A stretch of DNA of 64,000 nucleotides, from assembly GCF_006716125.1 (NCBI RefSeq), contig NZ_VFOM01000001.1, positions 496,001 through 560,000 on the forward strand, in the 5' to 3' direction. Both the position numbers and the translations under genes were made by a program. The notes beneath the pieces were generated by a model that saw nothing but the letters and a program-made list of their open reading frames with translations, was not told the origin of the DNA and searched no databases. Shown piece by piece: positions 1 through 64,000 of the stretch (positions are counted from its first letter, which is position 1; the number at the start of each line of letters is the position of its first letter). The stretch is from Homoserinimonas aerilata. Its GTDB lineage: Bacteria > Actinomycetota > Actinomycetes > Actinomycetales > Microbacteriaceae.

Positions 1-157
1 GGCCCGATCCTCCCACGCGCCCCTGAGGAGGTACAGGCCCGACGTCCCGCATCGAGATCGCACAACTCACCTCGCCAGAGCGCAGTTGATCGTTTCCGGC
101 GGCAGGCTCGTCTGGAGTCGCAGGTCGGTCGAGTGTGCTCCGGGGATCTTGCGGCGC

Positions 158-1156
158 CTAGTTTCCGGTGCGGTACGTGAGCGATTGCCGGTCGGGTACA
201 AGGCGGGGGACAAGTCGCACGTAGATGACCATGCCGATCAGTTCGACGAGGGTTTGTGTTACCACTACTACTGGGGCGATCGCGAGAGTGGCCGGAAGCG
301 CGAGTGCGAGGGGGAGCACGACGAGGGAGTTGCGCGTCGCGCCGCTGAAGGTGAGTGCCCGTGCGCTCTTGGTGTCGAGGCGAGCGACGCGCGACGTTGC
401 AGTTCCCACCAGCGCCATGAGGACGAGGAAGCCGGCATAGAGGGGCAGGAGCCCGATGAGCGCGGCCGCGTTGACGGCGATCCGGTGTGCTTGAGAGGCG
501 ACGACGATGAACAGCACCAGCATCATCAGCGGAACCATCGAGGTCGCTCCCGTGCTGGCTATCGCCCGGAACGGCCGCGCTCCTGGGCTGGCCCATTGGG
601 TCACTGCGGCGGCCGCTAGTGAGGCCACGATCAGCAGGAGGAACGCCTCGATGAATGGTTCTATGTCGATGATCCCGAGCGTGGAGGGGCCAGCGAAGGC
701 GAAGAGGTAGACCGGCAGGAGGAGGAGTTGCGCGATCATCAGCAACGGTGCGGCCGCAAGCAGCTTCTCGTGGGCGGCACCGGCCAGGGCTGAGAACACG
801 ATGACGTAGTCAATGCAGGGAGTCAGTAACACCAGTAAGACCCCGATGAACAGCCCGGCATCGTGTGCGACGAACCGCGACAGGCCGAACACGATCCCCG
901 GAACCAGGACGAAATTCAAGACGAAGAGGGTGACGAGGAAGCGTGCGTCACGGAATGCTGTGCCGAGCCGAGTGAACGGCACTCCGAGGAAGGTGACGTA
1001 GAGCAGCACCGCGATCACGGGGTTAATCGCGGCTTCCAGAACTTGTGCGCCTGGCAGCGCGATACCGACTGCGAAGCCCAGAACGATCGCTGCGAGGTAG
1101 AGCGGGATCTGATGCCGCTCCAGGCGCTCTCGGATCGGCATTCTCGGCCCGCTCAT
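158..1156 (-). CDS. Arsenite-type permease (ACR3 / bile acid:Na+ symporter superfamily)
   Basis: This is a polytopic membrane protein of about 332 residues with about ten hydrophobic segments. It resembles the short actinobacterial arsenic resistance permeases, which export arsenite across the plasma membrane. The motif LLTPCIDYVIVF (Cys about 114) sits where ACR3 proteins keep a conserved TPC cysteine in the fourth helix. The ATG at 1156 is preferred because the in-frame extension upstream to 1216 is Cys/Arg-rich and not membrane-like. No arsR or arsC is visible beside it, so arsenite as the substrate is inferred from the family and from the metal-resistance surroundings. Confidence 0.7.
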   Translation of the reverse strand: MSGPRMPIRERLERHQIPLYLAAIVLGFAVGIALPGAQVLEAAINPVIAVLLYVTFLGVPFTRLGTAFRDARFLVTLFVLNFVLVPGIVFGLSRFVAHDAGLFIGVLLVLLTPCIDYVIVFSALAGAAHEKLLAAAPLLMIAQLLLLPVYLFAFAGPSTLGIIDIEPFIEAFLLLIVASLAAAAVTQWASPGARPFRAIASTGATSMVPLMMLVLFIVVASQAHRIAVNAAALIGLLPLYAGFLVLMALVGTATSRVARLDTKSARALTFSGATRNSLVVLPLALALPATLAIAPVVVVTQTLVELIGMVIYVRLVPRLVPDRQSLTYRTGN

Positions 1157-1327
1157 GTGGGCATCGCCGTAACGAGCGCATCGATTCCGATTAGCTCCGC
1201 CGCAAAAGGCGGGCACCCTGTGGCCATATCCCGACTGTATCCGTTGGATTCAGCTTGCCGGTCAGTGTCGGAACTCACCCTGGGGCGTTGTCGGCGAGGC
1301 GATCGGAACCCATTCAAAGGGGACCGA

Positions 1328-1417
1328 GACGCTGGAGAACGAGTGGAGCACTGGCTCATCCCTTACTTCATCATCGTGTCCGGCGTGGTGCTTCGCCTTA
1401 CCGGCGTGCTGAATTGA
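1328..1417 (+). pseudogene. Possible 3' remnant of a CadD-family transporter
   Basis: The frame closing at the TGA of 1415-1417 reads GERVEHWLIPYFIIVSGVVL and a few residues more. This looks like the last helix of CadD cadmium transporters; compare ERLERWEHILFPIVLIGLG in the intact cadD that ends at 4733. No start codon or upstream CadD sequence is present. The rest of the 1157-1588 gap (about 430 bases) shows no other gene. The match is short, so the call is tentative. Confidence 0.3.
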
Positions 1418-1588
1418 CATCCGGTCGCGTGGCCCGGCGCGGTCCCTGCCTTCGCCGACAGTGCCCAGTCGCACCCGGCAGGCTCACTTGGCCGCTGACC
1501 GGTGTGGTGGCGGGGTCGACCTGTCGTTCGCGGAGCCGATTCTGTTCGCCTCTCGGCCAGCGCCCGGCGGGCGCAACCGGAGGCTGGA

Positions 1589-2149
1589 CTATTCCGCCTT
1601 CCGGTGCTCCCCGCTGTCGCTGAAGAGATTGCAGGCGAGCCAGGCGATCATTCCGCAGACGACGAGCACGTCGCCGAAATTGAAGATGGCGAACCAGTCA
1701 ACGGCGATCATGTCGACGACGTGCCCGGTCAGGGCGCCGTCGTTCGCGCGGGTGATTCGGTCGTACATGTTGCCCCAGCCGCCGGCGGCAACCAGCGTGA
1801 GGAGCGCGATTTCGGCCAGGCGATGCCTCCTGGCGATCTTCGTCGCGATCCAGACCGTCAGGCCGGTCAGGAGAATCAGCACCACGGAGGCCGTTACGGC
1901 ACCGTACTCCGCGCCCAGACTGAACGCGACGCCAGGGTTGAAGGCCAGGCTGAATGAGGCGGATGGCAGCAGTGGAATCTCGGTGCCGTCGGCTAGGGCG
2001 GAGAGCGCCCACAACTTGGTCAACTGGTCAAAGGCGAAACCAGCAGCGAACACACCGAGTGCGCTGACGAGCAGCGTGCGGCGGGAACGCCCGGACGCCG
2101 TATCCGCGATGCTCACACGGCGAGTGACGTTACGCCGACTGGTGTACAT
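1589..2149 (-). CDS. lspA: Signal peptidase II (lipoprotein signal peptidase), copy 1
   Basis: This is a membrane aspartyl protease that cleaves the signal peptide of prolipoproteins after diacylglyceryl modification. Four hydrophobic segments are visible. Both catalytic Asp regions are present: GNMYDR (Asp about 130) and AIFNFGDV (Asp about 160, where FNxAD is usual). The early motif FAFDQLTKLW is also typical. The start is uncertain: ATG 2149 is chosen, while the frame stays open to 2236 and a GTG lies at 2116; none has a good Shine-Dalgarno. A second lspA lies at 10626-11216, so neither copy need be the housekeeping enzyme. Each may serve the metal-binding lipoproteins of this island (inference). 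Confidence 0.85.
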   Translation of the reverse strand: MYTSRRNVTRRVSIADTASGRSRRTLLVSALGVFAAGFAFDQLTKLWALSALADGTEIPLLPSASFSLAFNPGVAFSLGAEYGAVTASVVLILLTGLTVWIATKIARRHRLAEIALLTLVAAGGWGNMYDRITRANDGALTGHVVDMIAVDWFAIFNFGDVLVVCGMIAWLACNLFSDSGEHRKAE

Positions 2150-2408
2150 TCGCCGGTCGCGCCGGAAGCGGCGTCCGCTGCCGCGCGGTCCGCGGCTTCG
2201 CGGGAGAAGCGCGCGCTCTCTTTGGCAGTCATCCATCGATGATATCGGCTACCGGGCTGCCTCACCGTGGGTAGCGCTGCTCTTCGGTACCGAGGTATGC
2301 GAACTGGGGTTGTTGTGCGTCTTCCGGCTTCTTGGGTCTGAATGTGGCGCACACCGGTGACGGGTGGCAGGCTTGCCGTTGAGCGGTCAGGCCGACGAAA
2401 GAGGGCGA

Positions 2409-3692
2409 ATGTCATCCACAGCGGACTCCACGGGCCGAGGAGTTCCGAGGTTGCCGACGCCGGACAGCTCCATCGCCTTCCTTGCTGATGGGTACCTGTT
2501 CGGCCACCGGCGTTTCCTCCGTATGCGAAGCGACGCGTTCCGGACCCGGATCATGGGCCGCCCGGCGGTCGTCATGCACGGTTCGGAAGCGGCCCGGATC
2601 TTCTATGAAGGGGACCGGTTCACTCGGGACCGAGCCATGCCGACCTCGGTCCTTCACCTGCTTCAGGACGAAGGCAGCGTCCAGTCACTCGCCGGCGCGG
2701 TGCATCATCACCGGAAGTCCCTGTTCGCTCGGATGCTCACAGATGACGACGCGCTCCGCCGCCTGCGCGAACTCTATGCCGACGAATGGTTCCGCGCGAT
2801 GGCGGACTGGTCAGCTGCGGTCATCCTCCACGAGAAGCTCATCACTGTGCTGACACGAGTCGCCGTCCGCTGGGTGGGCATCAACCCCGACACGGTGGAC
2901 ATTCCGGCGCGCGCTGGTGAACTCGCCGGGATGATCGAGAACGCGGGCAAGTTCGGTCCGCCCAATTGGCTTGCTCGGCAACGGCGACACAGAACCGAAC
3001 GGTGGGCGGGCGAGTTGATCGCCGGCATCTGGAACGGAGACGTCCTCGTTGACCCTGGCTCTCCGCTCGCGCAGCTCGCGCACCACACCGAGCTCGACGG
3101 TTCCCGGCTGGATCAGGCGGCCGCCGCGGTCGAACTCATCAATCTGCTGCGCCCCATCGTGGCCGTTGGCCGGTTCATCGTCTTCGCCGCGCTGGCGTTG
3201 CACGTGTGGCCTTCTTGGAGGAGGGTCTTCGCCAGCGGTGACACCGCTGACGTCGGCAACTTCGTTCAGGAAGTCCGCCGTTACTACCCGTTCTTTCCTG
3301 TGATCGGCGGGCGCGCTCAGCACGGATTTGAGTGGCACGGGCATCGGTTCGAGATTGGAGACTGGGTGTTGCTCGACCTCTTCGCGACGAACCGTGATGA
3401 GCGCAGCTGGTCGGATCCCGGGCGGTTCCAGCCCGAGCGATTCCGGGACTGGACGGGCGACCCCAACACGCTGATCCCGCAGGGTGGCGGCGATCTGATC
3501 GATGGACACCGTTGCCCCGGTGAGCGGGCGACCATTGAACTGATGGAGGAGGCGGTCCACCTGTTGAGCAGGGCGACGCATTACGCAGTCCCGCCGCAGG
3601 ACCTCCGGGTGAGCCTCCGGCGCTTCCCCGCCCTGCCGGAGAGTGGATTCGTGATGGACGCGGTCGGCCCGGCTGTGTCTCGGACGGGTTGA
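2409..3692 (+). CDS. CYP152-like cytochrome P450 (fatty-acid peroxygenase type)
   Basis: A 427-residue P450. The heme loop is QGGGDLIDGHRCPGE, with axial Cys369. The I-helix region reads NLLRPIVAVGRF, with the Arg248-Pro249 pair that in the CYP152 family (P450BSbeta, OleT) binds the fatty-acid carboxylate and replaces the usual acid-alcohol pair. That family uses hydrogen peroxide and needs no redox partner; none is encoded nearby. At the position of OleT His85 this protein has Gln92 (GSVQSLAG), as P450BSbeta does. That leans toward hydroxylation rather than terminal-alkene formation, but it does not prove it. The ATG at 2409 follows an AGAGGG ribosome-binding site. It is divergent from lspA and upstream of cmtR. 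Confidence 0.85.
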   Translation: MSSTADSTGRGVPRLPTPDSSIAFLADGYLFGHRRFLRMRSDAFRTRIMGRPAVVMHGSEAARIFYEGDRFTRDRAMPTSVLHLLQDEGSVQSLAGAVHHHRKSLFARMLTDDDALRRLRELYADEWFRAMADWSAAVILHEKLITVLTRVAVRWVGINPDTVDIPARAGELAGMIENAGKFGPPNWLARQRRHRTERWAGELIAGIWNGDVLVDPGSPLAQLAHHTELDGSRLDQAAAAVELINLLRPIVAVGRFIVFAALALHVWPSWRRVFASGDTADVGNFVQEVRRYYPFFPVIGGRAQHGFEWHGHRFEIGDWVLLDLFATNRDERSWSDPGRFQPERFRDWTGDPNTLIPQGGGDLIDGHRCPGERATIELMEEAVHLLSRATHYAVPPQDLRVSLRRFPALPESGFVMDAVGPAVSRTG

Positions 3693-3750
3693 GCGCTCGT
3701 TGTCGCCTCGCGAACGATGCCGCGGTGCGTTTTAGGCGTGCCGAAAAAGG

Positions 3751-3785
3751 TTCAGTCAATACTGTATTGTTCAGTGCATGCTGAA
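3751..3785 (+). promoter_or_regulatory. CmtR promoter/operator upstream of cmtR-cadD
   Basis: Two dyads overlap here. CAATACTGTATTG (3757-3769) is a near-perfect palindrome, and TTCAGTGCATGCTGAA (3770-3785) is an inverted repeat spanning the start codon at 3778. A TATTGT box at 3765-3770 lies 7 bases before the ATG and no Shine-Dalgarno is seen, so the message is probably leaderless. The second dyad recurs at the other cmtR (19720-19735), which supports its role as operator. Confidence 0.6.
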
Positions 3786-4137
3786 TACTACTTCTCGTTT
3801 GGACGTCATGAACCGGGTGGGCCGGGCGATCGCCGACCCGACCAGATCGCGACTTCTTCTGATGTTGCTGGATCGACCGGCTTACCCTGCGGAGCTTGCT
3901 CGCGACCTGGAATTGACGCGCTCGAACGTGTCGAACCATCTGGCGTGTCTGCGTGACTGCGGCATCGTGGTCGCCGAACCCGAGGGGCGCCAAGTGCGCT
4001 ATGAGATCGCGGATCCGCACCTGGCGCAGGCGCTCACCGCGCTGGTCGACGTGACCCTCGCAGTCGACGAGAACGCTCGGTGCATTGATCCTGCCTGCTC
4101 GGTTTCTGGATGCTACAACGCAGAGGTGGTCGCGTGA
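3778..4137 (+). CDS. cmtR: CmtR-type ArsR-family Cd/Pb repressor, copy 1
   Basis: A 119-residue winged-helix repressor of the ArsR/SmtB family. Its cysteines fall at 57 and 61 (NHLACLRDCG) and at 102 (ARCIDPAC). These are the positions at which Mycobacterium tuberculosis CmtR binds Cd(II)/Pb(II), and the surrounding sequence matches that subfamily (ADPTRSR, TRSNVSNHL, EGRQVRYEIADPHLA). It should dissociate from DNA when metal binds. Extra cysteines at 107 and 112 lie in the tail. Its stop overlaps the GTG of cadD, so the two are translationally coupled and the exporter is the likely target. A close paralogue lies at 19371-19727. Confidence 0.9.
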   Translation: MLNTTSRLDVMNRVGRAIADPTRSRLLLMLLDRPAYPAELARDLELTRSNVSNHLACLRDCGIVVAEPEGRQVRYEIADPHLAQALTALVDVTLAVDENARCIDPACSVSGCYNAEVVA

Positions 4138-4733
4138 TCCTGTCTTCGGTCCTGCAGGCGATTGGCCTGTTCATCGCCACCAACATTGACGACATCATCG
4201 TGCTCTCGCTGTTCTTCGCCCGCGGTGCGGGGCAGCGTGGGACGACGGCACGGATCACCGCCGGCCAGTACCTGGGATTCGCGGCCATTCTCGGCGCGGC
4301 CGTGCTCGTCACCCTGGGTGCCGGAGCGTTTCTTCCATCGGAAGTCATTCCGTACTTCGGGCTTATCCCGCTGGCTCTGGGGCTGTGGGCCGCCTGGCAG
4401 GCGTGGCGCGGAGATGACGACGATGACGATGATGCCAAGATCGCGGGCAAGAGGGTCGGGGTTTGGACTGTCGCCGGAGTGACCTTCGCCAATGGTGGGG
4501 ACAACATCGGCGTTTACGTCCCCGTCTTCCTCAGCTTGGAGCCCGCAGCCGTGGTGGCGTACTGCATCGTCTTTCTCGCGCTCGTCGTGGTTCTGGTCGT
4601 GCTGGCTAAGTTCGTCGCCACGCGCCAGCCGATCGCCGAACGTCTCGAGCGCTGGGAACACATCCTGTTCCCCATCGTCCTTATAGGCCTCGGCATCTTC
4701 ATTCTGGTCAGCGGCGGAGCATTCGGTCTCTGA
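4134..4733 (+). CDS. cadD: CadD-family cadmium resistance transporter
   Basis: A 199-residue membrane protein of the CadD family, whose members export cadmium. The hallmark acidic motifs are present: ATNIDDIIVLSLFF in the first helix and FANGGDNIGVYVPVF in the fourth. Between them lies a cytoplasmic loop with seven consecutive Asp (DDDDDDD, about residues 91-97), a possible metal-contact site. The GTG at 4134 overlaps the cmtR stop (GTGA) and is preceded by AGAGGT. A fragment that looks like the end of another cadD is at 1328-1417. Confidence 0.88.
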   Translation: MILSSVLQAIGLFIATNIDDIIVLSLFFARGAGQRGTTARITAGQYLGFAAILGAAVLVTLGAGAFLPSEVIPYFGLIPLALGLWAAWQAWRGDDDDDDDAKIAGKRVGVWTVAGVTFANGGDNIGVYVPVFLSLEPAAVVAYCIVFLALVVVLVVLAKFVATRQPIAERLERWEHILFPIVLIGLGIFILVSGGAFGL

Positions 4734-4739
4734 TGCGGC

Positions 4740-4773
4740 GGCTTACGCGAATACGAGCGTGTACGCGTAAGCC
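4740..4773 (+). terminator. Hairpin after cadD
   Basis: A perfect 10-bp stem, GGCTTACGCG (4740-4749) against CGCGTAAGCC (4764-4773), with a 14-base loop, starts 7 bases after the cadD stop. No T-run follows, so it may slow RNA polymerase or protect the 3' end rather than act as a classical terminator. Confidence 0.55.
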
Positions 4774-4872
4774 TCGCCCGCATTCTCAGCTGTGTCTATG
4801 GCTCCACGGGCACGAAGTGGACGAGCGCTGCGTAGCCTGATTCGCGTCATAACCGGCCCGCGGCGACAGTCA

Positions 4873-5013
4873 TCAGCCCACGTTCCGACCAGTTTCGAGG
4901 TCAAGATCGAGGTAGAGGGTGATGAGGCCGAACAGCGCGCGACCGACGGTGAGGAAGATCGGGCCTAACGGTTGGTTTTTCCCTGCATGGAATGGGGTGA
5001 CCGTCTCCTCCAC
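4873..5013 (-). CDS. Possible small one-helix ORF after ccsB (unrecognised)
   Basis: A short frame of about 46 codons (GTG 5013 or 5016) contains one hydrophobic stretch, GPIFLTVGRALFGLITLYL, followed by LDLDLETGRNVG. It lies 26 bases downstream of ccsB on the same strand. No convincing ribosome-binding site was seen and I do not recognise a family. It could be a chance frame or the tail of a decayed membrane gene. Apart from this, 4774-5039 shows nothing. Confidence 0.2.
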   Translation of the reverse strand: MEETVTPFHAGKNQPLGPIFLTVGRALFGLITLYLDLDLETGRNVG

Positions 5014-5039
5014 CACGACAGTCGTCAGTAACTGAAGGT

Positions 5040-5999
5040 CTACAGCCCGCTGTAGCTGTGCAGTCCCTTGAAGAACTGATTGACGACGATGTAGTTGAAG
5101 AGAACCGAGGCGAAGCCGATGAGCGCCAGCCAGGCGGAGCGGGTGCCGCGCCAGCCACGGGTCGCCCGGGCGTGGATGTAGCCGGCGTAGACGACCCAGA
5201 TGATGAACGTCCACACCTCCTTGGTATCCCAACCCCAGTAGCGGCCCCAGGCACGTTCGGCCCAGATGGCACCAGCGACGAGGGTGAAGGTCCAGAAGAC
5301 GAAGCCCACGACCGTGACGAGGTAGGCGGAGTTCTCGAGGCGCACCGCCCTGGGCAGGGTGCGCAGGAAGCCGATGCCCTTGCCCGACGACTCGCGACGG
5401 GCCTGCAGTAACTGCAGGAGGGAGAGCGCAGCGCCGATCGCGAAGAGTGCGGTGCCGCTCGCCGCGACGAAGACGTGGATGACGAGCCAGTAGGAGTCGA
5501 GCGCATCGGGCAGCGGCTTGACGGGCACGTAGAAGTTGACAGTGGCGACACCGAGCGTGATGAGCAGGCCACCGACGATGTATGCGCCCAGGAACCGTAG
5601 GTCTTGCCAGAACTGCAGCAGCACGAACACGACCGCCACGATGGCGGAGGAGGTGAGCGAGAACTCGAACATGTTGGCCCACGGCACGAAGCCCTGGGCG
5701 ACACCGCGGAGCACGACTGCGGCGACGTGCAGCACGGTGGCGAGCACCGTGAGCGCGAACGCAATGCGCTCGAGTCCGTAGCTGGGCACGGATGCTGCGA
5801 CCCGCGTCCTCTCGAGCGTGGCGACGGAACCGCTGGCGGCGGCAAGCTGTTTCTCCGACATGCCGAGTTGGTCGGAGGAAACGTGCGAGTTGGCCGAGCG
5901 CTTCGCCAGATCCACCGCGAACAGGACGAAGGCGAGCACATATATCGCCATGGCGGAGTAGATCGCGACGAGCGAGTAGGAGTCGAGTGTTGCAGTCAC
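5040..5999 (-). CDS. ccsB: Cytochrome c biogenesis protein CcsB (heme handling, CcsA/ResC type)
   Basis: The 319-residue membrane subunit of the system II (Ccs) cytochrome c synthase. It carries the tryptophan-rich WWD-type signature WAERAWGRYWGWDTKE at about 246-261 (WDTKE where WDPKE is common). His91, His175 and His276, in or beside helices, are candidate heme ligands. In this family the protein moves heme outward and, with ResB, ligates it to apocytochrome CXXCH motifs. The GTG at 5999 overlaps the resB stop (GTGA), so it is coupled to resB. It is the last clear gene of the five-gene operon dsbA-like, resA, ccdA, resB, ccsB. Confidence 0.92.
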   Translation of the reverse strand: MTATLDSYSLVAIYSAMAIYVLAFVLFAVDLAKRSANSHVSSDQLGMSEKQLAAASGSVATLERTRVAASVPSYGLERIAFALTVLATVLHVAAVVLRGVAQGFVPWANMFEFSLTSSAIVAVVFVLLQFWQDLRFLGAYIVGGLLITLGVATVNFYVPVKPLPDALDSYWLVIHVFVAASGTALFAIGAALSLLQLLQARRESSGKGIGFLRTLPRAVRLENSAYLVTVVGFVFWTFTLVAGAIWAERAWGRYWGWDTKEVWTFIIWVVYAGYIHARATRGWRGTRSAWLALIGFASVLFNYIVVNQFFKGLHSYSGL

Positions 6000-7636
6000 G
6001 GTGTGTGCCTCTCTTGCATTGCAATCTGATGGCGTCCGACGAAGTCGTCGATCGCAGTGTCGAGGCGGGGATCGTCACCGCGGGCCAGACCTGCGTACTC
6101 GATCTGCAGCCCCTCGTCGGTCTCCACTGCTTTCACCCACAGCCTGCGCCGCGGCACGAACAGGCCGGCCATCAGGCCGAGGATGACGAGGATGACGAAG
6201 CCGAGTACCCACCCACCGCTCGGATCGTAGTGCACGTCGAAGGAGGCGAAACGGGCAACGCTCTCGTCCGCCGGGCCCGCCTCTGAGACATCATCGAACG
6301 TGACCGTGCCGAGACCATCCGGCAACTCATAGGTCTCGCCCGGACGCAGCGTGATCGCCTCCAGCCCCGAATCGCCGCCGACAACCTCCTCCATACCGTC
6401 CACGTTGAGCGAGTACACCGATCGCGGCGTGCCGTCGTCGATGCCCAGGTCGCCGGTATACACATTCAAGGTCAGCACCGGGTTGAGCAGGTCCGGGAAC
6501 GTCGATGTGAGCGCCCCCGACTCCAGTTCCGCCGCAGAAGGGTAGAAGAAGCCGCGCATGCCGATCTGCTCGGGCAGGGCATCCGGAACTTTGATGACGC
6601 CGAGAGAGGTGAGGTTGTTGTCCTGTGGCAGGAATGGCACTGCACCGGTGAATGCGGTGTTGCCATCCGCATCCGTCACAGTGATGTGGGGCGCATAACC
6701 GTTGCCGAGTAGGTAGGTGTCAAGCCCCATGATGTTGAGCGGCTCATTGACGCGGACCTCGGCCTCGTAGGGCTCAGCACCGTCCTCGTACACCGTGACC
6801 TCCGCGAGATAGTCGGTGCCGAAGCCGAACGCGTCCACGTTCTCCGTCTCGTACTTCGCGGAGAACTCATCGAGCACAAGGCGATACGACGGCAGGGTCG
6901 TCTCGTCAAAGAAACGGCCAGGCGTGAAGCTGTCGTAGTCACTGAGCACGTTGACGAACGGTTGCCCTTCCACAATGGCTTTCTGCCCATAGTGGGAGAA
7001 TCCTCCGCCGATTATCCCCACCGACACGAGCACGCCGATGAGCGCCGTGTGGAACACCAGGTTTCCGGTCTCGCGCAGGTAACCACGCTCGGCGGAGACC
7101 GAGAGTTCACGAGGGCGATGGAACACTTGCACCCGGTAGCCGGAGCGGCGCAGCAGCGACCGCGCCGACTCGACGGCGGATGCCGCGGACACCCTCTCGG
7201 GGGCGTCAACGCGCCGATACGCTTCAAGCCGCGCAAGTCGTGCCGGCGTCCTCGGCGGCGGGGTGCGCAACGCCTTCAGGTGGTGCGTGGTCCGCGGGAT
7301 GACGCAGCCAACGAGCGACACGAACAGAAGGAGGTAGATGGCCGAGAACCACACCGAACCGAACACGTCGAACAGCTGCAGGCCGTCGAGAACCGGCGCA
7401 AGATCAGGATTCTTGTCGAAGTACTGGGTGACCCCGTTCGGGTCGGCGGAGCGCTGGGGCATGAGGGACCCAGGGATCGCCGCAAGTGCGAGGAGCAACA
7501 GCAACACGATTGCCGTGCGCATGCTCGTGATCTGCCGCCAGAAGAACCGCAGGTAGCCAATGAAGCCCAGCGCAGGCTGCGAGGTGTCAGAAGGCTTCGG
7601 CGGCGGCGAGTCAAAATGATCAGATGGCCGGGACAA
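5996..7636 (-). CDS. resB: Cytochrome c biogenesis protein ResB
   Basis: A 546-residue ResB/Ccs1 protein. The start has the family form [29 protein letters not shown] shortened here to its core: a first helix near residues 43-57 followed by PGSLMPQ. Further helices come near 100, 200 and 475, with a large extracytoplasmic domain (about 215-470) between the last two. It forms the heme-ligation complex with CcsB. The start is a TTG at 7636 that overlaps the end of ccdA by 17 bases; no other start lies nearby, the next Met being at residue 39. A weak start overlapping its neighbour suggests reinitiation after ccdA. Confidence 0.9.
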
Positions 7637-8354
7637 AACTGCCGATCACCGCCCCGAGGCTCGAGATGAACGCCGTCCAGAGCCCCGTCACCATCGCGAC
7701 GCCGATGAGCACGAGCATGCCACCGCCCACGAGGTTGACGATGCGGATGTTGCGCTTGAGCCACGCGACCGAGCCGGTTGCCCAGCCGAAGCCGAGGGCG
7801 ACGAGCACGAAGGGGATGCCCAGGCCGAGGCAGTAGGCGGCCCCGAGCAGCGCTCCGCGGGCGGGTGACCCGCCGTTGAGGCTCAGAGCGAGGACTGCGG
7901 CGAGGGTGGGGCCGATGCAGGGTGCCCAGCCGAGGCCGAAGACGATGCCGAGGAACGGGGCGCCCGCGAGACCGGTCGTTGCCTGCCAGCGCGGCTTGAT
8001 CGTGCGCTGCAGAGGGGTAACTTTTCCGATGAAGACAAGTCCCATCAGGATGATGATCACTCCTGCAACTGCCGTGATCACATCCATCCAGCGCACCAGG
8101 AGCAGCCCCGCGACCCCGAACAGTAACCCCAGGGTGACGAAGATGGTACTGAAGCCCAGGATGAAGAGTGTGACGCCGATCATCATTCGACGGCGACTGT
8201 CGCCGCCATCGGTGAGTCCACCGATGTATCCGAGATACCCGGGGATCAGCGGGAGAACACAGGGCGATGCGAACGACACCAGCCCGGCCAGGAGCGCAAG
8301 CGGCATTGCGGCCAGAAGGCTGCCGCCGATGATCACATCACCGATGGATTCCAC
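7620..8354 (-). CDS. ccdA: Thiol-disulfide electron carrier CcdA
   Basis: A 244-residue, six-helix member of the DsbD/CcdA family. It carries electrons from cytoplasmic thioredoxin across the membrane to ResA, keeping apocytochrome cysteines reduced. The two redox cysteines are Cys32 in [13 protein letters not shown] and Cys146 in [11 protein letters not shown]. The GTG at 8354 overlaps the resA stop by one base, and its 3' end overlaps the resB start. Confidence 0.93.
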
Positions 8355-8989
8355 TAGGCCTCCTCGGTGAGCTTGCGGATGATTGCTGCAAGGCTTGATG
8401 GGGCTTGAATCTGTCCAACGAAGCGGGCTGCAACTCGGCCGGCCTTGTCAAGCACCAGAGTGGTTGGCACGGCACTCGGCGGAGCGTGCCCGGCGAATGC
8501 AAGCCTTACGTCTCCGTCGTCTTTGTCAATGACCGATGGGTAGGTAATGCCGTATTTCCGGGCGAACGCAAGCGCCGTCTCCGGTTCGTCATAGACGTTC
8601 ACACCAAGGAATTTCACGCCCTTGTCTTGGTACTCCTCGTGGAGTTCGCGAAGATCCGGCGCCTCCGCGCGGCAAGGACCGCACGCGGCATACCAGAAGT
8701 TGACAACGAGCACTTGGCCCGCATAGTCCTCATTGGACACGACAATGCCGGTGTCAGTGGTCCCTTCGAACTCCACCGGCTCGCCGCGGTCGGCGGGCGC
8801 ATACTCTGAGACGGTCTTGTCTGAGGAGGTGTAGGTCGAACTCATCCCGGCGACGGTGTCGCCGGTAGGGCCTGAGGAGCATGCAGACACGAAGAGCGCG
8901 ACAGTCAGCAGCCCAACGACCGCCATGAACGTTCTCTTCCGCAGCCCTCCTTGCCACACGGAGCCAGCATTCACCGTCAGCGAGGTCAC
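8354..8989 (-). CDS. resA: ResA/TlpA-like thiol-disulfide oxidoreductase lipoprotein
   Basis: A 211-residue thioredoxin-fold protein anchored as a lipoprotein: the signal helix ends in FVSACSS (lipobox Cys37), and the redox motif is AACGPC (Cys103, Cys106) after VVNFWY. The cis-Pro loop reads SAVPTTLV. In the Ccs pathway it reduces the CXXCH cysteines of apocytochrome c with electrons from CcdA. The GTG at 8989 overlaps the stop of the DsbA-like gene. Because it is a lipoprotein it is a plausible client of the two lspA products in the island. Confidence 0.88.
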
Positions 8990-9642
8990 TGGAGCTCCGC
9001 ACGAATAGCCGCTTCCAGGTCCTCAAACGACCTCAATTCGACCTTCGTATCGTTTACGAAGAATGTGGGTGTGGATTCAACCCCGAGCTGACGGCCGTCG
9101 TTGAAGTCGCTCTCAACCCGTTCTAAGGTCTCGGGGTCAGCCACCGCCTCGTCATACTGGTCCATATCGAGGCCTAGGTCCTCGGCGAAAGTGCGGAACA
9201 GCGGTGCGTGGGATTCGCTTGCCTCGCCCCACTCGAGCTGAGTCGAGAAGAGCCGGTTGTACATGGCTTCCAGTTCTCCCTGCTGGGCGGCAGCTTCAGC
9301 GGCGACAGCGGCATTCTTGGAATTGAAGTGGCCGGGGAGCGGAAAGTAGCGAAGTGCGAAAGTGACACGGTCCCCATACCGCTCCCGCAGGTCTTCCACA
9401 TAGGGATGCGCGGCCCCACAGGACTCGCACTCGAAATCGAGAAACTCGACCACCACAACTTCTTCGTTCTCGGCTGTGGTGAGCCGGTGGGTATCCTTGC
9501 GGATCGCGGACGGGAACGCTTCATCGCTGTTCTGAACGTCGTTCGAGGTGTTCTGCGTGAGGGCGATCGCGGCAATGATGATGACGATGACGAGCAGGGC
9601 CAGGATCGTGATGATGCCGGAAATCTTGGCGTTTGTGTTCAC
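8986..9642 (-). CDS. Membrane-anchored DsbA-like thioredoxin-fold oxidoreductase
   Basis: 218 residues with an uncleaved-looking N-terminal helix (about 8-28) and an extracytoplasmic DsbA-type thioredoxin fold. The redox motif is DFECESC (Cys72, Cys75) and the cis-Pro loop is ESTPTFFVND. Proteins of this family introduce or shuffle disulfides in secreted proteins. It opens the cytochrome c maturation operon, with a GGAG site upstream of ATG 9642 and a GTGA overlap with resA. The VKOR gene at 11244-11834 is the natural candidate to reoxidise it (inference). Confidence 0.85.
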   Translation of the reverse strand: MNTNAKISGIITILALLVIVIIIAAIALTQNTSNDVQNSDEAFPSAIRKDTHRLTTAENEEVVVVEFLDFECESCGAAHPYVEDLRERYGDRVTFALRYFPLPGHFNSKNAAVAAEAAAQQGELEAMYNRLFSTQLEWGEASESHAPLFRTFAEDLGLDMDQYDEAVADPETLERVESDFNDGRQLGVESTPTFFVNDTKVELRSFEDLEAAIRAELQ

Positions 9643-9774
9643 AGGGGTTCTCCAAAAACTCGACCGCGCACTCGGCGGGGGTCGATGAAATAGAGCGCCG
9701 GGACGGCGCAGGTCGTGTTGAAACGGTCGCGCACCAAGGTCGCCTAGAGAGCGATCAGCTGGGGCGAGTGGGCT

Positions 9775-10176
9775 TCAGATTCGACTGATTGAGAGAACTA
9801 TGAGCGACGGCGTAGCACTCATGCGGAGAGTGCCTGCAGCGTCGAGACGGGGCAGCATTAGACGCTCGCTCAGTCCAAGAGAACGGCCGATCCTCATGCG
9901 GAGACGAAACGCGAGAAGCGCGATCATGCAACAGACAAGAATTGCGGCGCACACCCCGACCAAAATATCGATCGTCGTCGCTGCTTCAAATCCGACGAGA
10001 CCCGTAGCTGCGTCTGCGCGCGAAATGTCTGCAGAGAATGAAACCGTGTCGTCCATCACCGAAACGGCGTCCGTGGGCGAGACGGAAGCGACCTCAACGC
10101 CGTCTTGCGCATGATGCGTGGCAAGCGTGGCCACGAGTGTGACGAGGAGCAAAAGGAGCGCAGCGGCGTAGCGCAT
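9775..10176 (-). CDS. DUF6153-like small membrane protein, copy 1
   Basis: A 133-residue protein with an N-terminal hydrophobic helix (MRYAAALLLLLVTLVA), a polar middle, a second helix (ILVGVCAAILVCCMIALLAF) and the tail TPSLIVLSISRI. The tail matches PPSLHVLSISRT of the protein at 15192-15638, so both belong to the DUF6153 group found in actinobacterial copper/metal clusters. The function is unknown. ATG 10176 is chosen because AGGAGAG lies upstream and the frame beyond is not protein-like. Compared with copy 2 it lacks the His-rich middle. Confidence 0.65.
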   Translation of the reverse strand: MRYAAALLLLLVTLVATLATHHAQDGVEVASVSPTDAVSVMDDTVSFSADISRADAATGLVGFEAATTIDILVGVCAAILVCCMIALLAFRLRMRIGRSLGLSERLMLPRLDAAGTLRMSATPSLIVLSISRI

Positions 10177-10321
10177 GAGGACGCGGCTCTCCTCTCCTAA
10201 GACGACGGAAACAGCGAACGCTCTTCCGCAAAAATGGTACCTGACCCCAGCAGTGTGCTGTGCAGTCTCCACCCGCCGCTCGAAGAACTTCAGCGCGGCA
10301 ACGAGATAATGGTACAGCGAA

Positions 10322-10511
10322 TGATGTATAGTCATCGCATCGCATTTCGGGCACCGTCCTGTTCGGGTGGGCCTGGGCCGACCCCATCGCAGCCCTCGTC
10401 GTCGCGATATTCGCTATCCGCGAGGGCATCGAAGCATGGCGCGGCGACATCGAGTCACCCTTCGAAGTCCTCGAAGAGATGGTCGAGGACGGCGAGGATC
10501 GCTCTCGATAG
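10322..10511 (+). pseudogene. Deleted cmtR-CDF operon remnant
   Basis: Bases 10350-10511 encode GTVLFGWAWADPIAALVVA and about 34 further residues up to TAG. This matches the C-terminus of the CDF exporter at 18655-19374 (GTVLIGLLLNSLFGWAWAD), minus an in-frame run of eight residues (24 bases). Just before it, TGATGTATAGTCA (10322-10334) is identical to the promoter of the intact cmtR near 19732-19744. The pattern fits an old cmtR-cdf operon that lost nearly all of its interior. Apart from this, 10177-10625 shows no gene. Confidence 0.7.
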
Positions 10512-10625
10512 CCGCCGAAAGCTACACCTGACACAACCGTCTTCCGGAACGTTTTTTCGTTCCGGGGGGCGATTCTGAACTCGGCCCCGTCTGCTTGTTC
10601 GCATCACCCGTCCCCAAGGAGAGTT

Positions 10626-11216
10626 ATGCCCCTGGAATCCACACGTCGTTTCCTCGGGCGCTGGAGTTCGGCCGGGTCCCAGATGTCAGCCCACGGAATG
10701 TCGCGTTCAGGTGGCCGTCGACGACGATTTGCGATCGCCTCTCTCGTCGCGGTCGCAATAGCCCTGATTGATCAAGCCACCAAGGCAGCCGCACTCATGT
10801 ATCTCAGTGAGAACGAACGCATTCCCCTTCTTGGTGACCTCCTCGGCTTGCAGCTCGCCTTCAACCCCGGGACTGTCATGTCGCTCGGATCGAACACGAC
10901 GTGGGTCTTCACGCTCCTCGGGATCCTCGCTTCGATTGCACTATTCGTCGCCGCTGCGCGGGCACCTTCTACTCCGTGGGCCGTCGCCATCGGGTTCGTG
11001 TGGGGCGGAGCGGTTGGGAACCTGACCGATCGTCTGCTCGCTGCCCCTGGATTTGGTCGAGGGCACGTCACTGACTTCCTCGCATACGCAAACCTCTTCA
11101 TTGGCAACCTCGCCGACATCGCCCTCGGAGTCGGTGTCGGACTCGGCATCCTCCTCTCGATGCGCAGCGAGCAACCACAACAGCGTGCCGAAGTGTCGGA
11201 GCGGTCGGCGGAGTAG
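10626..11216 (+). CDS. lspA: Signal peptidase II, copy 2
   Basis: A 196-residue lipoprotein signal peptidase with four hydrophobic helices. The catalytic Asp residues lie in GNLTDRLL (Asp135) and IGNLADIAL (Asp164), with the early family motif ALIDQATKAA. ATG 10626 has a clear AAGGAG upstream; an internal ATG at residue 20 or 25 is possible because the first 30 residues are basic and poorly conserved. It follows the cmtR-CDF remnant, so it may once have been the third gene of that operon. It is clearly diverged from copy 1 (1589-2149). Confidence 0.88.
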   Translation: MPLESTRRFLGRWSSAGSQMSAHGMSRSGGRRRRFAIASLVAVAIALIDQATKAAALMYLSENERIPLLGDLLGLQLAFNPGTVMSLGSNTTWVFTLLGILASIALFVAAARAPSTPWAVAIGFVWGGAVGNLTDRLLAAPGFGRGHVTDFLAYANLFIGNLADIALGVGVGLGILLSMRSEQPQQRAEVSERSAE

Positions 11217-11243
11217 ATCCACCAGCCACCTTGCATCGGCTCG

Positions 11244-11834
11244 TTAGACGATGGTGGCGAGCACATTCAGGCGCAACTGTGCAAGCACTGCGACGGCGAC
11301 GTACGCACAGACGGTCGCCAGTGTCAGCCAAGGCCACACCGCGGCACCGATTCGTGCGGCGACAGGCCCGAAGACACCCGCTCGCGCGTTTCGGCCGGTC
11401 ACGAAGAGGAAGAGTGGAATCGTCGTCACCCACACCACGAGACACCATGGGCACAGTGTGCCGAGCGCATAGATGCTCTGGTGGATGAGCCACACGACTA
11501 GGACGAAAGCTGCCCCAACCCCGAGGTTGAACAGAATCCAGAACCATCGGGCGAAGCGGGGTACCGCCCACACGGAGACGCCCACGCAGAGGACGAGGGA
11601 GAAGCCCGCCAAGCCGAGAAATGGATTCGGGAACCCCAAGACGGCGCCCTGTGCGCTCTCGAGATTCGCCGAGCACTGCACGAGGACGGAGATGTCACAG
11701 CTCAGAGCCTCGGCCGGGTTGATCAGCGCCTCGATCTTCTCGATCGCCAACGCGAGCGATGCGATCAGGCCCAGCGAGCCTGCGACTGAGAGGAACAGAC
11801 CGAAAAAACGTTCACCACGCGGGGACTGCGACAT
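11244..11834 (-). CDS. Vitamin K epoxide reductase (VKOR) family disulfide-generating protein
   Basis: A 196-residue protein with five predicted helices. Two cysteine pairs match bacterial VKOR: the loop pair Cys46/Cys54 (LSCDISVLVQCS) and the quinone-side CXXC Cys128/Cys131 (GTLCPWCLVVW). In actinobacteria VKOR reoxidises DsbA-type proteins with menaquinone, making disulfides in exported proteins. A TTGGAG site precedes ATG 11834. The DsbA-like gene at 8986-9642 is the likely partner. It converges on lspA copy 2 with 27 bases between them. Confidence 0.88.
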   Translation of the reverse strand: MSQSPRGERFFGLFLSVAGSLGLIASLALAIEKIEALINPAEALSCDISVLVQCSANLESAQGAVLGFPNPFLGLAGFSLVLCVGVSVWAVPRFARWFWILFNLGVGAAFVLVVWLIHQSIYALGTLCPWCLVVWVTTIPLFLFVTGRNARAGVFGPVAARIGAAVWPWLTLATVCAYVAVAVLAQLRLNVLATIV

Positions 11835-12045
11835 TGGTTTACAAGCTCCAAGGGTGAATCGGCGCGACGCGGGGTTCGCGGCGGCTCAGGGTGCACTCCG
11901 AGTTTACGAGCCGGTGACCCTTCAGAGGTGACGGGTGACTTGGGCGAGCCTGCCTTGTGAAAACCGCGCCATCTACCGTGCAGGGGGCGGGCATGTGGCT
12001 CTCGGCAACTGGCGCCGCAAGATCCGAAGGTCATTGGTGAGTCTC

Positions 12046-12073
12046 TTGGCGCTATACCCCTGGGGGGTATAGT
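12046..12073 (+). promoter_or_regulatory. CsoR operator and promoter of the copper operon
   Basis: A perfect dyad TATACCCC-TGG-GGGGTATA occupies 12053-12071, matching the known CsoR operator pattern. It covers a TATAGT -10 box (12068-12073), with TTGGCG (12046-12051) as a possible -35 at 16-base spacing. CsoR bound here would block transcription of csoR and the genes after it until Cu(I) releases it. Confidence 0.88.
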
Positions 12074-12095
12074 GTTGTCTGCGAGCGGAGGAACG

Positions 12096-12395
12096 ATGGA
12101 GCACAACGTTACGACCCATGGATACGTCGGCAACAAGGATGCGCTGGTCAAGCGGTTGCGCCGCACGGAGGGTCAAGTGCGCGGTATTCAGAGGATGGTG
12201 GAAGACGACACCTACTGCATGGACATCCTCACGCAGGTCTCCGCAACGACCAAGGCGTTGGAGTCTGTTGCCCTTCTTCTGCTCGAGGATCACCTCAGCC
12301 ACTGCGTGGCAGACGCTACGCGCCAAGGCGGTGCTGTAGCCGACGAGAAGATCCGCGAAGTCTCGGCCGCCATCGCGCGGCTCGTTCGTTCCTGA
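12096..12395 (+). CDS. csoR: Copper-sensing repressor CsoR
   Basis: A 99-residue all-helical CsoR/RcnR-family repressor. The Cu(I) ligands are present as Cys41 (DDTYCMDIL), His66 and Cys70 (EDHLSHC). The DNA-binding helix begins LVKRLRRTEGQVRGIQRM. ATG 12096 follows CGGAGGAACG. The dyad at 12053-12071 immediately upstream implies autoregulation and control of copZ and the ATPase. Confidence 0.94.
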   Translation: MEHNVTTHGYVGNKDALVKRLRRTEGQVRGIQRMVEDDTYCMDILTQVSATTKALESVALLLLEDHLSHCVADATRQGGAVADEKIREVSAAIARLVRS

Positions 12396-12430
12396 CTAGA
12401 CCGTTCACTATCAATCGCAAGGAGCAAGCT

Positions 12431-12760
12431 ATGTGCAGCATTCACATTGTCAACGATCTCGGCCTGGCCGAAAAGGGGAGCAGCGGCTGTGCGTGTGGCG
12501 CCGGTCACTCCACCCCTGTTGAGACCGCTCTTTCCGAGAAGGCGGTGACGACCACGCTCGCCGTCTCCGGGATGACCTGTGGACACTGTGTGTCCACCGT
12601 CACGGAGGAACTCAGCGCGATCGACGGGGTTCAGTCGGTCAACGTGCAGCTCAACGCCGGCGGAGTCTCTTCTGTGAGCGTCGCCAGCGACTCGATGCTC
12701 GACCCCACCACCGTGCGCTCGGCACTGGACGAGGCAGGGTACTCACTCGTCGGGGCCTGA
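12431..12760 (+). CDS. copZ: CopZ-like heavy-metal-associated copper chaperone
   Basis: 109 residues. The C-terminal two thirds are an HMA (ferredoxin-like) domain with the Cu(I) site GMTCGHC (Cys50, Cys53). It has an N-terminal extension with its own cysteines (Cys2, Cys20, Cys22), which might add a second metal site. It probably carries Cu(I) to the ATPase encoded next. It sits 35 bases after csoR with an AAGGAG site. Confidence 0.88.
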   Translation: MCSIHIVNDLGLAEKGSSGCACGAGHSTPVETALSEKAVTTTLAVSGMTCGHCVSTVTEELSAIDGVQSVNVQLNAGGVSSVSVASDSMLDPTTVRSALDEAGYSLVGA

Positions 12761-12903
12761 TGGAAGCGGCGGCGGGTGAGGGCGTGACGTGCTCCTCATG
12801 CGCGCTGCGCATCAGGCACATGCGTGTAGACCCATAATCAATCCACGACCAGTGCCGGTAGGCCCGCACAGCGCGCCGCTTGGTTTGCTTCAAGGAGGAA
12901 CGA

Positions 12904-15159
12904 ATGGCTGAGCATCACCACCCGTCCAGTACACCCGCCCGTCGCGATGATGAGCACACCCATCACCACGACCGCGGCGACCAGGTACACGGTGCGGCTC
13001 GGCCGAGCCCCGAGGCACACGCCGGACACGATGACCACACTGCGGTGTCGGCTCACGAAGGCCATGCCTCGGCCCCCGTGCACGATGGCCACGGCTCTCA
13101 TGGCGGCCACGGCGGCGGGCATTCCGGGCATGGCGATCACGTGGGTCAGTTCCGGCGGTTGTTCTGGATCATGCTCGTGCTCTCCGTGCCCGTGGTGGGC
13201 TTCTCGGGAATGTTTGCCATGATCCTTGGCTACTCGCTCCCGGATGCCGCCTGGGCCGGGTGGATCTCGCCGTTGCTCGGTACCGTCATGTATGTCTGGG
13301 GCGGTGCACCGTTCCTCACCGGCGCGATCGGTGAAATCAAGGCGCGCAAGCCCGGGATGATGCTTCTCATCGGCCTGGCGATTACGGTGGCGTTCTTCGC
13401 ATCCTGGGGGGCAACTCTCGGTCTTCTCGACCATGAGCTGGACTTCTGGTGGGAGTTGGCGCTTCTGATCGTCATCATGCTGTTGGGGCATTGGATCGAG
13501 ATGCGTTCGCTGGCGCAGACGACTTCGGCTCTCGACTCTCTCGCCGCTCTGCTCCCGGATGAAGCCGAGCGAATCGAGGGTGATCTCACCGTCACCGTCC
13601 ATCCTTCCGAGCTTCGTGTCGGCGACCTCGTCGTCGTGCGACCCGGCGGTCGAGTGCCGGCCGACGGCCGGATCGTCGACGGCTCGGCCAGCATGAACGA
13701 GGCGATGATCACAGGGGAGTCGCAGGCCGTGCGGCGCGGCGCAGGCGAGCAGGTCGTGGCCGGAACGGTGGCGACTGACTCGGGCATCCGCATCGAGATC
13801 TCGGCCACGGGCGATGACACGGCCCTCGCGGGCATCCAGCGCCTGGTGGCCGATGCCCAGAACTCCTCTTCCCGTGCGCAGCGGATCGCCGACACCGCAG
13901 CCGGTTGGCTGTTCTGGTTCGCCCTCGGTGCCGGCGTTATCACGGCGGTGGTGTGGACGCTCCTGGGGCTTCCGGATGCCGCCGTCGTGCGCACCATCAC
14001 CGTGCTGGTGATCGCCTGCCCCCATGCGCTCGGCCTGGCAATCCCGCTCGTCGTCTCGATCGCCACCGAGAGGGCCGCGCGCGGGGGAGTGCTCATCAAG
14101 GACCGGCTGGCACTGGAGAGCATGCGCACGGTCAGCGCCGTACTGTTCGACAAGACCGGAACGCTGACCAAGGGCGCTCCGACGGTCACCGAGATTCACG
14201 CCACTGCGGGCATGGACGAGTCGCAGCTCCTCAGGCTCGCGGCATCCGCCGAAGCCGACTCCGAGCATCCTCTCGCCCGTGCGATCGTCAACGCCGCCAC
14301 CGAACGGCAGCTCGCCCTCGAGAAGACGAGTGCCTTCGAGTCGTCGCCAGCGGTGGGCGTCTCCGCCCAGGTCGGGGCGCAGCATGTGCAGGTCGGCGGC
14401 CCGTACCTACTCGAGCAGGAGCACGGGAGCGAGTTGCCGGTCGCGGACCGGTGGCGCGCGGACGGAGCGATCATCCTCCACGTGCTGATCGACGGCGAGG
14501 TCGTCGGCGCGCTCAAGCTCGCCGATGAGATCAGACCCGAATCCCGCGAAGCTGTCGACGCCCTGCGGGCGATTGGTGTGCAGACGGTCATGATCACAGG
14601 GGACGCGGACGCTGTCGCCAAGTCGGTCGCAGACGAACTCGGCATCGAGCGGTATTTCGCGGGGGTGCGACCCGAAGACAAGGCGGCCACCATCAAGCAG
14701 CTGCAGGACGAAGGTCGCACTGTGGCGATGGTCGGTGACGGCGTCAATGACGCACCCGCCCTCGCCCAGGCGGACGTCGGCATCGCGATCGGGGCCGGCA
14801 CCGACGTGGCGATCGCCTCGGCCGGGGTGATCCTCGCCAGCGACGACCCGCGCTCGGTGCTCTCGATCATCGAACTGTCCCGCGCCAGCTACCGCAAGAT
14901 GAAGCAGAACCTGTGGTGGGCGGCCGGGTACAACCTCATCTCCGTGCCTCTGGCGGCCGGCGTGCTGGCCCCCATCGGCTTCGTGCTCCCCATGTCGGTT
15001 GGAGCGATCCTGATGTCGATCTCCACCCTGGTGGTCGCCCTCAACGCTCAACTTCTGCGTCGCCTCGACCTGCGGCCTGAGGCCAGCGCCCGTAGGCTCA
15101 GCGAGCAGCAGCCCTCGGACAGTCGAGCTGCGAAGCTGCCTGCAGGCGTGCAGCCTTAG
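12904..15159 (+). CDS. copB: CopB-type (CPH) P1B heavy-metal ATPase
   Basis: A 751-residue P-type ATPase that pumps copper (or silver) out of the cytoplasm. A His-rich N-terminus (about residues 4-79, many HHH/HxGH repeats) replaces an HMA domain. The actuator loop TGES is at 270-273, the membrane metal motif is CPH (372-374, VIACPHALGLAIP), the phosphorylation site is DKTGT (Asp416), and SEHPLARAI and GDGVNDAPAL follow. CPH rather than CPC places it in the CopB class, often linked to Cu(II)/Cu(I) export. ATG 12904 follows AAGGAGGAACGA. The 143-base gap after copZ holds a weak 9-bp hairpin (12795-12815) and no gene. Confidence 0.92.
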   Translation: MAEHHHPSSTPARRDDEHTHHHDRGDQVHGAARPSPEAHAGHDDHTAVSAHEGHASAPVHDGHGSHGGHGGGHSGHGDHVGQFRRLFWIMLVLSVPVVGFSGMFAMILGYSLPDAAWAGWISPLLGTVMYVWGGAPFLTGAIGEIKARKPGMMLLIGLAITVAFFASWGATLGLLDHELDFWWELALLIVIMLLGHWIEMRSLAQTTSALDSLAALLPDEAERIEGDLTVTVHPSELRVGDLVVVRPGGRVPADGRIVDGSASMNEAMITGESQAVRRGAGEQVVAGTVATDSGIRIEISATGDDTALAGIQRLVADAQNSSSRAQRIADTAAGWLFWFALGAGVITAVVWTLLGLPDAAVVRTITVLVIACPHALGLAIPLVVSIATERAARGGVLIKDRLALESMRTVSAVLFDKTGTLTKGAPTVTEIHATAGMDESQLLRLAASAEADSEHPLARAIVNAATERQLALEKTSAFESSPAVGVSAQVGAQHVQVGGPYLLEQEHGSELPVADRWRADGAIILHVLIDGEVVGALKLADEIRPESREAVDALRAIGVQTVMITGDADAVAKSVADELGIERYFAGVRPEDKAATIKQLQDEGRTVAMVGDGVNDAPALAQADVGIAIGAGTDVAIASAGVILASDDPRSVLSIIELSRASYRKMKQNLWWAAGYNLISVPLAAGVLAPIGFVLPMSVGAILMSISTLVVALNAQLLRRLDLRPEASARRLSEQQPSDSRAAKLPAGVQP

Positions 15160-15191
15160 GGAGCTACTGTGGGACGGGAGGAGGAGCGGCT

Positions 15192-15638
15192 ATGAGCATG
15201 ATCGATGTAGGTCGCGCCCTTCGTCCACGCCGCAGCCTGTGGCGCACTCTGGTCTTCTCCCTGGCTGCGATCGGTGCGATTCTCGTTGGGCTGGTGGCCA
15301 TGCACTCCCTCAATATCGAGGGAGGACACTCGGGGCACGCGGCAAGCAGCCCTGTCGCCGCATCCGCAGATCACCATGCGGATGCGGGTGCCGCAGACGC
15401 CGCAGCGGTTGACCCGCTGGCCAGCCCCGCCGGGTGCGATAGCGACTGTGAACACTCAATGACCGTCATGGCCTGCATCCTGGCCCTGATGGTCACGCTG
15501 ATCGTTCTCGGGGCCTCTCGCGCGACATCCATCAGCGCCGGCATCCTGCGGCTGCTTTCCCCTGTACTGGAGCTCAAAGCGACCCTCGCTCCAGCAGTCC
15601 CGCCTTCTCTCCACGTTCTTTCGATCAGTAGGACCTGA
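15192..15638 (+). CDS. DUF6153 family protein, copy 2
   Basis: A 148-residue protein: basic N-terminus, one helix (LVFSLAAIGAILVGLVAM), an Ala/His/Asp-rich extracytoplasmic segment (GGHSGHAA, DHHADAG) with a CDSDC pair, a second helix (MTVMACILALMVTLIVLGA) and the tail PPSLHVLSISRT. The His and Cys residues suggest metal contact, but the family has no assigned function. It lies 32 bases after the CPH ATPase with GGAGGAG upstream of ATG 15192, so it belongs to the copper operon. Confidence 0.75.
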   Translation: MSMIDVGRALRPRRSLWRTLVFSLAAIGAILVGLVAMHSLNIEGGHSGHAASSPVAASADHHADAGAADAAAVDPLASPAGCDSDCEHSMTVMACILALMVTLIVLGASRATSISAGILRLLSPVLELKATLAPAVPPSLHVLSISRT

Positions 15639-15720
15639 TTGCGGCCGCGCCGGCAATGCCGGCACAGCCCTGCCGCCTCCAAGCGGCTCAATCAACCTTC
15701 CTATTGACCGAAAGACGATC

Positions 15721-16314
15721 ATGAAAATTCGTACACTGACCCTCGCAACCGGCGTGCTCGCCGCAGCACTCGTGCTCGCAGGCTGCTCCACCACCGGCGA
15801 CACCGGGATGGAGGGCATGGACCACGGGTCGAGCACCTCACCTGCAGACGACTCCAGCAACGCCGAGTTCAACGATGCCGATGTGAACTTCGCCATGGGC
15901 ATGGCGGTCCACCATGAGCAGGCCATCGAAATGTCCGAAACCCTGCTGGCGAAGGACGGCGTCGATGAACGTGTCGCCGCCCTCGCCGAAGACATCAAAG
16001 CGGCCCAGGCGCCCGAGATTCAGACCATGAACACCTGGCTCGAAGAGTGGGGTGCCGACACCGAGATGGGCGGCATGGATCACGGCGGCATGATGTCGGA
16101 AGACGACATGGCCGCACTCGAACAGGCGACAGGGCCCGAGGCATCAAGCCTCTTCCTCGAGCAGATGATCGAACACCACGAGGGTGCGATCCAAATGGCA
16201 CAGGACGAGTTGGACACCGGCACGAACGCCGACGCGCTCGACTTGGCTCAGAAGATCGTCGACGACCAGAACGCCGAGATCACTGAGATGCAGCAGCTGC
16301 TCGACACCCTGTAG
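15721..16314 (+). CDS. DUF305 copper-associated lipoprotein
   Basis: A 197-residue lipoprotein: signal helix with lipobox VLAGC (Cys22), then a Met/His/Asp-rich linker (GMEGMDHGSS) and two ferritin-like DUF305 repeats. The repeat signatures are MAVHHEQAIEMS and MIEHHEGAIQMAQDEL, separated by GGMDHGGMMSEDDM. DUF305 proteins commonly accompany copper exporters and the Met/His motifs suit Cu(I) binding outside the membrane; the exact role is not established. The lspA products of this island could process it. Confidence 0.85.
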   Translation: MKIRTLTLATGVLAAALVLAGCSTTGDTGMEGMDHGSSTSPADDSSNAEFNDADVNFAMGMAVHHEQAIEMSETLLAKDGVDERVAALAEDIKAAQAPEIQTMNTWLEEWGADTEMGGMDHGGMMSEDDMAALEQATGPEASSLFLEQMIEHHEGAIQMAQDELDTGTNADALDLAQKIVDDQNAEITEMQQLLDTL

Positions 16315-16420
16315 CGGCCGGTCACGTGCTGGAGCCGACGTTTACCGCTGCAGCACACCGACTTCCTCGTTTTCCGTGCCGTCTCACCGTGGCGGCTACC
16401 TATTCAACGATTGGTGTTCG

Positions 16421-16522
16421 ATGAGCACACGAAACACATTTCTCCTCTTGGCGGCCGCCGTGCTGTTGGCCGTCCTGCTTGGCGCCACCGTGATCGCGCT
16501 GTACCTGATGAGTGTCCGATGA
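16421..16522 (+). CDS. 33-residue single-helix membrane micropeptide
   Basis: ATG 16421 to TGA 16522 encodes 33 residues: MSTRNT, then one hydrophobic helix (FLLLAAAVLLAVLLGATVIA) and LYLMSVR. Its stop overlaps the ATG of the next gene (ATGA), a coupling that argues for real translation, though no strong ribosome-binding site was seen. I do not recognise a family. It could be a small subunit for the copper lipoproteins or simply a translational leader for the next gene. Confidence 0.45.
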   Translation: MSTRNTFLLLAAAVLLAVLLGATVIALYLMSVR

Positions 16523-17412
16523 GCGGCCGCTCGCGCATCGGAGTGTCGGTGCTCGCCGGGGCCGCTGCGGCAGCGTTACTGAGCGGCTGTTCTACCGCCG
16601 CGACAGAACCTGTTCCGGCACCTGCGGACGTGGCGGCAGCATTCGAGCACATCCACGGCCTCGAGGTCGACCCCGAAAGCGGCGCTCTTCTGGTCGCTAC
16701 ACACGGGGGAATATTCCAGCTGACCGAGGCCGCCGACGGTACTGAATTGAGCGGCCCTCTCGGCGGCCTCGACATCGACGCAATGGGCTTCACTCTGAAC
16801 AATGGAGTGGCCTACGCGTCGGGTCACCCAGGACCGGGCACGCCCGACACATTCGGCTCACCCCATCTCGGACTGATTAGAAGCCCGGACCTGGGCCGAA
16901 GCTGGGTGAACGTCTCACTGACCGGCACGACCGACTTCCACGATCTGACCATCTCTCTGGGCCACCACAAGCGTATCTACGGGCTGGATTCCAGCTCTGG
17001 AACTGTGCGAAAAACCGACGACGGCCAGACGTGGACCGACGGAGCAGCCCTTGCCGCCCGCGACATACTCGCTCCCGATGAGAACCCTGACCTGCTCTAC
17101 GCCACAACAGAGGAGGGGCTTTCTGTCAGCACGGATGGTGGAGAGTCGTTCATTTTGGATCGGCTCGCCCCACTTCTTTACCTCATTGCATCCGGCGGGG
17201 ACGACTGGCTTGTGGGCATCGATGTCGACGGGACCCTCTGGTACCAGCCGCTCGAAGGCGGGCCATGGTCTCAGGGAGGGGTCACAGACGGGGTGCCGCA
17301 AGCCATGACCGTCGATGCTGCCAACGGCCGAGTGATCATCGCGGATGACCGCGGCATCGTCGCCACCGACGACTACGGAGACACCTGGGAGGTCCTGCGG
17401 CCGGCGGAGTAA
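16519..17412 (+). CDS. F510_1955-type beta-propeller lipoprotein
   Basis: A 297-residue secreted lipoprotein (lipobox LLSGC, Cys24). The mature part shows repeated Asp-box/BNR-like elements (RSPDLGRSWVNVS, RKTDDGQTWTDG, VSTDGGESFI, TDDYGDTWEVL), as in sialidase-type propellers. Proteins of this kind, annotated as F510_1955 family glycosylhydrolases, recur in actinobacterial copper clusters next to DUF305 genes; no catalytic activity is established. ATG 16519 overlaps the preceding small ORF. Confidence 0.75.
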   Translation: MSGRSRIGVSVLAGAAAAALLSGCSTAATEPVPAPADVAAAFEHIHGLEVDPESGALLVATHGGIFQLTEAADGTELSGPLGGLDIDAMGFTLNNGVAYASGHPGPGTPDTFGSPHLGLIRSPDLGRSWVNVSLTGTTDFHDLTISLGHHKRIYGLDSSSGTVRKTDDGQTWTDGAALAARDILAPDENPDLLYATTEEGLSVSTDGGESFILDRLAPLLYLIASGGDDWLVGIDVDGTLWYQPLEGGPWSQGGVTDGVPQAMTVDAANGRVIIADDRGIVATDDYGDTWEVLRPAE

Positions 17413-17637
17413 GCCGAGCTGAAACTTTGGCAGCTGCACCTCGGGGAAGCTGCCCCACGACTGGGGTCGTCGCGTCATCCACCGCCTCGACGCGGCGGCC
17501 CCTCCATTCCTCCGCAGCAGTCCTGCTCGAACCTCCGCGTTTCCAGTGCACTTCGGGATGCCCTTCTCATCTTCTGCATCCCGACGTAGCGTCGCAGACG
17601 AGGCGGTGACAGGGACGACCGAACAAGGAGACAGAAA

Positions 17638-18045
17638 ATGCCCGTCATCGAAGAAGTGCTGAACACGTACCCCAAGGATCTGGGCGGAGTAGACCGCGCC
17701 AAGCTCGCGGAGTGCATCGCTGCCTGCTTGGAGTGCGCGCAAGCGTGCACCGCGTGTGCCGATGCGTGCCTGAGCGAGGACATGGTCGCGGAACTCACCA
17801 AGTGCATCCGCACCAACCTGGACTGCGCCGATCTCTGCGCCACCACGGGGGCGATCCTTTCCCGTCACACCGGCTACGACGCGAACGTCACCCGCGCAGC
17901 GCTCGAGGCGTGCCGTACCGCCTGTGCGGCCTGCGCCGACGAATGTGAGCGCCACGCCGAGATGCACGAGCACTGCCGCGTCTGCGCGGAAGCCTGCCGC
18001 CGCTGCGAGAAAGCCTGCGCAGACCTGCTCTCCTCGCTGGGCTAA
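17638..18045 (+). CDS. csp: Csp-type four-helix-bundle copper storage protein
   Basis: A 135-residue cytosolic protein with no signal peptide. It has 18 cysteines spaced every three or four residues along helices (26, 30, 33, 37, 40, 44, 56, 63, 67, 92, 96, 99, 103, 113, 116, 120, 123, 127). This is the pattern of Csp proteins (DUF326), where Cys line the core of a four-helix bundle and store many Cu(I) ions. ATG 17638 follows AAGGAGACAG. The lack of a signal suggests Csp3-like cytoplasmic storage. The 225 bases before it hold no gene. Confidence 0.9.
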   Translation: MPVIEEVLNTYPKDLGGVDRAKLAECIAACLECAQACTACADACLSEDMVAELTKCIRTNLDCADLCATTGAILSRHTGYDANVTRAALEACRTACAACADECERHAEMHEHCRVCAEACRRCEKACADLLSSLG

Positions 18046-18069
18046 GCACCTCAACGAAAGGAGCTCCAG

Positions 18070-18663
18070 ATGACCGCCTCGGAACACGAAGAACGAAACG
18101 ACGGCAGGAACACCACATCACACGACGGCACCAACACCCCCGAGAGCGCCACGGGCAGTGCTAAGGCCAAATCGGATCATGGCGACGGAAAACATCCTGG
18201 GCACGGTGGCTCAGCCAAGATGTACCTGAAGTTCGGCGCAATACTCCTCGTGAGCCTCGGGCTGATGTGGGTGCTCTCCATGTCGATGGTGCGCTCGATC
18301 GACCATTTCTACTTCAATTTGAGCAACTTCTGGATGGCGCTTCTCATGGTGGCCGCAATGGCAATCGTGATGCTGATCGGCATGTGGACCATGTTCAAAA
18401 GCACGAAGACGAACATCGCCCTGCTAGCCGGATTTGCGGTGCTGGCTGTGGGAGTCTTCGCGCTTGGGAGAACCGAGACCTTCGTGGGCAACGAACAATT
18501 CTTGCAGTCGATGATCCCCCACCACTCGCGAGCGATCCTGGTGTGCGAAGAGTCAAACATCACGGACCCAGAGATCATCGAACTGTGCGAGACCATCGTG
18601 GAGACACAGCAGGAAGAGATCAGCCAGATGGAAACAATCCTCGACCGGTACGCCTCAGAATGA
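18070..18663 (+). CDS. Membrane DUF305 protein
   Basis: A 197-residue protein with a polar, His-containing N-terminus (GDGKHPGHGG), three hydrophobic helices between about 50 and 135, and an extracytoplasmic DUF305 half-domain (NEQFLQSMIPHHSRAILVCEES, then EIIELCETIVETQQEEISQM). It differs from the lipoprotein at 15721 in having one DUF305 unit behind three helices. It closes the copper block, 24 bases after csp. Its last 9 bases overlap the convergent CDF gene. Confidence 0.82.
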   Translation: MTASEHEERNDGRNTTSHDGTNTPESATGSAKAKSDHGDGKHPGHGGSAKMYLKFGAILLVSLGLMWVLSMSMVRSIDHFYFNLSNFWMALLMVAAMAIVMLIGMWTMFKSTKTNIALLAGFAVLAVGVFALGRTETFVGNEQFLQSMIPHHSRAILVCEESNITDPEIIELCETIVETQQEEISQMETILDRYASE

Positions 18664-19374
18664 CGCAGGACCTCTCGACTGTACCGGCCGTATAGCTTCT
18701 CGTCCGTCAGCCGGGGATGAGGGAGACTGCTCCTCCTTACCCATTTCGCCTAGTACTCCGAAGGGCGATTCGACGTCACCGCGCCATGCCTCGATGCCTT
18801 CGCGGATGGCGAGCACCGCGACGACGAGTGCCGCGACGGAATCGGCCCACGCCCACCCGAACAAGCTGTTGAGCAGCAGTCCGATGAGGACGGTCCCGGA
18901 GAGGTAGATGCACAGCAGGAGTTGCTTGGCGTCAGCCATGACGCTCTTGGAGCCCAGTTCTCTCCCGGTGCGGAACTCAAACCAGGCCAGCAGCGGCATG
19001 ACGAGCAGACTCAGGGTTGCGATGCCGATGCCCAGCGGGCTGTGGTCGACCTCGACGGCCCCGGTGAGCGAGAGTACCGAGTCGATGATGACGTAGGCGG
19101 CCAGAGCGAAGAAGGCGATACCGATCGCCCGCACGGTGACCTTCTCCCAGCGTTCGGGATCCTTCCGCGTGAACTGCCAGGCCACGGCGAGGGCTGAGAG
19201 CACCTCGACGATGGAGTCGAGGCCGAAGCCGATGAGCGCGGCGGAGGAGGCCATGGTGCCGGCCCAGATCGCGACGATGGCTTCGATGACGTTGTAGCTG
19301 ATCGTGAAGCCGACGATGAAGCGAACCCGGCGGTGCAGAGTGGCGCGGCGCGTGTCGGTGAGGGCGGCGGTCAT
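18655..19374 (-). CDS. CDF-family cation exporter of the cmtR operon
   Basis: A 239-residue cation diffusion facilitator with six helices and no sizeable cytoplasmic C-terminal domain. The family metal-site pattern appears as GFGLDSIVEVLSA in helix 2 and WADSVAALVVA in helix 5. ATG 19374 overlaps the cmtR stop (ATGA), so it is co-transcribed with the Cd/Pb repressor; Cd, Zn or Pb efflux is the likely role. A deleted copy of its 3' end is at 10350-10511. Confidence 0.87.
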   Translation of the reverse strand: MTAALTDTRRATLHRRVRFIVGFTISYNVIEAIVAIWAGTMASSAALIGFGLDSIVEVLSALAVAWQFTRKDPERWEKVTVRAIGIAFFALAAYVIIDSVLSLTGAVEVDHSPLGIGIATLSLLVMPLLAWFEFRTGRELGSKSVMADAKQLLLCIYLSGTVLIGLLLNSLFGWAWADSVAALVVAVLAIREGIEAWRGDVESPFGVLGEMGKEEQSPSSPADGREAIRPVQSRGPASF

Positions 19375-19727
19375 GAGGCTACCTCCTCGCAGCAGCCGGG
19401 CACCGTGCATGCGTCGTCGAGACATGGCACGCTCTCGTCGACGGCCAGGGTGACATCGATCAGCGCCGTGAGTGCGTTCGCCAGGTGCGGATCCGCGATC
19501 TCGTAGCGCGTCTGGCGGCCTTCCGGTTCGGCCACGACGATGCCGCAGTCGCGCAGGCAGGTTAGGTGGTTGGAGACGTTCGAGCGGCTGAGGCCCAGGT
19601 CGCGTGAGAGCACGGCGGGGTAGTTCGGGCTCTCGAGCAGGGTCATGAGGATGCGAGAACGTGTCGGGTCAGCCATCGCACGGCCAAGCCTGTTCATCAC
19701 GTCGAGACGGTTGGTAATGGTCAGCAT
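19371..19727 (-). CDS. cmtR: CmtR-type ArsR-family Cd/Pb repressor, copy 2
   Basis: A 118-residue paralogue of the repressor at 3778-4137, with the same metal ligands Cys57, Cys61 (NHLTCLRDCG) and Cys102 (VPCLDDAC) and the same DNA helix (RSNVSNHL). The ATG at 19727 is chosen by alignment with copy 1; an in-frame ATG at 19742 also exists. A TATAGT box ends 6 bases before the chosen ATG, which suggests a leaderless message. It controls the coupled CDF exporter. Confidence 0.88.
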   Translation of the reverse strand: MLTITNRLDVMNRLGRAMADPTRSRILMTLLESPNYPAVLSRDLGLSRSNVSNHLTCLRDCGIVVAEPEGRQTRYEIADPHLANALTALIDVTLAVDESVPCLDDACTVPGCCEEVAS

Positions 19728-19754
19728 TCGCTGACTATACATCACGGGCTGTAT
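19720..19754 (-). promoter_or_regulatory. CmtR operator/promoter, copy 2
   Basis: The inverted repeat GTCAGC-ATTC-GCTGAC (19720-19735) spans the cmtR start codon and aligns base for base with TTCAGTGCATGCTGAA at the other cmtR. Upstream on the coding strand are TATAGT and a second dyad, ATACA-N8-TGTAT (19737-19754). The remaining space to 20087 shows no gene that I can support. Confidence 0.6.
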
Positions 19755-20087
19755 TAACTCCCAGCGGGCGGAGTTCACCGAGTTACCTTCGATACCAATT
19801 CGAGGTTCGGGGTTGAGGAACTGTATAACTCCTGGCAACTCATCGTCCACGTGAGTAGAAGCTCCGGTCCCGACGGAATGTTGCCTGTCCGATGCCGTCG
19901 CGTGGTTCCTAATCGTCGAGGATCCGACCTCCACACGGACCAGCCTGCGACGGTGAACTCCGAGTGCCATCCAGCAGCCTGGACCACGCTGGAAAATTAT
20001 CGTGCTTAGCCTGGAACGGCCATCCGGCCACCGTAGAAGTGGCCAATGTTCTCGAGCGTTCTGGGATATCCGGAACCACCCACCGAT

Positions 20088-20122
20088 GTCCCCGGAATCC
20101 TCACGGATTCCGGGGACTTTTT
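20088..20122 (+). terminator. Orphan rho-independent terminator
   Basis: A perfect 13-bp stem (starting GTCCCCGGAATCC) closes on a 4-base loop (TCAC) and is followed by TTTTT at 20118-20122. It reads in the + direction, but no + strand gene is visible between cmtR (which points away) and this site. It may end a transcript that entered from a gene now lost. Confidence 0.8.
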
Positions 20123-20219
20123 CGTTTCCGCATCCGCTGCGGAGGCCCGGCCCGCCGCGTCCTGCGCGTGCGCGCACACTCCGTACGGCTGCCGCGCGGG
20201 ACGTTCTAGACTCGGTGCC

Positions 20220-21398
20220 GTGCGGATGCTTAGCGGGGCTCGAAGGGTCGCCGATGCGTCGATCTTCGATCCGTGGCGGGCCGCCGGTTCTCTTCAGAAG
20301 AACATCGTCGGCGCGGTGTTGTTCGCCGCAGTGGCGCTCATCCCTGCGTTGGGGGCGTACGGGGTCGAGTTCGGCGACATGCCCCCGCGTCCGAGCGACC
20401 TGTTCGCGGTGCTTCTGACCCTTGCGCAATGCCTCCCCCTGGCGATGCGCGTGAATCGGCCGGGCATCAGCCTGGTGCTCGTCAGCAGCGCGTTCGCCGC
20501 TCATCAGCTGCTCGGGTACCCGCCGACCATTGCCGGGCTCGGGCTCTTCGTGGCGGTCTACTCCGTGGGCCGACACCAGCGGGAGTGGCGCGCGGTCGTC
20601 GCTGGGCTGGGCATCGTCGGGTATGTCGGGCTCGCGGTCGCGATGTCCCTTTCCGGCTCACCGGATCAGCCGTTCGATTTCGCGACCTTCTTTGTGGTCG
20701 TCGCTGCCGCCTGGGCGGTGGGTGCCGGGGCTCGGGCGTTGGCGGTTTCTCGGCTCGCCCAGCAACGACTCCTCGCCGAGGCGGCCCTCTCCGAGGAGCG
20801 GGCCCGCATCGCCCGCGAGCTGCACGACATTGTCACGCATCACGTCACGGCGATGGTGGTCCAAGCGGATGCGGCACAGTTCATCGCGCCGCCGCCATCC
20901 GGTCGGCTCGGCGAGAGCCTCGCCGCGATCAGTGGCACCGGTCGGCGTGCGCTGGGTGAGCTGCGGTACCTGCTCGGCACGATCGACCCCGGGGAGCCGG
21001 TGTCGCTTCCTCTCGCAGGCAGCGTCGAGGAGATCGTGGCCACGGCATCCTCGCTGGGGATGCCGGTGAGTCTGGTCGAGACAGGTGAGCCGCGCGAGCT
21101 GGCCGGGTCTGTGCGCCTGGCGATGTACCGCGTCGTGCAGGAGTCGCTCACCAATGCTCGGAAGCACGCACCCGGCTCGCTCAGCACTGTGAACATCCAC
21201 CATGGTACGGATGCGATCACGGTCGAGGTGATGACAGCACCGGCTTCGTCGCCGGTGCCGGGCCGATTCCGTGCCGGGCGGGGCATCCGCGGTCTTGAGG
21301 CGCGTGTCGGCCTGCTGGGTGGCGAGCTGTATGCCGGGCCCGGCACGGATGGCGGGTTCCGTGTCACCGCGCACATCCCGACGAGGAGTGAGCAATGA
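20220..21398 (+). CDS. NarL-type sensor histidine kinase
   Basis: About 392 residues: several N-terminal helices (about residues 28-165) without a large sensing loop, then the HisKA_3 dimerisation domain with the phospho-acceptor His in ARIARELHDIVTHH (about 202), then an HATPase domain (VVQESLTNARKHAPGS, GRGIRGLEARVGLLGG). GTG 20220 is chosen because TAGACT at 20207-20212 would place the transcript start at about that codon; ATG 20226 is the alternative. Its 3' end overlaps the response regulator (ATGA). The signal is unknown. Confidence 0.88.
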   Translation: MRMLSGARRVADASIFDPWRAAGSLQKNIVGAVLFAAVALIPALGAYGVEFGDMPPRPSDLFAVLLTLAQCLPLAMRVNRPGISLVLVSSAFAAHQLLGYPPTIAGLGLFVAVYSVGRHQREWRAVVAGLGIVGYVGLAVAMSLSGSPDQPFDFATFFVVVAAAWAVGAGARALAVSRLAQQRLLAEAALSEERARIARELHDIVTHHVTAMVVQADAAQFIAPPPSGRLGESLAAISGTGRRALGELRYLLGTIDPGEPVSLPLAGSVEEIVATASSLGMPVSLVETGEPRELAGSVRLAMYRVVQESLTNARKHAPGSLSTVNIHHGTDAITVEVMTAPASSPVPGRFRAGRGIRGLEARVGLLGGELYAGPGTDGGFRVTAHIPTRSEQ

Positions 21399-22153
21399 GC
21401 GTGATCCGCGTGGTTCTGGCCGACGACCAGGAATTGGTGCGCTCGGGGTTTGCGACGATCCTGTCGGCACAGCCTGACATCGAGGTCGTGGGCGAGGCGG
21501 CGAATGGGCGAGAAGCCGTGGCACTCGCGCAACGGCTTCGGCCCGACGTAGTCCTGATGGATATCAGGATGCCTCTTCTGGATGGAATCGAGGCGACGCG
21601 TGCGCTCGTCGGGCCGGGCAGTGATGGCGCGCTCAAGGTTCTGGTGCTCACCACGTTCAGTGCGGATGAGTACGTCTACGAGTCGCTCAGGGCGGGTGCC
21701 AGCGGCTATCTGCTCAAGGATGCCACCCCGGCCGATCTCATCCGCTCGGTGCGGGTTGTCGCCGCGGGGGATTCCATCGTCGATCCGGCGGTCACCGCGC
21801 GCCTCATCGGCAGTTTTGCGCAACGCGTCACCCCCGCAGCCCAGAAACTCGACGAGCGGCGAGTGTCGGATGCGCTGAGCGCGTTGACGCCACGCGAGCG
21901 TGAGGTGTTCTCGGCGCTCAGCCGGGGTCTTTCCAACGGCGAGATCGCATCCGCGTTCACTCTGAGCCCCGAGACCGTCAAAACGCATGTGTCTCGGGTG
22001 CTCACAAAACTGGGTCTGCGCGATCGGGTGCACGCGGTCGTCTTCGCGCATGAGTCCGGTCTGGTCAGCCCCGCGCAGGGCTCCGAGATCCCCCGAGCGA
22101 GCTACACGGATTCACCCCGCGCGGGTGACGACCCCGATCGCCGGCGTTCGTAG
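21395..22153 (+). CDS. NarL/LuxR-type response regulator
   Basis: 252 residues: a receiver domain with phospho-acceptor Asp56 (VVLMDIRMP), Thr in VLTTFS and Lys in GYLLKD; then a LuxR helix-turn-helix (LTPREREVFSALSRGLSNGEIA, cited only as the LTPREREV start, with TVKTHVSRVLTKL as recognition helix). It is coupled to the kinase upstream. An extended tail of about 30 residues follows the HTH. The CPBP protease 9 bases downstream may be in the same operon, a common arrangement in which the system controls its neighbour. Confidence 0.9.
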   Translation: MSVIRVVLADDQELVRSGFATILSAQPDIEVVGEAANGREAVALAQRLRPDVVLMDIRMPLLDGIEATRALVGPGSDGALKVLVLTTFSADEYVYESLRAGASGYLLKDATPADLIRSVRVVAAGDSIVDPAVTARLIGSFAQRVTPAAQKLDERRVSDALSALTPREREVFSALSRGLSNGEIASAFTLSPETVKTHVSRVLTKLGLRDRVHAVVFAHESGLVSPAQGSEIPRASYTDSPRAGDDPDRRRS

Positions 22154-22162
22154 CGTTGGAGC

Positions 22163-23032
22163 ATGACTGAACACAACATCTCCGCAACCGCGGCTCCAAC
22201 CCGTCCGTCCCTGATCTCCCGCATCGCGCGATTCCCCCTCACCTGGATGGTGGTGGGCGCCGCGAGCATCGTCGTCGTCAACGCACTCCTTCTCGCCCCG
22301 AGCAAAGCGGCAGGGCCGGTGCCCTGGGCACTCGCCCTGGGGCTGCTCGGTTCGCTGGCTGCCCCCTTTATCTACCGCGTCGTGATGCGGATGCTCGCCC
22401 GCCGTGCGGTGCCCGAGATGGCGGTTCGTCGACTCGCCGGCGAGGCCGCATTCGGTATCGCGATCGGCACCGCGTTCATAGGGATTTCGGTGCTCATCGT
22501 CGTGGCGCTGGGCGGATTCTCCTTCCACTGGTCACCGGACGACGTGCTGGGGGTGGTGGTGCCGATCATCGTGGTGAATCTGGGCGCAGCCATCGTGGAG
22601 GAGTTCGTGTTCCGGGGGCTCGTGCTGCAGGCGGTCGAGCAGCTCGGTGGTCGCTGGGTCGCCCTCGCCATCACCTCGGCGCTCTTCGGGATCATCCACC
22701 TCGGCAACCCCGGTGCGACTCTCTGGAGTGGTGTGGCCATCGCCATCCAGGCCGGGGTTCTGCTGGGCGCCGCATTCCTCTGGCGCCGCAACCTCTGGTT
22801 TGCCGTGGGAATCCACTTCGCGTGGAATGTCGGCCTCGCGCTGCTGGGTGTGTCCGTCTCGGGGCACGCCGCCGGTGGCCTGTTCACTGTCGACGTCGCC
22901 GGCCCTGCGCTGCTGACAGGCGGCGACTTCGGGCTGGAGGCATCCATCGTGCCGGTCATCCTTGGTCTGGTGTTCGCGATCCCAATGCTGGTGCTCAGCC
23001 GGCGCGCGCCTGAGGTGACGGCGCTGCGCTGA
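22163..23032 (+). CDS. CPBP-family intramembrane metalloprotease
   Basis: A 289-residue polytopic protein. The CPBP/Abi (CAAX-protease-like) motifs are complete: EE at 146-147 with Arg151 (AAIVEEFVFRGLV), His179 (FGIIHLGNP), and His218/Asn222 (GIHFAWN). These residues hold the catalytic metal within the membrane. The substrate is unknown. It follows a NarL-type two-component pair by 9 bases. Confidence 0.85.
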   Translation: MTEHNISATAAPTRPSLISRIARFPLTWMVVGAASIVVVNALLLAPSKAAGPVPWALALGLLGSLAAPFIYRVVMRMLARRAVPEMAVRRLAGEAAFGIAIGTAFIGISVLIVVALGGFSFHWSPDDVLGVVVPIIVVNLGAAIVEEFVFRGLVLQAVEQLGGRWVALAITSALFGIIHLGNPGATLWSGVAIAIQAGVLLGAAFLWRRNLWFAVGIHFAWNVGLALLGVSVSGHAAGGLFTVDVAGPALLTGGDFGLEASIVPVILGLVFAIPMLVLSRRAPEVTALR

Positions 23033-23051
23033 GTGATTCGACGCATCCGTG

Positions 23052-23116
23052 TCGCCGAATTGCCCACTTTCGCCCCAGATTCCATCGATTCAGGGCGAAA
23101 GTGGGCAATTCGGCGA
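23052..23116. repeat. 24-bp perfect inverted repeat
   Basis: Arms 23052-23075 (starting TCGCCGAATTGCCCAC) and 23093-23116 are exact reverse complements around a 17-base centre that includes ATCGAT. No T-run follows. It lies 20 bases after the CPBP stop and 40 before the nitrilase start, so it could act as a terminator, a recombination-prone palindrome or a protein site. Confidence 0.85.
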
Positions 23117-23155
23117 GGTTGGAGAACCGCAGTCCAGGGGTCGTAGGCTGGCCGC

Positions 23156-23986
23156 ATGAGCCATGACATCGAGCGGGGCGCCGACGCTGGGGTGGGTGTC
23201 GCCGTCGCACAGTTCGCGCCGGGTGACGACGTCGACGCGAATCTGGCGAGCATCCGCACCCTTGCCACGGCCGCTGCCGCTCGGGGTGCCCGGCTGATCG
23301 TGTTCCCCGAGTACTCGTCATTCTTCGTGCCGGAGCTGGGGGAGTCGACCGTCGCGGCCGCCGAGCCGCTCGACGGGCATTTCGGCGTGAGTGTCGCCGC
23401 CCTCGCGAAGGTGCTCGGGGTGTTCATCGTCGCGGGCATGGTCGAGCAGACGATGGGCGGCGACCGCGTCTACAACACGGTCGTCGCGGTGGGGCCGGCG
23501 GGCGAGCGGCTCGCCGTATACCGCAAGCTGCACCTCTATGACGCCTTCGGCCAGAAGGAGTCCGACTGGGTCGTGCCTGGCGCGGTCGAGCCGCCCGAGA
23601 CCTTCGTCGTGGATGGCCTGACGGTCGCCCTGCAGACCTGCTACGACCTGCGCTTCCCTGAGATGACGAGGCGTCTGGCGGATGCGGGGGCCGATATCGT
23701 CGCCTGCCCCAGCGAGTGGGTGCGCGGCCCGCTGAAGGAGCACCACTGGCGCACCCTCGTCACCGCCCGGGCGCTCGAGAACACGCTGTTCGTCGCGGCG
23801 GCCGACCATGCGCCACCCGTCGGCGTCGGCAACAGCATGATCGTGGACCCCATGGGAGTTGTCGTCGCGGCGATCGGCGATGGCAGCGGCGTCACCCTCA
23901 ATTGGGTGACAAGACAGCGGGTACTTGACGTGCGGGCCGTGAATCCGGCACTTCAGCTGCGCAGATTCGGGGTACAGGAGCGCTAG
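23156..23986 (+). CDS. Nitrilase-superfamily carbon-nitrogen hydrolase (omega-amidase-like)
   Basis: A 276-residue C-N hydrolase with the Glu-Lys-Cys triad: Glu52 (VFPEYS), Lys124 (YRKLHLYD) and Cys162 (QTCYDLRFPE). CYDLRFPE is typical of the Nit1/Nit2/omega-amidase branch, which hydrolyses small amides such as alpha-ketoglutaramate or deaminated glutathione. The aminotransferase at 26970-28184 belongs to a family that makes such keto-amides. ATG 23156 has no strong ribosome-binding site. Confidence 0.82.
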   Translation: MSHDIERGADAGVGVAVAQFAPGDDVDANLASIRTLATAAAARGARLIVFPEYSSFFVPELGESTVAAAEPLDGHFGVSVAALAKVLGVFIVAGMVEQTMGGDRVYNTVVAVGPAGERLAVYRKLHLYDAFGQKESDWVVPGAVEPPETFVVDGLTVALQTCYDLRFPEMTRRLADAGADIVACPSEWVRGPLKEHHWRTLVTARALENTLFVAAADHAPPVGVGNSMIVDPMGVVVAAIGDGSGVTLNWVTRQRVLDVRAVNPALQLRRFGVQER

Positions 23987-24045
23987 GAGAAGTGCTCCCG
24001 GGAACGTAGAGTATCCCTGTACAGCAGTTCGGGGGGAGCATCATC

Positions 24046-25122
24046 ATGGCGGAGCCATATCGTGTCATCGTCGTCGAGGACGACGAGGACGTCGCCTTCT
24101 ACATCAAGACGGTTCTGACGAAGCAGGGGTGCATCGTTCAGACGTTCACCGACCCGTCGTTCGCGCGTCAGGCGATGCTCCTGTATGAACCGGATGTCGT
24201 CATCACCGACATCGAGATGCCCGGCATCACCGGAATCGAACTGATCGACCAGGTGCGGGCGGTGCGCCCGGGAACGCCCGTCGTGGTCATGACGGCGCAC
24301 GTCTCGGTCGACTACGCGGTGGAGGCTCTGCGTCACAACGCCGACGAGTTCCTGACCAAGCCCATCGCATCCGCCGACCTGATCAGCATCGTGACGAGGC
24401 TGGCCAACGAGTTCCGCAATGCGAAGGCGAATGTGCGCGAGCGCGAGGTTGTTCTCGCGATCGGCGCCCACCCGGACGATGTCGAGATCGGGGTCGGCGG
24501 CATCCTGCTCGCCCACCGCGCGGCAGGCGACGCCGTGCACATCCTCACCCTCTCGCGCGGCGGCCGTGGTGGCCATGTGACGGAGCGGCAGGGCGAGGCA
24601 TTCGAGGCGGCACGGCTGCTGGACGCGACGCTGCACCTGGAGGACCTGCCCGACACGGAGATCCCCGAGGTCGACCCCACGCAGGCGCTCATCCAGAAGG
24701 TCGTCGACGAGGTTCGGCCGTCGATCGTCTACGTGCACAGCGACCACGACATGCACCAGGACCACAGGGCCGTGCACAAGGCCGCCCTGGTGGCGACCCG
24801 TGCGGTGCGATCGGTCAGCTGCTACCAGAGCGCTTCGGCGACGGTGGACTTCCGCCCCAACCGCTTCGTGAACATCGACGGCTACCTGGAGGGCAAGCTC
24901 GCGCTCGTGCAGACGCACCGCTCGCAGCTCTCCGCCAGCCGCTACCACGCGCCGGACTTCCTGGCGGCGACGGCCCGATACTGGTCGCGCTTCGGTGACG
25001 GCGCGGCTGCTGAGCCGCTTGAGATCGTGCGCGACTCCGGCGATGTGTCGAACGCCCCCGTGGATGTGGCGCAGGCGTTGCGCGCCCACCGCGAGCAGCG
25101 TGCGCGCCAGCTCGCGCAGTAG
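24046..25122 (+). CDS. Response regulator fused to a PIG-L/LmbE deacetylase
   Basis: A 358-residue two-domain protein. Residues 5-125 are a receiver: acidic pocket EDDED (11-15), phospho-acceptor Asp55 (VVITDIEMPG), Thr/Ala switch VVVMTAH and Lys105 (FLTKPI). Residues 134-350 are a PIG-L/LmbE deacetylase with the Zn site AHPDD (141-145) and HSDHDMHQDH (231-240). PIG-L enzymes remove acetyl groups from N-acetylglucosaminyl compounds such as mycothiol or PI-glycan precursors. An enzyme in place of a DNA-binding output means phosphorylation probably controls catalysis. A histidine kinase follows 18 bases later. The substrate is unknown. Confidence 0.9.
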   Translation: MAEPYRVIVVEDDEDVAFYIKTVLTKQGCIVQTFTDPSFARQAMLLYEPDVVITDIEMPGITGIELIDQVRAVRPGTPVVVMTAHVSVDYAVEALRHNADEFLTKPIASADLISIVTRLANEFRNAKANVREREVVLAIGAHPDDVEIGVGGILLAHRAAGDAVHILTLSRGGRGGHVTERQGEAFEAARLLDATLHLEDLPDTEIPEVDPTQALIQKVVDEVRPSIVYVHSDHDMHQDHRAVHKAALVATRAVRSVSCYQSASATVDFRPNRFVNIDGYLEGKLALVQTHRSQLSASRYHAPDFLAATARYWSRFGDGAAAEPLEIVRDSGDVSNAPVDVAQALRAHREQRARQLAQ

Positions 25123-25140
25123 CTGGGCGATTTTCGTGTC

Positions 25141-26949
25141 GTGATGAAGCGGCTGATGATCCTCCTGCGTACCCTGCGCGCGGTCACCTTTGACTCCGTG
25201 CTGGTGCGCCTGCTGCCGACGGCGCTGCTGTTCGTGGTGGCGCTCGTCGTCGCGGTGGTCGTACCCGAGTTCGAGCTGCTCGACGGGCTGGCCGTCTGGC
25301 TCTCCTGCGTGTTCATGGCGCTCGCCGTCGTGCTGGCCGTGCTCTACTCGCTGCGCCCGAACATGCACTGGGTGCAGTTGGTGCCGCTGGTGGCGATGCT
25401 CGCGATCGCGGTGGCGCGGGTGGGCATCGGCTCCTTCATGACGCCCGTTCTGGTGCTTCCGATCATCTGGTTGGCGACGTCGGAGGGCGTGCGCTGGGTC
25501 GTCGTGGCGGGGCTGGCTGCTGTGGGGGCGCTCGCGCTGGAATTCACCTGGCCAGGGGCATCCGTCGGCTCCATCGAGGGGATGCTTTCGGTCGTGTTCA
25601 CGCCGCTGGCGCTGATGATCGTGGCCGCGACCGTGAACCGTATCGCGGGGGAGAACAGGCGCAGCGCCTCGGTCAATGAGCAGTTGACGCGGCAGCGCGA
25701 GTCGATGCTGGATGAGGCGGTCGACCTGGTCGGGCAGCTGCGCGCGAACGAGGCGCAGCTGAAGGAGAACGAGGGTCGTCTGCAGGCCTCAGGGCATCTG
25801 TTGCGCAGCGTGCTCGACTCGGTGAGTCGCCAGTCGGTGATCGGCACCGATCTGACGGGCCTCATCGATGTGTGGAACACGGGCGCCGAGACGATCCTCG
25901 GCCTGCGCGCGAAGGAGGCTGTCGGCTGGCGGCACATTCACGAGTTTCATCGCGGCGAGGAGCTCGACGACAGGGCCCGCGAGCTCGGCTACCCGGCGGG
26001 TGCGACCGTGCTGAATCCCGGCTTCTCCGCGCTGGTCGAGTATGCGCGGCTGGGCGGTTCGGAGGATCGCGACTGGCACTATGTGCGCGACGACGGCTCG
26101 GCCACCCCCGTGCATGTGACGGTCACGCCGCGCGTCGATGAGAACGGCCGTACGGTGGGGTACATCTTCGTCGGAACCGACATCAGCGAACGCAAGGAGC
26201 TGTCGCGTCTGCAGGACGAGTTCGTGGGTCTGGTGTCGCATGAGCTGCGTACCCCGATCAGTTCGATTCTCGGTTATCTCGAGTTGATGCGCGACGACAC
26301 GGATGCGCCCCTCTCGGACGAGCAGCGGCACTATCTCGGCGTTGCGGAACGCAACGCGCACAGGCTTCTGAGGCTCGTCGGTGACCTGCTGTTCACAGCA
26401 CAGGTGACGGCCCACAAGTTCCCGATCGAGGCGGCCGAGGTCGACGTGAACGCGCTCGTCGAGGCCGCAGTGGAATCGGCCAGGCCAGTGTCGAAGCGCG
26501 GTAATGTCCTTCTGCTGTCGAAGCCTGCCGCCGCCGCGCCGATCGTGCACGGCGACGCGACCCGCATCGCGCAGGCCTGCGACAACCTGCTGTCGAACGC
26601 CATCAAGTTCACGCCGCGCGGCGGCACCGTGACGGTCTCGGTCTCTGTGACCTCAGGGGCGGAGGGTTCATTCGCGAGGGTCGCGGTGCGCGACACGGGC
26701 ATGGGCATCCCGCCCGATGAGATCGCCCAGCTGTCGACGCGCTTCTTCCGCGCATCCACTGCCACGCGCAGCGCGGTGCAGGGGGTGGGGCTCGGCCTCA
26801 GCATCACGAAGGCGATCGTGACGGCCCATGGCGGCGAGCTGTCGGCCGACAGTGAGGTGGGCGTCGGCACGACGTTCGCGTTCACGCTTCCGCTGCTGCG
26901 GGTCGGCGAGACCGAGTCCGATGGCAGGCAGGTGCACGAGGCGTCCTGA
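25141..26949 (+). CDS. Membrane PAS-domain histidine kinase, partner of the RR-deacetylase
   Basis: About 602 residues: six or so N-terminal helices (25-165), a coiled-coil-like linker (175-215), a PAS domain (about 220-350, ending VGTDISERKE), a HisKA domain with His367 (VSHELRTPISS), and an HATPase domain (DNLLSNAIKFTPRGG, DTGMGIPPDE, GVGLGLSITKAIVTAHGG). It starts at GTG 25141 or ATG 25144. The layout, with a membrane-embedded sensor and no large external loop, suggests it senses the membrane or a small molecule. Its position implies it phosphorylates Asp55 of the RR-deacetylase. Confidence 0.9.
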   Translation: MMKRLMILLRTLRAVTFDSVLVRLLPTALLFVVALVVAVVVPEFELLDGLAVWLSCVFMALAVVLAVLYSLRPNMHWVQLVPLVAMLAIAVARVGIGSFMTPVLVLPIIWLATSEGVRWVVVAGLAAVGALALEFTWPGASVGSIEGMLSVVFTPLALMIVAATVNRIAGENRRSASVNEQLTRQRESMLDEAVDLVGQLRANEAQLKENEGRLQASGHLLRSVLDSVSRQSVIGTDLTGLIDVWNTGAETILGLRAKEAVGWRHIHEFHRGEELDDRARELGYPAGATVLNPGFSALVEYARLGGSEDRDWHYVRDDGSATPVHVTVTPRVDENGRTVGYIFVGTDISERKELSRLQDEFVGLVSHELRTPISSILGYLELMRDDTDAPLSDEQRHYLGVAERNAHRLLRLVGDLLFTAQVTAHKFPIEAAEVDVNALVEAAVESARPVSKRGNVLLLSKPAAAAPIVHGDATRIAQACDNLLSNAIKFTPRGGTVTVSVSVTSGAEGSFARVAVRDTGMGIPPDEIAQLSTRFFRASTATRSAVQGVGLGLSITKAIVTAHGGELSADSEVGVGTTFAFTLPLLRVGETESDGRQVHEAS

Positions 26950-26969
26950 CCGGATGTCGGTGCCGGGGC

Positions 26970-28184
26970 TCAGGCTCGGCGCAGCTGCTGCAGCTGGGCG
27001 GATGCCCTGCGCAGCACCTCCTTCTGCTTGCAGAACGCGAAGCGCACGAGCGATTCGTGGCCTGCACGGTTCTGGGGGCGCACGAACGCGGTGATGGGCA
27101 CAGCGGCGACCCCCACGAGCTCCGGCATGCGGAGGCAGAGTTCCTGGGCATCGTCGAAGCCGAGAGGCGAGGCATCCGCGACGATGAAGTAGCCTGCGCT
27201 GGGCGTCATGACCGTGAATCCGGATGCTCTGAGACCGTCAGCGAGGATGTCGCGTTTGGCGCGCAGCCCCTCCCTGAGGTCGGTGAAGAAGTCGTCGCCG
27301 AGCCCGAGTCCGGCGGCGATGGCCGGTTGGAAGGGCGCGGCGTTGCTGTACGTGAGGTACTGCTTGACGGCGAGCACGGCGCTCAGCAGTTCGCGGGGGC
27401 CTGTCGCCCAGCCGACCTTCCAGCCGGTGGTGCTGAACGTCTTGCCGCCGCTCGAAATGCTGATCGTGCGCTCGCGGGCGCCCGGCAGTGAGGCGATGGG
27501 TGTGTGCGGCGCGTCGAAGGTGAGGTGCTCGTACACCTCGTCGGTGACGATGACGGCGTCGTGCTCATGGGCGAGCTCGACGATCAGTTCGAGCGTCTCG
27601 CGGCTGAAGGTGGCACCGGTGGGATTGTGCGGGTCGTTGATGAGGATGATGCGGGTGCGATCGGTGACGGCCGCCCGCAGCTCGTCCAGATCGGGCTGGA
27701 AGTCGGGTGCGCGCAGCGGCACCGTGCGGTGGATGGCCCTGCCGAGCGCGATGGCTGCGGCGTAGGAGTCGTAGAACGGTTCGAAGGTGACGACCTCGTC
27801 GCCGTCGTCGGTGAGCGCGAGGATGGTGGCGGCGAGGGCCTCTGTGGCGCCCGCGGTCACGAGCACCTCCGTGTCGGGGTCGAGCTCGATGCCGTAGAAG
27901 CGCTCCTGGTGGGCGGCGATCGCGGCCCTCAGCACGGGGTTGCCGATTCCGGGCGGGTACTGGTTGGTGCCGTCGCCGATGGCACGTTTGGCGGCGGCGA
28001 GAACCTCTGCGGGGCCGTCGCCGTCGGGAAAGCCCTGGCCCAGGTTGATCGCGCCGGTGCGCGTGGCGAGTGCTGTCATCTCGGCGAAGACGGTCTGATT
28101 CAGTGTTCCGTCGTCCGAGAGCAGCATGGCGCCCTCCGCGGTGCGCGCCCACGCGCCGCTGACCCTGCTGCCCGTGGCCGTCAT
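26970..28184 (-). CDS. PLP-dependent class I/II aminotransferase
   Basis: A 404-residue fold-type I aminotransferase. The PLP lysine is Lys248 in SISSGGKTFSTTGWKVGW; Asn187 (DPHNPTG), Asp215 and Tyr218 (VTDEVYEH) complete the cofactor site, and INLGQGFPD is the N-terminal hallmark. It resembles the glutamine transaminase K / kynurenine / methionine aminotransferase group (YbdL-like) and also N-succinyldiaminopimelate aminotransferases, so the substrate is not fixed. ATG 28184. It converges with the kinase (20-base gap). Confidence 0.85.
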   Translation of the reverse strand: MTATGSRVSGAWARTAEGAMLLSDDGTLNQTVFAEMTALATRTGAINLGQGFPDGDGPAEVLAAAKRAIGDGTNQYPPGIGNPVLRAAIAAHQERFYGIELDPDTEVLVTAGATEALAATILALTDDGDEVVTFEPFYDSYAAAIALGRAIHRTVPLRAPDFQPDLDELRAAVTDRTRIILINDPHNPTGATFSRETLELIVELAHEHDAVIVTDEVYEHLTFDAPHTPIASLPGARERTISISSGGKTFSTTGWKVGWATGPRELLSAVLAVKQYLTYSNAAPFQPAIAAGLGLGDDFFTDLREGLRAKRDILADGLRASGFTVMTPSAGYFIVADASPLGFDDAQELCLRMPELVGVAAVPITAFVRPQNRAGHESLVRFAFCKQKEVLRRASAQLQQLRRA

Positions 28185-28350
28185 GATGTCGCCGCCTTCG
28201 CCATACTTGACAGGGTACTGCGGGGGAATCTTCGGCCGGTTGCGGCGTTACACCCCACGTCAGGAACAAGGGTCGGCAGGCTCGAAGCCAGCGCATAGAA
28301 ATCGCACAGCTTCGGGATGGATGCTGGCTTCGCTTTGGAAGGAGCATCCC

Positions 28351-29781
28351 ATGACCGACAACCCCACTGAGGCCCCGAAGCCCGCCGATGACGCAGACAA
28401 GGACACGACCGTGGTCCCCGAGAGCGCAACCCCCGCGTCACCTGAGCCCCTCGCATCCGCCTCTGTCGCATCCGAGCCCGTCCCGTCCGCCACCGCGGCC
28501 GAGGGTGTTCCCGCTGCTGAGGCCGGCGCCGCGTTCGTGAGGCCTGAGGCCGCACCGAAGCGCCGCACTGCGGGTGTCGGCTTGGTCGCCGCTGTCGCCA
28601 TCGCCGCTCTCGTCGGGGGAGCGGTCGGCGGCATCGGGGTGTACGCGCTCGTCGGAAACGACGGCGGCACCCCGGTCGCCGGCTCCGGCACGGTGGGCAC
28701 CAATCTGATGGTCAATGACGTCGACACGGCCACCGTGGTCACCGGCGTCGCCGCATCCGTCGCCCCCTCTGTTGTGACGCTGTCGGTCACCGGCGGCACG
28801 GCGGCGGGCACCGGCTCGGGCGTCGTGCTGAGCGAGGACGGCTACATTCTCACCAACGCCCATGTGGCCACCCTCGAGGGGGCGACATCCGAACCCACCA
28901 TCAAGGTGCAGACCTATGATGGGCGGCTCTTCGACGCGAAGCTTGTGGGCAGCGACCCCATCGCCGATCTCGCAGTTGTCAAGATCGACAGCGATGTCGT
29001 GTTCCAGCCTGCCGATTTCGCCAACTCCGGCAAGTTGAACGTCGGCGACACGGCGATCGCCATCGGCGCCCCCCTCGGGCTGAGCAACACGGTGACGAGC
29101 GGCGTCGTGAGCGCCCTCAACCGCAGCATCACGGTGGCTTCCTCTGCGGTGCCAGACAAGGCAGCTGAGGGTGACACGACGGCACCCGACGGCAATGGCT
29201 ATGACCCGTTCGGCCCGTGGCGCTTCGACAACGGTCAGGGCGACAGCGGCAGCAGCGCGCCCGTCTCCTCGGTGATCTCTCTTCCGGTGATCCAGACGGA
29301 TGCCGCCATCAACCCCGGCAACTCGGGCGGCGCGCTGCTCAACGACGATGGCAAGGTCATTGGCATCAACGTGGCCATCGCGAGCACGGGCAGCAGTTCC
29401 TCGTCGGGCGCCGGCAACATCGGCGTCGGCTTCGCCATCCCGGCGAACTACGCCAAGCGTGTCGCGTTCGAGATCATCGACAGCGGCACGGCGACACACG
29501 GCCTGCTCGGCGCGACGGTGGCGGATGTCACCGAGGTGCAGGAGCTCGCCGACAGCTCGGTCGTCGGTGCGGCGATCGACAGCGTCTCCTCCGGCGGGGC
29601 CGCAGCGGCCGCAGGGCTCAAGAAGGGCGACGTCGTCACCTCATTCAACGGCCTGCCCATCACCGGCAAGACCGATCTGACGGCTCAGGTCCGCGTGCTC
29701 GCGGGCGGCGACAAGGCCGAGATCGTCTACGTGCGCGGAGGCAAGAGCTACACCGAGAGCGTCACGCTGGGTTCGCTCTAG
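28351..29781 (+). CDS. HtrA/DegP-like membrane-anchored serine protease with PDZ domain
   Basis: A 476-residue protease: a Pro/Ala/Glu-rich cytoplasmic tail (1-70), one helix (about 74-101), a trypsin-like domain with triad His171 (LTNAHVA), Asp206 (IADLAVVKI) and Ser325 (NPGNSGGALL), and a C-terminal PDZ domain (about 385-472, GLKKGDVVTSFNG). It acts outside the membrane in protein quality control. ATG 28351 follows GGAAGGAG. An Asp/Gly-rich insert (about 270-305) precedes the catalytic Ser. Confidence 0.92.
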   Translation: MTDNPTEAPKPADDADKDTTVVPESATPASPEPLASASVASEPVPSATAAEGVPAAEAGAAFVRPEAAPKRRTAGVGLVAAVAIAALVGGAVGGIGVYALVGNDGGTPVAGSGTVGTNLMVNDVDTATVVTGVAASVAPSVVTLSVTGGTAAGTGSGVVLSEDGYILTNAHVATLEGATSEPTIKVQTYDGRLFDAKLVGSDPIADLAVVKIDSDVVFQPADFANSGKLNVGDTAIAIGAPLGLSNTVTSGVVSALNRSITVASSAVPDKAAEGDTTAPDGNGYDPFGPWRFDNGQGDSGSSAPVSSVISLPVIQTDAAINPGNSGGALLNDDGKVIGINVAIASTGSSSSSGAGNIGVGFAIPANYAKRVAFEIIDSGTATHGLLGATVADVTEVQELADSSVVGAAIDSVSSGGAAAAAGLKKGDVVTSFNGLPITGKTDLTAQVRVLAGGDKAEIVYVRGGKSYTESVTLGSL

Positions 29782-29791
29782 CGAAGCACCG

Positions 29792-29828
29792 AAAAGCCCC
29801 GACGGTCACGATGATCGTCGGGGCTTTT
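29792..29828 (+). terminator. Terminator after the HtrA-like gene
   Basis: A 13-bp perfect stem, AAAAGCCCCGACG against CGTCGGGGCTTTT, with an 11-base loop and an A/T-flanked form that can work in both directions. It begins 10 bases after the protease stop. Confidence 0.9.
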
Positions 29829-29901
29829 CGCATGCGTGCTCCGGATGCGCACAGTCGTGGGCTGCTAGGCTCAGCCGAGCTCTCCGCTAGTCTGGAGGGC
29901 C

Positions 29902-30957
29902 TTGGATTCGCCGATTCGACGACTGGACAGCATGGCGCGAGAGACCTCAGAGTACCCCGGTGTCTCGTATGTCATGCCCGTGCTCAACGAGGTGGATCAC
30001 ATCGAGGCCGCGGTGCTCAGCCTCACCGCCCAGGACTATCCGGGCGAATGCGAGATCGTGCTCGCGCTGGGCCCGAGCGTCGACGGCACCAACAGGGTCA
30101 TCGAGCAGCTCGCCGAGGCCGATCCGCGCATCCGCAGCATCCCCAATGAGCTCGGTTCAACACCGGGAGGGCTGAATGCGGCGATCAGGGCGTCGCACTT
30201 TCCGATCGTGGTGCGCGTCGACGCCCACTCGGTCCTGCCTGTCGACTACACGCGCATCGCCGTCGAGACGCTGCTGCGCACGGGGGCCGACAATGTCGGC
30301 GGCATCATGAAGGCTGAGGGCGTTACCGCCTTCGAGCGGGCCGTCGCCCACGCCTATGGGGCCCGCGCCGGTCTCGGCGGCACGCCGCACCACGTGGGAG
30401 GGCAGGAGGGCCCCACCGACACCGCCTACCTCGGCACCTTCCAGCGGCACCGCCTGCTCGAGGTCGGCCTCTTCGACGAGGGCATCAAGCGCGGTCAGGA
30501 CTGGGAGCTCAACAGGCGGCTGCGGGCAACCGGCGGAACCGTGTGGTTCACGCCGGAACTCACCGTCGTCTACCGACCGCGCTCCAGCGTGGTCAAACTC
30601 GTGCGGCAGTTCGTCGCCACCGGCATCTGGCGCGGCGAACTGGCCCGGCGCTTCACGCGGGAGAACGGCATCCGCTATTTCGTTCCTCCTGTCGCCGTTC
30701 TCGGCATCCTTCTCGGCATCGTGCTGGGCGTCATCGGGGCGGTCACCGCGAGCTGGCTCGTGTGGGCTTTCGCCGTGCCCGCCGTGTATGCGCTCTTCGT
30801 GCTCGGCGCGGCCGTCCCGGTGCTGCGATCGGAGGGGCCGCGCAGCGCCCTCTGGTATCTGCTCGTGCTGCCGTGCATCCATTTCGGGTGGGGCGCGGGC
30901 TTCGTGCTCGGCTTCCTCAAGCTCAGCCGCAACATCACGGCCCAGATCGGAAGATGA
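29902..30957 (+). CDS. GT2 glycosyltransferase with C-terminal membrane helices (ExoA-like)
   Basis: 351 residues: a GT-A domain (SYVMPVLNEVDHIEAAV at the start, VRVDAHS as the DxD-type site, TAYLGTFQRHRLLEVGLFDE and a QDWELNRRL motif), then three or four C-terminal helices from about residue 255. It resembles succinoglycan ExoA-like transferases and probably adds a sugar to a lipid-linked acceptor at the inner face of the membrane. TTG 29902 has GGAGG only three bases away; ATG 29932 is an alternative. It opens a four-gene surface-polymer run. Confidence 0.8.
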   Translation: MDSPIRRLDSMARETSEYPGVSYVMPVLNEVDHIEAAVLSLTAQDYPGECEIVLALGPSVDGTNRVIEQLAEADPRIRSIPNELGSTPGGLNAAIRASHFPIVVRVDAHSVLPVDYTRIAVETLLRTGADNVGGIMKAEGVTAFERAVAHAYGARAGLGGTPHHVGGQEGPTDTAYLGTFQRHRLLEVGLFDEGIKRGQDWELNRRLRATGGTVWFTPELTVVYRPRSSVVKLVRQFVATGIWRGELARRFTRENGIRYFVPPVAVLGILLGIVLGVIGAVTASWLVWAFAVPAVYALFVLGAAVPVLRSEGPRSALWYLLVLPCIHFGWGAGFVLGFLKLSRNITAQIGR

Positions 30958-31769
30958 CCATGAGCACCGAAGCACCACGAGGGCGGCCCTCCTCCATCGC
31001 TGAGCTGCGCGCCGTCGCGCAGCCGCCCGAGGTTCGGCTGCGTGCCAACGCCGAGCACTGGACGGCATCGCTCTATCTGCGCAATCTCTCGCCGTATCTC
31101 ACGTGGATGCTGCTCAAGACGAGCGTCTCCGCCAATGGCGTCACAGGGCTCATGATCCTCGTCGGCTGGTGCACGGCGTTCAGCCTGCTGGTTCCCGGTC
31201 TCGCGGGTGCGGCGCTCGCGCTCGTCATGGGGCAGCTGCAGATGCTCGTCGACTGCTGCGACGGTGAGGTCGCGCGCTGGCGCGGAACGAGCTCGCCCGC
31301 AGGTGTCTTTCTCGACAAGGTGGGGCATTACACGACGGAGGGGCTGATCCCGATCGTGCTGGGCATCCGTGCCGCCGGCTTCCCGTTCGACGTTCCCGAG
31401 GACTTCTTCTGGACGACGCTCGGGTGCCTGCTCGCCGTGCTCATCATCCTCAACAAGGCCCTCAACGACATGGTGCATGTGGCGCGGGCCAACGCGGGGC
31501 TGCCGAAGCTCGCCGACCGCAAGGGCGAGTTGGAGCCCGACCGTCGCCTCGTCGCGAAGCTGCGCAGGGCGGCCCGTTTCGTGCCGTTCCACCGCCTGTA
31601 CCACTCGGTCGAGCTGACCATGCTCGCCTTCGCGGCCGCGATCGTCGGCCTCGCCATCGGTTCGGAACTCGCCGACAGGGTGCTCCTCGTTGCGCTCGTT
31701 CCCCTTGCCGCGCTTGCCCTCGCGGGCCACTTCGTGGCGATCATGGCGTCCAAGCGGGTGCGGGCATAG
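30954..31769 (+). CDS. CDP-alcohol phosphotransferase with altered last motif residue
   Basis: 271 residues with about six helices. The CDP-alcohol phosphotransferase motif is Asp100-x2-Asp103-Gly104-x2-Ala107-Arg108-x8-Gly117-x3-Asp121-x3-His125. The eighth signature residue, normally the Asp that acts as catalytic base, is His here. Family enzymes move a phospho-alcohol from CDP to a second alcohol. The ATG at 30954 overlaps the GT2 stop (ATGA), which links it to polymer synthesis rather than bulk phospholipid. The C-terminal basic loop (RKGELEPDRRLVAKLRR) is unusual. Confidence 0.85.
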   Translation: MTMSTEAPRGRPSSIAELRAVAQPPEVRLRANAEHWTASLYLRNLSPYLTWMLLKTSVSANGVTGLMILVGWCTAFSLLVPGLAGAALALVMGQLQMLVDCCDGEVARWRGTSSPAGVFLDKVGHYTTEGLIPIVLGIRAAGFPFDVPEDFFWTTLGCLLAVLIILNKALNDMVHVARANAGLPKLADRKGELEPDRRLVAKLRRAARFVPFHRLYHSVELTMLAFAAAIVGLAIGSELADRVLLVALVPLAALALAGHFVAIMASKRVRA

Positions 31770-31771
31770 TC

Positions 31772-32644
31772 GTGCAGAAGCTGCCGACCGTCGGCGTGGT
31801 GGTGCTCACGCAGGGCACCAGACCCGACGACCTCATGCGCGGGCTCGAGAGCGTGCTCGCGCAGCAGGGCGTCGCGCTCGATGTCGTCGTCGTCGGCAAC
31901 GGCTGGCAGCCCACAGGGCTCCCCGAGGGTGTGCGGGCTCACGGCCTGCCCGAGAATCTCGGCATCCCGGCGGGCCGCAATCGTGGCGTCGAGCAGGTGT
32001 CGGGGGAGTGGCTGTTCTTCCTCGACGACGACGCGAGCGTGCCGTCGCCAGATTTTGTGACGGATGCGATCCGCCTGATGGTCGCGGACCCCACGATCGG
32101 CCTCGTCCAGCCGCGTGTCGTCGACCCCTCTGGCGTGACGAACCCCCGTCGCTGGGTTCCGCGCATCCGCAAGGGTGACCCCACCGAGTCGAGCCCGGTC
32201 TTCTCCGTCTGGGAGGGGGCGCTCGTCATGCCGCGTGCCGTGTTCGACAGGACGGGCGGATGGGCGGAGCCGTTCTTCTACGCGCACGAGGGAATCGAGC
32301 TGGCCTGGCGGGTGTGGGATCAGGGCCTGCGCAGCTGGTACGCGGGCGAGCTCGTGGCCCATCATCCTGCGATCGAACCGAGCAGGCACGACTACTACTA
32401 CCGGCTCAACGCCCGCAACCGCGTGTGGTTGGCGAAGCGCAATCTGCCGTGGGTGTTCGCCGTTCTGTATGTGGGCTCGTGGACGGGCATCCAACTGCTG
32501 CGCTGGGCGCGGCAGCCCCGGCTGCTCGCCGCCTGGTTCGCGGGCTGGCGCGAGGGCTGGCGTGAGCCTGCGGGCGAGCGCCGCCCTATCGGCTGGGTAA
32601 CGGTTTGGCGCATGACGCGTTCAGGGCGGCCGCCCATCGTCTGA
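31772..32644 (+). CDS. GT2 glycosyltransferase (rhamnosyl/galactofuranosyl-like)
   Basis: A 290-residue soluble-type GT-A enzyme: nucleotide-binding start VGVVVLTQGTRPDDL, DxD site FFLDDDASVPS, acceptor-side motif WAEPFFYAHEGIELAWR, and RHDYYYRLNARNRVW. It resembles transferases of cell-wall polysaccharide clusters; the sugar is not assignable. GTG 31772 lies 2 bases after the stop of the preceding gene, so the two are coupled. Confidence 0.78.
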   Translation: MQKLPTVGVVVLTQGTRPDDLMRGLESVLAQQGVALDVVVVGNGWQPTGLPEGVRAHGLPENLGIPAGRNRGVEQVSGEWLFFLDDDASVPSPDFVTDAIRLMVADPTIGLVQPRVVDPSGVTNPRRWVPRIRKGDPTESSPVFSVWEGALVMPRAVFDRTGGWAEPFFYAHEGIELAWRVWDQGLRSWYAGELVAHHPAIEPSRHDYYYRLNARNRVWLAKRNLPWVFAVLYVGSWTGIQLLRWARQPRLLAAWFAGWREGWREPAGERRPIGWVTVWRMTRSGRPPIV

Positions 32645-32662
32645 GGCTGATTTAATGGGTTG

Positions 32663-33955
32663 ATGCCCGTGATCAAAGACCTCAAGACGGCCCGGCGACT
32701 GGTCACGAGCCTCCTCCGTTCGCGTCGCACGCGCCATGAGTTGGCCCGCCGACTGCCGGGGGTCGCGTCGCCGCCGCCGCGGAGCATCCAGATCGCCGTG
32801 TATTTCGCGGATTCGCGCGTCAATCTGTACCAGATCCGGCAGTGGTATGGCCCTCTGGCGGCGTTGGCGAAGAAGTGGCCGGTCGCGATCATCTCGCGCT
32901 CGCCCAGCGCGATGCTGAAGCTCGCCGACGAGGCGCCTGTTCCGGTGCAGTACCTGCGCAAGGTGGCCGATCTGGAGCATTTCGTCGAGCAGCAGGACAT
33001 CAAGATCGTGTTCTACGTCAACCAGAACGCGCGCAACTTCCAGATGTTCCGCTACGGCCGCATGTGGCATGTTTTCATCAACCACGGTGAGAGCGACAAG
33101 ATGTACATGACGACCAACCAGTTCAAGGCCTACGACTACAGTTTCATCGCGGGTCGTGCAGCCTACGACAGGCTTCGCCAGAAGCTGTGGAACTTCGACG
33201 TCGACAACCGCACCATTCAGATCGGGCGCCCCCAGGCCGACCATTTCGCCGGCGAGCTGCCGTACACGCCCGATGATCGGGTCGTGGTGCTGTATTCGCC
33301 CACTTGGGAGGGCGACAGGGCGGCTGCCGCCTACGGTTCTGTCGCATCGCACGGGGTTGCGCTCAGTTCGGCCCTGCTGGCCGACCGCCGTTTTCGCCTC
33401 ATCTACCGGCCGCACCCCCGCAGCGGTGTCATCGATCCTGATTTCAAGCGCGCCAATGAGTCGATCATCGCCGAGATCGCGGCGGCGAACCAGGCTGATC
33501 CGTCGGCCCAGCACGTCTATGACGACGGCCCTTCGCTCGGCTGGCAGCTCGCCGCGGCGGATGTCGCGGTGACGGATGTCTCGGCGATGGTCTACGACAG
33601 GCTCGCGACGGGCAAACCGCTCATCGTGACCAGGCCTGTCTCTCCGCTGACCGACGTCGACGAGGCGGGCTTCCTGGGCGCTGCCGAATGGCTGACGGCG
33701 GATGCGGCGGGCGACATCATCGCGCAGGTCGAGCGGGTGCGCGGTGACGTCGAAGCGCTCGATCGCCTGCACTACTGGGTGGAACGGCACTTCGGTGACA
33801 CCTCGCCGGGTGCTGCGACGGCGCGATTCCATGACGCCGTCGAACGTCTTGTGGGAGTGTGGCACGAGCATGCGGCGATCCATCTGGGCGATCGCCAGAT
33901 GAGCGAGGCCGACCCCTTCGTCGACGACGATGACGAGGATCCGACGACCGAGTGA
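32663..33955 (+). CDS. CDP-glycerol glycerophosphotransferase-like (TagB/TagF) polymerase
   Basis: 430 residues with a GT-B-like fold of the teichoic-acid glycerophosphotransferase family. Visible motifs are WHVFINHGESDK, VVLYSPTWEGD, RLIYRPHPRSG and TDVSAMVYDRLATGKPL; the two His-containing motifs are characteristic of TagF active sites. An acidic tail (DPFVDDDDEDPTTE) ends it. It probably transfers glycerol- or another polyol-phosphate from a CDP donor to a wall polymer. ATG 32663 is 18 bases after the previous stop. Confidence 0.8.
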   Translation: MPVIKDLKTARRLVTSLLRSRRTRHELARRLPGVASPPPRSIQIAVYFADSRVNLYQIRQWYGPLAALAKKWPVAIISRSPSAMLKLADEAPVPVQYLRKVADLEHFVEQQDIKIVFYVNQNARNFQMFRYGRMWHVFINHGESDKMYMTTNQFKAYDYSFIAGRAAYDRLRQKLWNFDVDNRTIQIGRPQADHFAGELPYTPDDRVVVLYSPTWEGDRAAAAYGSVASHGVALSSALLADRRFRLIYRPHPRSGVIDPDFKRANESIIAEIAAANQADPSAQHVYDDGPSLGWQLAAADVAVTDVSAMVYDRLATGKPLIVTRPVSPLTDVDEAGFLGAAEWLTADAAGDIIAQVERVRGDVEALDRLHYWVERHFGDTSPGAATARFHDAVERLVGVWHEHAAIHLGDRQMSEADPFVDDDDEDPTTE

Positions 33956-34014
33956 GTGGCGCCGGAGCGCCGTGACTGGTCACTTCGTGCCCGAAGGTGG
34001 CATCCGTGGGGCGG

Positions 34015-34917
34015 CTATTGACCACTCGGCGGCGTCATCGGCAGTGTCGTAGGGGCAGGCGGCGCGGATGCGTCGCCCGGCGCGGCAGCGGACGGGCCAG
34101 CCGGTAGCTGCTTGCGGAGCGGCACGGGGAGGCGTCGCGCGCCATCGCGCAGCGCTGCGCCCCCGCGTGACACATAGGCGACAAGGGGTGTGCGCGGCGG
34201 CTTGAGCTGCTCGAGGTTCGCCGGAAAGTACTCGGGTGCCGGCCCGAACGCATCCTTCGACGCGGCGACGATGCGGCGGCCGAGGATGTGACTCGCGGTG
34301 CCGCCGACGACGGCGCCGATGCCGAACGGAAGGATGCGACCGATGGCGCCCGTCGTGGTGTTGCGGGCGAAGCGCTGCAGGAACGCCCTCTTGACCCTGT
34401 CGGCGATGGGGCCCATGAAGGCCTGCGGAACGTTGCGGCCGATGACGTCGCCCCAGAAACGAGTGCGGGGCACCGCCTGGCCGGTGGCCTGCGCGGCGAG
34501 GCTGCGCACGAGCTCGGCACCCGAATTGCCCAGCATCATCGCCATCACGATGGTTCGGGCCCTGTCGGGGTCGGTGACGGCGATGCCGTGGATCTCGGTG
34601 ATCGACTGTGCGAACAGGGCACTCGCCTCGAGGAACACGGCCGTCTCCACCCCTGTGAGCGCGAGGCTGATGCCCGTGCCGACGCCCGGAATGATGGCGG
34701 CGGCCCCGACCCCTGCCCCACCCGTGGTGACGGCGGTCAGGTAGTGCCGTTCGAGGATGCGGATCACCTGTTCAGGGCTGGCCCCCGGATGCCTGCGGCG
34801 CACATTGCGCACATGGTCGAGCACGGCGGGTCGTTGCGTCGTCAGCAGCCGGTCGAAGCCGCGCACCATCATGGGGTGCGGTGTGATCTCCTCATCCTGG
34901 CTTGGCGATGCGCTCAT
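34015..34917 (-). CDS. Conserved-looking membrane-associated protein of unknown function
   Basis: 300 residues. Two Gly/Ala-rich hydrophobic segments are visible (GAGVGAAAIIPGVGTGISLAL at about 70-90 and ILPFGIGAVVGGTASHILG at about 190-210), with charged helices between them and a Pro/Ala-rich tail. The layout recalls EcsC-type proteins, but no residue signature confirms it. It is transcribed away from the neighbouring gene at 35050 and converges on the TagF-like gene with 59 bases between. The function is unassigned. Confidence 0.55.
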   Translation of the reverse strand: MSASPSQDEEITPHPMMVRGFDRLLTTQRPAVLDHVRNVRRRHPGASPEQVIRILERHYLTAVTTGGAGVGAAAIIPGVGTGISLALTGVETAVFLEASALFAQSITEIHGIAVTDPDRARTIVMAMMLGNSGAELVRSLAAQATGQAVPRTRFWGDVIGRNVPQAFMGPIADRVKRAFLQRFARNTTTGAIGRILPFGIGAVVGGTASHILGRRIVAASKDAFGPAPEYFPANLEQLKPPRTPLVAYVSRGGAALRDGARRLPVPLRKQLPAGPSAAAPGDASAPPAPTTLPMTPPSGQ

Positions 34918-35049
34918 CCGGGCTCCTATGTCTGCTGGCCTGTCGGGGAGTACAAGTGTAGGCGCATGCTCGTGCGCACCCGCTGTGCACCCCGCGCACG
35001 TTTCGCGTCACACAGGAATAGTGTTGCCGGGCATCCGGTTCTGACAGTC

Positions 35050-35697
35050 ATGACAACCATCGGAATCATCGGAGCAGGAAACATCGGCAGCAACGTGGCC
35101 AAGGCGGCTCTCGCCCACGGCTACGAGGTGGTGATCTCCAACTCGCGGGGCCCGGAGACGCTCTCGGAGCTCGTCGCCGAACTGGGCGACGGCGCGACTG
35201 CTGGCACCGTCGCAGAGGCGTCGGAGCGCGGTGAGCTGGTACTCGTCGCCATCCCGCTGAAGGCGATCGGCGACATCGACCCGGCTCCGCTGGCGGGCAA
35301 GACCGTCATCGACGCGAACAACTACTACCCGCAGCGCGACGGCCACATCGCCGAACTGGACGACGAGTCGACCACCACGGCGGAGCTGCTGCAGCGGCGC
35401 TTACCTGACTCGAAGGTCGTGAAGGCGTTCAATCACATCGGCGCGAAGCAGATCGTCGAGGATGCGCTCGCCTCCGGTCAGGCGGGGCGTCGTGCGCTCG
35501 CCATCGCAGGCGACGACCAGACGGCGAAGGATGCTGTGGCCGCCTTCATCGACGCGATCGGCTTCGACACGCTCGACCTGGGCGTTCTCGCGGAGGGCTG
35601 GCGCATCCAGCGTGACACCGCCGGGTACGTCAAGCGTTTTGACCGTGACGGGCTTGCGGATGCCGTCGCGCAGGCGAAGCGCTACCGCGACATGTAG
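35050..35697 (+). CDS. F420-dependent NADP oxidoreductase-like Rossmann protein
   Basis: A 215-residue protein with an N-terminal NAD(P)-binding motif GIIGAGNIGSNVAKAA, SNSRGPET (the phosphate-binding loop suits NADP), VLVAIPLKAI, and a C-terminal helical part (VKAFNHIGAKQI, LAIAGDDQTAKDAV). It matches the NADPH-dependent F420 reductase-like/pyrroline reductase-like group. Whether it truly uses F420 cannot be told. ATG 35050 has no clear ribosome-binding site. Confidence 0.75.
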   Translation: MTTIGIIGAGNIGSNVAKAALAHGYEVVISNSRGPETLSELVAELGDGATAGTVAEASERGELVLVAIPLKAIGDIDPAPLAGKTVIDANNYYPQRDGHIAELDDESTTTAELLQRRLPDSKVVKAFNHIGAKQIVEDALASGQAGRRALAIAGDDQTAKDAVAAFIDAIGFDTLDLGVLAEGWRIQRDTAGYVKRFDRDGLADAVAQAKRYRDM

Positions 35698-35716
35698 CGA
35701 GAACCCCGCCGGCAGA

Positions 35717-35834
35717 GGGGCACGAAGTGCCTGCCCTTCCCTCTGGTCGAGGGGCACGAAGTGCCTGCCTTGCTCTGCGGGTCGAGCGGCACGAGGTGCC
35801 TGCCCTGCCTGCTGGTCGAGGGGCACGGAGTGCC
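35717..35834. repeat. Four imperfect tandem repeats of about 35 bp
   Basis: The dyad core GGGGCACGAAGTGCC or a close variant occurs at 35717-35731, 35751-35765, 35786-35800 and 35820-35834, spaced 34-35 bases and separated by TGCCCTGCCTGCTGGTCGA-like linkers. The last copy is followed by GTCTCGAGACC-like sequence. The same family recurs at 54556-54760. Confidence 0.85.
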
Positions 35835-35861
35835 GTCTCGAGACCCGCCCCGCGAGGTCTC

Positions 35862-36632
35862 CTAGACCCCGTAGTCGGCGTTGTAGCGGTCGAGCACCTC
35901 GTCGATGGTGGAGTCGAGCACGAGTTCGCCTTTGTCGAGGTACAGGCCGCGCGTGCAGAAGCGGCGCAGGTCCTTCTCGTTGTGTGACACGAAGAACAGG
36001 GTGCGGCCGCCGGCGAGTAGCTCCTCGATGCGTCGGTAGCATTTCTCGCGGAAGGCCTTGTCGCCGACGGCGAGCACCTCGTCGACGAGGATGACGGGCT
36101 CTTCGAGGCGGGAGATCACGGCGAAGGCGATGCGCACGCGCATCCCGCTCGACAGGTGCTTGTAGGGGGTGTCGAGAAAGTCGCCGATTTCGGCGAAGTC
36201 GATGATCTCGTCGAAGCGTTCCTCGATCTCGGTGCGCTTCATCCCGTGCAGCCCCGCCGTGAGAAAGACGTTGTCGCGCACGGAGAGCTCGTCGACGAAG
36301 CCGCCTGTGATCTCGATGAGCGGGGCCACCCCGGCGTGGACGCCGACGGTTCCCTCGTCGGGCAGGATGACCTCTGCGACGAGTTTCAGCAGTGTCGACT
36401 TGCCCTGTCCATTGCGGCCGACGACGCCGATGGCTTCGCCGGAGATGACGTCGAAGCTGACACCGCGCAGCGCCCAGAATTCGCCGGGCCGGGTGCGGCG
36501 GCGGCTGCCGGCGAAGAGGTCTTTGAAGGAGCGGCGCGAACGGCGGTTGCGTTTGAATCGGATGCCCGCATCCCGTACCGAGATCACGGTGCCTGCATCG
36601 ACGGGCCGGGGGGCGACTGCTGCGGCTGTCAT
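35862..36632 (-). CDS. TagH/Wzt-like ABC transporter ATPase for polysaccharide export
   Basis: 256 residues: Walker A GRNGQGKST (72-80), signature HLSSGMRVRIAFA, Walker B VILVDEVLAVGD and switch His in FFVSHNEKD. The insertion before Walker A (RSRRSFKDLFAGSRRRT) and GGFVDELSVRDNVFL are typical of TagH/Wzt exporters of wall teichoic acid or O-antigen. It lacks a C-terminal carbohydrate-binding domain. ATG 36632 overlaps the stop of the permease (ATGA). Confidence 0.88.
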   Translation of the reverse strand: MTAAAVAPRPVDAGTVISVRDAGIRFKRNRRSRRSFKDLFAGSRRRTRPGEFWALRGVSFDVISGEAIGVVGRNGQGKSTLLKLVAEVILPDEGTVGVHAGVAPLIEITGGFVDELSVRDNVFLTAGLHGMKRTEIEERFDEIIDFAEIGDFLDTPYKHLSSGMRVRIAFAVISRLEEPVILVDEVLAVGDKAFREKCYRRIEELLAGGRTLFFVSHNEKDLRRFCTRGLYLDKGELVLDSTIDEVLDRYNADYGV

Positions 36633-37438
36633 CAGATCTCCTTCAGCACGGCGCGGATGGTGCGCCGGAAGACGAGCATCCCGAGCCCGAGCAGGAGAAC
36701 GCTCACGCCAGCGCCGATGCCGACGGCCATCCAGTCGAGTTGCTCAGGGAAGAATGCGGCACGGTACAGCGAGAAGATGCCCGCGAGTGGGTTGAACGAC
36801 GCCCACAGGTGCAGCCCCTCCGGCAGGTCGGTGATGCCGTAGATGATGGGGGAGGCGTAGAAGAGAAAGCGCAGGGCGAGCTTGGTGGCGCGTTCCAGGT
36901 CTCTGAAGAACACGACGAGCGGCGCAACGATGAGGCTCACCCCGACGACCAGGATGGCCTGCAGCAGCACCGCGAGCGGGAAGAACACGACCTGCCACTG
37001 CAGCTGGGCACCTGTGGCGATCGCGAACACGGCGATCACCGGGATGCTCGCGAGGAACTCAATGCCCTTCGAGAGCGCGATGCGGTTCACCCAGATGGTG
37101 CGCGGAATCTTCGTCGAGCGCACCAGCTTCGCCTCGCGGATGAACGCCCGAGTGCTGTCGCTGACCGCGCCGTTGAACCACATCCATGGCAGCAGCGCCG
37201 CCAGCAGGAACACGATGTACGGAGTCGAGCCGACCGAGCGGTCGAACACCTGCGTGAAGACGAACCAGTAGATGGATGCCATCACCAGCGGGTCGAGGAT
37301 CGACCACACATAGCCGAGGGCCGACGTCGAGTACCGCACGCGCAGATCGCGCAGCGTCAGCAACCAGAGCGAGCTGCGGTACCGCTCGAATGGCGACCGC
37401 GCAGGGCGCAACGGAACGGAAACTGACACGAGCACCAT
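36632..37438 (-). CDS. TagG/Wzm-like ABC-2 type permease
   Basis: 268 residues with six helices of the ABC-2 polysaccharide exporter family: the family start LWLLTLRDLRVRYSTSALG, LPWMWFNGAVSDSTRAFIRE, and a C-terminal FNPLAGIFSLYRAAFF. With the downstream ATPase it forms a Wzm-Wzt/TagGH exporter, presumably for the polymer made by 29902-33955. ATG 37438 is preferred over the upstream TTG 37459. Confidence 0.88.
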   Translation of the reverse strand: MVLVSVSVPLRPARSPFERYRSSLWLLTLRDLRVRYSTSALGYVWSILDPLVMASIYWFVFTQVFDRSVGSTPYIVFLLAALLPWMWFNGAVSDSTRAFIREAKLVRSTKIPRTIWVNRIALSKGIEFLASIPVIAVFAIATGAQLQWQVVFFPLAVLLQAILVVGVSLIVAPLVVFFRDLERATKLALRFLFYASPIIYGITDLPEGLHLWASFNPLAGIFSLYRAAFFPEQLDWMAVGIGAGVSVLLLGLGMLVFRRTIRAVLKEI

Positions 37439-37507
37439 CGTACGGGTCAGCGGCTGCAAAGCTGCGGAACGCCGCCGTCGGCGGCGCCAACTGACGAGCA
37501 GGTGGCG

Positions 37508-38203
37508 CTAGCTGAAGAGCAGGTTCGCCCGCTCGAGGTCCTCGGCGAAGTCGACCTCGACCGCGTACAGGTCAGAGATGTCGATCGGCTCGACGAGAAG
37601 GCCGTTCTGCTCGATGGCCAGCTCGATGCCGCGCTCGAAGTAGTCCTGGTCGTCGACGCGGGCCAGCTGGCGCACCAGCGCGGCCTTGTCGCGGCTGGAG
37701 ACGTAGTTGATGCCGACGGCCTCGCCGAGACCACCCTTGACCGTCTTCGACAGCTCACGGATGTAACCTTCGGCGTCCGTCGTGTACTTGACCTCTTCAT
37801 CCGACACCTTCGCGGTGTTGACGGAGACGAACGACTGGTCGCGGGCGACCACCTTCGCGGCGCGCTCGAGGGCCACCGGGTCGAAGACGACGTCGCCGTT
37901 CATCCACAGCACGCCACCGGAGGAGGAGGCGCGGAGGGCGCGCATCAGGCTCTTGGAGGTGTTGGTCTGGTCGTACTGCTCGTTGTACACGAACGACGCC
38001 TCGGGGAACGCGTCGATGATGTACTCGAGCTTGTAGCCGACGACGATGGTGACCTTCGCGTCCTTGCCGAACGCCTGGTGGATGTTGTCGAACTGCTGCT
38101 GCATGATGGTGCGGCCATCGCTGAGTTCGGTGAGGGACTTCGGCAGGCTTCGGCCGAGTCGGCTGCCCATTCCGGCGGCCAGAATGACGATCTGTGTGCT
38201 CAC
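37508..38203 (-). CDS. Sugar- or alcohol-phosphate nucleotidyltransferase (LicC-like)
   Basis: A 231-residue GT-A-like nucleotidyltransferase: IVILAAGMGSRLGRSLPKSL is the NTP loop, VVGYKLEYI and LWMNGDVVFD (metal-binding Asp) follow. It resembles choline-phosphate/alditol-phosphate cytidylyltransferases, which make CDP-activated alcohols. Here it could supply the CDP donor for the CDP-alcohol phosphotransferase and TagF-like enzymes (inference). GTG 38203 follows AAGGAG. It lies 69 bases upstream of the exporter permease. Confidence 0.8.
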   Translation of the reverse strand: MSTQIVILAAGMGSRLGRSLPKSLTELSDGRTIMQQQFDNIHQAFGKDAKVTIVVGYKLEYIIDAFPEASFVYNEQYDQTNTSKSLMRALRASSSGGVLWMNGDVVFDPVALERAAKVVARDQSFVSVNTAKVSDEEVKYTTDAEGYIRELSKTVKGGLGEAVGINYVSSRDKAALVRQLARVDDQDYFERGIELAIEQNGLLVEPIDISDLYAVEVDFAEDLERANLLFS

Positions 38204-38425
38204 GAGAGTTCTCCTTGCTATGAGTCTAGGGTCGTCGGATCAGCGTTCACTGACTGTTCACCCGACGAGCATTGGCAAGTCACCTCTTTGTGATTACATA
38301 CAAGCTAACTACAGCTGCGCCTGTGGGTCGACCTTTTGTCGTGCTCTCTCAGCAGTCTGTGTCCAATTCGTGATGCGGGGCGACATGCGGCTGCGGCACC
38401 CACCGCGCATTGGTACGGTTGATCG

Positions 38426-39592
38426 GTGACACACAAGCAGGCGACCGGATCAGGCGATTTCTCGATCGAGAAGGCCCTTTCGCGCTTCGACGTGCTCATC
38501 GACAGGCTCACCGAGGCCGATCTGTCTACTCCCGAGCCTGCGGAGCTGTCTACCCCTGCGCCTGACGAGGTCGAAACGGCGGTGGATGTCGCGGCCGATC
38601 CGGACGATGGCGTGACAGCAACGGACGCCTCCGAGGTCGTCGTCGAGCCGGAGCCGGAGCCCGAGCCCGAGCCGGAGCCCGCGCTCGAGCCCGCCTTTGC
38701 GGCGAGTTCTGTGGCGACGGTCACCGCAACGACGAAGGCCAGGCCGACGACCAAGGCCGCCCCCCGGGCGAAGGCCAAACCGAAGAGGGCTCCTGCGGTG
38801 AAGCGTTCCGCGCCCCGTGTTCCGGATGACGCCCCCGTCATCCTCGAGATCGCCGGCCTCGTGAAGCGCTTCGGCGATGTGGCCGCTGTCGACGGCATCG
38901 ATCTCTCCGTGCGTGCGGGGCAGATCTTCGGGATCGTCGGGCCGAACGGTGCGGGCAAGACGACGACACTGTCGATGGTCACGGGCGTGCTGCGGCCGGA
39001 TGACGGCGTGGTGACGGTCGGTGGTGCCGATGTCTGGAGCAGCCCCGCCCAGGCGAAGCGTGCCATGGGCATCCTGCCTGACCGTCTCATGCTCTTCGAT
39101 CGCCTGACGGGTCGCCAGTTGCTGTTCTACTCGGGCCTGCTGCGGGGCCTCGACCGTCAGACGGTCAAGTCGCGCAGTGCTGATCTCATCGCCGCGTTCG
39201 GGCTCGAGGATGCCCAGGATCGCCTCGTCACCGACTATTCGGCGGGTATGACGCGCAAGGTCGCACTCGCCGCAGCCATGATCCATTCGCCGCGCCTGCT
39301 CATCCTCGACGAGCCTTTCGAGTCCGTCGACATGGTGTCGGTGGAGGCAGTGCTCGCGGTGCTGCGCCGGTACGCGGCCGCGGGCGGCACGGTCGTGCTG
39401 TCGAGCCACAGCATGGACCTGATCGAGCACTTCTGTGACTCGGTCGCCGTGATCGCGGAGGGTCGCATCCTCACCGTCGGCACCACCGAGGAGGTGCGCG
39501 GCGACGCCTCCCTGGAGGAGCGGTTCATCGACCTTATCGGCGACGTGCGACCGGGGGAGGACATGGAGTGGTTGCGCTCGTTCTCCGACTGA
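38426..39592 (+). CDS. ABC transporter ATPase with long charged N-terminal extension
   Basis: 388 residues. The ABC domain (about 138-375) has Walker A GPNGAGKT (172-179), signature YSAGMTRKVALAAAM, Walker B LLILDEPFE and switch VLSSHSMDL. Before it come about 135 residues absent from the usual family: a start with SIEKALSRFDVLIDRL, an acidic PE-repeat (VEPEPEPEPEPEP, about 73-85) and a Lys/Arg/Ala/Pro linker (104-131). GTG 38426 is probably leaderless (TACGGT at 38413-38418). It pairs with the overlapping membrane gene. Confidence 0.87.
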   Translation: MTHKQATGSGDFSIEKALSRFDVLIDRLTEADLSTPEPAELSTPAPDEVETAVDVAADPDDGVTATDASEVVVEPEPEPEPEPEPALEPAFAASSVATVTATTKARPTTKAAPRAKAKPKRAPAVKRSAPRVPDDAPVILEIAGLVKRFGDVAAVDGIDLSVRAGQIFGIVGPNGAGKTTTLSMVTGVLRPDDGVVTVGGADVWSSPAQAKRAMGILPDRLMLFDRLTGRQLLFYSGLLRGLDRQTVKSRSADLIAAFGLEDAQDRLVTDYSAGMTRKVALAAAMIHSPRLLILDEPFESVDMVSVEAVLAVLRRYAAAGGTVVLSSHSMDLIEHFCDSVAVIAEGRILTVGTTEEVRGDASLEERFIDLIGDVRPGEDMEWLRSFSD

Positions 39593-41139
39593 GGCTCGCC
39601 CAGCTCTCCAACGGGCTGCGTCGCGGCGGTGTGCAACTGCTCGGTCTCGTCGTTCTGCTGGCGTTCGGCGTTGCGCTCACCGGCTATCTGCTCGACGCGT
39701 TCGGCGCCCTCGCGTCGGCTTCCGCGGCGGATGCGGCAACGGGAACGGTTCTGATCGGTTCGGTGGTCACGCTCGGCTTCGTGCTGGTTCCGTTGCTCCT
39801 TCCGGGCGATGATCCTCTCGATGCTCGCTCCTTCACCCCCCTCGGTCGCCCTCGTGCCGGCGTGGTCTGGGGCTTGGCGCTCGCGGCCGTCATCGGCGTT
39901 CCGACGATTCTGCTGATCGTCGTCGCTGCGGGCTTCGCGCATTCCTGGGCATGGAATCCGGATGCTGCGCCCATCGCTTCTCTCGCGGCTGTCCTGATTG
40001 TGCTGACCGGTGTGCTGGGTGCGCGGCTCGCTCGTTCCTTCGGCGCCGTCGTGCTCATGACGCGCGGCCTGCGTGAGGCTGCCGGCATCGTGCTGCTGCT
40101 GGTGCTTCTGGCGGCGACACCTTTCGTGCTCATGTTGCTGCTGGGGGGCGACGACCCTCAGTTGCAGTCTCGGCTGGGTGAGTGGGCGGCGGGGCTCTCT
40201 GACTCTCCGCTCGGGTTCGCGTGGGCGGCGCCTGTGGCTGCGGCCGCGGGTGACTCGGATGTGGCGTGGCAGCGTCTGGGCATGGCTGCGCTGGTGCTCG
40301 GTGTCGTGGCGGTCGCATGGCATCTGCTGGCGCTCCGCATGCAGCGCATGCCGGCGCCGCGGCTCGACGGTTCTCCGGCCCGCGAGGCCGGCCTGGGCTG
40401 GTTCGATGTGATGCCGGCGACTCTGGTGGGGGCGATCGCGGGGCGCAGCTTCAGTTACTGGATGCGCGATGGTCGCTACAAGTTCGCGCTTGCCGTCATC
40501 CCGGTGGTTGCCGTGCTGGTGGTGGTGCCGTTCGCCGTGGTCGGCGTGTGGTGGCAGAATCTGGCGCTCATCCCGCTGCCGGTCATGTGTCTGTTCTTGG
40601 GCTGGTTGCTGCACAACGATCTCGCGCACGACAACACGGCGTTGTGGTTGCATGTCGCGGCGGACACTCCGGGCTGGGCGGATCGCATCGGCCGAATCGT
40701 GCCTGTGCTCGTGCTCGGCGTTCCGATGATCGCGGTGTTCGCGCCCCTGAGCGCGTGGGGGTACGGCGATTGGTCGGTGCTGCCGTCGGTGTTCGGGGTG
40801 AGCGTGTGCGTGCTCCTCTCCGGTATCGGCATCTCCAGTTACACCTCCGCCCGTATGCCGTATGCGGCTGTGCGGCCGGGGGCGAGCCCGTTCTCGCAGC
40901 CGCAGTCGTCATCCGGTTCGAGTGGTCAGGCTGTCGCATTCTTCGGAACCATCGTCGTCTCGTTGCCGGTGCTGTGGCTGGCCGGTCTGGGCCTCGCGGA
41001 GGGCGGCGATTGGCCCATGCTGACCCTGCTGGGCGGCCTCGTGCTGGGGCTGCTTGTGCTGCTGCTGGGCGTGTGGGCTGGCGGCCGTGTGTTCACGCGG
41101 CAGGCTCCGGAGCTGCTCGCTTTCACTCTGCGCAATTGA
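39568..41139 (+). CDS. Large ABC exporter membrane subunit
   Basis: A 523-residue protein with about twelve hydrophobic segments and no soluble domain, consistent with an ABC-2-like permease that forms a pair with the ATPase at 38426. It begins at GTG 39568, inside the ATPase gene (25-base overlap), with GGGGGAGG upstream. No substrate signature is visible. A 'rxxMP' type linker (LRMQRMPAPRLDGSPAREAGLGW, cited as RMQRMPAPR) separates the two halves. Confidence 0.75.
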   Translation: MVALVLRLRLAQLSNGLRRGGVQLLGLVVLLAFGVALTGYLLDAFGALASASAADAATGTVLIGSVVTLGFVLVPLLLPGDDPLDARSFTPLGRPRAGVVWGLALAAVIGVPTILLIVVAAGFAHSWAWNPDAAPIASLAAVLIVLTGVLGARLARSFGAVVLMTRGLREAAGIVLLLVLLAATPFVLMLLLGGDDPQLQSRLGEWAAGLSDSPLGFAWAAPVAAAAGDSDVAWQRLGMAALVLGVVAVAWHLLALRMQRMPAPRLDGSPAREAGLGWFDVMPATLVGAIAGRSFSYWMRDGRYKFALAVIPVVAVLVVVPFAVVGVWWQNLALIPLPVMCLFLGWLLHNDLAHDNTALWLHVAADTPGWADRIGRIVPVLVLGVPMIAVFAPLSAWGYGDWSVLPSVFGVSVCVLLSGIGISSYTSARMPYAAVRPGASPFSQPQSSSGSSGQAVAFFGTIVVSLPVLWLAGLGLAEGGDWPMLTLLGGLVLGLLVLLLGVWAGGRVFTRQAPELLAFTLRN

Positions 41140-41163
41140 CGCTGAGCGCCTACCATTGAACGC

Positions 41164-41424
41164 ATGAGTGACACTGAACACAGCGGCGGCGGTACGGATG
41201 TCCTGGATCGCGAACTCGAGGAACTGCTTCAGCAGGAGCAGCTCGAGGATGGCGACCACGAGCGCTTCTCGCACTATGTGCAGAAGGACAAGATCCTCAA
41301 GTCGGCGCTCAGTGGCAAGCCTGTCATCGCGCTGTGCGGCAAGAAGTGGACCCCGGGTCGTGACCCCGAGAAGTTCCCTGTCTGCCCCACCTGCAAGGAG
41401 ATCTACGAGAAGATGAAGCAGTAG
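41164..41424 (+). CDS. DUF3039 protein (small Zn-ribbon-like)
   Basis: 86 residues: a Glu/Gln-rich N-terminal helix (ELEELLQQEQLEDGDHERF), then His (FSHYV), Cys (ALCGKKW) and a CPTC pair, consistent with a bound zinc. DUF3039 is conserved across actinobacteria and has no proven function. ATG 41164 is probably leaderless, with TACCAT at 41149-41154. Confidence 0.9.
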   Translation: MSDTEHSGGGTDVLDRELEELLQQEQLEDGDHERFSHYVQKDKILKSALSGKPVIALCGKKWTPGRDPEKFPVCPTCKEIYEKMKQ

Positions 41425-41434
41425 CTCTGGCCTG

Positions 41435-41463
41435 TTGATCTCAGAGTTATGTATTGATACAAT
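41435..41463 (+). promoter_or_regulatory. Promoter of the YtrA-type operon
   Basis: TTGATC (41435-41440), a 17-base spacer and TACAAT (41458-41463) form a near-consensus promoter. The spacer and -10 include the small dyad ATTG-ATA-CAAT (41453-41463), a possible operator for the GntR regulator encoded at 42431. Confidence 0.6.
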
Positions 41464-41501
41464 CATGCATAGCTTGAACAGAAGATCGAAAGGTGGGGCG
41501 C

Positions 41502-42434
41502 ATGGACTTCGAGCGGATGCTGGCGTGGGGGTTCATGGGTTTCATCGCGCTGATGCTCGTGGTCGTGATCATCTTCGCGGCGACGCCGCGTTCTCGGATG
41601 CGTGCCGTCGACGACTTCGTGCGCAAGGTGCGACTCGACCCGGGTGACGCGAAGATCCGGGCGGCCGTCGAGCGTCGCACGAGCAGGGTGAGTATCGCGG
41701 CAGTACTCGGAGCCGCTGTCGGGTTCGGGGCGGCAGTGGGGGTGCTTCTTCTCGTCCCGGAATGGCAGTCGTCCACCACGGTCTTTCTGGTGGTCACGCC
41801 GCTCCTGCTGCTCGGCCTCATCGGTGGCGGGGTGGTCGTGACGCTGCACGAGTCACTCTTTCAGCAGGATGCGGATGCCTCGCGCATCGCGAGGGCGATC
41901 TCGCCGACAGAGGCCGACTATGTGGACGCTCGTCGTCGAATGACGCCGAGCATCCTGCTGCTCTTTGCTGCTGCCGCCACCGGAATCGCCGTGGTTCTCG
42001 TCATCCTGGGGCGGACTGACGCGGCAGCTCTCGTGACCGCTCCCGCGCTGCCGGTCTTCGTCGTCGCCGTCGTCGGCTGGGTCGCCGCACGGATGCTCAG
42101 TCGTCGTGTACTCTCTCGGGGCCAGCCAGCGGGCGGCCCGGGCGAGCTCGCCTGGGATGATGCACTGCGGGCTGACACGCTGCTCCGGCTCACGTCGGCG
42201 ATGACCATGCTCTGCTGGGTGTCGCTCGTCGCATCCCTGCACCTCATGCTTTCCGTCACGTTCTCCGATCCGGATGTCACGTGGCCCGACACCATCGTGA
42301 ATCTCCTGTTCACGTGGGGGCTGATCATCGTCAGTTTGGATGCGCAGCTTGTCGGGGCGCGGCGACACTTCCTGCTGCGTCTGTGGCCTGACACCGACTT
42401 CGAGACCGGGGTCGTGAGGGGCGCATCCGCATGA
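41502..42434 (+). CDS. Polytopic membrane protein of the YtrA-type operon
   Basis: About 310 residues with helices near 10-25, 65-90, 95-120, 150-175, 180-200, 240-260 and 270-290. It is paired with and overlaps a GntR/YtrA regulator, an arrangement in which the membrane gene is usually the controlled partner. No ATPase is present beside it. I do not recognise a named family. ATG 41502 has AGGTGGGG upstream; GTG 41493 is an alternative. Confidence 0.65.
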   Translation: MDFERMLAWGFMGFIALMLVVVIIFAATPRSRMRAVDDFVRKVRLDPGDAKIRAAVERRTSRVSIAAVLGAAVGFGAAVGVLLLVPEWQSSTTVFLVVTPLLLLGLIGGGVVVTLHESLFQQDADASRIARAISPTEADYVDARRRMTPSILLLFAAAATGIAVVLVILGRTDAAALVTAPALPVFVVAVVGWVAARMLSRRVLSRGQPAGGPGELAWDDALRADTLLRLTSAMTMLCWVSLVASLHLMLSVTFSDPDVTWPDTIVNLLFTWGLIIVSLDAQLVGARRHFLLRLWPDTDFETGVVRGASA

Positions 42435-42787
42435 TGCTTCGCATCGATCCGGCGTCGGCTGTGCCGCCGTTCGAGCAGTTGCGGGTGCAGCTGCTCGAGC
42501 AGGTGCAGTCGGGCCATCTTGCGGCCGGCGCAAAACTGCCGACCGTGCGCAAGTTGGCGGAGGACCTCGGGCTGGCTCCCGGTACCGTCGCGCGCACCTA
42601 CCGTGAGCTCGAGACCCTCGGCATCATCGAGACCCGCGGCCGGGCCGGAACCTTCGTTGCCGCGCAGGGTGACCCGGCTGAGCGCGGGGCGCAACAGGCC
42701 GCGCGCGACTACGTCGACCGCATCCGCAGCCTCGGCGTGGACTCGGATGCTGCACTCGAGTGGGTGCGTGCCGCGCTGCGCCCCTGA
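42431..42787 (+). CDS. GntR-family regulator, YtrA subfamily
   Basis: A 118-residue regulator with an N-terminal winged helix (PPFEQLRVQLLEQVQSG, KLPTVRKLAEDLGLAPGTV, RTYRELETLGIIETR) and a short helical tail with no large effector domain, which is the YtrA form. Such proteins usually repress their own operon. The ATG at 42431 overlaps the stop of the membrane gene. Confidence 0.88.
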   Translation: MMLRIDPASAVPPFEQLRVQLLEQVQSGHLAAGAKLPTVRKLAEDLGLAPGTVARTYRELETLGIIETRGRAGTFVAAQGDPAERGAQQAARDYVDRIRSLGVDSDAALEWVRAALRP

Positions 42788-42796
42788 CATCCGCGC

Positions 42797-42847
42797 CCGC
42801 CCCGCGATCGGATGTGCGCGCACGCGCAACTGCCGGGCTGCGCGTGC
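42797..42847. repeat. 25-bp repeat copy A followed by a hairpin
   Basis: Bases 42797-42821 (starting CCGCCCCGCGATCGGATG) are identical to 49575-49599. A 9-bp hairpin, GCACGCGCA (42820-42828) against TGCGCGTGC (42839-42847), overlaps its end and may terminate the YtrA operon. Confidence 0.8.
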
Positions 42848-42930
42848 CGTCTGCATCAACATTGGGGCCGTCGTGGTCAAGTGGTGGGGCTCTTTGCTTG
42901 GGAAGGTCGTCACGAACAAAGGAGTTGTCC

Positions 42931-44340
42931 GTGACGCTGATGCACCGTTCCGCGGTTTCGCTTGCCGCAGCCATCCGTGAGGGTGAGGTCTCCTCGGTCG
43001 AGCTCGTGACCGAAGCAATCCGCGCCACAGATGCGGCACAGGAGCTCAACGCGATCATCTGGCGCAACGATTTGGATGCGCTCGCGAGGGCTCGTGAGGT
43101 TGACGACGCGATCGCTCGGGGTGACGATGTCGGGCCGTTCGCGGGAGTGCCCATCCCGATCAAAGAGCTCACCATGGTGGCAGGTCAGCCGGCCACGCTC
43201 GGCTCGCTGGGCATCTCTGACGCGCCCCGCGAGCACAGCGAGATCATCGTCGAGCGACTTGTCGATGCGGGCTTCGTTCTGTTCGGTCGCAGCAATTCGC
43301 CGGAGGCCGGGCCGATGTCGGTCACCGAGAATCAGCGTTTCGGTATCACCCGCAACCCTTGGAACCCCGATTTTTCGCCTGCGGGGTCTTCGGGCGGCGC
43401 GGCGGTGGCGGTTGCGGCAGGAATCACGCCGGTAGCCCAGGCCACTGACGGTGGAGGCTCGATTCGCATGCCGGCGTCCGCTACCGGACTGCTTGGTCTG
43501 AAGCCGGCGCGAGGGCGAGTCCCTTCGTACGTGCCCACCTGGGAGCATTCGATCATCGATGGGGTCATCACCCGACACATGATCGACACGGCGGCAATTC
43601 TCGATGTCATCGCCGGTACTCACTCGTCTGCGCCGTACACGGCGCCAGAGCCCGAGCGGCCGTTTGCCGATGAGGTTGGGGCTGCGGGTCCTGCTCGTCG
43701 GATCGGGCTCATGCTGGAATCCCCGACCGGGCATGCCGTCGACCCGGAGTGTGTCGTTGCGGCAGAGAAACTTGCGGCGCAACTCGAGAAGCTCGGCCAC
43801 AGGGTGGAGACCGTTAACCCGACCCTGTTCAGCTTTGAGGCGATCACCGGGTTCCTCGACATCATCATCAACTCGTGGCTGTGGGCGAACCCGTACGACA
43901 ATCCCGAGCTTGCGGAGAAATACATCAGGGAGCGCCGCCACAAGGCGACCGAGTTTCATGCCGGGCAGTACGCGATCGCTGCGGCTCGCCTCTACGCGGA
44001 GTCCGCATCGATCACGGTGCAGTGGGGCCGCGATTTCGACCTGTTGTTGACTCCGACCATGGCGACGACACCACCGTTGGCCGGCACGGTGCTCGACGAG
44101 GCGAACCGTGATTTCTCGGGGCCGCGCGTGACCGAGAACCAGATGGTCGCATTCACTGCGTTCTGCAACATCGCGGGGCTGCCTGCCATATCGCTGCCCG
44201 TTCACACCTCGCAGCTCGGTCTGCCGGTCGGAGCGCAGCTGATCGGCCGCCCGTTCGGCGAGGCCGAGCTGATTCGTGTCGCCTCCTCCGTCGAGGAGTA
44301 CTTCGGGTGGACCACTCGGTTCCCTGATGGTTTTCAGTAG
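42931..44340 (+). CDS. Amidase-signature family hydrolase
   Basis: A 469-residue amidase with the Ser-cisSer-Lys triad: Lys78 (PIPIKELTM), the cis-Ser in AGSSGGAAVAVAAG (153-154) and nucleophile Ser177 (DGGGSIRMP). The family hydrolyses amide bonds of many small molecules; the substrate cannot be read from sequence. GTG 42931 follows AAAGGAG; ATG 42940 is an alternative. The ABC importer encoded next suggests it acts on the imported compound. Confidence 0.88.
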   Translation: MTLMHRSAVSLAAAIREGEVSSVELVTEAIRATDAAQELNAIIWRNDLDALARAREVDDAIARGDDVGPFAGVPIPIKELTMVAGQPATLGSLGISDAPREHSEIIVERLVDAGFVLFGRSNSPEAGPMSVTENQRFGITRNPWNPDFSPAGSSGGAAVAVAAGITPVAQATDGGGSIRMPASATGLLGLKPARGRVPSYVPTWEHSIIDGVITRHMIDTAAILDVIAGTHSSAPYTAPEPERPFADEVGAAGPARRIGLMLESPTGHAVDPECVVAAEKLAAQLEKLGHRVETVNPTLFSFEAITGFLDIIINSWLWANPYDNPELAEKYIRERRHKATEFHAGQYAIAAARLYAESASITVQWGRDFDLLLTPTMATTPPLAGTVLDEANRDFSGPRVTENQMVAFTAFCNIAGLPAISLPVHTSQLGLPVGAQLIGRPFGEAELIRVASSVEEYFGWTTRFPDGFQ

Positions 44341-44372
44341 CCCTTACCCAACCCAAGAGAAAGAAGAAGTCA

Positions 44373-45557
44373 ATGAAGACAACTGCTCTTCGTGGGGCGC
44401 CCCGCGCCCCGTGGCGGATCATCGCGCTTGCCGCAGCGGCCCTTCTGCTGGCCGGATGTACGGCGGGCGCCCCGACTGACCCGTCAGAGTCCGGCACCGC
44501 CGGGATCTCCACCGAGGTTCAGGCAGCCGTGGATGCCGCGTATGCCGGAACATCCGGCCCCCTTCCCGAAACGCCCACGGTGATCTCGCCCGATCACAAT
44601 GTGTGGGTCGTGTCGGCCTTCCAGCAGATCAGCGGGCTGGCAAAGATCGCATCCGAGGTTGAGAAGGGGGCGGATGTTCTCGGCTGGAAGTCGTCAGTGT
44701 GCGACGGCCAGAATGACCCGAACGTGTGGGCGACGTGTGTACGCCAGGCGACTGCAGCAGGCGCAGACACGATCATCCTCGCCGGGGTCGACTGCGCGCC
44801 TGTCGCCCAGGCTGTGACCGAGGCCAAAGAAGCCGGCGTCGTGATCGCGGGAATCTCGGCATTCGACTGCGACGACCCGACTCAGGGAGGTTCGGCGTCG
44901 CTGTTCGATGTTGAGCCCAGCTATAGCGAGGATTTCGCCACAACCGCTGATTTCTTCACCCGCCTGGGTGAGCTTCGGGCCGACTACATCATCTCGACGA
45001 CGAACGGTAACGCCAAGGTTCTCCATGTGGCGTTCCAAGGCGTTTCGATCGGGGACTACCTGGCGAAGGGCTTCGTCGATCAGCTTGCGAGCTGCTCCGG
45101 ATGCGAGATTGTCGAGACCGTGGCCGTCGGGCCGGCCGACGTGCCGAACCTCCGACAGATGTTCGAGACCGGGCTGCTCAAGTCGGCGAAGGCCAACGTG
45201 ATTGTCGCGGATCTCGACTTCATGCTCGCCCTCGGTGTGCAGCCTGCCCTCGAAGCGGCCGGAATCAGCAGTGACACCGTTGTTCTCGGCGGAGAGTGCA
45301 CCGTCGACACCATTGCGTTCATGCGCTCGGGTGGAGGCGCGAACTCGTGCATCGGCTTCTCGAACGGCCGCACCGCGTGGTCTCTCCTCGACGGGATCAA
45401 CCGGTTCCGCAATGGAGACGCCCCTGCGGTGTCGACGATTGGTTGGCAGCTCATGGATGCCACCAATCCCGAGGTCTGGCCGGCTGAGGGTGAGCCCTTT
45501 GAGGGCCCCATCGACTACAGCAAGGGCTACTCGGCCCTGTGGACTGCAGCGGGCTGA
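44373..45557 (+). CDS. Sugar-type ABC importer substrate-binding lipoprotein
   Basis: A 394-residue lipoprotein (lipobox LLAGC, Cys about 30) with a periplasmic-binding-protein type 1 fold, as in ribose and galactose importers. Visible elements are NVWVVSAFQQISGLAKIASE, TIILAGVDCAPVAQAV and VVIAGISAFDCDD. Its unusual number of Cys in the mature part (SVCDGQ, TCVRQ, VDCAP, SCSGCEIV, GGECTVD, SCIGFS) could form several disulfides. It lies 32 bases after the amidase. Confidence 0.85.
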   Translation: MKTTALRGAPRAPWRIIALAAAALLLAGCTAGAPTDPSESGTAGISTEVQAAVDAAYAGTSGPLPETPTVISPDHNVWVVSAFQQISGLAKIASEVEKGADVLGWKSSVCDGQNDPNVWATCVRQATAAGADTIILAGVDCAPVAQAVTEAKEAGVVIAGISAFDCDDPTQGGSASLFDVEPSYSEDFATTADFFTRLGELRADYIISTTNGNAKVLHVAFQGVSIGDYLAKGFVDQLASCSGCEIVETVAVGPADVPNLRQMFETGLLKSAKANVIVADLDFMLALGVQPALEAAGISSDTVVLGGECTVDTIAFMRSGGGANSCIGFSNGRTAWSLLDGINRFRNGDAPAVSTIGWQLMDATNPEVWPAEGEPFEGPIDYSKGYSALWTAAG

Positions 45558-45573
45558 CTGGGGTGTCTGACCA

Positions 45574-47103
45574 GTGACAACAACAACGGGGGGCCCGGAG
45601 CCTGTGCTCCGGGTCACCCGACTCTCCAAGACGTACAGCACGACCGTGGTGAATTCGGTTGACTGGCAGCTCGAGGCTGGGCGAGTCCATGCGCTCCTCG
45701 GCGGCAACGGTTCGGGCAAGTCGACACTTCTGAAGATGATCGCCGGGGTGGTGCCCGCCGATCCTGGCGGCGAGATCGAACTGCTCGGCCAGCGCTACGA
45801 CAGTGAGAAGTACGGGCCGCACGCCTCGCGTGCGCTTCGCTTCGTGCATCAGGATCTCGCCCTGGTCGACGACCTGTCGATCGCCGACAACTTCGGGCTT
45901 GCACGAGAGTTTCCACGCTCGCGGCTGGGGCGCATCGACGATCGTGCGCTCGTCACCCATGTCGCATCCGAGCTCGCCAAGCGCGGGCTTGACCTCGACC
46001 CTCGGCTTCCGGTCGCTTCACTGCGATCGGCAGACCGCACGCTTGTCGCCATCGCCCGGGCTCTCGACGGAATCGGTGACGGCCCGACCACCCTCGTGCT
46101 CGACGAACCGACAGCGAGCCTGCCGATCGATGAGGTGGTGCGGCTGTTCGATTCGATTCGTGCACTGCGTGACGGCGGGCACAGTGTCGTCTTTGTCAGC
46201 CACCGGCTGTCGGAGGTTGCTGAGATTGCCGACGATGTCACGATCCTCCGTGACGGCAGGGTTGTGGGTCGCGGGCCGATCGCCGAGTTCAGCGAATCCC
46301 GCATCGTCGAACTGATCGCGGGGCATGTTCGCGGGGAGCGCACAACGCACCTTGGTCACGCGCGCAACGATGGGCACGCAGCTCTCGTGGCCACAGACAT
46401 TCTCGCCGGCCCGCTGAAGGGCGTCGATATTACGGTGCGATCCGGCGAGATCGTCGGACTTGCCGGGCTGGTCGGCTCGGGGCGCTCCTCTCTGCTTCGA
46501 GCGATCTTCGGCGATCTCGACGGCGCCGGCGCAATCGCTGTGGATGGCGTGCCCACCAGCATTCGATCGACCGGTGACGCGGTGCGCGCCCGCATCGCCC
46601 TCGTGCCAGAAGATCGCCAACGGGACGCCGCGTTTCTCGACCGCCCCGTATGGGAGAACCTGAGCGCTGCGGTGCTCACGCGCTACCGCCGATGGGGTCG
46701 CCTCTCAGCGCGGCAGGAGCGCAGTGACGCCCCGGCGATCATGCACGAGTACCGGGTGCGAGCTCCATCGCCAGCCATATCGCTCGCGGCACTCTCGGGC
46801 GGCAACCAGCAGAAAGTCATCGTCGCCCGGTGGATGAGCGCCGACCCCAGAGTGCTGCTGCTGGATGAACCCACCCAGGGCGTCGACGCTGTCGCCCGTG
46901 ACGAGATCCATGAGTTGGTGCGCGCCGCCGCCCGGCGGGGCACCGCCGTTGTCGTGGTGTCGAGCGACCTGGATGAGCTCGAAGAGTTGAGCGATCGAGT
47001 GCTCGTGCTCGTCGACGGGCGCATCGCCCGCGAACTCACCGGCAGCGACGTCAACCGCGGCCTGATCACCACAGCCATGCACGAAACAGGAGTCCCATCG
47101 TGA
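45574..47103 (+). CDS. Sugar-type ABC importer ATPase (RbsA/MglA-like, duplicated)
   Basis: 509 residues with two ABC domains. Domain 1: Walker A LLGGNGSGKST, Walker B LVLDEPTASLP, and an altered signature (ASLRSADRTLVAIARAL in place of LSGGQ). Domain 2: degenerate Walker A GLVGSGRSSLL, intact signature LSGGNQQKVIVARW and LLLDEPTQGVD. This split degeneracy is normal for RbsA-type proteins. GTG 45574; its stop overlaps the permease start. Confidence 0.92.
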   Translation: MTTTTGGPEPVLRVTRLSKTYSTTVVNSVDWQLEAGRVHALLGGNGSGKSTLLKMIAGVVPADPGGEIELLGQRYDSEKYGPHASRALRFVHQDLALVDDLSIADNFGLAREFPRSRLGRIDDRALVTHVASELAKRGLDLDPRLPVASLRSADRTLVAIARALDGIGDGPTTLVLDEPTASLPIDEVVRLFDSIRALRDGGHSVVFVSHRLSEVAEIADDVTILRDGRVVGRGPIAEFSESRIVELIAGHVRGERTTHLGHARNDGHAALVATDILAGPLKGVDITVRSGEIVGLAGLVGSGRSSLLRAIFGDLDGAGAIAVDGVPTSIRSTGDAVRARIALVPEDRQRDAAFLDRPVWENLSAAVLTRYRRWGRLSARQERSDAPAIMHEYRVRAPSPAISLAALSGGNQQKVIVARWMSADPRVLLLDEPTQGVDAVARDEIHELVRAAARRGTAVVVVSSDLDELEELSDRVLVLVDGRIARELTGSDVNRGLITTAMHETGVPS

Positions 47104-48101
47104 AGTCGTCCGAATCTGCCCTCGCGCGCCAGCCCCTCGCGTGGCGTTCGATCATCGAACGCTATGCGCTCCTCGCGCTCGTCATCGCAGAATTTCTGGT
47201 GTTTGCTCTCAACCCGGTCTCTGGCGACATCTTCGTCAGCGCTCTCAACCTGCGCACCCTCATAGCGAACCAGGGCGTTGCGCTCATGATCGCGGTCGCA
47301 CTCGTGTTCCCGCTCGCTGCAGGAATCTTTGACTTCTCTGTTGGTGCCGTAGCCGCGTCGTCATCCGTCGTCGCTGGCGCTGCGATCGTGAACTTCGGGC
47401 TCCCGGTGCCCGTGGCGGTCGCGCTCGGTGTTGTGTTCGGCAGCATCGTCGGGTGCCTGCTCGGGCTGATGATCGCCTACGGCGGTGTGAACCCATTCAT
47501 CGCGACGCTCGGCGTGGCAACCCTGATCGGCGGCGGGATTTTCGCTTACACCGGCGGGTTGCGCATCACAGGCATCCCGCCTGAGTGGACGGATCTGGGA
47601 TCGCGTGACTGGTTCGGCATCCCACGCATCGTCATCGTGGCGGGTGTCATCGCGTTCGTCGCCTGGTGGCTTCTCTCGCAGACGGTCTTCGGTCGTCGCC
47701 TGTTCGCCATCGGGTCTAACGCGCGCGCAACGCAGCTTCTCGGGGCCGACGTCAAGCGCATCCAGTTGCTCGCATTCGTGGCCTCGGGCACGCTCGCCGG
47801 AATCGGCGGGGTTCTCCTGCTGGCGCGCAACGGCGGCGCCACCTCAGACAACGGAATGATGATGCTGTTCCCCGCGCTCACAGCAGTGCTGCTCAGCACC
47901 ATCGTCATCGACATCGGGCGCCCCTCGGTGCCGGGGGTTGTCATCGCGATCCTGTTCATCGCCATCACGGTGAGCGGCCTGACGCTCATCGGAACGCCGT
48001 CGTGGGTCAACCAGATGTTCAATGGCGCCGCCCTGCTCATCGCTGTGGGGGTGGCCCGGCTGGCCAAGCAGCGCACAGGCACGGCTCCCCGCCGTGCCTG
48101 A
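47100..48101 (+). CDS. Sugar-type ABC importer permease (RbsC-like)
   Basis: A 333-residue permease with about ten helices and the family motif GGVNPFIATLGVATL followed by NARATQLLGADVKRIQLLAF. It forms the channel with the binding protein and ATPase encoded upstream. GTG 47100 overlaps the ATPase stop (GTGA). Confidence 0.9.
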   Translation: MKSSESALARQPLAWRSIIERYALLALVIAEFLVFALNPVSGDIFVSALNLRTLIANQGVALMIAVALVFPLAAGIFDFSVGAVAASSSVVAGAAIVNFGLPVPVAVALGVVFGSIVGCLLGLMIAYGGVNPFIATLGVATLIGGGIFAYTGGLRITGIPPEWTDLGSRDWFGIPRIVIVAGVIAFVAWWLLSQTVFGRRLFAIGSNARATQLLGADVKRIQLLAFVASGTLAGIGGVLLLARNGGATSDNGMMMLFPALTAVLLSTIVIDIGRPSVPGVVIAILFIAITVSGLTLIGTPSWVNQMFNGAALLIAVGVARLAKQRTGTAPRRA

Positions 48102-48135
48102 ACTCGGGCAGGATGGGCACAGAGACAGGGGTTCG

Positions 48136-49119
48136 ATGGAGAAGTCGGTAGAGATGCGCGGGGCAGAACACGAGATGCTGCTCTACGGGTGGCTCGAGAC
48201 CGAAAGTCTGGGCGAGGACCGCCCGCAGCACACCTCGGATGCTGTGGTCGTGCGCACAGACGGAGCCAACCCCCGCGTCACCCGGCATTTTCGCATCGGC
48301 ACCCTCGACGTTGCCCACATTTCTGGCGATCGTGTCGATGTCGAACCGTTGCTGACGGCACGCCGGTGGAAGGGGGTCGTGCTCGGTTTTGTCACGGCAG
48401 GGCATCTGTCGGTGAGCCAGGGTGAGCAGACCGTGCAGCTCGGGGTGGGCGACTTCGTGTTCTATACCCCTGCGCAGCGCTACAGAATCACTTCTCCCGG
48501 GTATCACGAGTACCTTGTTGTGCGCATCCCGATCGCCTCGATTGCCCTGCGCTACAGCGCGTTCTCTGATGTGGTTGCCACCGATCTTTCGCGTCTTCCG
48601 TCTGCCGCGGTGCTTCGCGGCATTCTTGCGGGCCTGAGCCGACCAGATTCTGTTCCGTCGCTTGCGGCGAGCGTGCACGTCGGCGACGCCGTGCTTGCTG
48701 CCGCTCACGCCGTGATCGCCGATGCTAGGCCCGCCGGCTCAGCCGAATCGATATCGCTGTTCACGACCTTCGTGCTCTGGATCGAAGACAACCTCGCCGA
48801 CCCTGATCTCTCTGCCGACCGCATTGCCGCTGTGCACTTCTTGTCCACTCGCTACGTTCGACGCATTTTTGCCGCCAACGGCACCACGATCACCGCGATG
48901 GTGCGACAGCGACGACTTGAGCGTGTGCGCGACGAACTTCTTGACCCGCGCATGGCTCGGCACTCGATCAGCTCAGTCGCCGAGCGCTGGGGGCTCGCCG
49001 ACCCTGCGTCATTCAGCCGGGCGTTCCGCCGCCAATTCGGATCATCCCCTAGACAGTATCGAGCGCTGCACCTGCATCAGGGCCAGCCTGGTGCGACAGA
49101 TGAGGAGGCGGCATCGTGA
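48136..49119 (+). CDS. AraC-family transcription regulator
   Basis: 327 residues: an N-terminal cupin-like sensing domain (about 60-150, GVGDFVFYTPAQRYRI) and a C-terminal AraC double helix-turn-helix (about 220-315: SADRIAAVHFLSTRYVRRIF and SVAERWGLADPASFSRAF). It probably activates the amidase/ABC operon when the substrate is present (inference from position). ATG 48136, 34 bases after the permease. Confidence 0.88.
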   Translation: MEKSVEMRGAEHEMLLYGWLETESLGEDRPQHTSDAVVVRTDGANPRVTRHFRIGTLDVAHISGDRVDVEPLLTARRWKGVVLGFVTAGHLSVSQGEQTVQLGVGDFVFYTPAQRYRITSPGYHEYLVVRIPIASIALRYSAFSDVVATDLSRLPSAAVLRGILAGLSRPDSVPSLAASVHVGDAVLAAAHAVIADARPAGSAESISLFTTFVLWIEDNLADPDLSADRIAAVHFLSTRYVRRIFAANGTTITAMVRQRRLERVRDELLDPRMARHSISSVAERWGLADPASFSRAFRRQFGSSPRQYRALHLHQGQPGATDEEAAS

Positions 49120-49565
49120 CATCGAACCCGCGCCTGGGTCTTGAGCTGATCGCGAGGATCCGTGTGGACATCACAGAACCGATCGAGGCGGGGGAGGTGA
49201 TCGGTGGCCACCGTCGGATCATCCCCATCAGCGGCGGGGTGGCGTCGGGGCCGCGGATCACCGGGGATGTGCTCCCGCTCGGCGCCGACTGGAACCTTCG
49301 CGCGCACGATGGACGCGAGACGGCCAGTGCCCGCTACGTTGTGCGCACGACCGATGGAGCCCTGCTGAGCATCTACAACGAGGGCGTCTTGTGTGGTGTC
49401 GGCGGTTCCTTCTCCGGCATCACCCGGCCGCAGATCGAAGCGCCCGACGGGGACTACGCCTGGCTCAACGACGCCGTCTTGTCTGGAACGCTCAGCATTG
49501 TCACTGCGGATGGCGCAGTCACCGGTGTCGCGCTCGAGTTCTGGCAGGCGGTCGTCGCGCAGTAG
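49116..49565 (+). CDS. DUF3237 family protein
   Basis: A 149-residue beta-rich protein of the DUF3237 family: ISGGVASGPRITGDVLPLG, DWNLRAHDGRE and SARYVVRTTDGALLSIYNEG are typical. No enzyme activity is proven for this family; members occur next to catabolic genes for aromatic or amide compounds. GTG 49116 overlaps the AraC stop, making it part of the same transcript. Confidence 0.85.
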   Translation: MTSNPRLGLELIARIRVDITEPIEAGEVIGGHRRIIPISGGVASGPRITGDVLPLGADWNLRAHDGRETASARYVVRTTDGALLSIYNEGVLCGVGGSFSGITRPQIEAPDGDYAWLNDAVLSGTLSIVTADGAVTGVALEFWQAVVAQ

Positions 49566-49574
49566 ACGTGCACA

Positions 49575-49657
49575 CCGCCCCGCGATCGGATGTGCGCGCC
49601 CGCTCGGGACGTGCGTGCCCGCTCGAGCAGGCACTCACGTCCCGAGCGGGCGCGCAC
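49575..49657. repeat. 25-bp repeat copy B with a 22-bp hairpin
   Basis: Bases 49575-49599 are identical to 42797-42821 and in the same orientation. A perfect 22-bp stem (49592-49613, starting GTGCGCGCCCGC, against 49636-49657) encloses a 22-base loop that can itself fold (GTGCC/GGCAC). Placed between the convergent DUF3237 and aceA genes, it probably ends both transcripts. Confidence 0.85.
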
Positions 49658-49687
49658 GCCGCGAAACAGGGTTCGGAGGGGTGGGCC

Positions 49688-51280
49688 TCAGAACTGGTTC
49701 ATCGTGTTGTCCTTGCCGCCGGCCTTGAGGGCGGCGTCGCCCGCGAAGTACTCCTTGTGGTTGTCGCCGATATCGGAGCCGGCCATGTTCTGGTGCTTGA
49801 CGGTGGCGATGCCTTCACGGATCTCGCGACGCTGCACGCCCTTCACGTAGGCGAGCATGCCCTCCTCGGCGAAGTAGTCCTTCGCCAGATCATCCGTCGA
49901 CAGCGCGGCCGTGTGGTAGGTGGGCAGGGTGATGAGGTGGTGGAAGATTCCCGCCTCGGCAGAGCTGTCGCGCTGGAAGGTGCGGATCTTCTCGTCGGCG
50001 AGACGCCCGAGCTCGGTGTCGTCGTATTCGACGCTCATGAGCTTTGTGCGGTCGTAGGCCGAGACATCCGACCCCTCAGCCAGCAGGATGTCGTAGGCCT
50101 GCTGCCTGAAATTCTGGGTCCAGTTGAACGACGGGCTGTTGTTGTAGACGAGCTTCGCGTTCGGGATGACCTCGCGAACCCGGTTCATCATGCCCGCGAT
50201 CTGGCCGATGTGCGGCTTCTCGGTCTCGATCCACAGCAGGTCGGCGCCGTTCTGCAGCGAGGTGATGCTGTCGAGCACGCAGCGGTCCTCGCCCGTGCCC
50301 TGGCGGAACCGGTACAGGTTGCTGGCGAGACGCTTGGGGCGCACCAGCTTGCCGTCGCGCTTGATGACGACGTCGCCGTTGCCCAGAGCACCCTCGGTGA
50401 TCTCCTCCACATCGAGGAAGGAGTTGTACTGGTCGCCGAGGTCGCCGGGCGTCTGGCTGACCGCGATCTTCTGGGTGAGGCCGGCGCCGAGCGAGTCGGT
50501 GCGCGAGACGATGACGCCGTTGTCGATGCCGAGTTCAAGGAACGCGTAACGCACCGCGTTCAGCTTGGCGATGAAATCCTCGTGGGGCACCGTCACCTTG
50601 CCGTCCTGATGGCCGCACTGCTTCTCATCCGACACCTGGTTCTCGATCTGGATGGCGCACGCGCCCGCCTCGATCATCTTCTTCGCCAGCAGGTATGTGG
50701 CCTCGGGGTTGCCGAAGCCGGCGTCGATGTCGGCGATGATCGGCACGACGTGCGTCTCAAAGTTGTCGATCTGGTTCTGGATGAGCTCGACGGATGTTTC
50801 GTCGCCGGCGAGGCGCGCCGCATCCAGCCGCGTGAAGAGCAGGTCGAGTTCGCGGGCGTCGGCCTGCCGCAGGAACGTGTAGAGCTCCTGGATCAGCGCG
50901 GGCACGACCGTCTTCTCGTGCATCGACTGGTCGGGCAGCGGCCCGAACTCGGAGCGCAGCGCGGCGACCATCCAGCCGGAGAGGTAGAGGTAGCGCTTGT
51001 TGGTCGTCTTGAGATGCTTCTTGATGGAGATGAGCTTCTGCTGGCCGATGAAGCCGTGCCACACGCCGAGCGACTGCGTGTAGACCGAGGAATCCGCGTC
51101 GTATTCGGCCATGTCGCGCCGCATGATGTCGGCGGTGTACTGAGCGATCTCCAGGCCGGTCCTGAACCGGTTCTGGGTGCGCATCCGGGCGACGGATTCG
51201 GGATTGATCGCATCCCAGCTGCTGCCGAACTGCTGTTTCAGGGTTTCGATGGCGTCGATGTCGTTGCTGTAGGTGGTCAT
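49688..51280 (-). CDS. aceA: Isocitrate lyase (long, Pseudomonas-type)
   Basis: 530 residues. It cleaves isocitrate to succinate and glyoxylate, the first step of the glyoxylate shunt. The catalytic loop reads EKQCGHQDGK (Cys222) where most lyases have KKCGH; the length near 530 and KQCGHQ agree with the subfamily seen in pseudomonads rather than the usual ~430-residue actinobacterial enzyme. Other active-site segments are ADIDAGFGNP and NNSPSFNW. ATG 51280, 36 bases after aceB, in an aceB-aceA operon. Confidence 0.94.
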   Translation of the reverse strand: MTTYSNDIDAIETLKQQFGSSWDAINPESVARMRTQNRFRTGLEIAQYTADIMRRDMAEYDADSSVYTQSLGVWHGFIGQQKLISIKKHLKTTNKRYLYLSGWMVAALRSEFGPLPDQSMHEKTVVPALIQELYTFLRQADARELDLLFTRLDAARLAGDETSVELIQNQIDNFETHVVPIIADIDAGFGNPEATYLLAKKMIEAGACAIQIENQVSDEKQCGHQDGKVTVPHEDFIAKLNAVRYAFLELGIDNGVIVSRTDSLGAGLTQKIAVSQTPGDLGDQYNSFLDVEEITEGALGNGDVVIKRDGKLVRPKRLASNLYRFRQGTGEDRCVLDSITSLQNGADLLWIETEKPHIGQIAGMMNRVREVIPNAKLVYNNSPSFNWTQNFRQQAYDILLAEGSDVSAYDRTKLMSVEYDDTELGRLADEKIRTFQRDSSAEAGIFHHLITLPTYHTAALSTDDLAKDYFAEEGMLAYVKGVQRREIREGIATVKHQNMAGSDIGDNHKEYFAGDAALKAGGKDNTMNQF

Positions 51281-51316
51281 TGTTCTGAGTCCTTTACGAA
51301 GGTCGGGTGGTCGGGT

Positions 51317-52933
<1,617 letters not shown>

Positions 52934-52990
52934 GGTGTCGCCTTTCTTCTGGTCGTTCTCCGGTGAATCGGATGCGTGGAACCCACTCTC

Positions 52991-53022
52991 TTGCAACTTC
53001 GGCGGCTCTTCAGTGGCAAAGT
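52991..53022. promoter_or_regulatory. Possible RamB sites between aceB and ramB
   Basis: TTGCAACTT (52991-52999) and TGGCAAAGT (53014-53022) each resemble half of the corynebacterial RamB box (core GCAAAGT or ACTTTGC). They lie about 60-90 bases before aceB and about 45-70 before the earliest ramB start. The match is partial. Confidence 0.45.
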
Positions 53023-53121
53023 GGGCAGAAGTTTTCTGATTCTTCTGTTGTTCAGAAGAAGCGGATGTGCAAGCCTGTCGGGATGACCCCGCACCTGCCT
53101 GCCGCGACCGACGATGAAGAC

Positions 53122-54543
53122 ATGCTCGACTCACTCACCATCGGCAAACGCATCCGACAGCTGCGCACCGACCGCGGCATGACCCTCGACGCCCTCGGCG
53201 CGGCCATCGGGCGCGCGCCGTCACAGGTGAGCGTGCTTGAGAACGGCAAACGCGAGCCTCGGCTCAGTGACCTGCAGACGCTAGCGAAGGCACTCGGCGT
53301 GCCGCTCGAGCAACTGCTCGCCGCAGAAGCGCCGTCGCAGCGGGCGGGCCTCGAGATCGCGCTCGAGCGTGCCCAGCGCGGCCCTCTGTTCGGTGCGTTG
53401 GGGCTGCCGGCGCTTCCCATCCGCAAGACGCTCAGCGATGAGGCGATCGAGACGATCCTGGGCCTGCACGCCGAACTGGAGCGCCTGCACCGCGAGCGGG
53501 CGGCCACACCGGAGGAGCTGCGCCGCGCCAACACCGAGCTGCGCCGGCAGATGCGCAAACAGAACAACCACTTTCCCGAACTGGAGGAGACGGCGGCGAA
53601 ACTGCTCGCCACTGTCGGGCATGCGGGCGGCCCGCTGTCGCAGCGGGTCGCATCCGACCTGGCCAGCCATCTCGGGTTCTCGCTGCACTACACAAAAGAC
53701 CTGCCCGCATCCACCCGCTCCGTCACCGACCTCGAGAACGGGCGCATCTACCTGCGCCTGAACGCGGGCGGCGACCCGCGCACCGCGTTGCTGCAGGCGC
53801 TCGCCGGGCATGTTCTCGGTGTCGCCGAGCCGAAGGATTACGGCGAGTTCCTGCGTCAGCGCGTCGAGACGAACTATCTGGCGGCGGCGCTCATGGTGCC
53901 GCAGCAGGGCGCGGTCGAATTTCTGACGCAGGCGAAGGATGCGCGAGAGCTGTCCGTCGAGGACCTGCGCGACGCCTTTGCGGTCAGCTACGAGACGGCC
54001 GCGCACCGCTTCACGAACCTGGCCACCGAGCATCTGGGCGTGCCCGTGCACTTTCTGAAGGTGCACGAATCGGGCACCATCTCGAAGGCCTACGAGAACG
54101 ACAACGCCGCATTCCCGACGGATGTTCTGGGCGCGGTCGAAGGGCAGATGGTATGCCGCTTCTGGAGCGCCAGACAGGTGTTCGAGGTCGAGGACCGCTT
54201 CAGCCCGTACCACCAGTACACCGACAAACCGGGCGGAACCTACTGGTGCACCTCGAGCATCCAGTCGACCGCGCAGGGCGCATTCTCGGTCAGCGTCGGC
54301 ACGCCGTTCGCGCACGTGAAGTGGTTCAGGGGGCGCGACACCCCGAACCGGCAGGTGTCAGGATGCCCCGACCCGGAGTGCTGCCGCAGGCCACCGCAGG
54401 CGCTCGCGGAGCGGTGGGCGCACAACTCGCTGCCGAGCGCCCGGCTGCAGTCGTCACTGCTGTCGGCCGTGCCGACGGGGTCGTTCACGGGCATCGACCA
54501 GACCGAGGTGTACGGCTTCCTGGAGGCGCACGCCCCGAGCTGA
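53122..54543 (+). CDS. ramB: RamB-type XRE regulator of acetate/glyoxylate metabolism
   Basis: About 473 residues: an N-terminal XRE helix-turn-helix (about 4-58, TIGKRIRQLRTDRGMTLDAL, APSQVSVLENGKREPRL), a helical linker, an IrrE/ImmA-like domain and a C-terminal DUF2083-type region with cysteines (GCPDPECC). This layout is that of RamB, which represses aceA/aceB and acetate genes in Corynebacterium. Divergence from aceBA supports the call. The start is uncertain: ATG 53122, 53083 and 53065 are all in frame. Confidence 0.85.
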   Translation: MLDSLTIGKRIRQLRTDRGMTLDALGAAIGRAPSQVSVLENGKREPRLSDLQTLAKALGVPLEQLLAAEAPSQRAGLEIALERAQRGPLFGALGLPALPIRKTLSDEAIETILGLHAELERLHRERAATPEELRRANTELRRQMRKQNNHFPELEETAAKLLATVGHAGGPLSQRVASDLASHLGFSLHYTKDLPASTRSVTDLENGRIYLRLNAGGDPRTALLQALAGHVLGVAEPKDYGEFLRQRVETNYLAAALMVPQQGAVEFLTQAKDARELSVEDLRDAFAVSYETAAHRFTNLATEHLGVPVHFLKVHESGTISKAYENDNAAFPTDVLGAVEGQMVCRFWSARQVFEVEDRFSPYHQYTDKPGGTYWCTSSIQSTAQGAFSVSVGTPFAHVKWFRGRDTPNRQVSGCPDPECCRRPPQALAERWAHNSLPSARLQSSLLSAVPTGSFTGIDQTEVYGFLEAHAPS

Positions 54544-54555
54544 CCACGGTCGTCT

Positions 54556-54760
54556 CTGCTGGTCGAGATGGTGCGGTCTGCCGCGCCCCGATTCTGCCGG
54601 TCGAGGTGATGCGGTCTGCCGCGCCTCGATTCTGCTGGTCGAGAGGCACGGAGTGCCGCGCCTCGATTCTGCTGGTCGAGGGGCACGGAGTGCCGTCTCG
54701 AGACCGGCCCCCGTGCTTCTTCTGCTGGTCGAGGTGGTGCGGTCTGCCGCGCCAGTCTCG
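54556..54760. repeat. Five imperfect tandem repeats of about 38 bp
   Basis: The string CTGCTGGTCGAG (or CTGCCGGTCGAG) recurs at 54556, 54594, 54632, 54669 and 54722, each followed by a variable dyad such as GGGGCACGGAGTGCC or GATGGTGCGGTCTGCCGC. Two copies end in GTCTCGAGACCGGCCCCCG. This family also occurs at 35717-35834. Confidence 0.85.
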
Positions 54761-54775
54761 AGACCGGCCCCCGCG

Positions 54776-56071
54776 CTACGCGAATACCGTCGGCAGCGCC
54801 GGGTCTCCGCGGCTGAGCCGGAATGCTTCGGCCGGCAGTTCGGCGACGGCGGCCTCCCGGTGGTCGCGTGCCGCCTTCGTGCCGGCGGCCCCGAGGTGTG
54901 CTGCGCCGGTGACGCCGTCGGTCATGAGCGCAACGTGAAGCGCCCGCCCGTCCGCTTCGGTGCTTTCGACGTGGATGCGCTCTTCGACGGCGGTTCCGGA
55001 TGCGTCGAGCACGCGAAGGGGGAACTTGCGACCACCCGGGCTGGCTTTGCCGACGGATGTCTTGGCGACGGCCACCCATTCGCCGTCGGCATCCTGCCGG
55101 GAGACGAGTTTGTAGACCATGCCGGAGGCGGGTGAGCCGGAGCCGGTCACGACGGAGGTGCCCACCCCATACGAGTCGACGGGCACCGCGCGCAGGGCGG
55201 CGATGGTGAATTCGTCGAGGTCGTTGGTGACGGTGATCTTCGTTTCGGTGGCGCCGAGGTCGTCGAGCTGGCGGCGCACGGCGGCGACGAGTTCTGGCAG
55301 GTCGCCGCTGTCGATGCGCACCGCGCCGAGTTTCGGGCCGGCCACTTTCACGGCCAGTGCGACGGCGGTGTGCACGTCGTAGGTGTCGACGAGTAGCGTC
55401 GTCTCCGGGCCGAGCGCGTCGACCTGGGCGCGGAACGCCTGCTCTTCCGTGTCGTGCAGCAGCGTGAACGAGTGCGCGGCGGTGCCCATCGTGGGCACGC
55501 CCCAGCTGCGACCCGCCTCAAGGTTGCTTGTCGCTGCGAAGCCTGCGATGTAGGCGGCGCGGGCGGCAGCGACGGCGCTGTGCTCACCGACGCGGCGTGA
55601 GCCCATCTCGGCGAGTGGCCGGCCGTTCGCGGCGCTCACCATGCGGGAGGCGGCCGTGGCGACGGCGGAGTCGTAGTTGAGCACGCTGAGGATGAGCGTC
55701 TCGAGGATGACGGCCTCCGCGAAGCTGCCTTCGACGACGAGCAGCGGCGAGCCGGGAAAGTAGACCTCGCCTTCCCGATAGCCGTGGATGCTCCCCGTGA
55801 AGCGGTAGTCGGCCAGCCATTCGAGGGTGGCTTTGCTGACGACGTTCTCGTCACTCAGCCAGCCGAGTTCGGCATCCGTGAATCTGAAGTCGGCGATCTC
55901 CTGCAGAAGCCGGCCGGTTCCGGCGACGATGCCGTAGCGGCGGGCGCCGGGCAGCCTGCGGGCGAACGCCTCGAACACGCAGGGGCGGTCGTGCGTGCCC
56001 GCCTTCATGGCGGCGTCGAGCATGGTCAGCTCGTAGCGATCGGTGAACAGGGCCGTGCTGGTGCTCCGCAT
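54776..56071 (-). CDS. pncB: Nicotinate phosphoribosyltransferase
   Basis: 431 residues. It joins nicotinate to PRPP in NAD salvage. Segments typical of the family are FTDRYELTMLDAAM at the start, EMGSRRVGEHSA, AGFAATSNLEAGR, GTAAHSFTLLH, VDTYDV and RIDSGDLPEL. ATG 56071. It stands alone between repeat tracts: its 3' end touches the tandem repeats at 54556-54760 and its upstream gap holds another repeat (56101-56170). Confidence 0.94.
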   Translation of the reverse strand: MRSTSTALFTDRYELTMLDAAMKAGTHDRPCVFEAFARRLPGARRYGIVAGTGRLLQEIADFRFTDAELGWLSDENVVSKATLEWLADYRFTGSIHGYREGEVYFPGSPLLVVEGSFAEAVILETLILSVLNYDSAVATAASRMVSAANGRPLAEMGSRRVGEHSAVAAARAAYIAGFAATSNLEAGRSWGVPTMGTAAHSFTLLHDTEEQAFRAQVDALGPETTLLVDTYDVHTAVALAVKVAGPKLGAVRIDSGDLPELVAAVRRQLDDLGATETKITVTNDLDEFTIAALRAVPVDSYGVGTSVVTGSGSPASGMVYKLVSRQDADGEWVAVAKTSVGKASPGGRKFPLRVLDASGTAVEERIHVESTEADGRALHVALMTDGVTGAAHLGAAGTKAARDHREAAVAELPAEAFRLSRGDPALPTVFA

Positions 56072-56100
56072 GGCGACAGCCTAGCGACCGCGGGCAACTC

Positions 56101-56170
56101 GCGGGTTGAGGAGGTTAATGCCCGCACGAACCTGCGGGTTGAGGAGGCCGCCCGCGGCCGTCTCGAAACC
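56101..56170. repeat. Short direct repeat with dyad
   Basis: GCGGGTTGAGGAGG occurs at 56101-56114 and again at 56134-56147. The second copy runs into a dyad (GGCCG-CCCG-CGGCCG) that ends in GTCTCGAAACC, resembling the GTCTCGAGACC ends of the other repeat tracts. Confidence 0.7.
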
Positions 56171-56199
56171 TCACCTACGTGCAACCCGGTTTTCGCGGC

Positions 56200-56637
56200 T
56201 CAGCTGGCGGCCTGGGCGACCAGCTCGGTGACCTTCTTCTCGACGGCGGGCGTCCAGGCGAGCACGGCGAACGAGGTGGGCCACATGTCGCCATCGTCGA
56301 GATTCGCGGTGCCTTCGAAGCCGATGGTCGAGTAGCGCGTCTTGAACTTCTGGGACGCCTGCATGAAGACGACGATCTTGCCGTCCGCGTTGGCGAAGCC
56401 GGGCATCCCGTAGTACGTCTTGGGCACGAGCTCGGGTGCGACGGTGCTGACGACCTTGTAGAAACCGTCCGCGAGCACCTTGTCTTCGGGTTCGAGTGCG
56501 GCGATGGCATCCTGCACTGACTTCTCGCCGGCGGCGCGGTTCTTGCCGGCCTTCTCCTGCTCGCGCAGTTCTTTCGCGCGCTGCTTGACGGCTTCGCGTT
56601 CGTCGGCGCTCAGTCCGTCTGATTTCTTGTCTGCCAT
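56200..56637 (-). CDS. DUF1801/YdhG-like protein
   Basis: A 145-residue protein: a Lys/Glu-rich N-terminal helix, then a compact domain with DGFYKVVSTVAPELVPKTYYGMPGFANADGKIVVFMQ and KFKTRYSTIGF, as in DUF1801 (YdhG/YyhC-like, sometimes called iron-chaperone-like). The cited stretch is characterised by PKTYYGMPGFA. The function is unproven. ATG 56637 follows CGGAGGAAAA. Confidence 0.8.
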   Translation of the reverse strand: MADKKSDGLSADEREAVKQRAKELREQEKAGKNRAAGEKSVQDAIAALEPEDKVLADGFYKVVSTVAPELVPKTYYGMPGFANADGKIVVFMQASQKFKTRYSTIGFEGTANLDDGDMWPTSFAVLAWTPAVEKKVTELVAQAAS

Positions 56638-56779
56638 GGTTTTCCTCCGTGTGTGTGAGTCAAGGCTATTCATGACGGCGGCGGGGCGCTTCTCCGTTTC
56701 TGCTCAAATGATTCGTCGGGCCTCGTGCGTTAGAATTTCTGGGCGGTGACGGGCATGTCTCGGCCGCCAGAAGGGTGCC

Positions 56780-58180
56780 GTGTCGAACCAACTCCTGCCT
56801 GACGAGTCCGAGCCGTCGGTGTTCGTTCCCTCCGATTTTGTGGCGTTCCGTTTCGTCGGTTTCGAGCTTGATGAGGCGACGGGCATCATCGATTTTGAAT
56901 TTCGGATGCTCGGGGCCGGCTCGGTCGCACCGGTCGACTTTGTCGAGACGGTGACGTTGGCGTTGCCGCAGGATGGCGCATCCGGCGACTGGGTTGCCGT
57001 CCGCCCGGTTCTGCCGCTGCTGGGCGCTGTGATCGGGCTCAGCTATTACAAGGCTGCCGCCCCGCCTCGCTATGAACTCGATGTCGACGGCGTCACCGCA
57101 TCCGCTGTCGCGTTCTTGGAGGATGCGCTGCGGCATGGCCTGGGCGAGTTCGCGTACCGCGCTGGGCTGCCGGGCCTGCTCGACACGGAGATCGTGCCGC
57201 TGCGGCCGCTCGCGCAGCGTGCCGAGCCGCACGACCTGGGTGAGGAGAGGCTGCGTCGCCCGCTCGCTCCTGTCGGCGGTGGCAAGGATTCGGTTGTGAC
57301 GGTCGAGTCTCTCAAGGCTGCCGGGCTCGAGGTCACCCAGTTCTCGGTGAACCCGAACGCGATCATGCGTCGTGTCGCGGAGGCCGCGGGGGTGCCGTTC
57401 GTGGAGGCGCGCCGCACGATCGACCCGCTGCTGATCGCCCTGAACTCGCGCGGTGCCCGCAACGGGCATGTGCCCGTGACGGCCATGAACTCGCTCATCG
57501 CGGTCGCGCAGGCGCGGCTGCTCGGGCTGGGCACTGTCGTCATGTCGAACGAGAATTCGGCTGCCGAGCCGACGCTCGTGTGGGATGGCCTGCCCGTCAA
57601 CCACCAGTGGTCGAAGAGTCTCGAGGCGGAGGTGCTGCTGGCGTCGGCGATCGAGGCGCAGACGGGCATCCGTGGCGGCTATTTCTCGCTTCTGCGGCCG
57701 TTCACCGAACTGCGCATCGCCCGCAAATTCGCACAGACCATCGGCTACGATCACGCGATCGTCAGTTGCAACAGGGCGTTCCGCATCAGCGGCGCCGACC
57801 CCGGCTGGTGCGGGGAGTGCGCGAAGTGCCAGTTCGTCTTTCTCGCCTTCTCGCCGTTCATGAGCCGCGAGCGTCTGGTGGGCATCGTCGGAACGAACAT
57901 GTTCGAGAATGAGGCTCTCGTCGAAGGCTTCCGCTCGCTGCTCGGCCTCGATGCGCACAAGCCGTGGGAGTGCGTGGGTGAGGAGGCGGAGTCGACCGTC
58001 GCCATGAGTCTCGCCGTGCGCTCACCCGAGTGGCGCGACACGGCGGTGGTCAGGCGGATGCTCGAGCTCGCCCCCGAGCTGGCGGTCGGCGACGAGCGGA
58101 TGACCGGGGAGCTGTTCGAGACGAGGCCCGCCCCGCAGGTGCCTGCCGTGTATGAGGAAGCCCGTCGTGCCTTCGACTGA
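56780..58180 (+). CDS. murL: MurL: UDP-MurNAc-L-Ala-L-Glu epimerase
   Basis: 466 residues. It resembles MurL, first described in Xanthomonas, which epimerises the terminal L-Glu of UDP-MurNAc-L-Ala-L-Glu to D-Glu with ATP. Two motifs stand out: the PP-loop-like PVGGGKDSVVT (164-174) and the cysteine cluster GWCGECAKCQF (342-352). GTG 56780 follows AGAAGGGT, with TAGAAT at 56731-56736 as a possible -10. The next gene is a MurD-type ligase with overlapping ends, as expected for the MurD2-MurL route. The assignment rests on motifs and pairing. Confidence 0.8.
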   Translation: MSNQLLPDESEPSVFVPSDFVAFRFVGFELDEATGIIDFEFRMLGAGSVAPVDFVETVTLALPQDGASGDWVAVRPVLPLLGAVIGLSYYKAAAPPRYELDVDGVTASAVAFLEDALRHGLGEFAYRAGLPGLLDTEIVPLRPLAQRAEPHDLGEERLRRPLAPVGGGKDSVVTVESLKAAGLEVTQFSVNPNAIMRRVAEAAGVPFVEARRTIDPLLIALNSRGARNGHVPVTAMNSLIAVAQARLLGLGTVVMSNENSAAEPTLVWDGLPVNHQWSKSLEAEVLLASAIEAQTGIRGGYFSLLRPFTELRIARKFAQTIGYDHAIVSCNRAFRISGADPGWCGECAKCQFVFLAFSPFMSRERLVGIVGTNMFENEALVEGFRSLLGLDAHKPWECVGEEAESTVAMSLAVRSPEWRDTAVVRRMLELAPELAVGDERMTGELFETRPAPQVPAVYEEARRAFD

Positions 58181-59528
58181 CGCTCGCACCGCGGCCTCCG
58201 TCGCCGAGGCTTTGGGTGGCCGTCGCGTGCTCGTCGTCGGCATCGGCCGGGAGGGGCACTCGATCGCCGATCTCGCGGTGCCGGCCGCAGCATCCGTCAC
58301 CGCATTCACAGACGCCGATGGCCCCGCCGTCACGCAGTGGCGCGAGGAGTGGGGTGACCGCGCCCCCGTGGTCGTCGGCGGTTCGGCGGACGAACTCGAT
58401 GTGGACGTCGCCGTCGTGTCGCCCGGCGTCAGCAAGAATCACCCGCTCGTGCGCGCGCTGAGGTCTGCGGGCGTCGCCGTCACGAGCGGCACCAGCCTGT
58501 GGATGGCCGGGCATGCAGCGCACACCATCGCGGTGACGGGCAGCAAGGGCAAATCGACGACGAGCAGCATCATCCAGCACCTGTTCTCGGCGCTGCGCGG
58601 TGAGGCGGTGCTGGGTGGCAACATCGGCATCCCGCTGCTGTCGCTGCCGGAGGCGCCACGCTACGTGGTCGAGCTGTCGAGCTATCAGTGCTCCGGGCTG
58701 ACGGTGTCGCCCGGAACGGTCGTGCTGACCTCGCTGTTTCCGGAGCATCTCGACTGGCACGGCAGCGAGGGCGACTATTTCTCCGACAAACTGAACATCG
58801 TCGCGCACGGGCCCGAGCGCGTGATCGTGAACGCGCTCGACCCGCGACTCATGGCGGAGCTCGCCGCCCGCTTTCCGCGCCTCGAGGTCGAGCGGGTCGG
58901 TGGGCCCGACGGTTTTCATGTCGCCGACGGCTGGTTCATGCACGGCCCCGCCCGGCTGTTCCCGCGCACCACGCTCGCGCTGCGCGGTGAGCACAACGGG
59001 GTGAATGCGTGCCTCGCGCTCGCCGCGATCCAGTCCGACGGGTACCAGATCGCCGAGCACGCTGCCGAGGTGGCTGAGGCGCTCGCATCGTTCCACGCCC
59101 TCGAGCACAGGCTTGAGGAGATCCCGGATGCTTCGGGCCTCACCTTCGTCGACGACTCCCTGTCGACCAGTCCCTACGCCGCGGTGGAGGCCCTCCGCGC
59201 TTACGAGGGTGCCCCGCTCGCGCTGCTCGTCGGCGGCCAGGATCGTGGCGTCGACTACGCGCCCCTCGGCGACTACCTGGCGGAGCATCCGATCGCCGCC
59301 GTCATCGGCCTTCCCGGCAGTGGCGCGCACATCGTGGAGGCGCTGCCCGCGGGCCAGCCGCACGCGGTCGCTGCGTCGATGGCGGATGCGGTGGCCGCCG
59401 CCCGCAGGATGACCCCGGCCGGTGGATGCGTGCTGTTGTCGCCGGCCGCCCCCAGCTACGGCCTCTACAACAACTATGCGGAGCGTGCAGCAGACTTCCG
59501 CGCCGCGATCGCCGCGACCGCGCCCTGA
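58167..59528 (+). CDS. murD2: MurD2: L-glutamate-adding Mur ligase
   Basis: A 453-residue Mur ligase: N-terminal Rossmann part (VLVVGIGREGHS), ATP loop TGSKGKSTT (124-132), LGGNIGIPLL, VELSSYQ, EHLDWHG and C-terminal EHRLEEIP and FVDDSLSTSP. It is MurD-like but diverged, and it is coupled to murL; such MurD2 enzymes add L-Glu to UDP-MurNAc-L-Ala. GTG 58167 has GAGGAAG seven bases upstream and overlaps murL by 14 bases; ATG 58152 is an alternative. Confidence 0.82.
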   Translation: MPSTDARTAASVAEALGGRRVLVVGIGREGHSIADLAVPAAASVTAFTDADGPAVTQWREEWGDRAPVVVGGSADELDVDVAVVSPGVSKNHPLVRALRSAGVAVTSGTSLWMAGHAAHTIAVTGSKGKSTTSSIIQHLFSALRGEAVLGGNIGIPLLSLPEAPRYVVELSSYQCSGLTVSPGTVVLTSLFPEHLDWHGSEGDYFSDKLNIVAHGPERVIVNALDPRLMAELAARFPRLEVERVGGPDGFHVADGWFMHGPARLFPRTTLALRGEHNGVNACLALAAIQSDGYQIAEHAAEVAEALASFHALEHRLEEIPDASGLTFVDDSLSTSPYAAVEALRAYEGAPLALLVGGQDRGVDYAPLGDYLAEHPIAAVIGLPGSGAHIVEALPAGQPHAVAASMADAVAAARRMTPAGGCVLLSPAAPSYGLYNNYAERAADFRAAIAATAP

Positions 59529-59554
59529 CGGAGCATCCTCGCGGGATGGCTCGC

Positions 59555-59602
59555 GCTCGTGGCTCGTGGCTCGTAGCTCGTGCTCGTAGCTCGTAGCTCG
59601 TC
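59555..59602. repeat. Heptamer tandem repeats (GCTCGTG/GCTCGTA)
   Basis: Seven or so consecutive units of GCTCGTG, GCTCGTA or a 6-base GCTCGT fill this stretch just after murD2. It lies in the 516-base gap 59529-60044, which holds no gene that I can support. Confidence 0.8.
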
Positions 59603-59886
59603 GCGAGAGGCCACATTCGGCCCCAAGAATTCGTCGTAGGGATCAGAATTGACCACTCCCGACAGGGCATGGGGTCAGAGTGATCTGCCCGCCGAACCGT
59701 GAGGGGTCAAAGTTCGCCCCACGTGTCTGTGCTTGGGGCCACAAGTGACCACTCGCGACCCGCTGGTCTCGGGGTCGCGGGATGCTCGAACTGGAGGGTC
59801 CCGCTGGTCGCGGGGTCGCGCCCCAGCGCGATCGTCTCGAGCCCCGCGCGCCTCGGCCCTCCCTCCGCTCCTGACCTCGCTCATCG

Positions 59887-59941
59887 GACACTTCGCGACA
59901 CACCTGCCACTCAGACGTGTGCAGCTGTGTCGCGAAGTGTC
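59887..59941. repeat. 16-bp perfect inverted repeat upstream of rph
   Basis: GACACTTCGCGACACA (59887-59902) is the exact reverse complement of 59926-59941, around a 23-base centre. Preceding bases 59756-59850 contain CGCTGGTCTCGGGGTCGCG and CGCTGGTCGCGGGGTCGCG, two copies of a GC-rich element. Confidence 0.8.
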
Positions 59942-60044
59942 GGGTGAGCGCATCCGGAGGTGGAGGCACTCGCGACTCGCCCCGCTCCGGCGTTCCGCGC
60001 GCCGCGGCCCTCGTTCGAGGGTGGAGGCATGGAAGGATGGTCAC

Positions 60045-60776
60045 ATGACTGAACTTCGCATCGATGGCCGCACCCCCGACAAGCTCCGCCCCGTCACGTT
60101 CGAGCGTGGCTGGAGCAAGCAGGCTGAGGGCAGCTGCCTGGTGAGCTTCGGCGACACGAAGGTGCTGTGCACGGCGTCGTTCACGAATGGCGTGCCGCGC
60201 TGGATGGCAGGCAAGGGCAAGGGGTGGGTGACCGCCGAGTACTCGATGCTGCCGCGCGCGACGAACAGCCGCACCGACCGCGAGTCGGTGAAGGGCAAGG
60301 TCGGCGGTCGCACGCACGAGATCTCGCGCCTGATCGGCCGCAGTCTGCGGGCCGTCGTCGACATGAAAGCGCTTGGCGAGAACACGATCGTGATCGACTG
60401 CGATGTGCTGCAGGCCGATGGTGGCACCCGCACGGCGGCGATCACGGGCGCCTATCTGGCGCTCGCCGAGGCGCTGGAGTGGGGCCGTGAGCGCAAGTTC
60501 ATCGCGCAGAAGGCGACCCCGCTGCTCGACAGTCTGGCGGCCGTTTCTGTGGGAATCATCGATGGTGTTCCGATGCTCGATCTGGCTTACACCGAGGATG
60601 TCCGTGCCGGCACGGACATGAACGTCGTCGCCACAGGGTCGGGCACCTTCGTGGAGGTACAGGGCACTGCGGAGGGCGCCCCGTTCGATCGCGCTGAGCT
60701 TGACGGGCTGCTCGATCTCGCAATTGCGGGCACGAACTCGCTGACGGAGCTGCAGCGGCAGGCCCTCGCTCGATGA
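60045..60776 (+). CDS. rph: Ribonuclease PH
   Basis: A 243-residue phosphorolytic 3' exoribonuclease that trims tRNA 3' ends. Visible family segments: [38 protein letters not shown], the phosphate-binding [16 protein letters not shown] and [18 protein letters not shown] 60045 follows GGAAGGATGG. It overlaps rdgB, the usual actinobacterial arrangement. Confidence 0.95.
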
Positions 60777-61357
60777 CCCGCACTCTCGTTCTGGCGACGC
60801 ACAACGACCACAAGGTTGCCGAGCTGCGCCGCATCCTGGGCCCGCAGCTCGACGGCATCGAACTGCTCGGCTACGACGGGCCGGAGCCGGTTGAGGATGG
60901 CGACACCTTCGAGGCGAACGCGCTGATCAAGGCGCGGGCGGCGCATGCTCACACCGGGCTGCCCGCCATCGCCGACGATTCTGGCATCAGTGTGCTGGCG
61001 CTCGCTGGCGCGCCCGGCATCCATTCGGCTCGCTATGCCGGCACTCGCGATGATGTCGACAACTACCGTCTGTTGCTGAAGAACCTGGGCGATGCGACGG
61101 ATCGCAGAGCCGACTTCATGTGCGCTGCGGCGTTCGTCGATGGCGATTTTGAGCATGCGGAGCTTGGCGTCTGGAAGGGCACGATCCTGCAGCAGCCGGT
61201 CGGCGCGGGCGGCTTCGGCTATGACCCGATCTTCCGGCCGGAGGGGCTCGAGGTGGCGTCGGCCGAGCTGAGCGCCGATGAGAAGAACGCGATCAGCCAT
61301 CGGTCGCGCGCGTTCGCGGCGCTCATGCCTGTCGTGCGCGGGCGCCTTCTGGCGTAG
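60773..61357 (+). CDS. rdgB: XTP/dITP pyrophosphatase (RdgB/HAM1)
   Basis: A 194-residue house-cleaning nucleotidase that hydrolyses dITP and XTP. The family start [30 protein letters not shown], the acidic metal site AIADDSGI, and [13 protein letters not shown] are all present. ATG 60773 overlaps the rph stop (ATGA). Confidence 0.95.
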
Positions 61358-61400
61358 GTCGACCCGGCCCTGAGTGAGGGGCTGTGGTTTCGCATCCGGC

Positions 61401-61421
61401 TATAGTTTCGGTATGCCGAAA
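61401..61421 (+). promoter_or_regulatory. mntH promoter with MntR-like operator
   Basis: TATAGT (61401-61406) is a -10 box that would start transcription at about the ATG (61413), giving a leaderless message. The perfect dyad TTTCGG-TATG-CCGAAA (61406-61421) covers the start point and the start codon, where a bound MntR would block RNA polymerase and ribosome. Confidence 0.75.
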
Positions 61422-62663
61422 TTTGATCAGCCGGTGATTCGAAAGGGTCGCATCCGTCGAGGGATGTTCCTCCTCGGCCCCGCATTCGTCGCCGCGATCG
61501 CCTACGTCGACCCCGGCAACGTCGCCGCGAATCTCACCGGCGGCGCCAAATTCGGCTACCTGCTCGTGTGGGTGCTCGTCGCCGCCAACCTCATGGCCGC
61601 GCTCGTGCAGTACCAGTCGGCGAAGCTCGGCATCGTCACGGGGCGCACCATGCCGCAGCTGCTGGGGGAGCGGCTCTCGAAGCATCCGCGGCGCCTGTTC
61701 TGGGCGCAGGCCGAGCTTGTCGCCGTCGCCACCGATGTCGCAGAGGTCATCGGCGGTGCGATCGCGTTGCAGCTGCTGTTCGGGCTCCCGCTCGTGCTCG
61801 GCGGCGTCATCGTCGGCGCCGTCTCCATGATCATGCTGGGTCTGCAGAGCCGCTACGGTCAGCGCCCGTTCGAGTTCGTGATCGTGGGCATGCTCGCGGT
61901 GGTCGCCATCGGCTTCCTCGCCGGGCTCGTCGTGCGCCCACCCGATGGCGGCGCCGTGCTCGACGGGTTGCTGCCCCGTTTCGACGGAACCGAATCGGTG
62001 CTGCTGGCGGCCAGCATGCTCGGCGCGACGGTCATGCCGCACGCCATCTACGTGCACTCGGCGCTCGCCCGCGACCGCCACGGAAAGGCGAAGGGGGCGG
62101 ATGATCGCGCTCGCCTTCTGAAGGCCACCCGCTGGGACGTCGTCATAGCGCTGGGTGTGGCGGGTGTCGTGAACATCGGCATGCTGCTGCTCGCCGCAGT
62201 GAACCTGCGTGACATCGACGGCACCGACACGATCGACGGCGCGCATGCCGCCATTGAGGGCGCGCTCGGCCCGGGGGTGGCGCTTGTCTTCGCGATCGGC
62301 CTGCTCGCATCCGGCCTCGCGTCGACCGCCGTCGGCAGCTATGCGGGCGCCACCATCATGGAGGGCCTGCTGCACAGGCGCATCCCCATCTTCGTGCGTC
62401 GGGTGGTGACCATGATTCCTGCGCTCATCGTTTTGGGGCTGGGCGTGAGCCCCACCTGGGCGCTCGTGGTGAGCCAGGTGTTTCTCAGTTTCGGCATCCC
62501 GTTCGCGCTTGTGCCGCTGCTGCGCCTCACGAATGATCGCTCGCTGATGGGCGAGGCGGTGAATCGTCGCTGGGTGAGCTGGGCGCTCGGTATCGTCGTA
62601 CTGCTGGTGGTGGCGCTGAATCTGGCACTGATCGTGTTGACGCTGGCGGGAGGAGAGTCGTGA
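61413..62663 (+). CDS. mntH: NRAMP-family Mn2+ transporter MntH
   Basis: A 416-residue, eleven-helix NRAMP transporter importing Mn2+ (and Fe2+) with protons. The metal-site motifs are AYVDPGNVAANL in helix 1 (DPGN) and GATVMPHAIYVHSAL in helix 6 (MPH). ATG 61413 is leaderless. It is coupled to the MntR gene (GTGA). Confidence 0.95.
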   Translation: MPKFDQPVIRKGRIRRGMFLLGPAFVAAIAYVDPGNVAANLTGGAKFGYLLVWVLVAANLMAALVQYQSAKLGIVTGRTMPQLLGERLSKHPRRLFWAQAELVAVATDVAEVIGGAIALQLLFGLPLVLGGVIVGAVSMIMLGLQSRYGQRPFEFVIVGMLAVVAIGFLAGLVVRPPDGGAVLDGLLPRFDGTESVLLAASMLGATVMPHAIYVHSALARDRHGKAKGADDRARLLKATRWDVVIALGVAGVVNIGMLLLAAVNLRDIDGTDTIDGAHAAIEGALGPGVALVFAIGLLASGLASTAVGSYAGATIMEGLLHRRIPIFVRRVVTMIPALIVLGLGVSPTWALVVSQVFLSFGIPFALVPLLRLTNDRSLMGEAVNRRWVSWALGIVVLLVVALNLALIVLTLAGGES

Positions 62664-63331
62664 AGAAACCCGGCGCCCCGACATCCGTCGTCGAGGACTA
62701 CGTGAAGGTCATCTATGCGCATACCGAGTGGCAGCCGGTGCCGGTGACGCCGTCGGTGCTCGCCGCGAAGCTGGGTCTGGCCGCGTCGACGGTCACCGAG
62801 ATGGTCAAGAAGCTTGCGGTGGCCGGCCTGGTGACGCATGTTCCGTATGGCGCGGTGACGCTGACCGAGGAGGGGCGGATGCTCGCCCTGCGCATGGTGC
62901 GCCGGCACCGGCTGATCGAGACCTGGTTGGTGAGCTCCTTCGGTTACGGCTGGGATGAGGTTCACGATGAGGCGGAGGTGCTCGAGCACAGCCTCTCCGA
63001 CCGCCTGTTGGAGGCGATCGCGGAGCAGCTCGGGCAGCCGAGCCGTGACCCGCACGGCGACCCGATCCCCTCGGCGGATGGCACAGTGCAGAGGCCGGAT
63101 GCCGTGCTCCTGTCGGAGGCCCCCGACGGCTTCGAGGGCCGCATTGCGCGGATCAGCGACAGCGATCCGATGCTGCTGCGCTACCTCACGGCGGAGGCGG
63201 TGGAGCTGGATGCCCCCATCGCGGTGGTCGGGCGGCGGCCGTTCGGCGGCGCGCTCACGGTGCGGGTCGGCGCCACTGAACACGATCTCGGTGACGCTGC
63301 CGCGGCATCCGTCTGGGTGTCGCCGCTCTGA
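62660..63331 (+). CDS. mntR: MntR: DtxR-family manganese regulator
   Basis: A 223-residue DtxR-family repressor: N-terminal winged helix (TSVVEDYVKVIYAH, AASTVTEMVKKLAVAGL), dimerisation and metal region (RMVRRHRLIETWLVSSFGYGW, VHDEAEVLEHSLSDRLL) and a C-terminal SH3-like/FeoA domain (about 150-223). Glu, His and Asp ligands are visible in the EHSLSD region. It most likely represses mntH when Mn2+ is plentiful. GTG 62660 overlaps the mntH stop. Confidence 0.92.
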   Translation: MKKPGAPTSVVEDYVKVIYAHTEWQPVPVTPSVLAAKLGLAASTVTEMVKKLAVAGLVTHVPYGAVTLTEEGRMLALRMVRRHRLIETWLVSSFGYGWDEVHDEAEVLEHSLSDRLLEAIAEQLGQPSRDPHGDPIPSADGTVQRPDAVLLSEAPDGFEGRIARISDSDPMLLRYLTAEAVELDAPIAVVGRRPFGGALTVRVGATEHDLGDAAAASVWVSPL

Positions 63332-63346
63332 ATCGCAGCCCGATGA

Positions 63347-64000
63347 CTATTTGGGGTCGTTGCTGGGGTCCTGATCGAAGTAGGCCGGGTCGACGACGGC
63401 CTCGTCGGCCGTGAGCGGCGGAACCCCTGCCAGGCGGGCCTTGCGCGCCTTGCTGCTCGACTGCAGGTAGTGCCACACGGTCGGGATGGCGGTGATGGTG
63501 ACGGCGCCGATGAGGATGACGTCGATGTACTCCTTGACGAAGTCGGCGACGGGCGGGATGTAACCGATGAGGTACCCGAAGAAGGTGAGCCCGAAGCCCC
63601 AGAGCACGGCGCCGATGAGGTTGTACAGCGAGTACTTCTTGTAGTTCATGTGGCCGACGCCTGCGGCGACCGGCACGAAGGTGCGCAGGATGGGCACGAA
63701 GCGGGCGAGGATGACCGAGATGCCGCCGAAGCGCTCGAAGAAGCGGTTGGTGCGTTCGACGTTCTCGCGACTGAACAGCCCGCTCTCCTTGCGCTCGAAC
63801 ACGCTCGGGCCGAACCTGTGGCCGATCAGGTAGCCGACCTCACCGCCCGCGAATGCGGCGACCCCGATCAGGATGCCCACCCACCAGATCTCGAGCCCGA
63901 AGACGAGCGAGGTGTGCGTGAGCAGGCCGGAGATGACGAGCAGCGTGTCGCCGGGCAGCAGGAAGCCCACGAGCAGCCCGGTCTCGGAGAAGACGATGAG
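63347..64000 (-). CDS. DedA-family membrane protein (5' end beyond the window)
   Basis: At least 217 residues of a DedA/SNARE-associated protein, cut by the right edge; the frame stays open to base 64000 (reading LIVFSETGLLVGFLLPGDTL). Motifs are FLLPGDTLL, FAGGEVGYLIGHRFG and ISVILARFVPILRTFVPVAAG, with the conserved Arg residues of the FxRxxPxxR signature. Members flip or transport lipids such as undecaprenyl phosphate. It converges on mntR with a 15-base gap. Confidence 0.9.
   Translation of the reverse strand, partial: LIVFSETGLLVGFLLPGDTLLVISGLLTHTSLVFGLEIWWVGILIGVAAFAGGEVGYLIGHRFGPSVFERKESGLFSRENVERTNRFFERFGGISVILARFVPILRTFVPVAAGVGHMNYKKYSLYNLIGAVLWGFGLTFFGYLIGYIPPVADFVKEYIDVILIGAVTITAIPTVWHYLQSSSKARKARLAGVPPLTADEAVVDPAYFDQDPSNDPK

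Follow-up and report, generated by a model that had tools for sequence, protein, structure and literature searches.

Background

In response regulators the receiver can be joined to an output domain that is itself an enzyme; the accessible text of PMC12471899 names CheB, a receiver-methylesterase, as an enzymatic response regulator of this kind. The gene analyzed in this work resembles cheB in that an enzymatic output domain, here a PIG-L deacetylase, lies behind the receiver. CheB and the PIG-L enzymes differ in fold and in substrate class, CheB being a modifier of proteins and the PIG-L enzymes acting on small amino-sugar compounds. To our knowledge, few enzymatic response regulators gate a biosynthetic step directly.

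The deacetylase domain and its metal motifs are shared with BshB1 and with the LmbE/PIG-L deacetylases (TT1542, BcZBP, and the archaeal diacetylchitobiose deacetylase), but these enzymes have no receiver attached and belong to other pathways. Two biosynthetic routes are close in logic to the system described below. In the mycothiol route, MshA, a phosphatase, MshB and MshC carry out glycosyl transfer, dephosphorylation, deacetylation and amide ligation; in the synthesis of the Nod factor, NodC, NodB and NodA represent a GT2 glycosyltransferase, a deacetylase, and the enzyme that subsequently modifies the free amine. The accessible text of PMC9210968 mentions an LmbE-like gene solely within the WalR-responsive gene set. 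The first-pass annotation of the locus knew of no characterised example of a receiver-PIG-L protein, and no description of one was found in the open-licence literature searched; public databases already annotate the architecture by domain, either as 'response regulator' or as 'LmbE family deacetylase/CheY-like'.

In this work we analyzed the receiver-PIG-L gene of Homoserinimonas aerilata, its neighbors and its relatives. The window, i.e. the whole stretch of DNA that was analyzed, comprises 64,000 nucleotides.

Results

The fusion gene and its distribution

The fusion gene and the elements recognized in its product are the following:

24046..25122, + strand: receiver-PIG-L fusion gene (single open reading frame, 358 amino acids; two Pfam domains above cut-off; architecture conserved)
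24064..24393, + strand: receiver domain, residues 7-116 (Pfam Response_reg; D12, D13, D55, T83 and K105 intact)
24454..24795, + strand: PIG-L deacetylase domain, Pfam stretch of residues 137-250 (Pfam and alignment)
24466..24480, + strand: AHPDD motif, residues 141-145 (sequence and alignment)
24736..24765, + strand: HSDHDMHQDH motif, residues 231-240 (sequence and alignment)

The receiver scores 97.7 bits with the Response_reg model (cut-off 30.2) and the PIG-L part 83.4 bits with its own (cut-off 28.2); in the alignment, the conserved columns of the PIG-L part extend to approximately residue 326, beyond the stretch delimited by Pfam. The annotation had read a receiver with Asp55 and Lys105 and a complete PIG-L metal site in one protein, and D55, K105 and both motifs were all found. 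By reference to the two families, we take D55 to be the phosphorylation site, H142, D145 and H240 to be metal ligands, and D144 to be the general base; these four PIG-L residues are present in the window protein and in the five genomes of the genus. Across the 90 aligned rows of the family, D12, D55, T83 and K105 occur in all 90 and D13 in 89, while H142, D145, H231, D239 and H240 never vary; a single row, L014, has lost both D144 and H237. The window protein carries M236 at a position where 82 of the 90 rows have R.

By sequence, the best solved relatives of the PIG-L part are 1uan, 6p2t, 2ixd and 8bgn. Its best NCBIfam match is BshB1 at 76.9 bits, far below the equivalog cut-off of 182.5, and its assignment as the bacillithiol enzyme BshB1 proper was rejected on these values. 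An assignment as the mycothiol enzyme MshB or Mca was likewise rejected, given that the best NCBIfam deacetylase model is BshB1 and that the genome has separate genes for these enzymes, i.e. an Mca gene (L002) that exceeds its cut-off with 397.7 bits and an MshB-like gene (L001) that stays below its own with 182.4 bits. Scans of the locus for promoters, terminators and tandem repeats gave nothing informative.

Of 59 near relatives, 12 carry the fused architecture, and all five members of the genus, of which the window genome is one, belong to these 12. Among Microbacteriaceae it occurs in 53 of 329 genomes (E 1e-60). This last number includes the partial gene of G216, which keeps the receiver and has the PIG-L part cut off after the first motif. 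Both Pfam domains were detected in all of the best 120 of 2801 database proteins, among them that of the window. Named genomes yielded 167 relatives in a scan, and the 80 retained for analysis include members of the Microbacteriaceae and Cellulomonadaceae, Blastococcus, Nakamurella, Pseudonocardia, Janibacter and Mumia, together with an acidimicrobial MAG and a Miltoncostaea MAG. Since the architecture recurs across near relatives, Microbacteriaceae and database proteins, a fusion produced by chance, or by the assembly or start error that the annotation had kept in mind, was ruled out. The receiver-PIG-L fusion is real and is not rare.

Pairing with a membrane histidine kinase

Downstream of the fusion gene lies a gene for a histidine kinase:

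25144..26949, + strand: membrane PAS histidine kinase (possible alternative start, GTG at 25141; open reading frame, Pfam and hydropathy)
25210..25635, + strand: six hydrophobic segments of the kinase, within residues 23-164 (hydropathy scan)

The HisKA, HATPase_c and three PAS models all exceed their Pfam cut-offs, and the H-box histidine is residue 366 in the numbering that starts at the ATG. The spacing of 18 bases reported in the first-pass annotation corresponds to the GTG at 25141, counted from the stop of the fusion gene at 25122; with the ATG at 25144 it becomes 21 bases.

The annotation had suggested a constant pairing of the two genes across Microbacteriaceae, and this is what the genomes contain: a kinase orthologue (E 1e-80) was found in 51 of the 53 with the fusion, and 50 of these 51 genomes have it downstream, on the same contig and strand. 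The exceptions are G145 and G243, without a kinase orthologue, and G172, where the kinase matches are on other contigs. A kinase match is present in 71 of the 80 named loci, and the other nine are on short contigs or close to a contig end; in the Blastococcus loci the kinase, where matched, sits upstream of the fusion. The distance between fusion and kinase is 2308-4264 bases in 32 genomes that also have the ATP-grasp ligase described below, and 21-959 bases in 18 genomes lacking it. At the thresholds used, the kinase occurs in the absence of the fusion in 12 Microbacteriaceae genomes, plus G322, at a contig edge; in several of these cases (L180-L182, L184) single receivers adjoin the kinase. 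No single receiver was matched next to the kinase in the loci of the window and its genus (L185-L187, L035).

The operon of the relatives

In most relatives the gap between fusion and kinase is occupied by genes encoding an ATP-grasp ligase, a PHP enzyme and, mostly, a membrane GT2 glycosyltransferase (hereafter the trio), often with one or two single receivers. The ligase (PF15632) follows the fusion in 69 of the 80 named loci, in many actinobacterial families. It is present in 35 of the 329 Microbacteriaceae genomes, 34 of them with the fusion (Fisher p 1.8e-31 across the 329 genomes, a value that ignores kinship); in the 35th, G322, it begins at base 3 of the contig. The GT2 is a membrane protein that carries the motif QRLRW; its best model is PgaC/IcaA, followed by NodC (74.1 bits) and HpnI, all below cut-off. 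Its gene is absent from the operon in L096, L099 and nine Leifsonia loci, the latter keeping the ligase and PHP genes; in the six genomes of group g77, placed with Leifsonia in the tree, an orthologue is found elsewhere in the genome in every case.

In locus L192 an unfused PIG-L gene stands in a row with the ligase, PHP and GT2 genes, and no receiver or kinase was matched there at the thresholds used; the PIG-L enzyme is therefore tied to the trio. A PHP marker (E 1e-25) was detected in two of 396 sampled genomes of the phylum, and thus the operon is patchy outside the main families. In both genomes the fused gene heads the operon with the ATP-grasp gene behind it, and the catalytic and receiver residues are intact. 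A search for further conserved members, carried out with 20 of the 80 loci, returned clusters, common to most of these loci, that overlie known genes, mostly on the opposite strand; these were taken for shadow frames and rejected.

Given that the usual partners of the fusion are the ATP-grasp, PHP and GT2 enzymes, the deacetylase of the family is most likely part of an amino-sugar conjugate pathway that is still unnamed, and not of the mycothiol pathway. The four kinds of step of the mycothiol route do match GT2, PHP, PIG-L and ATP-grasp, but in logic only; the operon GT2 is a membrane enzyme, and the Mca and MshB-like proteins are encoded separately in the genome. In view of these separate genes and of the usual partners of the fusion, the suggestion in the annotation that the substrate could be a thiol is not supported. 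The likeness to the Nod-factor route, i.e. a NodC-like GT2 (with the score below cut-off), a deacetylase and then a modification of the amine, is also one of logic, and the deacetylase and the acylating enzyme of that route are of other families than those of the operon.

Gene loss at a shared chromosomal place

No match for the ATP-grasp (E 1e-10), PHP (1e-8) or GT2 (1e-20) proteins was found in the five genomes of the genus, and the window genome has a reduced form of the operon that consists of the fusion and the kinase. The genes that flank this pair are:

23156..23986, + strand: carbon-nitrogen hydrolase, left flank (Pfam)
26970..28184, - strand: PLP aminotransferase, right flank (profile matches and relatives' loci)
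28126..29781, + strand: HtrA-type serine protease, next on the right flank (open reading frame, Pfam and relatives' loci)

With its mechanically assigned start, perhaps set too early, the HtrA gene overlaps that of the aminotransferase.

The hydrolase gene was matched beside the fusion or the kinase in 20 of the 30 Microbacteriaceae stretches fetched (L165-L191, L197-L199), and many loci share a single chromosomal place with the order carbon-nitrogen hydrolase, island, kinase, aminotransferase, HtrA. Different stages of the island are found at this place: the full operon (L188-L190), the fusion with the kinase (the window genus, L165, L166, L171 and L175), a receiver without PIG-L (L173), receivers with the kinase (L180-L182, L184), and the kinase alone (L179). 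Five further loci (L167-L169, L176, L177) have the fusion, a single receiver and the kinase, and L174 the fusion and the kinase, the hydrolase being unmatched in these six. In the tree, the window clade falls in one set with full-operon rows (SH-aLRT 96-97, with a midpoint root and the inner order partly open), and the short form is therefore most simply derived by loss; the classes take eight changes on the tree when they are assigned from the locus only and five when they are assigned from the genome. The genus of the window has lost the ligase, PHP and GT2 genes.

Constraint and decay of the PIG-L domain

The fate of the deacetylase was compared between rows with and without the trio, a class that was defined by the ligase in the named loci. 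L069 and L107, with the ligase elsewhere in the genome, were placed in the trio class; nine undecidable rows (L037, L049, L056, L078, L082, L091, L098, L109, L111), none of which has a changed catalytic position, and the truncated L173 were excluded from the comparison. All 79 rows with the trio have the seven catalytic positions intact, vs 12 of 23 rows without it. By parsimony, the 14 substitutions at these positions fall on nine branches, all of them trio-less, and trio-less branches represent 7.81 of the 30.81 of tree length (25%). The binomial p is 4.5e-9 under an assumption of independence that fails, as four of the substitutions are in L167; for nine of nine branches the value is ~4e-6, and an independent-pairs test, with only four pairs, was not significant (median p 0.5). 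At the five key receiver positions there are no changes on trio-less branches and one elsewhere (D13E, in L088).

Altogether, 11 rows combine a broken PIG-L domain with an intact receiver; several catalytic positions are changed in L167 and L171, and L014 and L169 carry D144N and H237S. In three pairs of broken rows the PIG-L dN/dS is 0.11-0.46. Judged from these substitutions, the PIG-L domain decays while the receiver is kept in several lineages that lack the operon. Decay does not necessarily follow when the ligase is lost, because the Cellulomonas hominis group (L075, L077, L083, L089), in whose genomes the ligase is absent, keeps all the catalytic residues, with one to four deviations. 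The catalytic residues are also intact in the trio-less L038 and in the locally reduced L078, L082 and L111 mentioned among the rows left out. L107 shows 17 deviating sites although its genome has the trio, which lies there beside another PIG-L gene without a receiver match. From the intact proteins of the C. hominis group and L038, and the decaying one of L107, it follows that the enzyme may find other work.

The window clade deviates from the family at R236M, T230V and V306L, and some rows also at P263A. PIG-L divergence divided by receiver divergence gives 1.80 for the genus (six pairs); rows with the operon give 0.75-0.94 among themselves, and the other reduced Microbacteriaceae 1.35. Six of seven genus pairs have a PIG-L dN/dS of 0.12-0.28 and the close pair L007/L008 has 0.04, vs 0.019-0.072 in nine hand-chosen operon-bearing pairs; the receiver values of the two sets overlap. 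By these estimates, the constraint on the PIG-L domain of the window is about fourfold weaker than in operon-bearing relatives.

Among the matches listed, 13 of 21 homologues with at least 70% identity have G or S in place of D144, i.e. 12 of 12 at 70-73%, which represent the sister clade, and P0005 at 79%; the metal ligands H142, D145 and H240 are retained. G071 (72% identity), a genome without ligase and GT2, is of this kind. Two of the homologues at 70-73% carry the name Homoserinimonas. The catalytic positions are intact in eight of the nine homologues with at least 75% identity besides the window protein (P0003-P0011, P0005 being the broken one), again among the matches listed. The window clade thus appears to be in between, with a complete catalytic set and a PIG-L domain under relaxed constraint.

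Discussion

The fusion protein of the window is probably an enzymatic response regulator that has remained from a biosynthetic operon under two-component control, and its output is perhaps turning into a pseudoenzyme. According to this model, the membrane PAS kinase would phosphorylate D55 of the fusion protein, and the receiver would gate the cytoplasmic PIG-L deacetylase. Within the family, the enzyme would carry out one step of a pathway whose four enzymes are mostly encoded in one operon: the membrane GT2, of PgaC/NodC/HpnI type, may add a GlcNAc-like sugar, the PHP enzyme may remove a phosphate, PIG-L would free the sugar amine, and the ATP-grasp ligase would acylate it, in an order and toward a product that we infer. 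The ligase, the phosphoesterase and the glycosyltransferase having been lost in the genus, the regulator-enzyme and the kinase would have been kept, 18-21 bases apart in the window; the current role of the protein would be mainly that of a phospho-partner for the kinase. The interpretation in the first-pass annotation, in which the kinase controls a deacetylase, is sustained in part: the pairing and the complete catalytic set favor it, the thiol does not, and the loss of the trio and the decay of PIG-L had been missed.

It is also conceivable, though rather unlikely, that the protein is a working deacetylase gated by phosphorylation that has turned to another substrate, such as an envelope precursor produced by the polymer genes at 29.9-36.6 kb. 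The intact catalytic positions throughout the genus and in most of the homologues listed with at least 75% identity are in line with this, as are the glycosyltransferase and CDP-alcohol transferase genes found downstream and the PIG-L dN/dS, well below 1 and thus compatible with an enzyme active on another substrate; the C. hominis group offers the example of an intact enzyme that outlives the ligase. Nonetheless, the constraint on the domain is several-fold lower, R236 beside the catalytic histidine is replaced, D144 is lost in the sister clade, and the aminotransferase and HtrA genes stand between the locus and the polymer genes.

We give still less weight to the possibility that the protein is already a pseudoenzyme response regulator, whose PIG-L fold would bind a metal, a ligand or a partner and relay phosphorylation without catalysis. 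The recurrence of a broken PIG-L domain with an intact receiver (L167, L171, L014, L169 and others), the dN/dS that the broken pairs still show, and the sister clade, which keeps H142, D145 and H240 with D144 gone, point in this direction, but the catalytic set of the window is complete, and conservation of a dead fold may reflect only protein stability or slow decay. That the receiver is merely a phosphate sink or dimerisation unit, with another regulator as the output of the kinase and PIG-L little or not regulated, is very improbable: kinases without the fusion, several with adjoining single receivers, and the surviving receiver of G216 would fit, but the kinase of the window and its genus has no such receiver matched beside it, and many families have retained the fusion where the trio is present.

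Returning to the remnant of a controlled operon as the reading that we prefer, a broader proposal can be made, which we advance tentatively: Actinomycetota may possess an undescribed amino-sugar conjugate pathway that is switched by phosphorylation of its deacetylase, and upon loss of the pathway the deacetylase may repeatedly become a dead, phosphorylatable regulator. If this is true, an enzyme output would have become a pseudoenzyme signaling output several times over. With its complete operon, an unfused control provided by nature (L192) and decay in graded steps, many of which are found at one chromosomal place, the family makes it testable which part of a signaling enzyme selection keeps after the pathway is lost. 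It further suggests that Leifsonia, Cellulomonas, Blastococcus and their relatives have an as yet unnamed sugar-conjugate pathway.

Genes flanking the fusion locus

The receiver-PIG-L fusion is adjoined by another two-component system (20046-22153), formed by a HisKA_3 kinase and a NarL-type regulator, which belong to different families from the PAS kinase that is the partner of the fusion. On the other side, downstream of the gene for the HtrA-type serine protease, the region 29902-36632 includes a CDP-alcohol phosphotransferase gene and a GT2 gene, both identified by Pfam matches, as well as the following features assigned by eye:

29902-30957, predicted second glycosyltransferase
32660-33955, open reading frame resembling a polymer glycerophosphotransferase
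35862-36632, predicted ABC ATPase of the polysaccharide-export kind

The open reading frame 32660-33955 gave no match in NCBIfam. Together, the genes of this region are perhaps an envelope polymer cluster. Elsewhere in the same genome an additional PIG-L gene is present (L004, G000:C3:121941-122327), for which no NCBIfam model gave a match at 1e-20.

Variants of the locus and related arrangements

In one relative (L178, genome G026; 3938-11887), four paralogues of the PAS kinase are placed in tandem at the same locus, along with a reduced fusion gene. In another (L173, genome G216; from 2738), the fusion ends past the first PIG-L motif, leaving an open frame of 174 aa, and the gene order is a receiver-only protein followed by two single receivers and the kinase.

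Nakamurella leprariae (G358) has a fused gene at L107 and, at a separate locus (L209), a divergently oriented PIG-L gene (46%) that adjoins the ligase, PHP and GT2 genes; no receiver match was detected in the L209 PIG-L. At L193, L194, L196 and L210, distant PIG-L, ATP-grasp and GT2 genes are neighbours and PHP gave no match; this arrangement may represent an earlier version of the pathway, or one that runs parallel to it.
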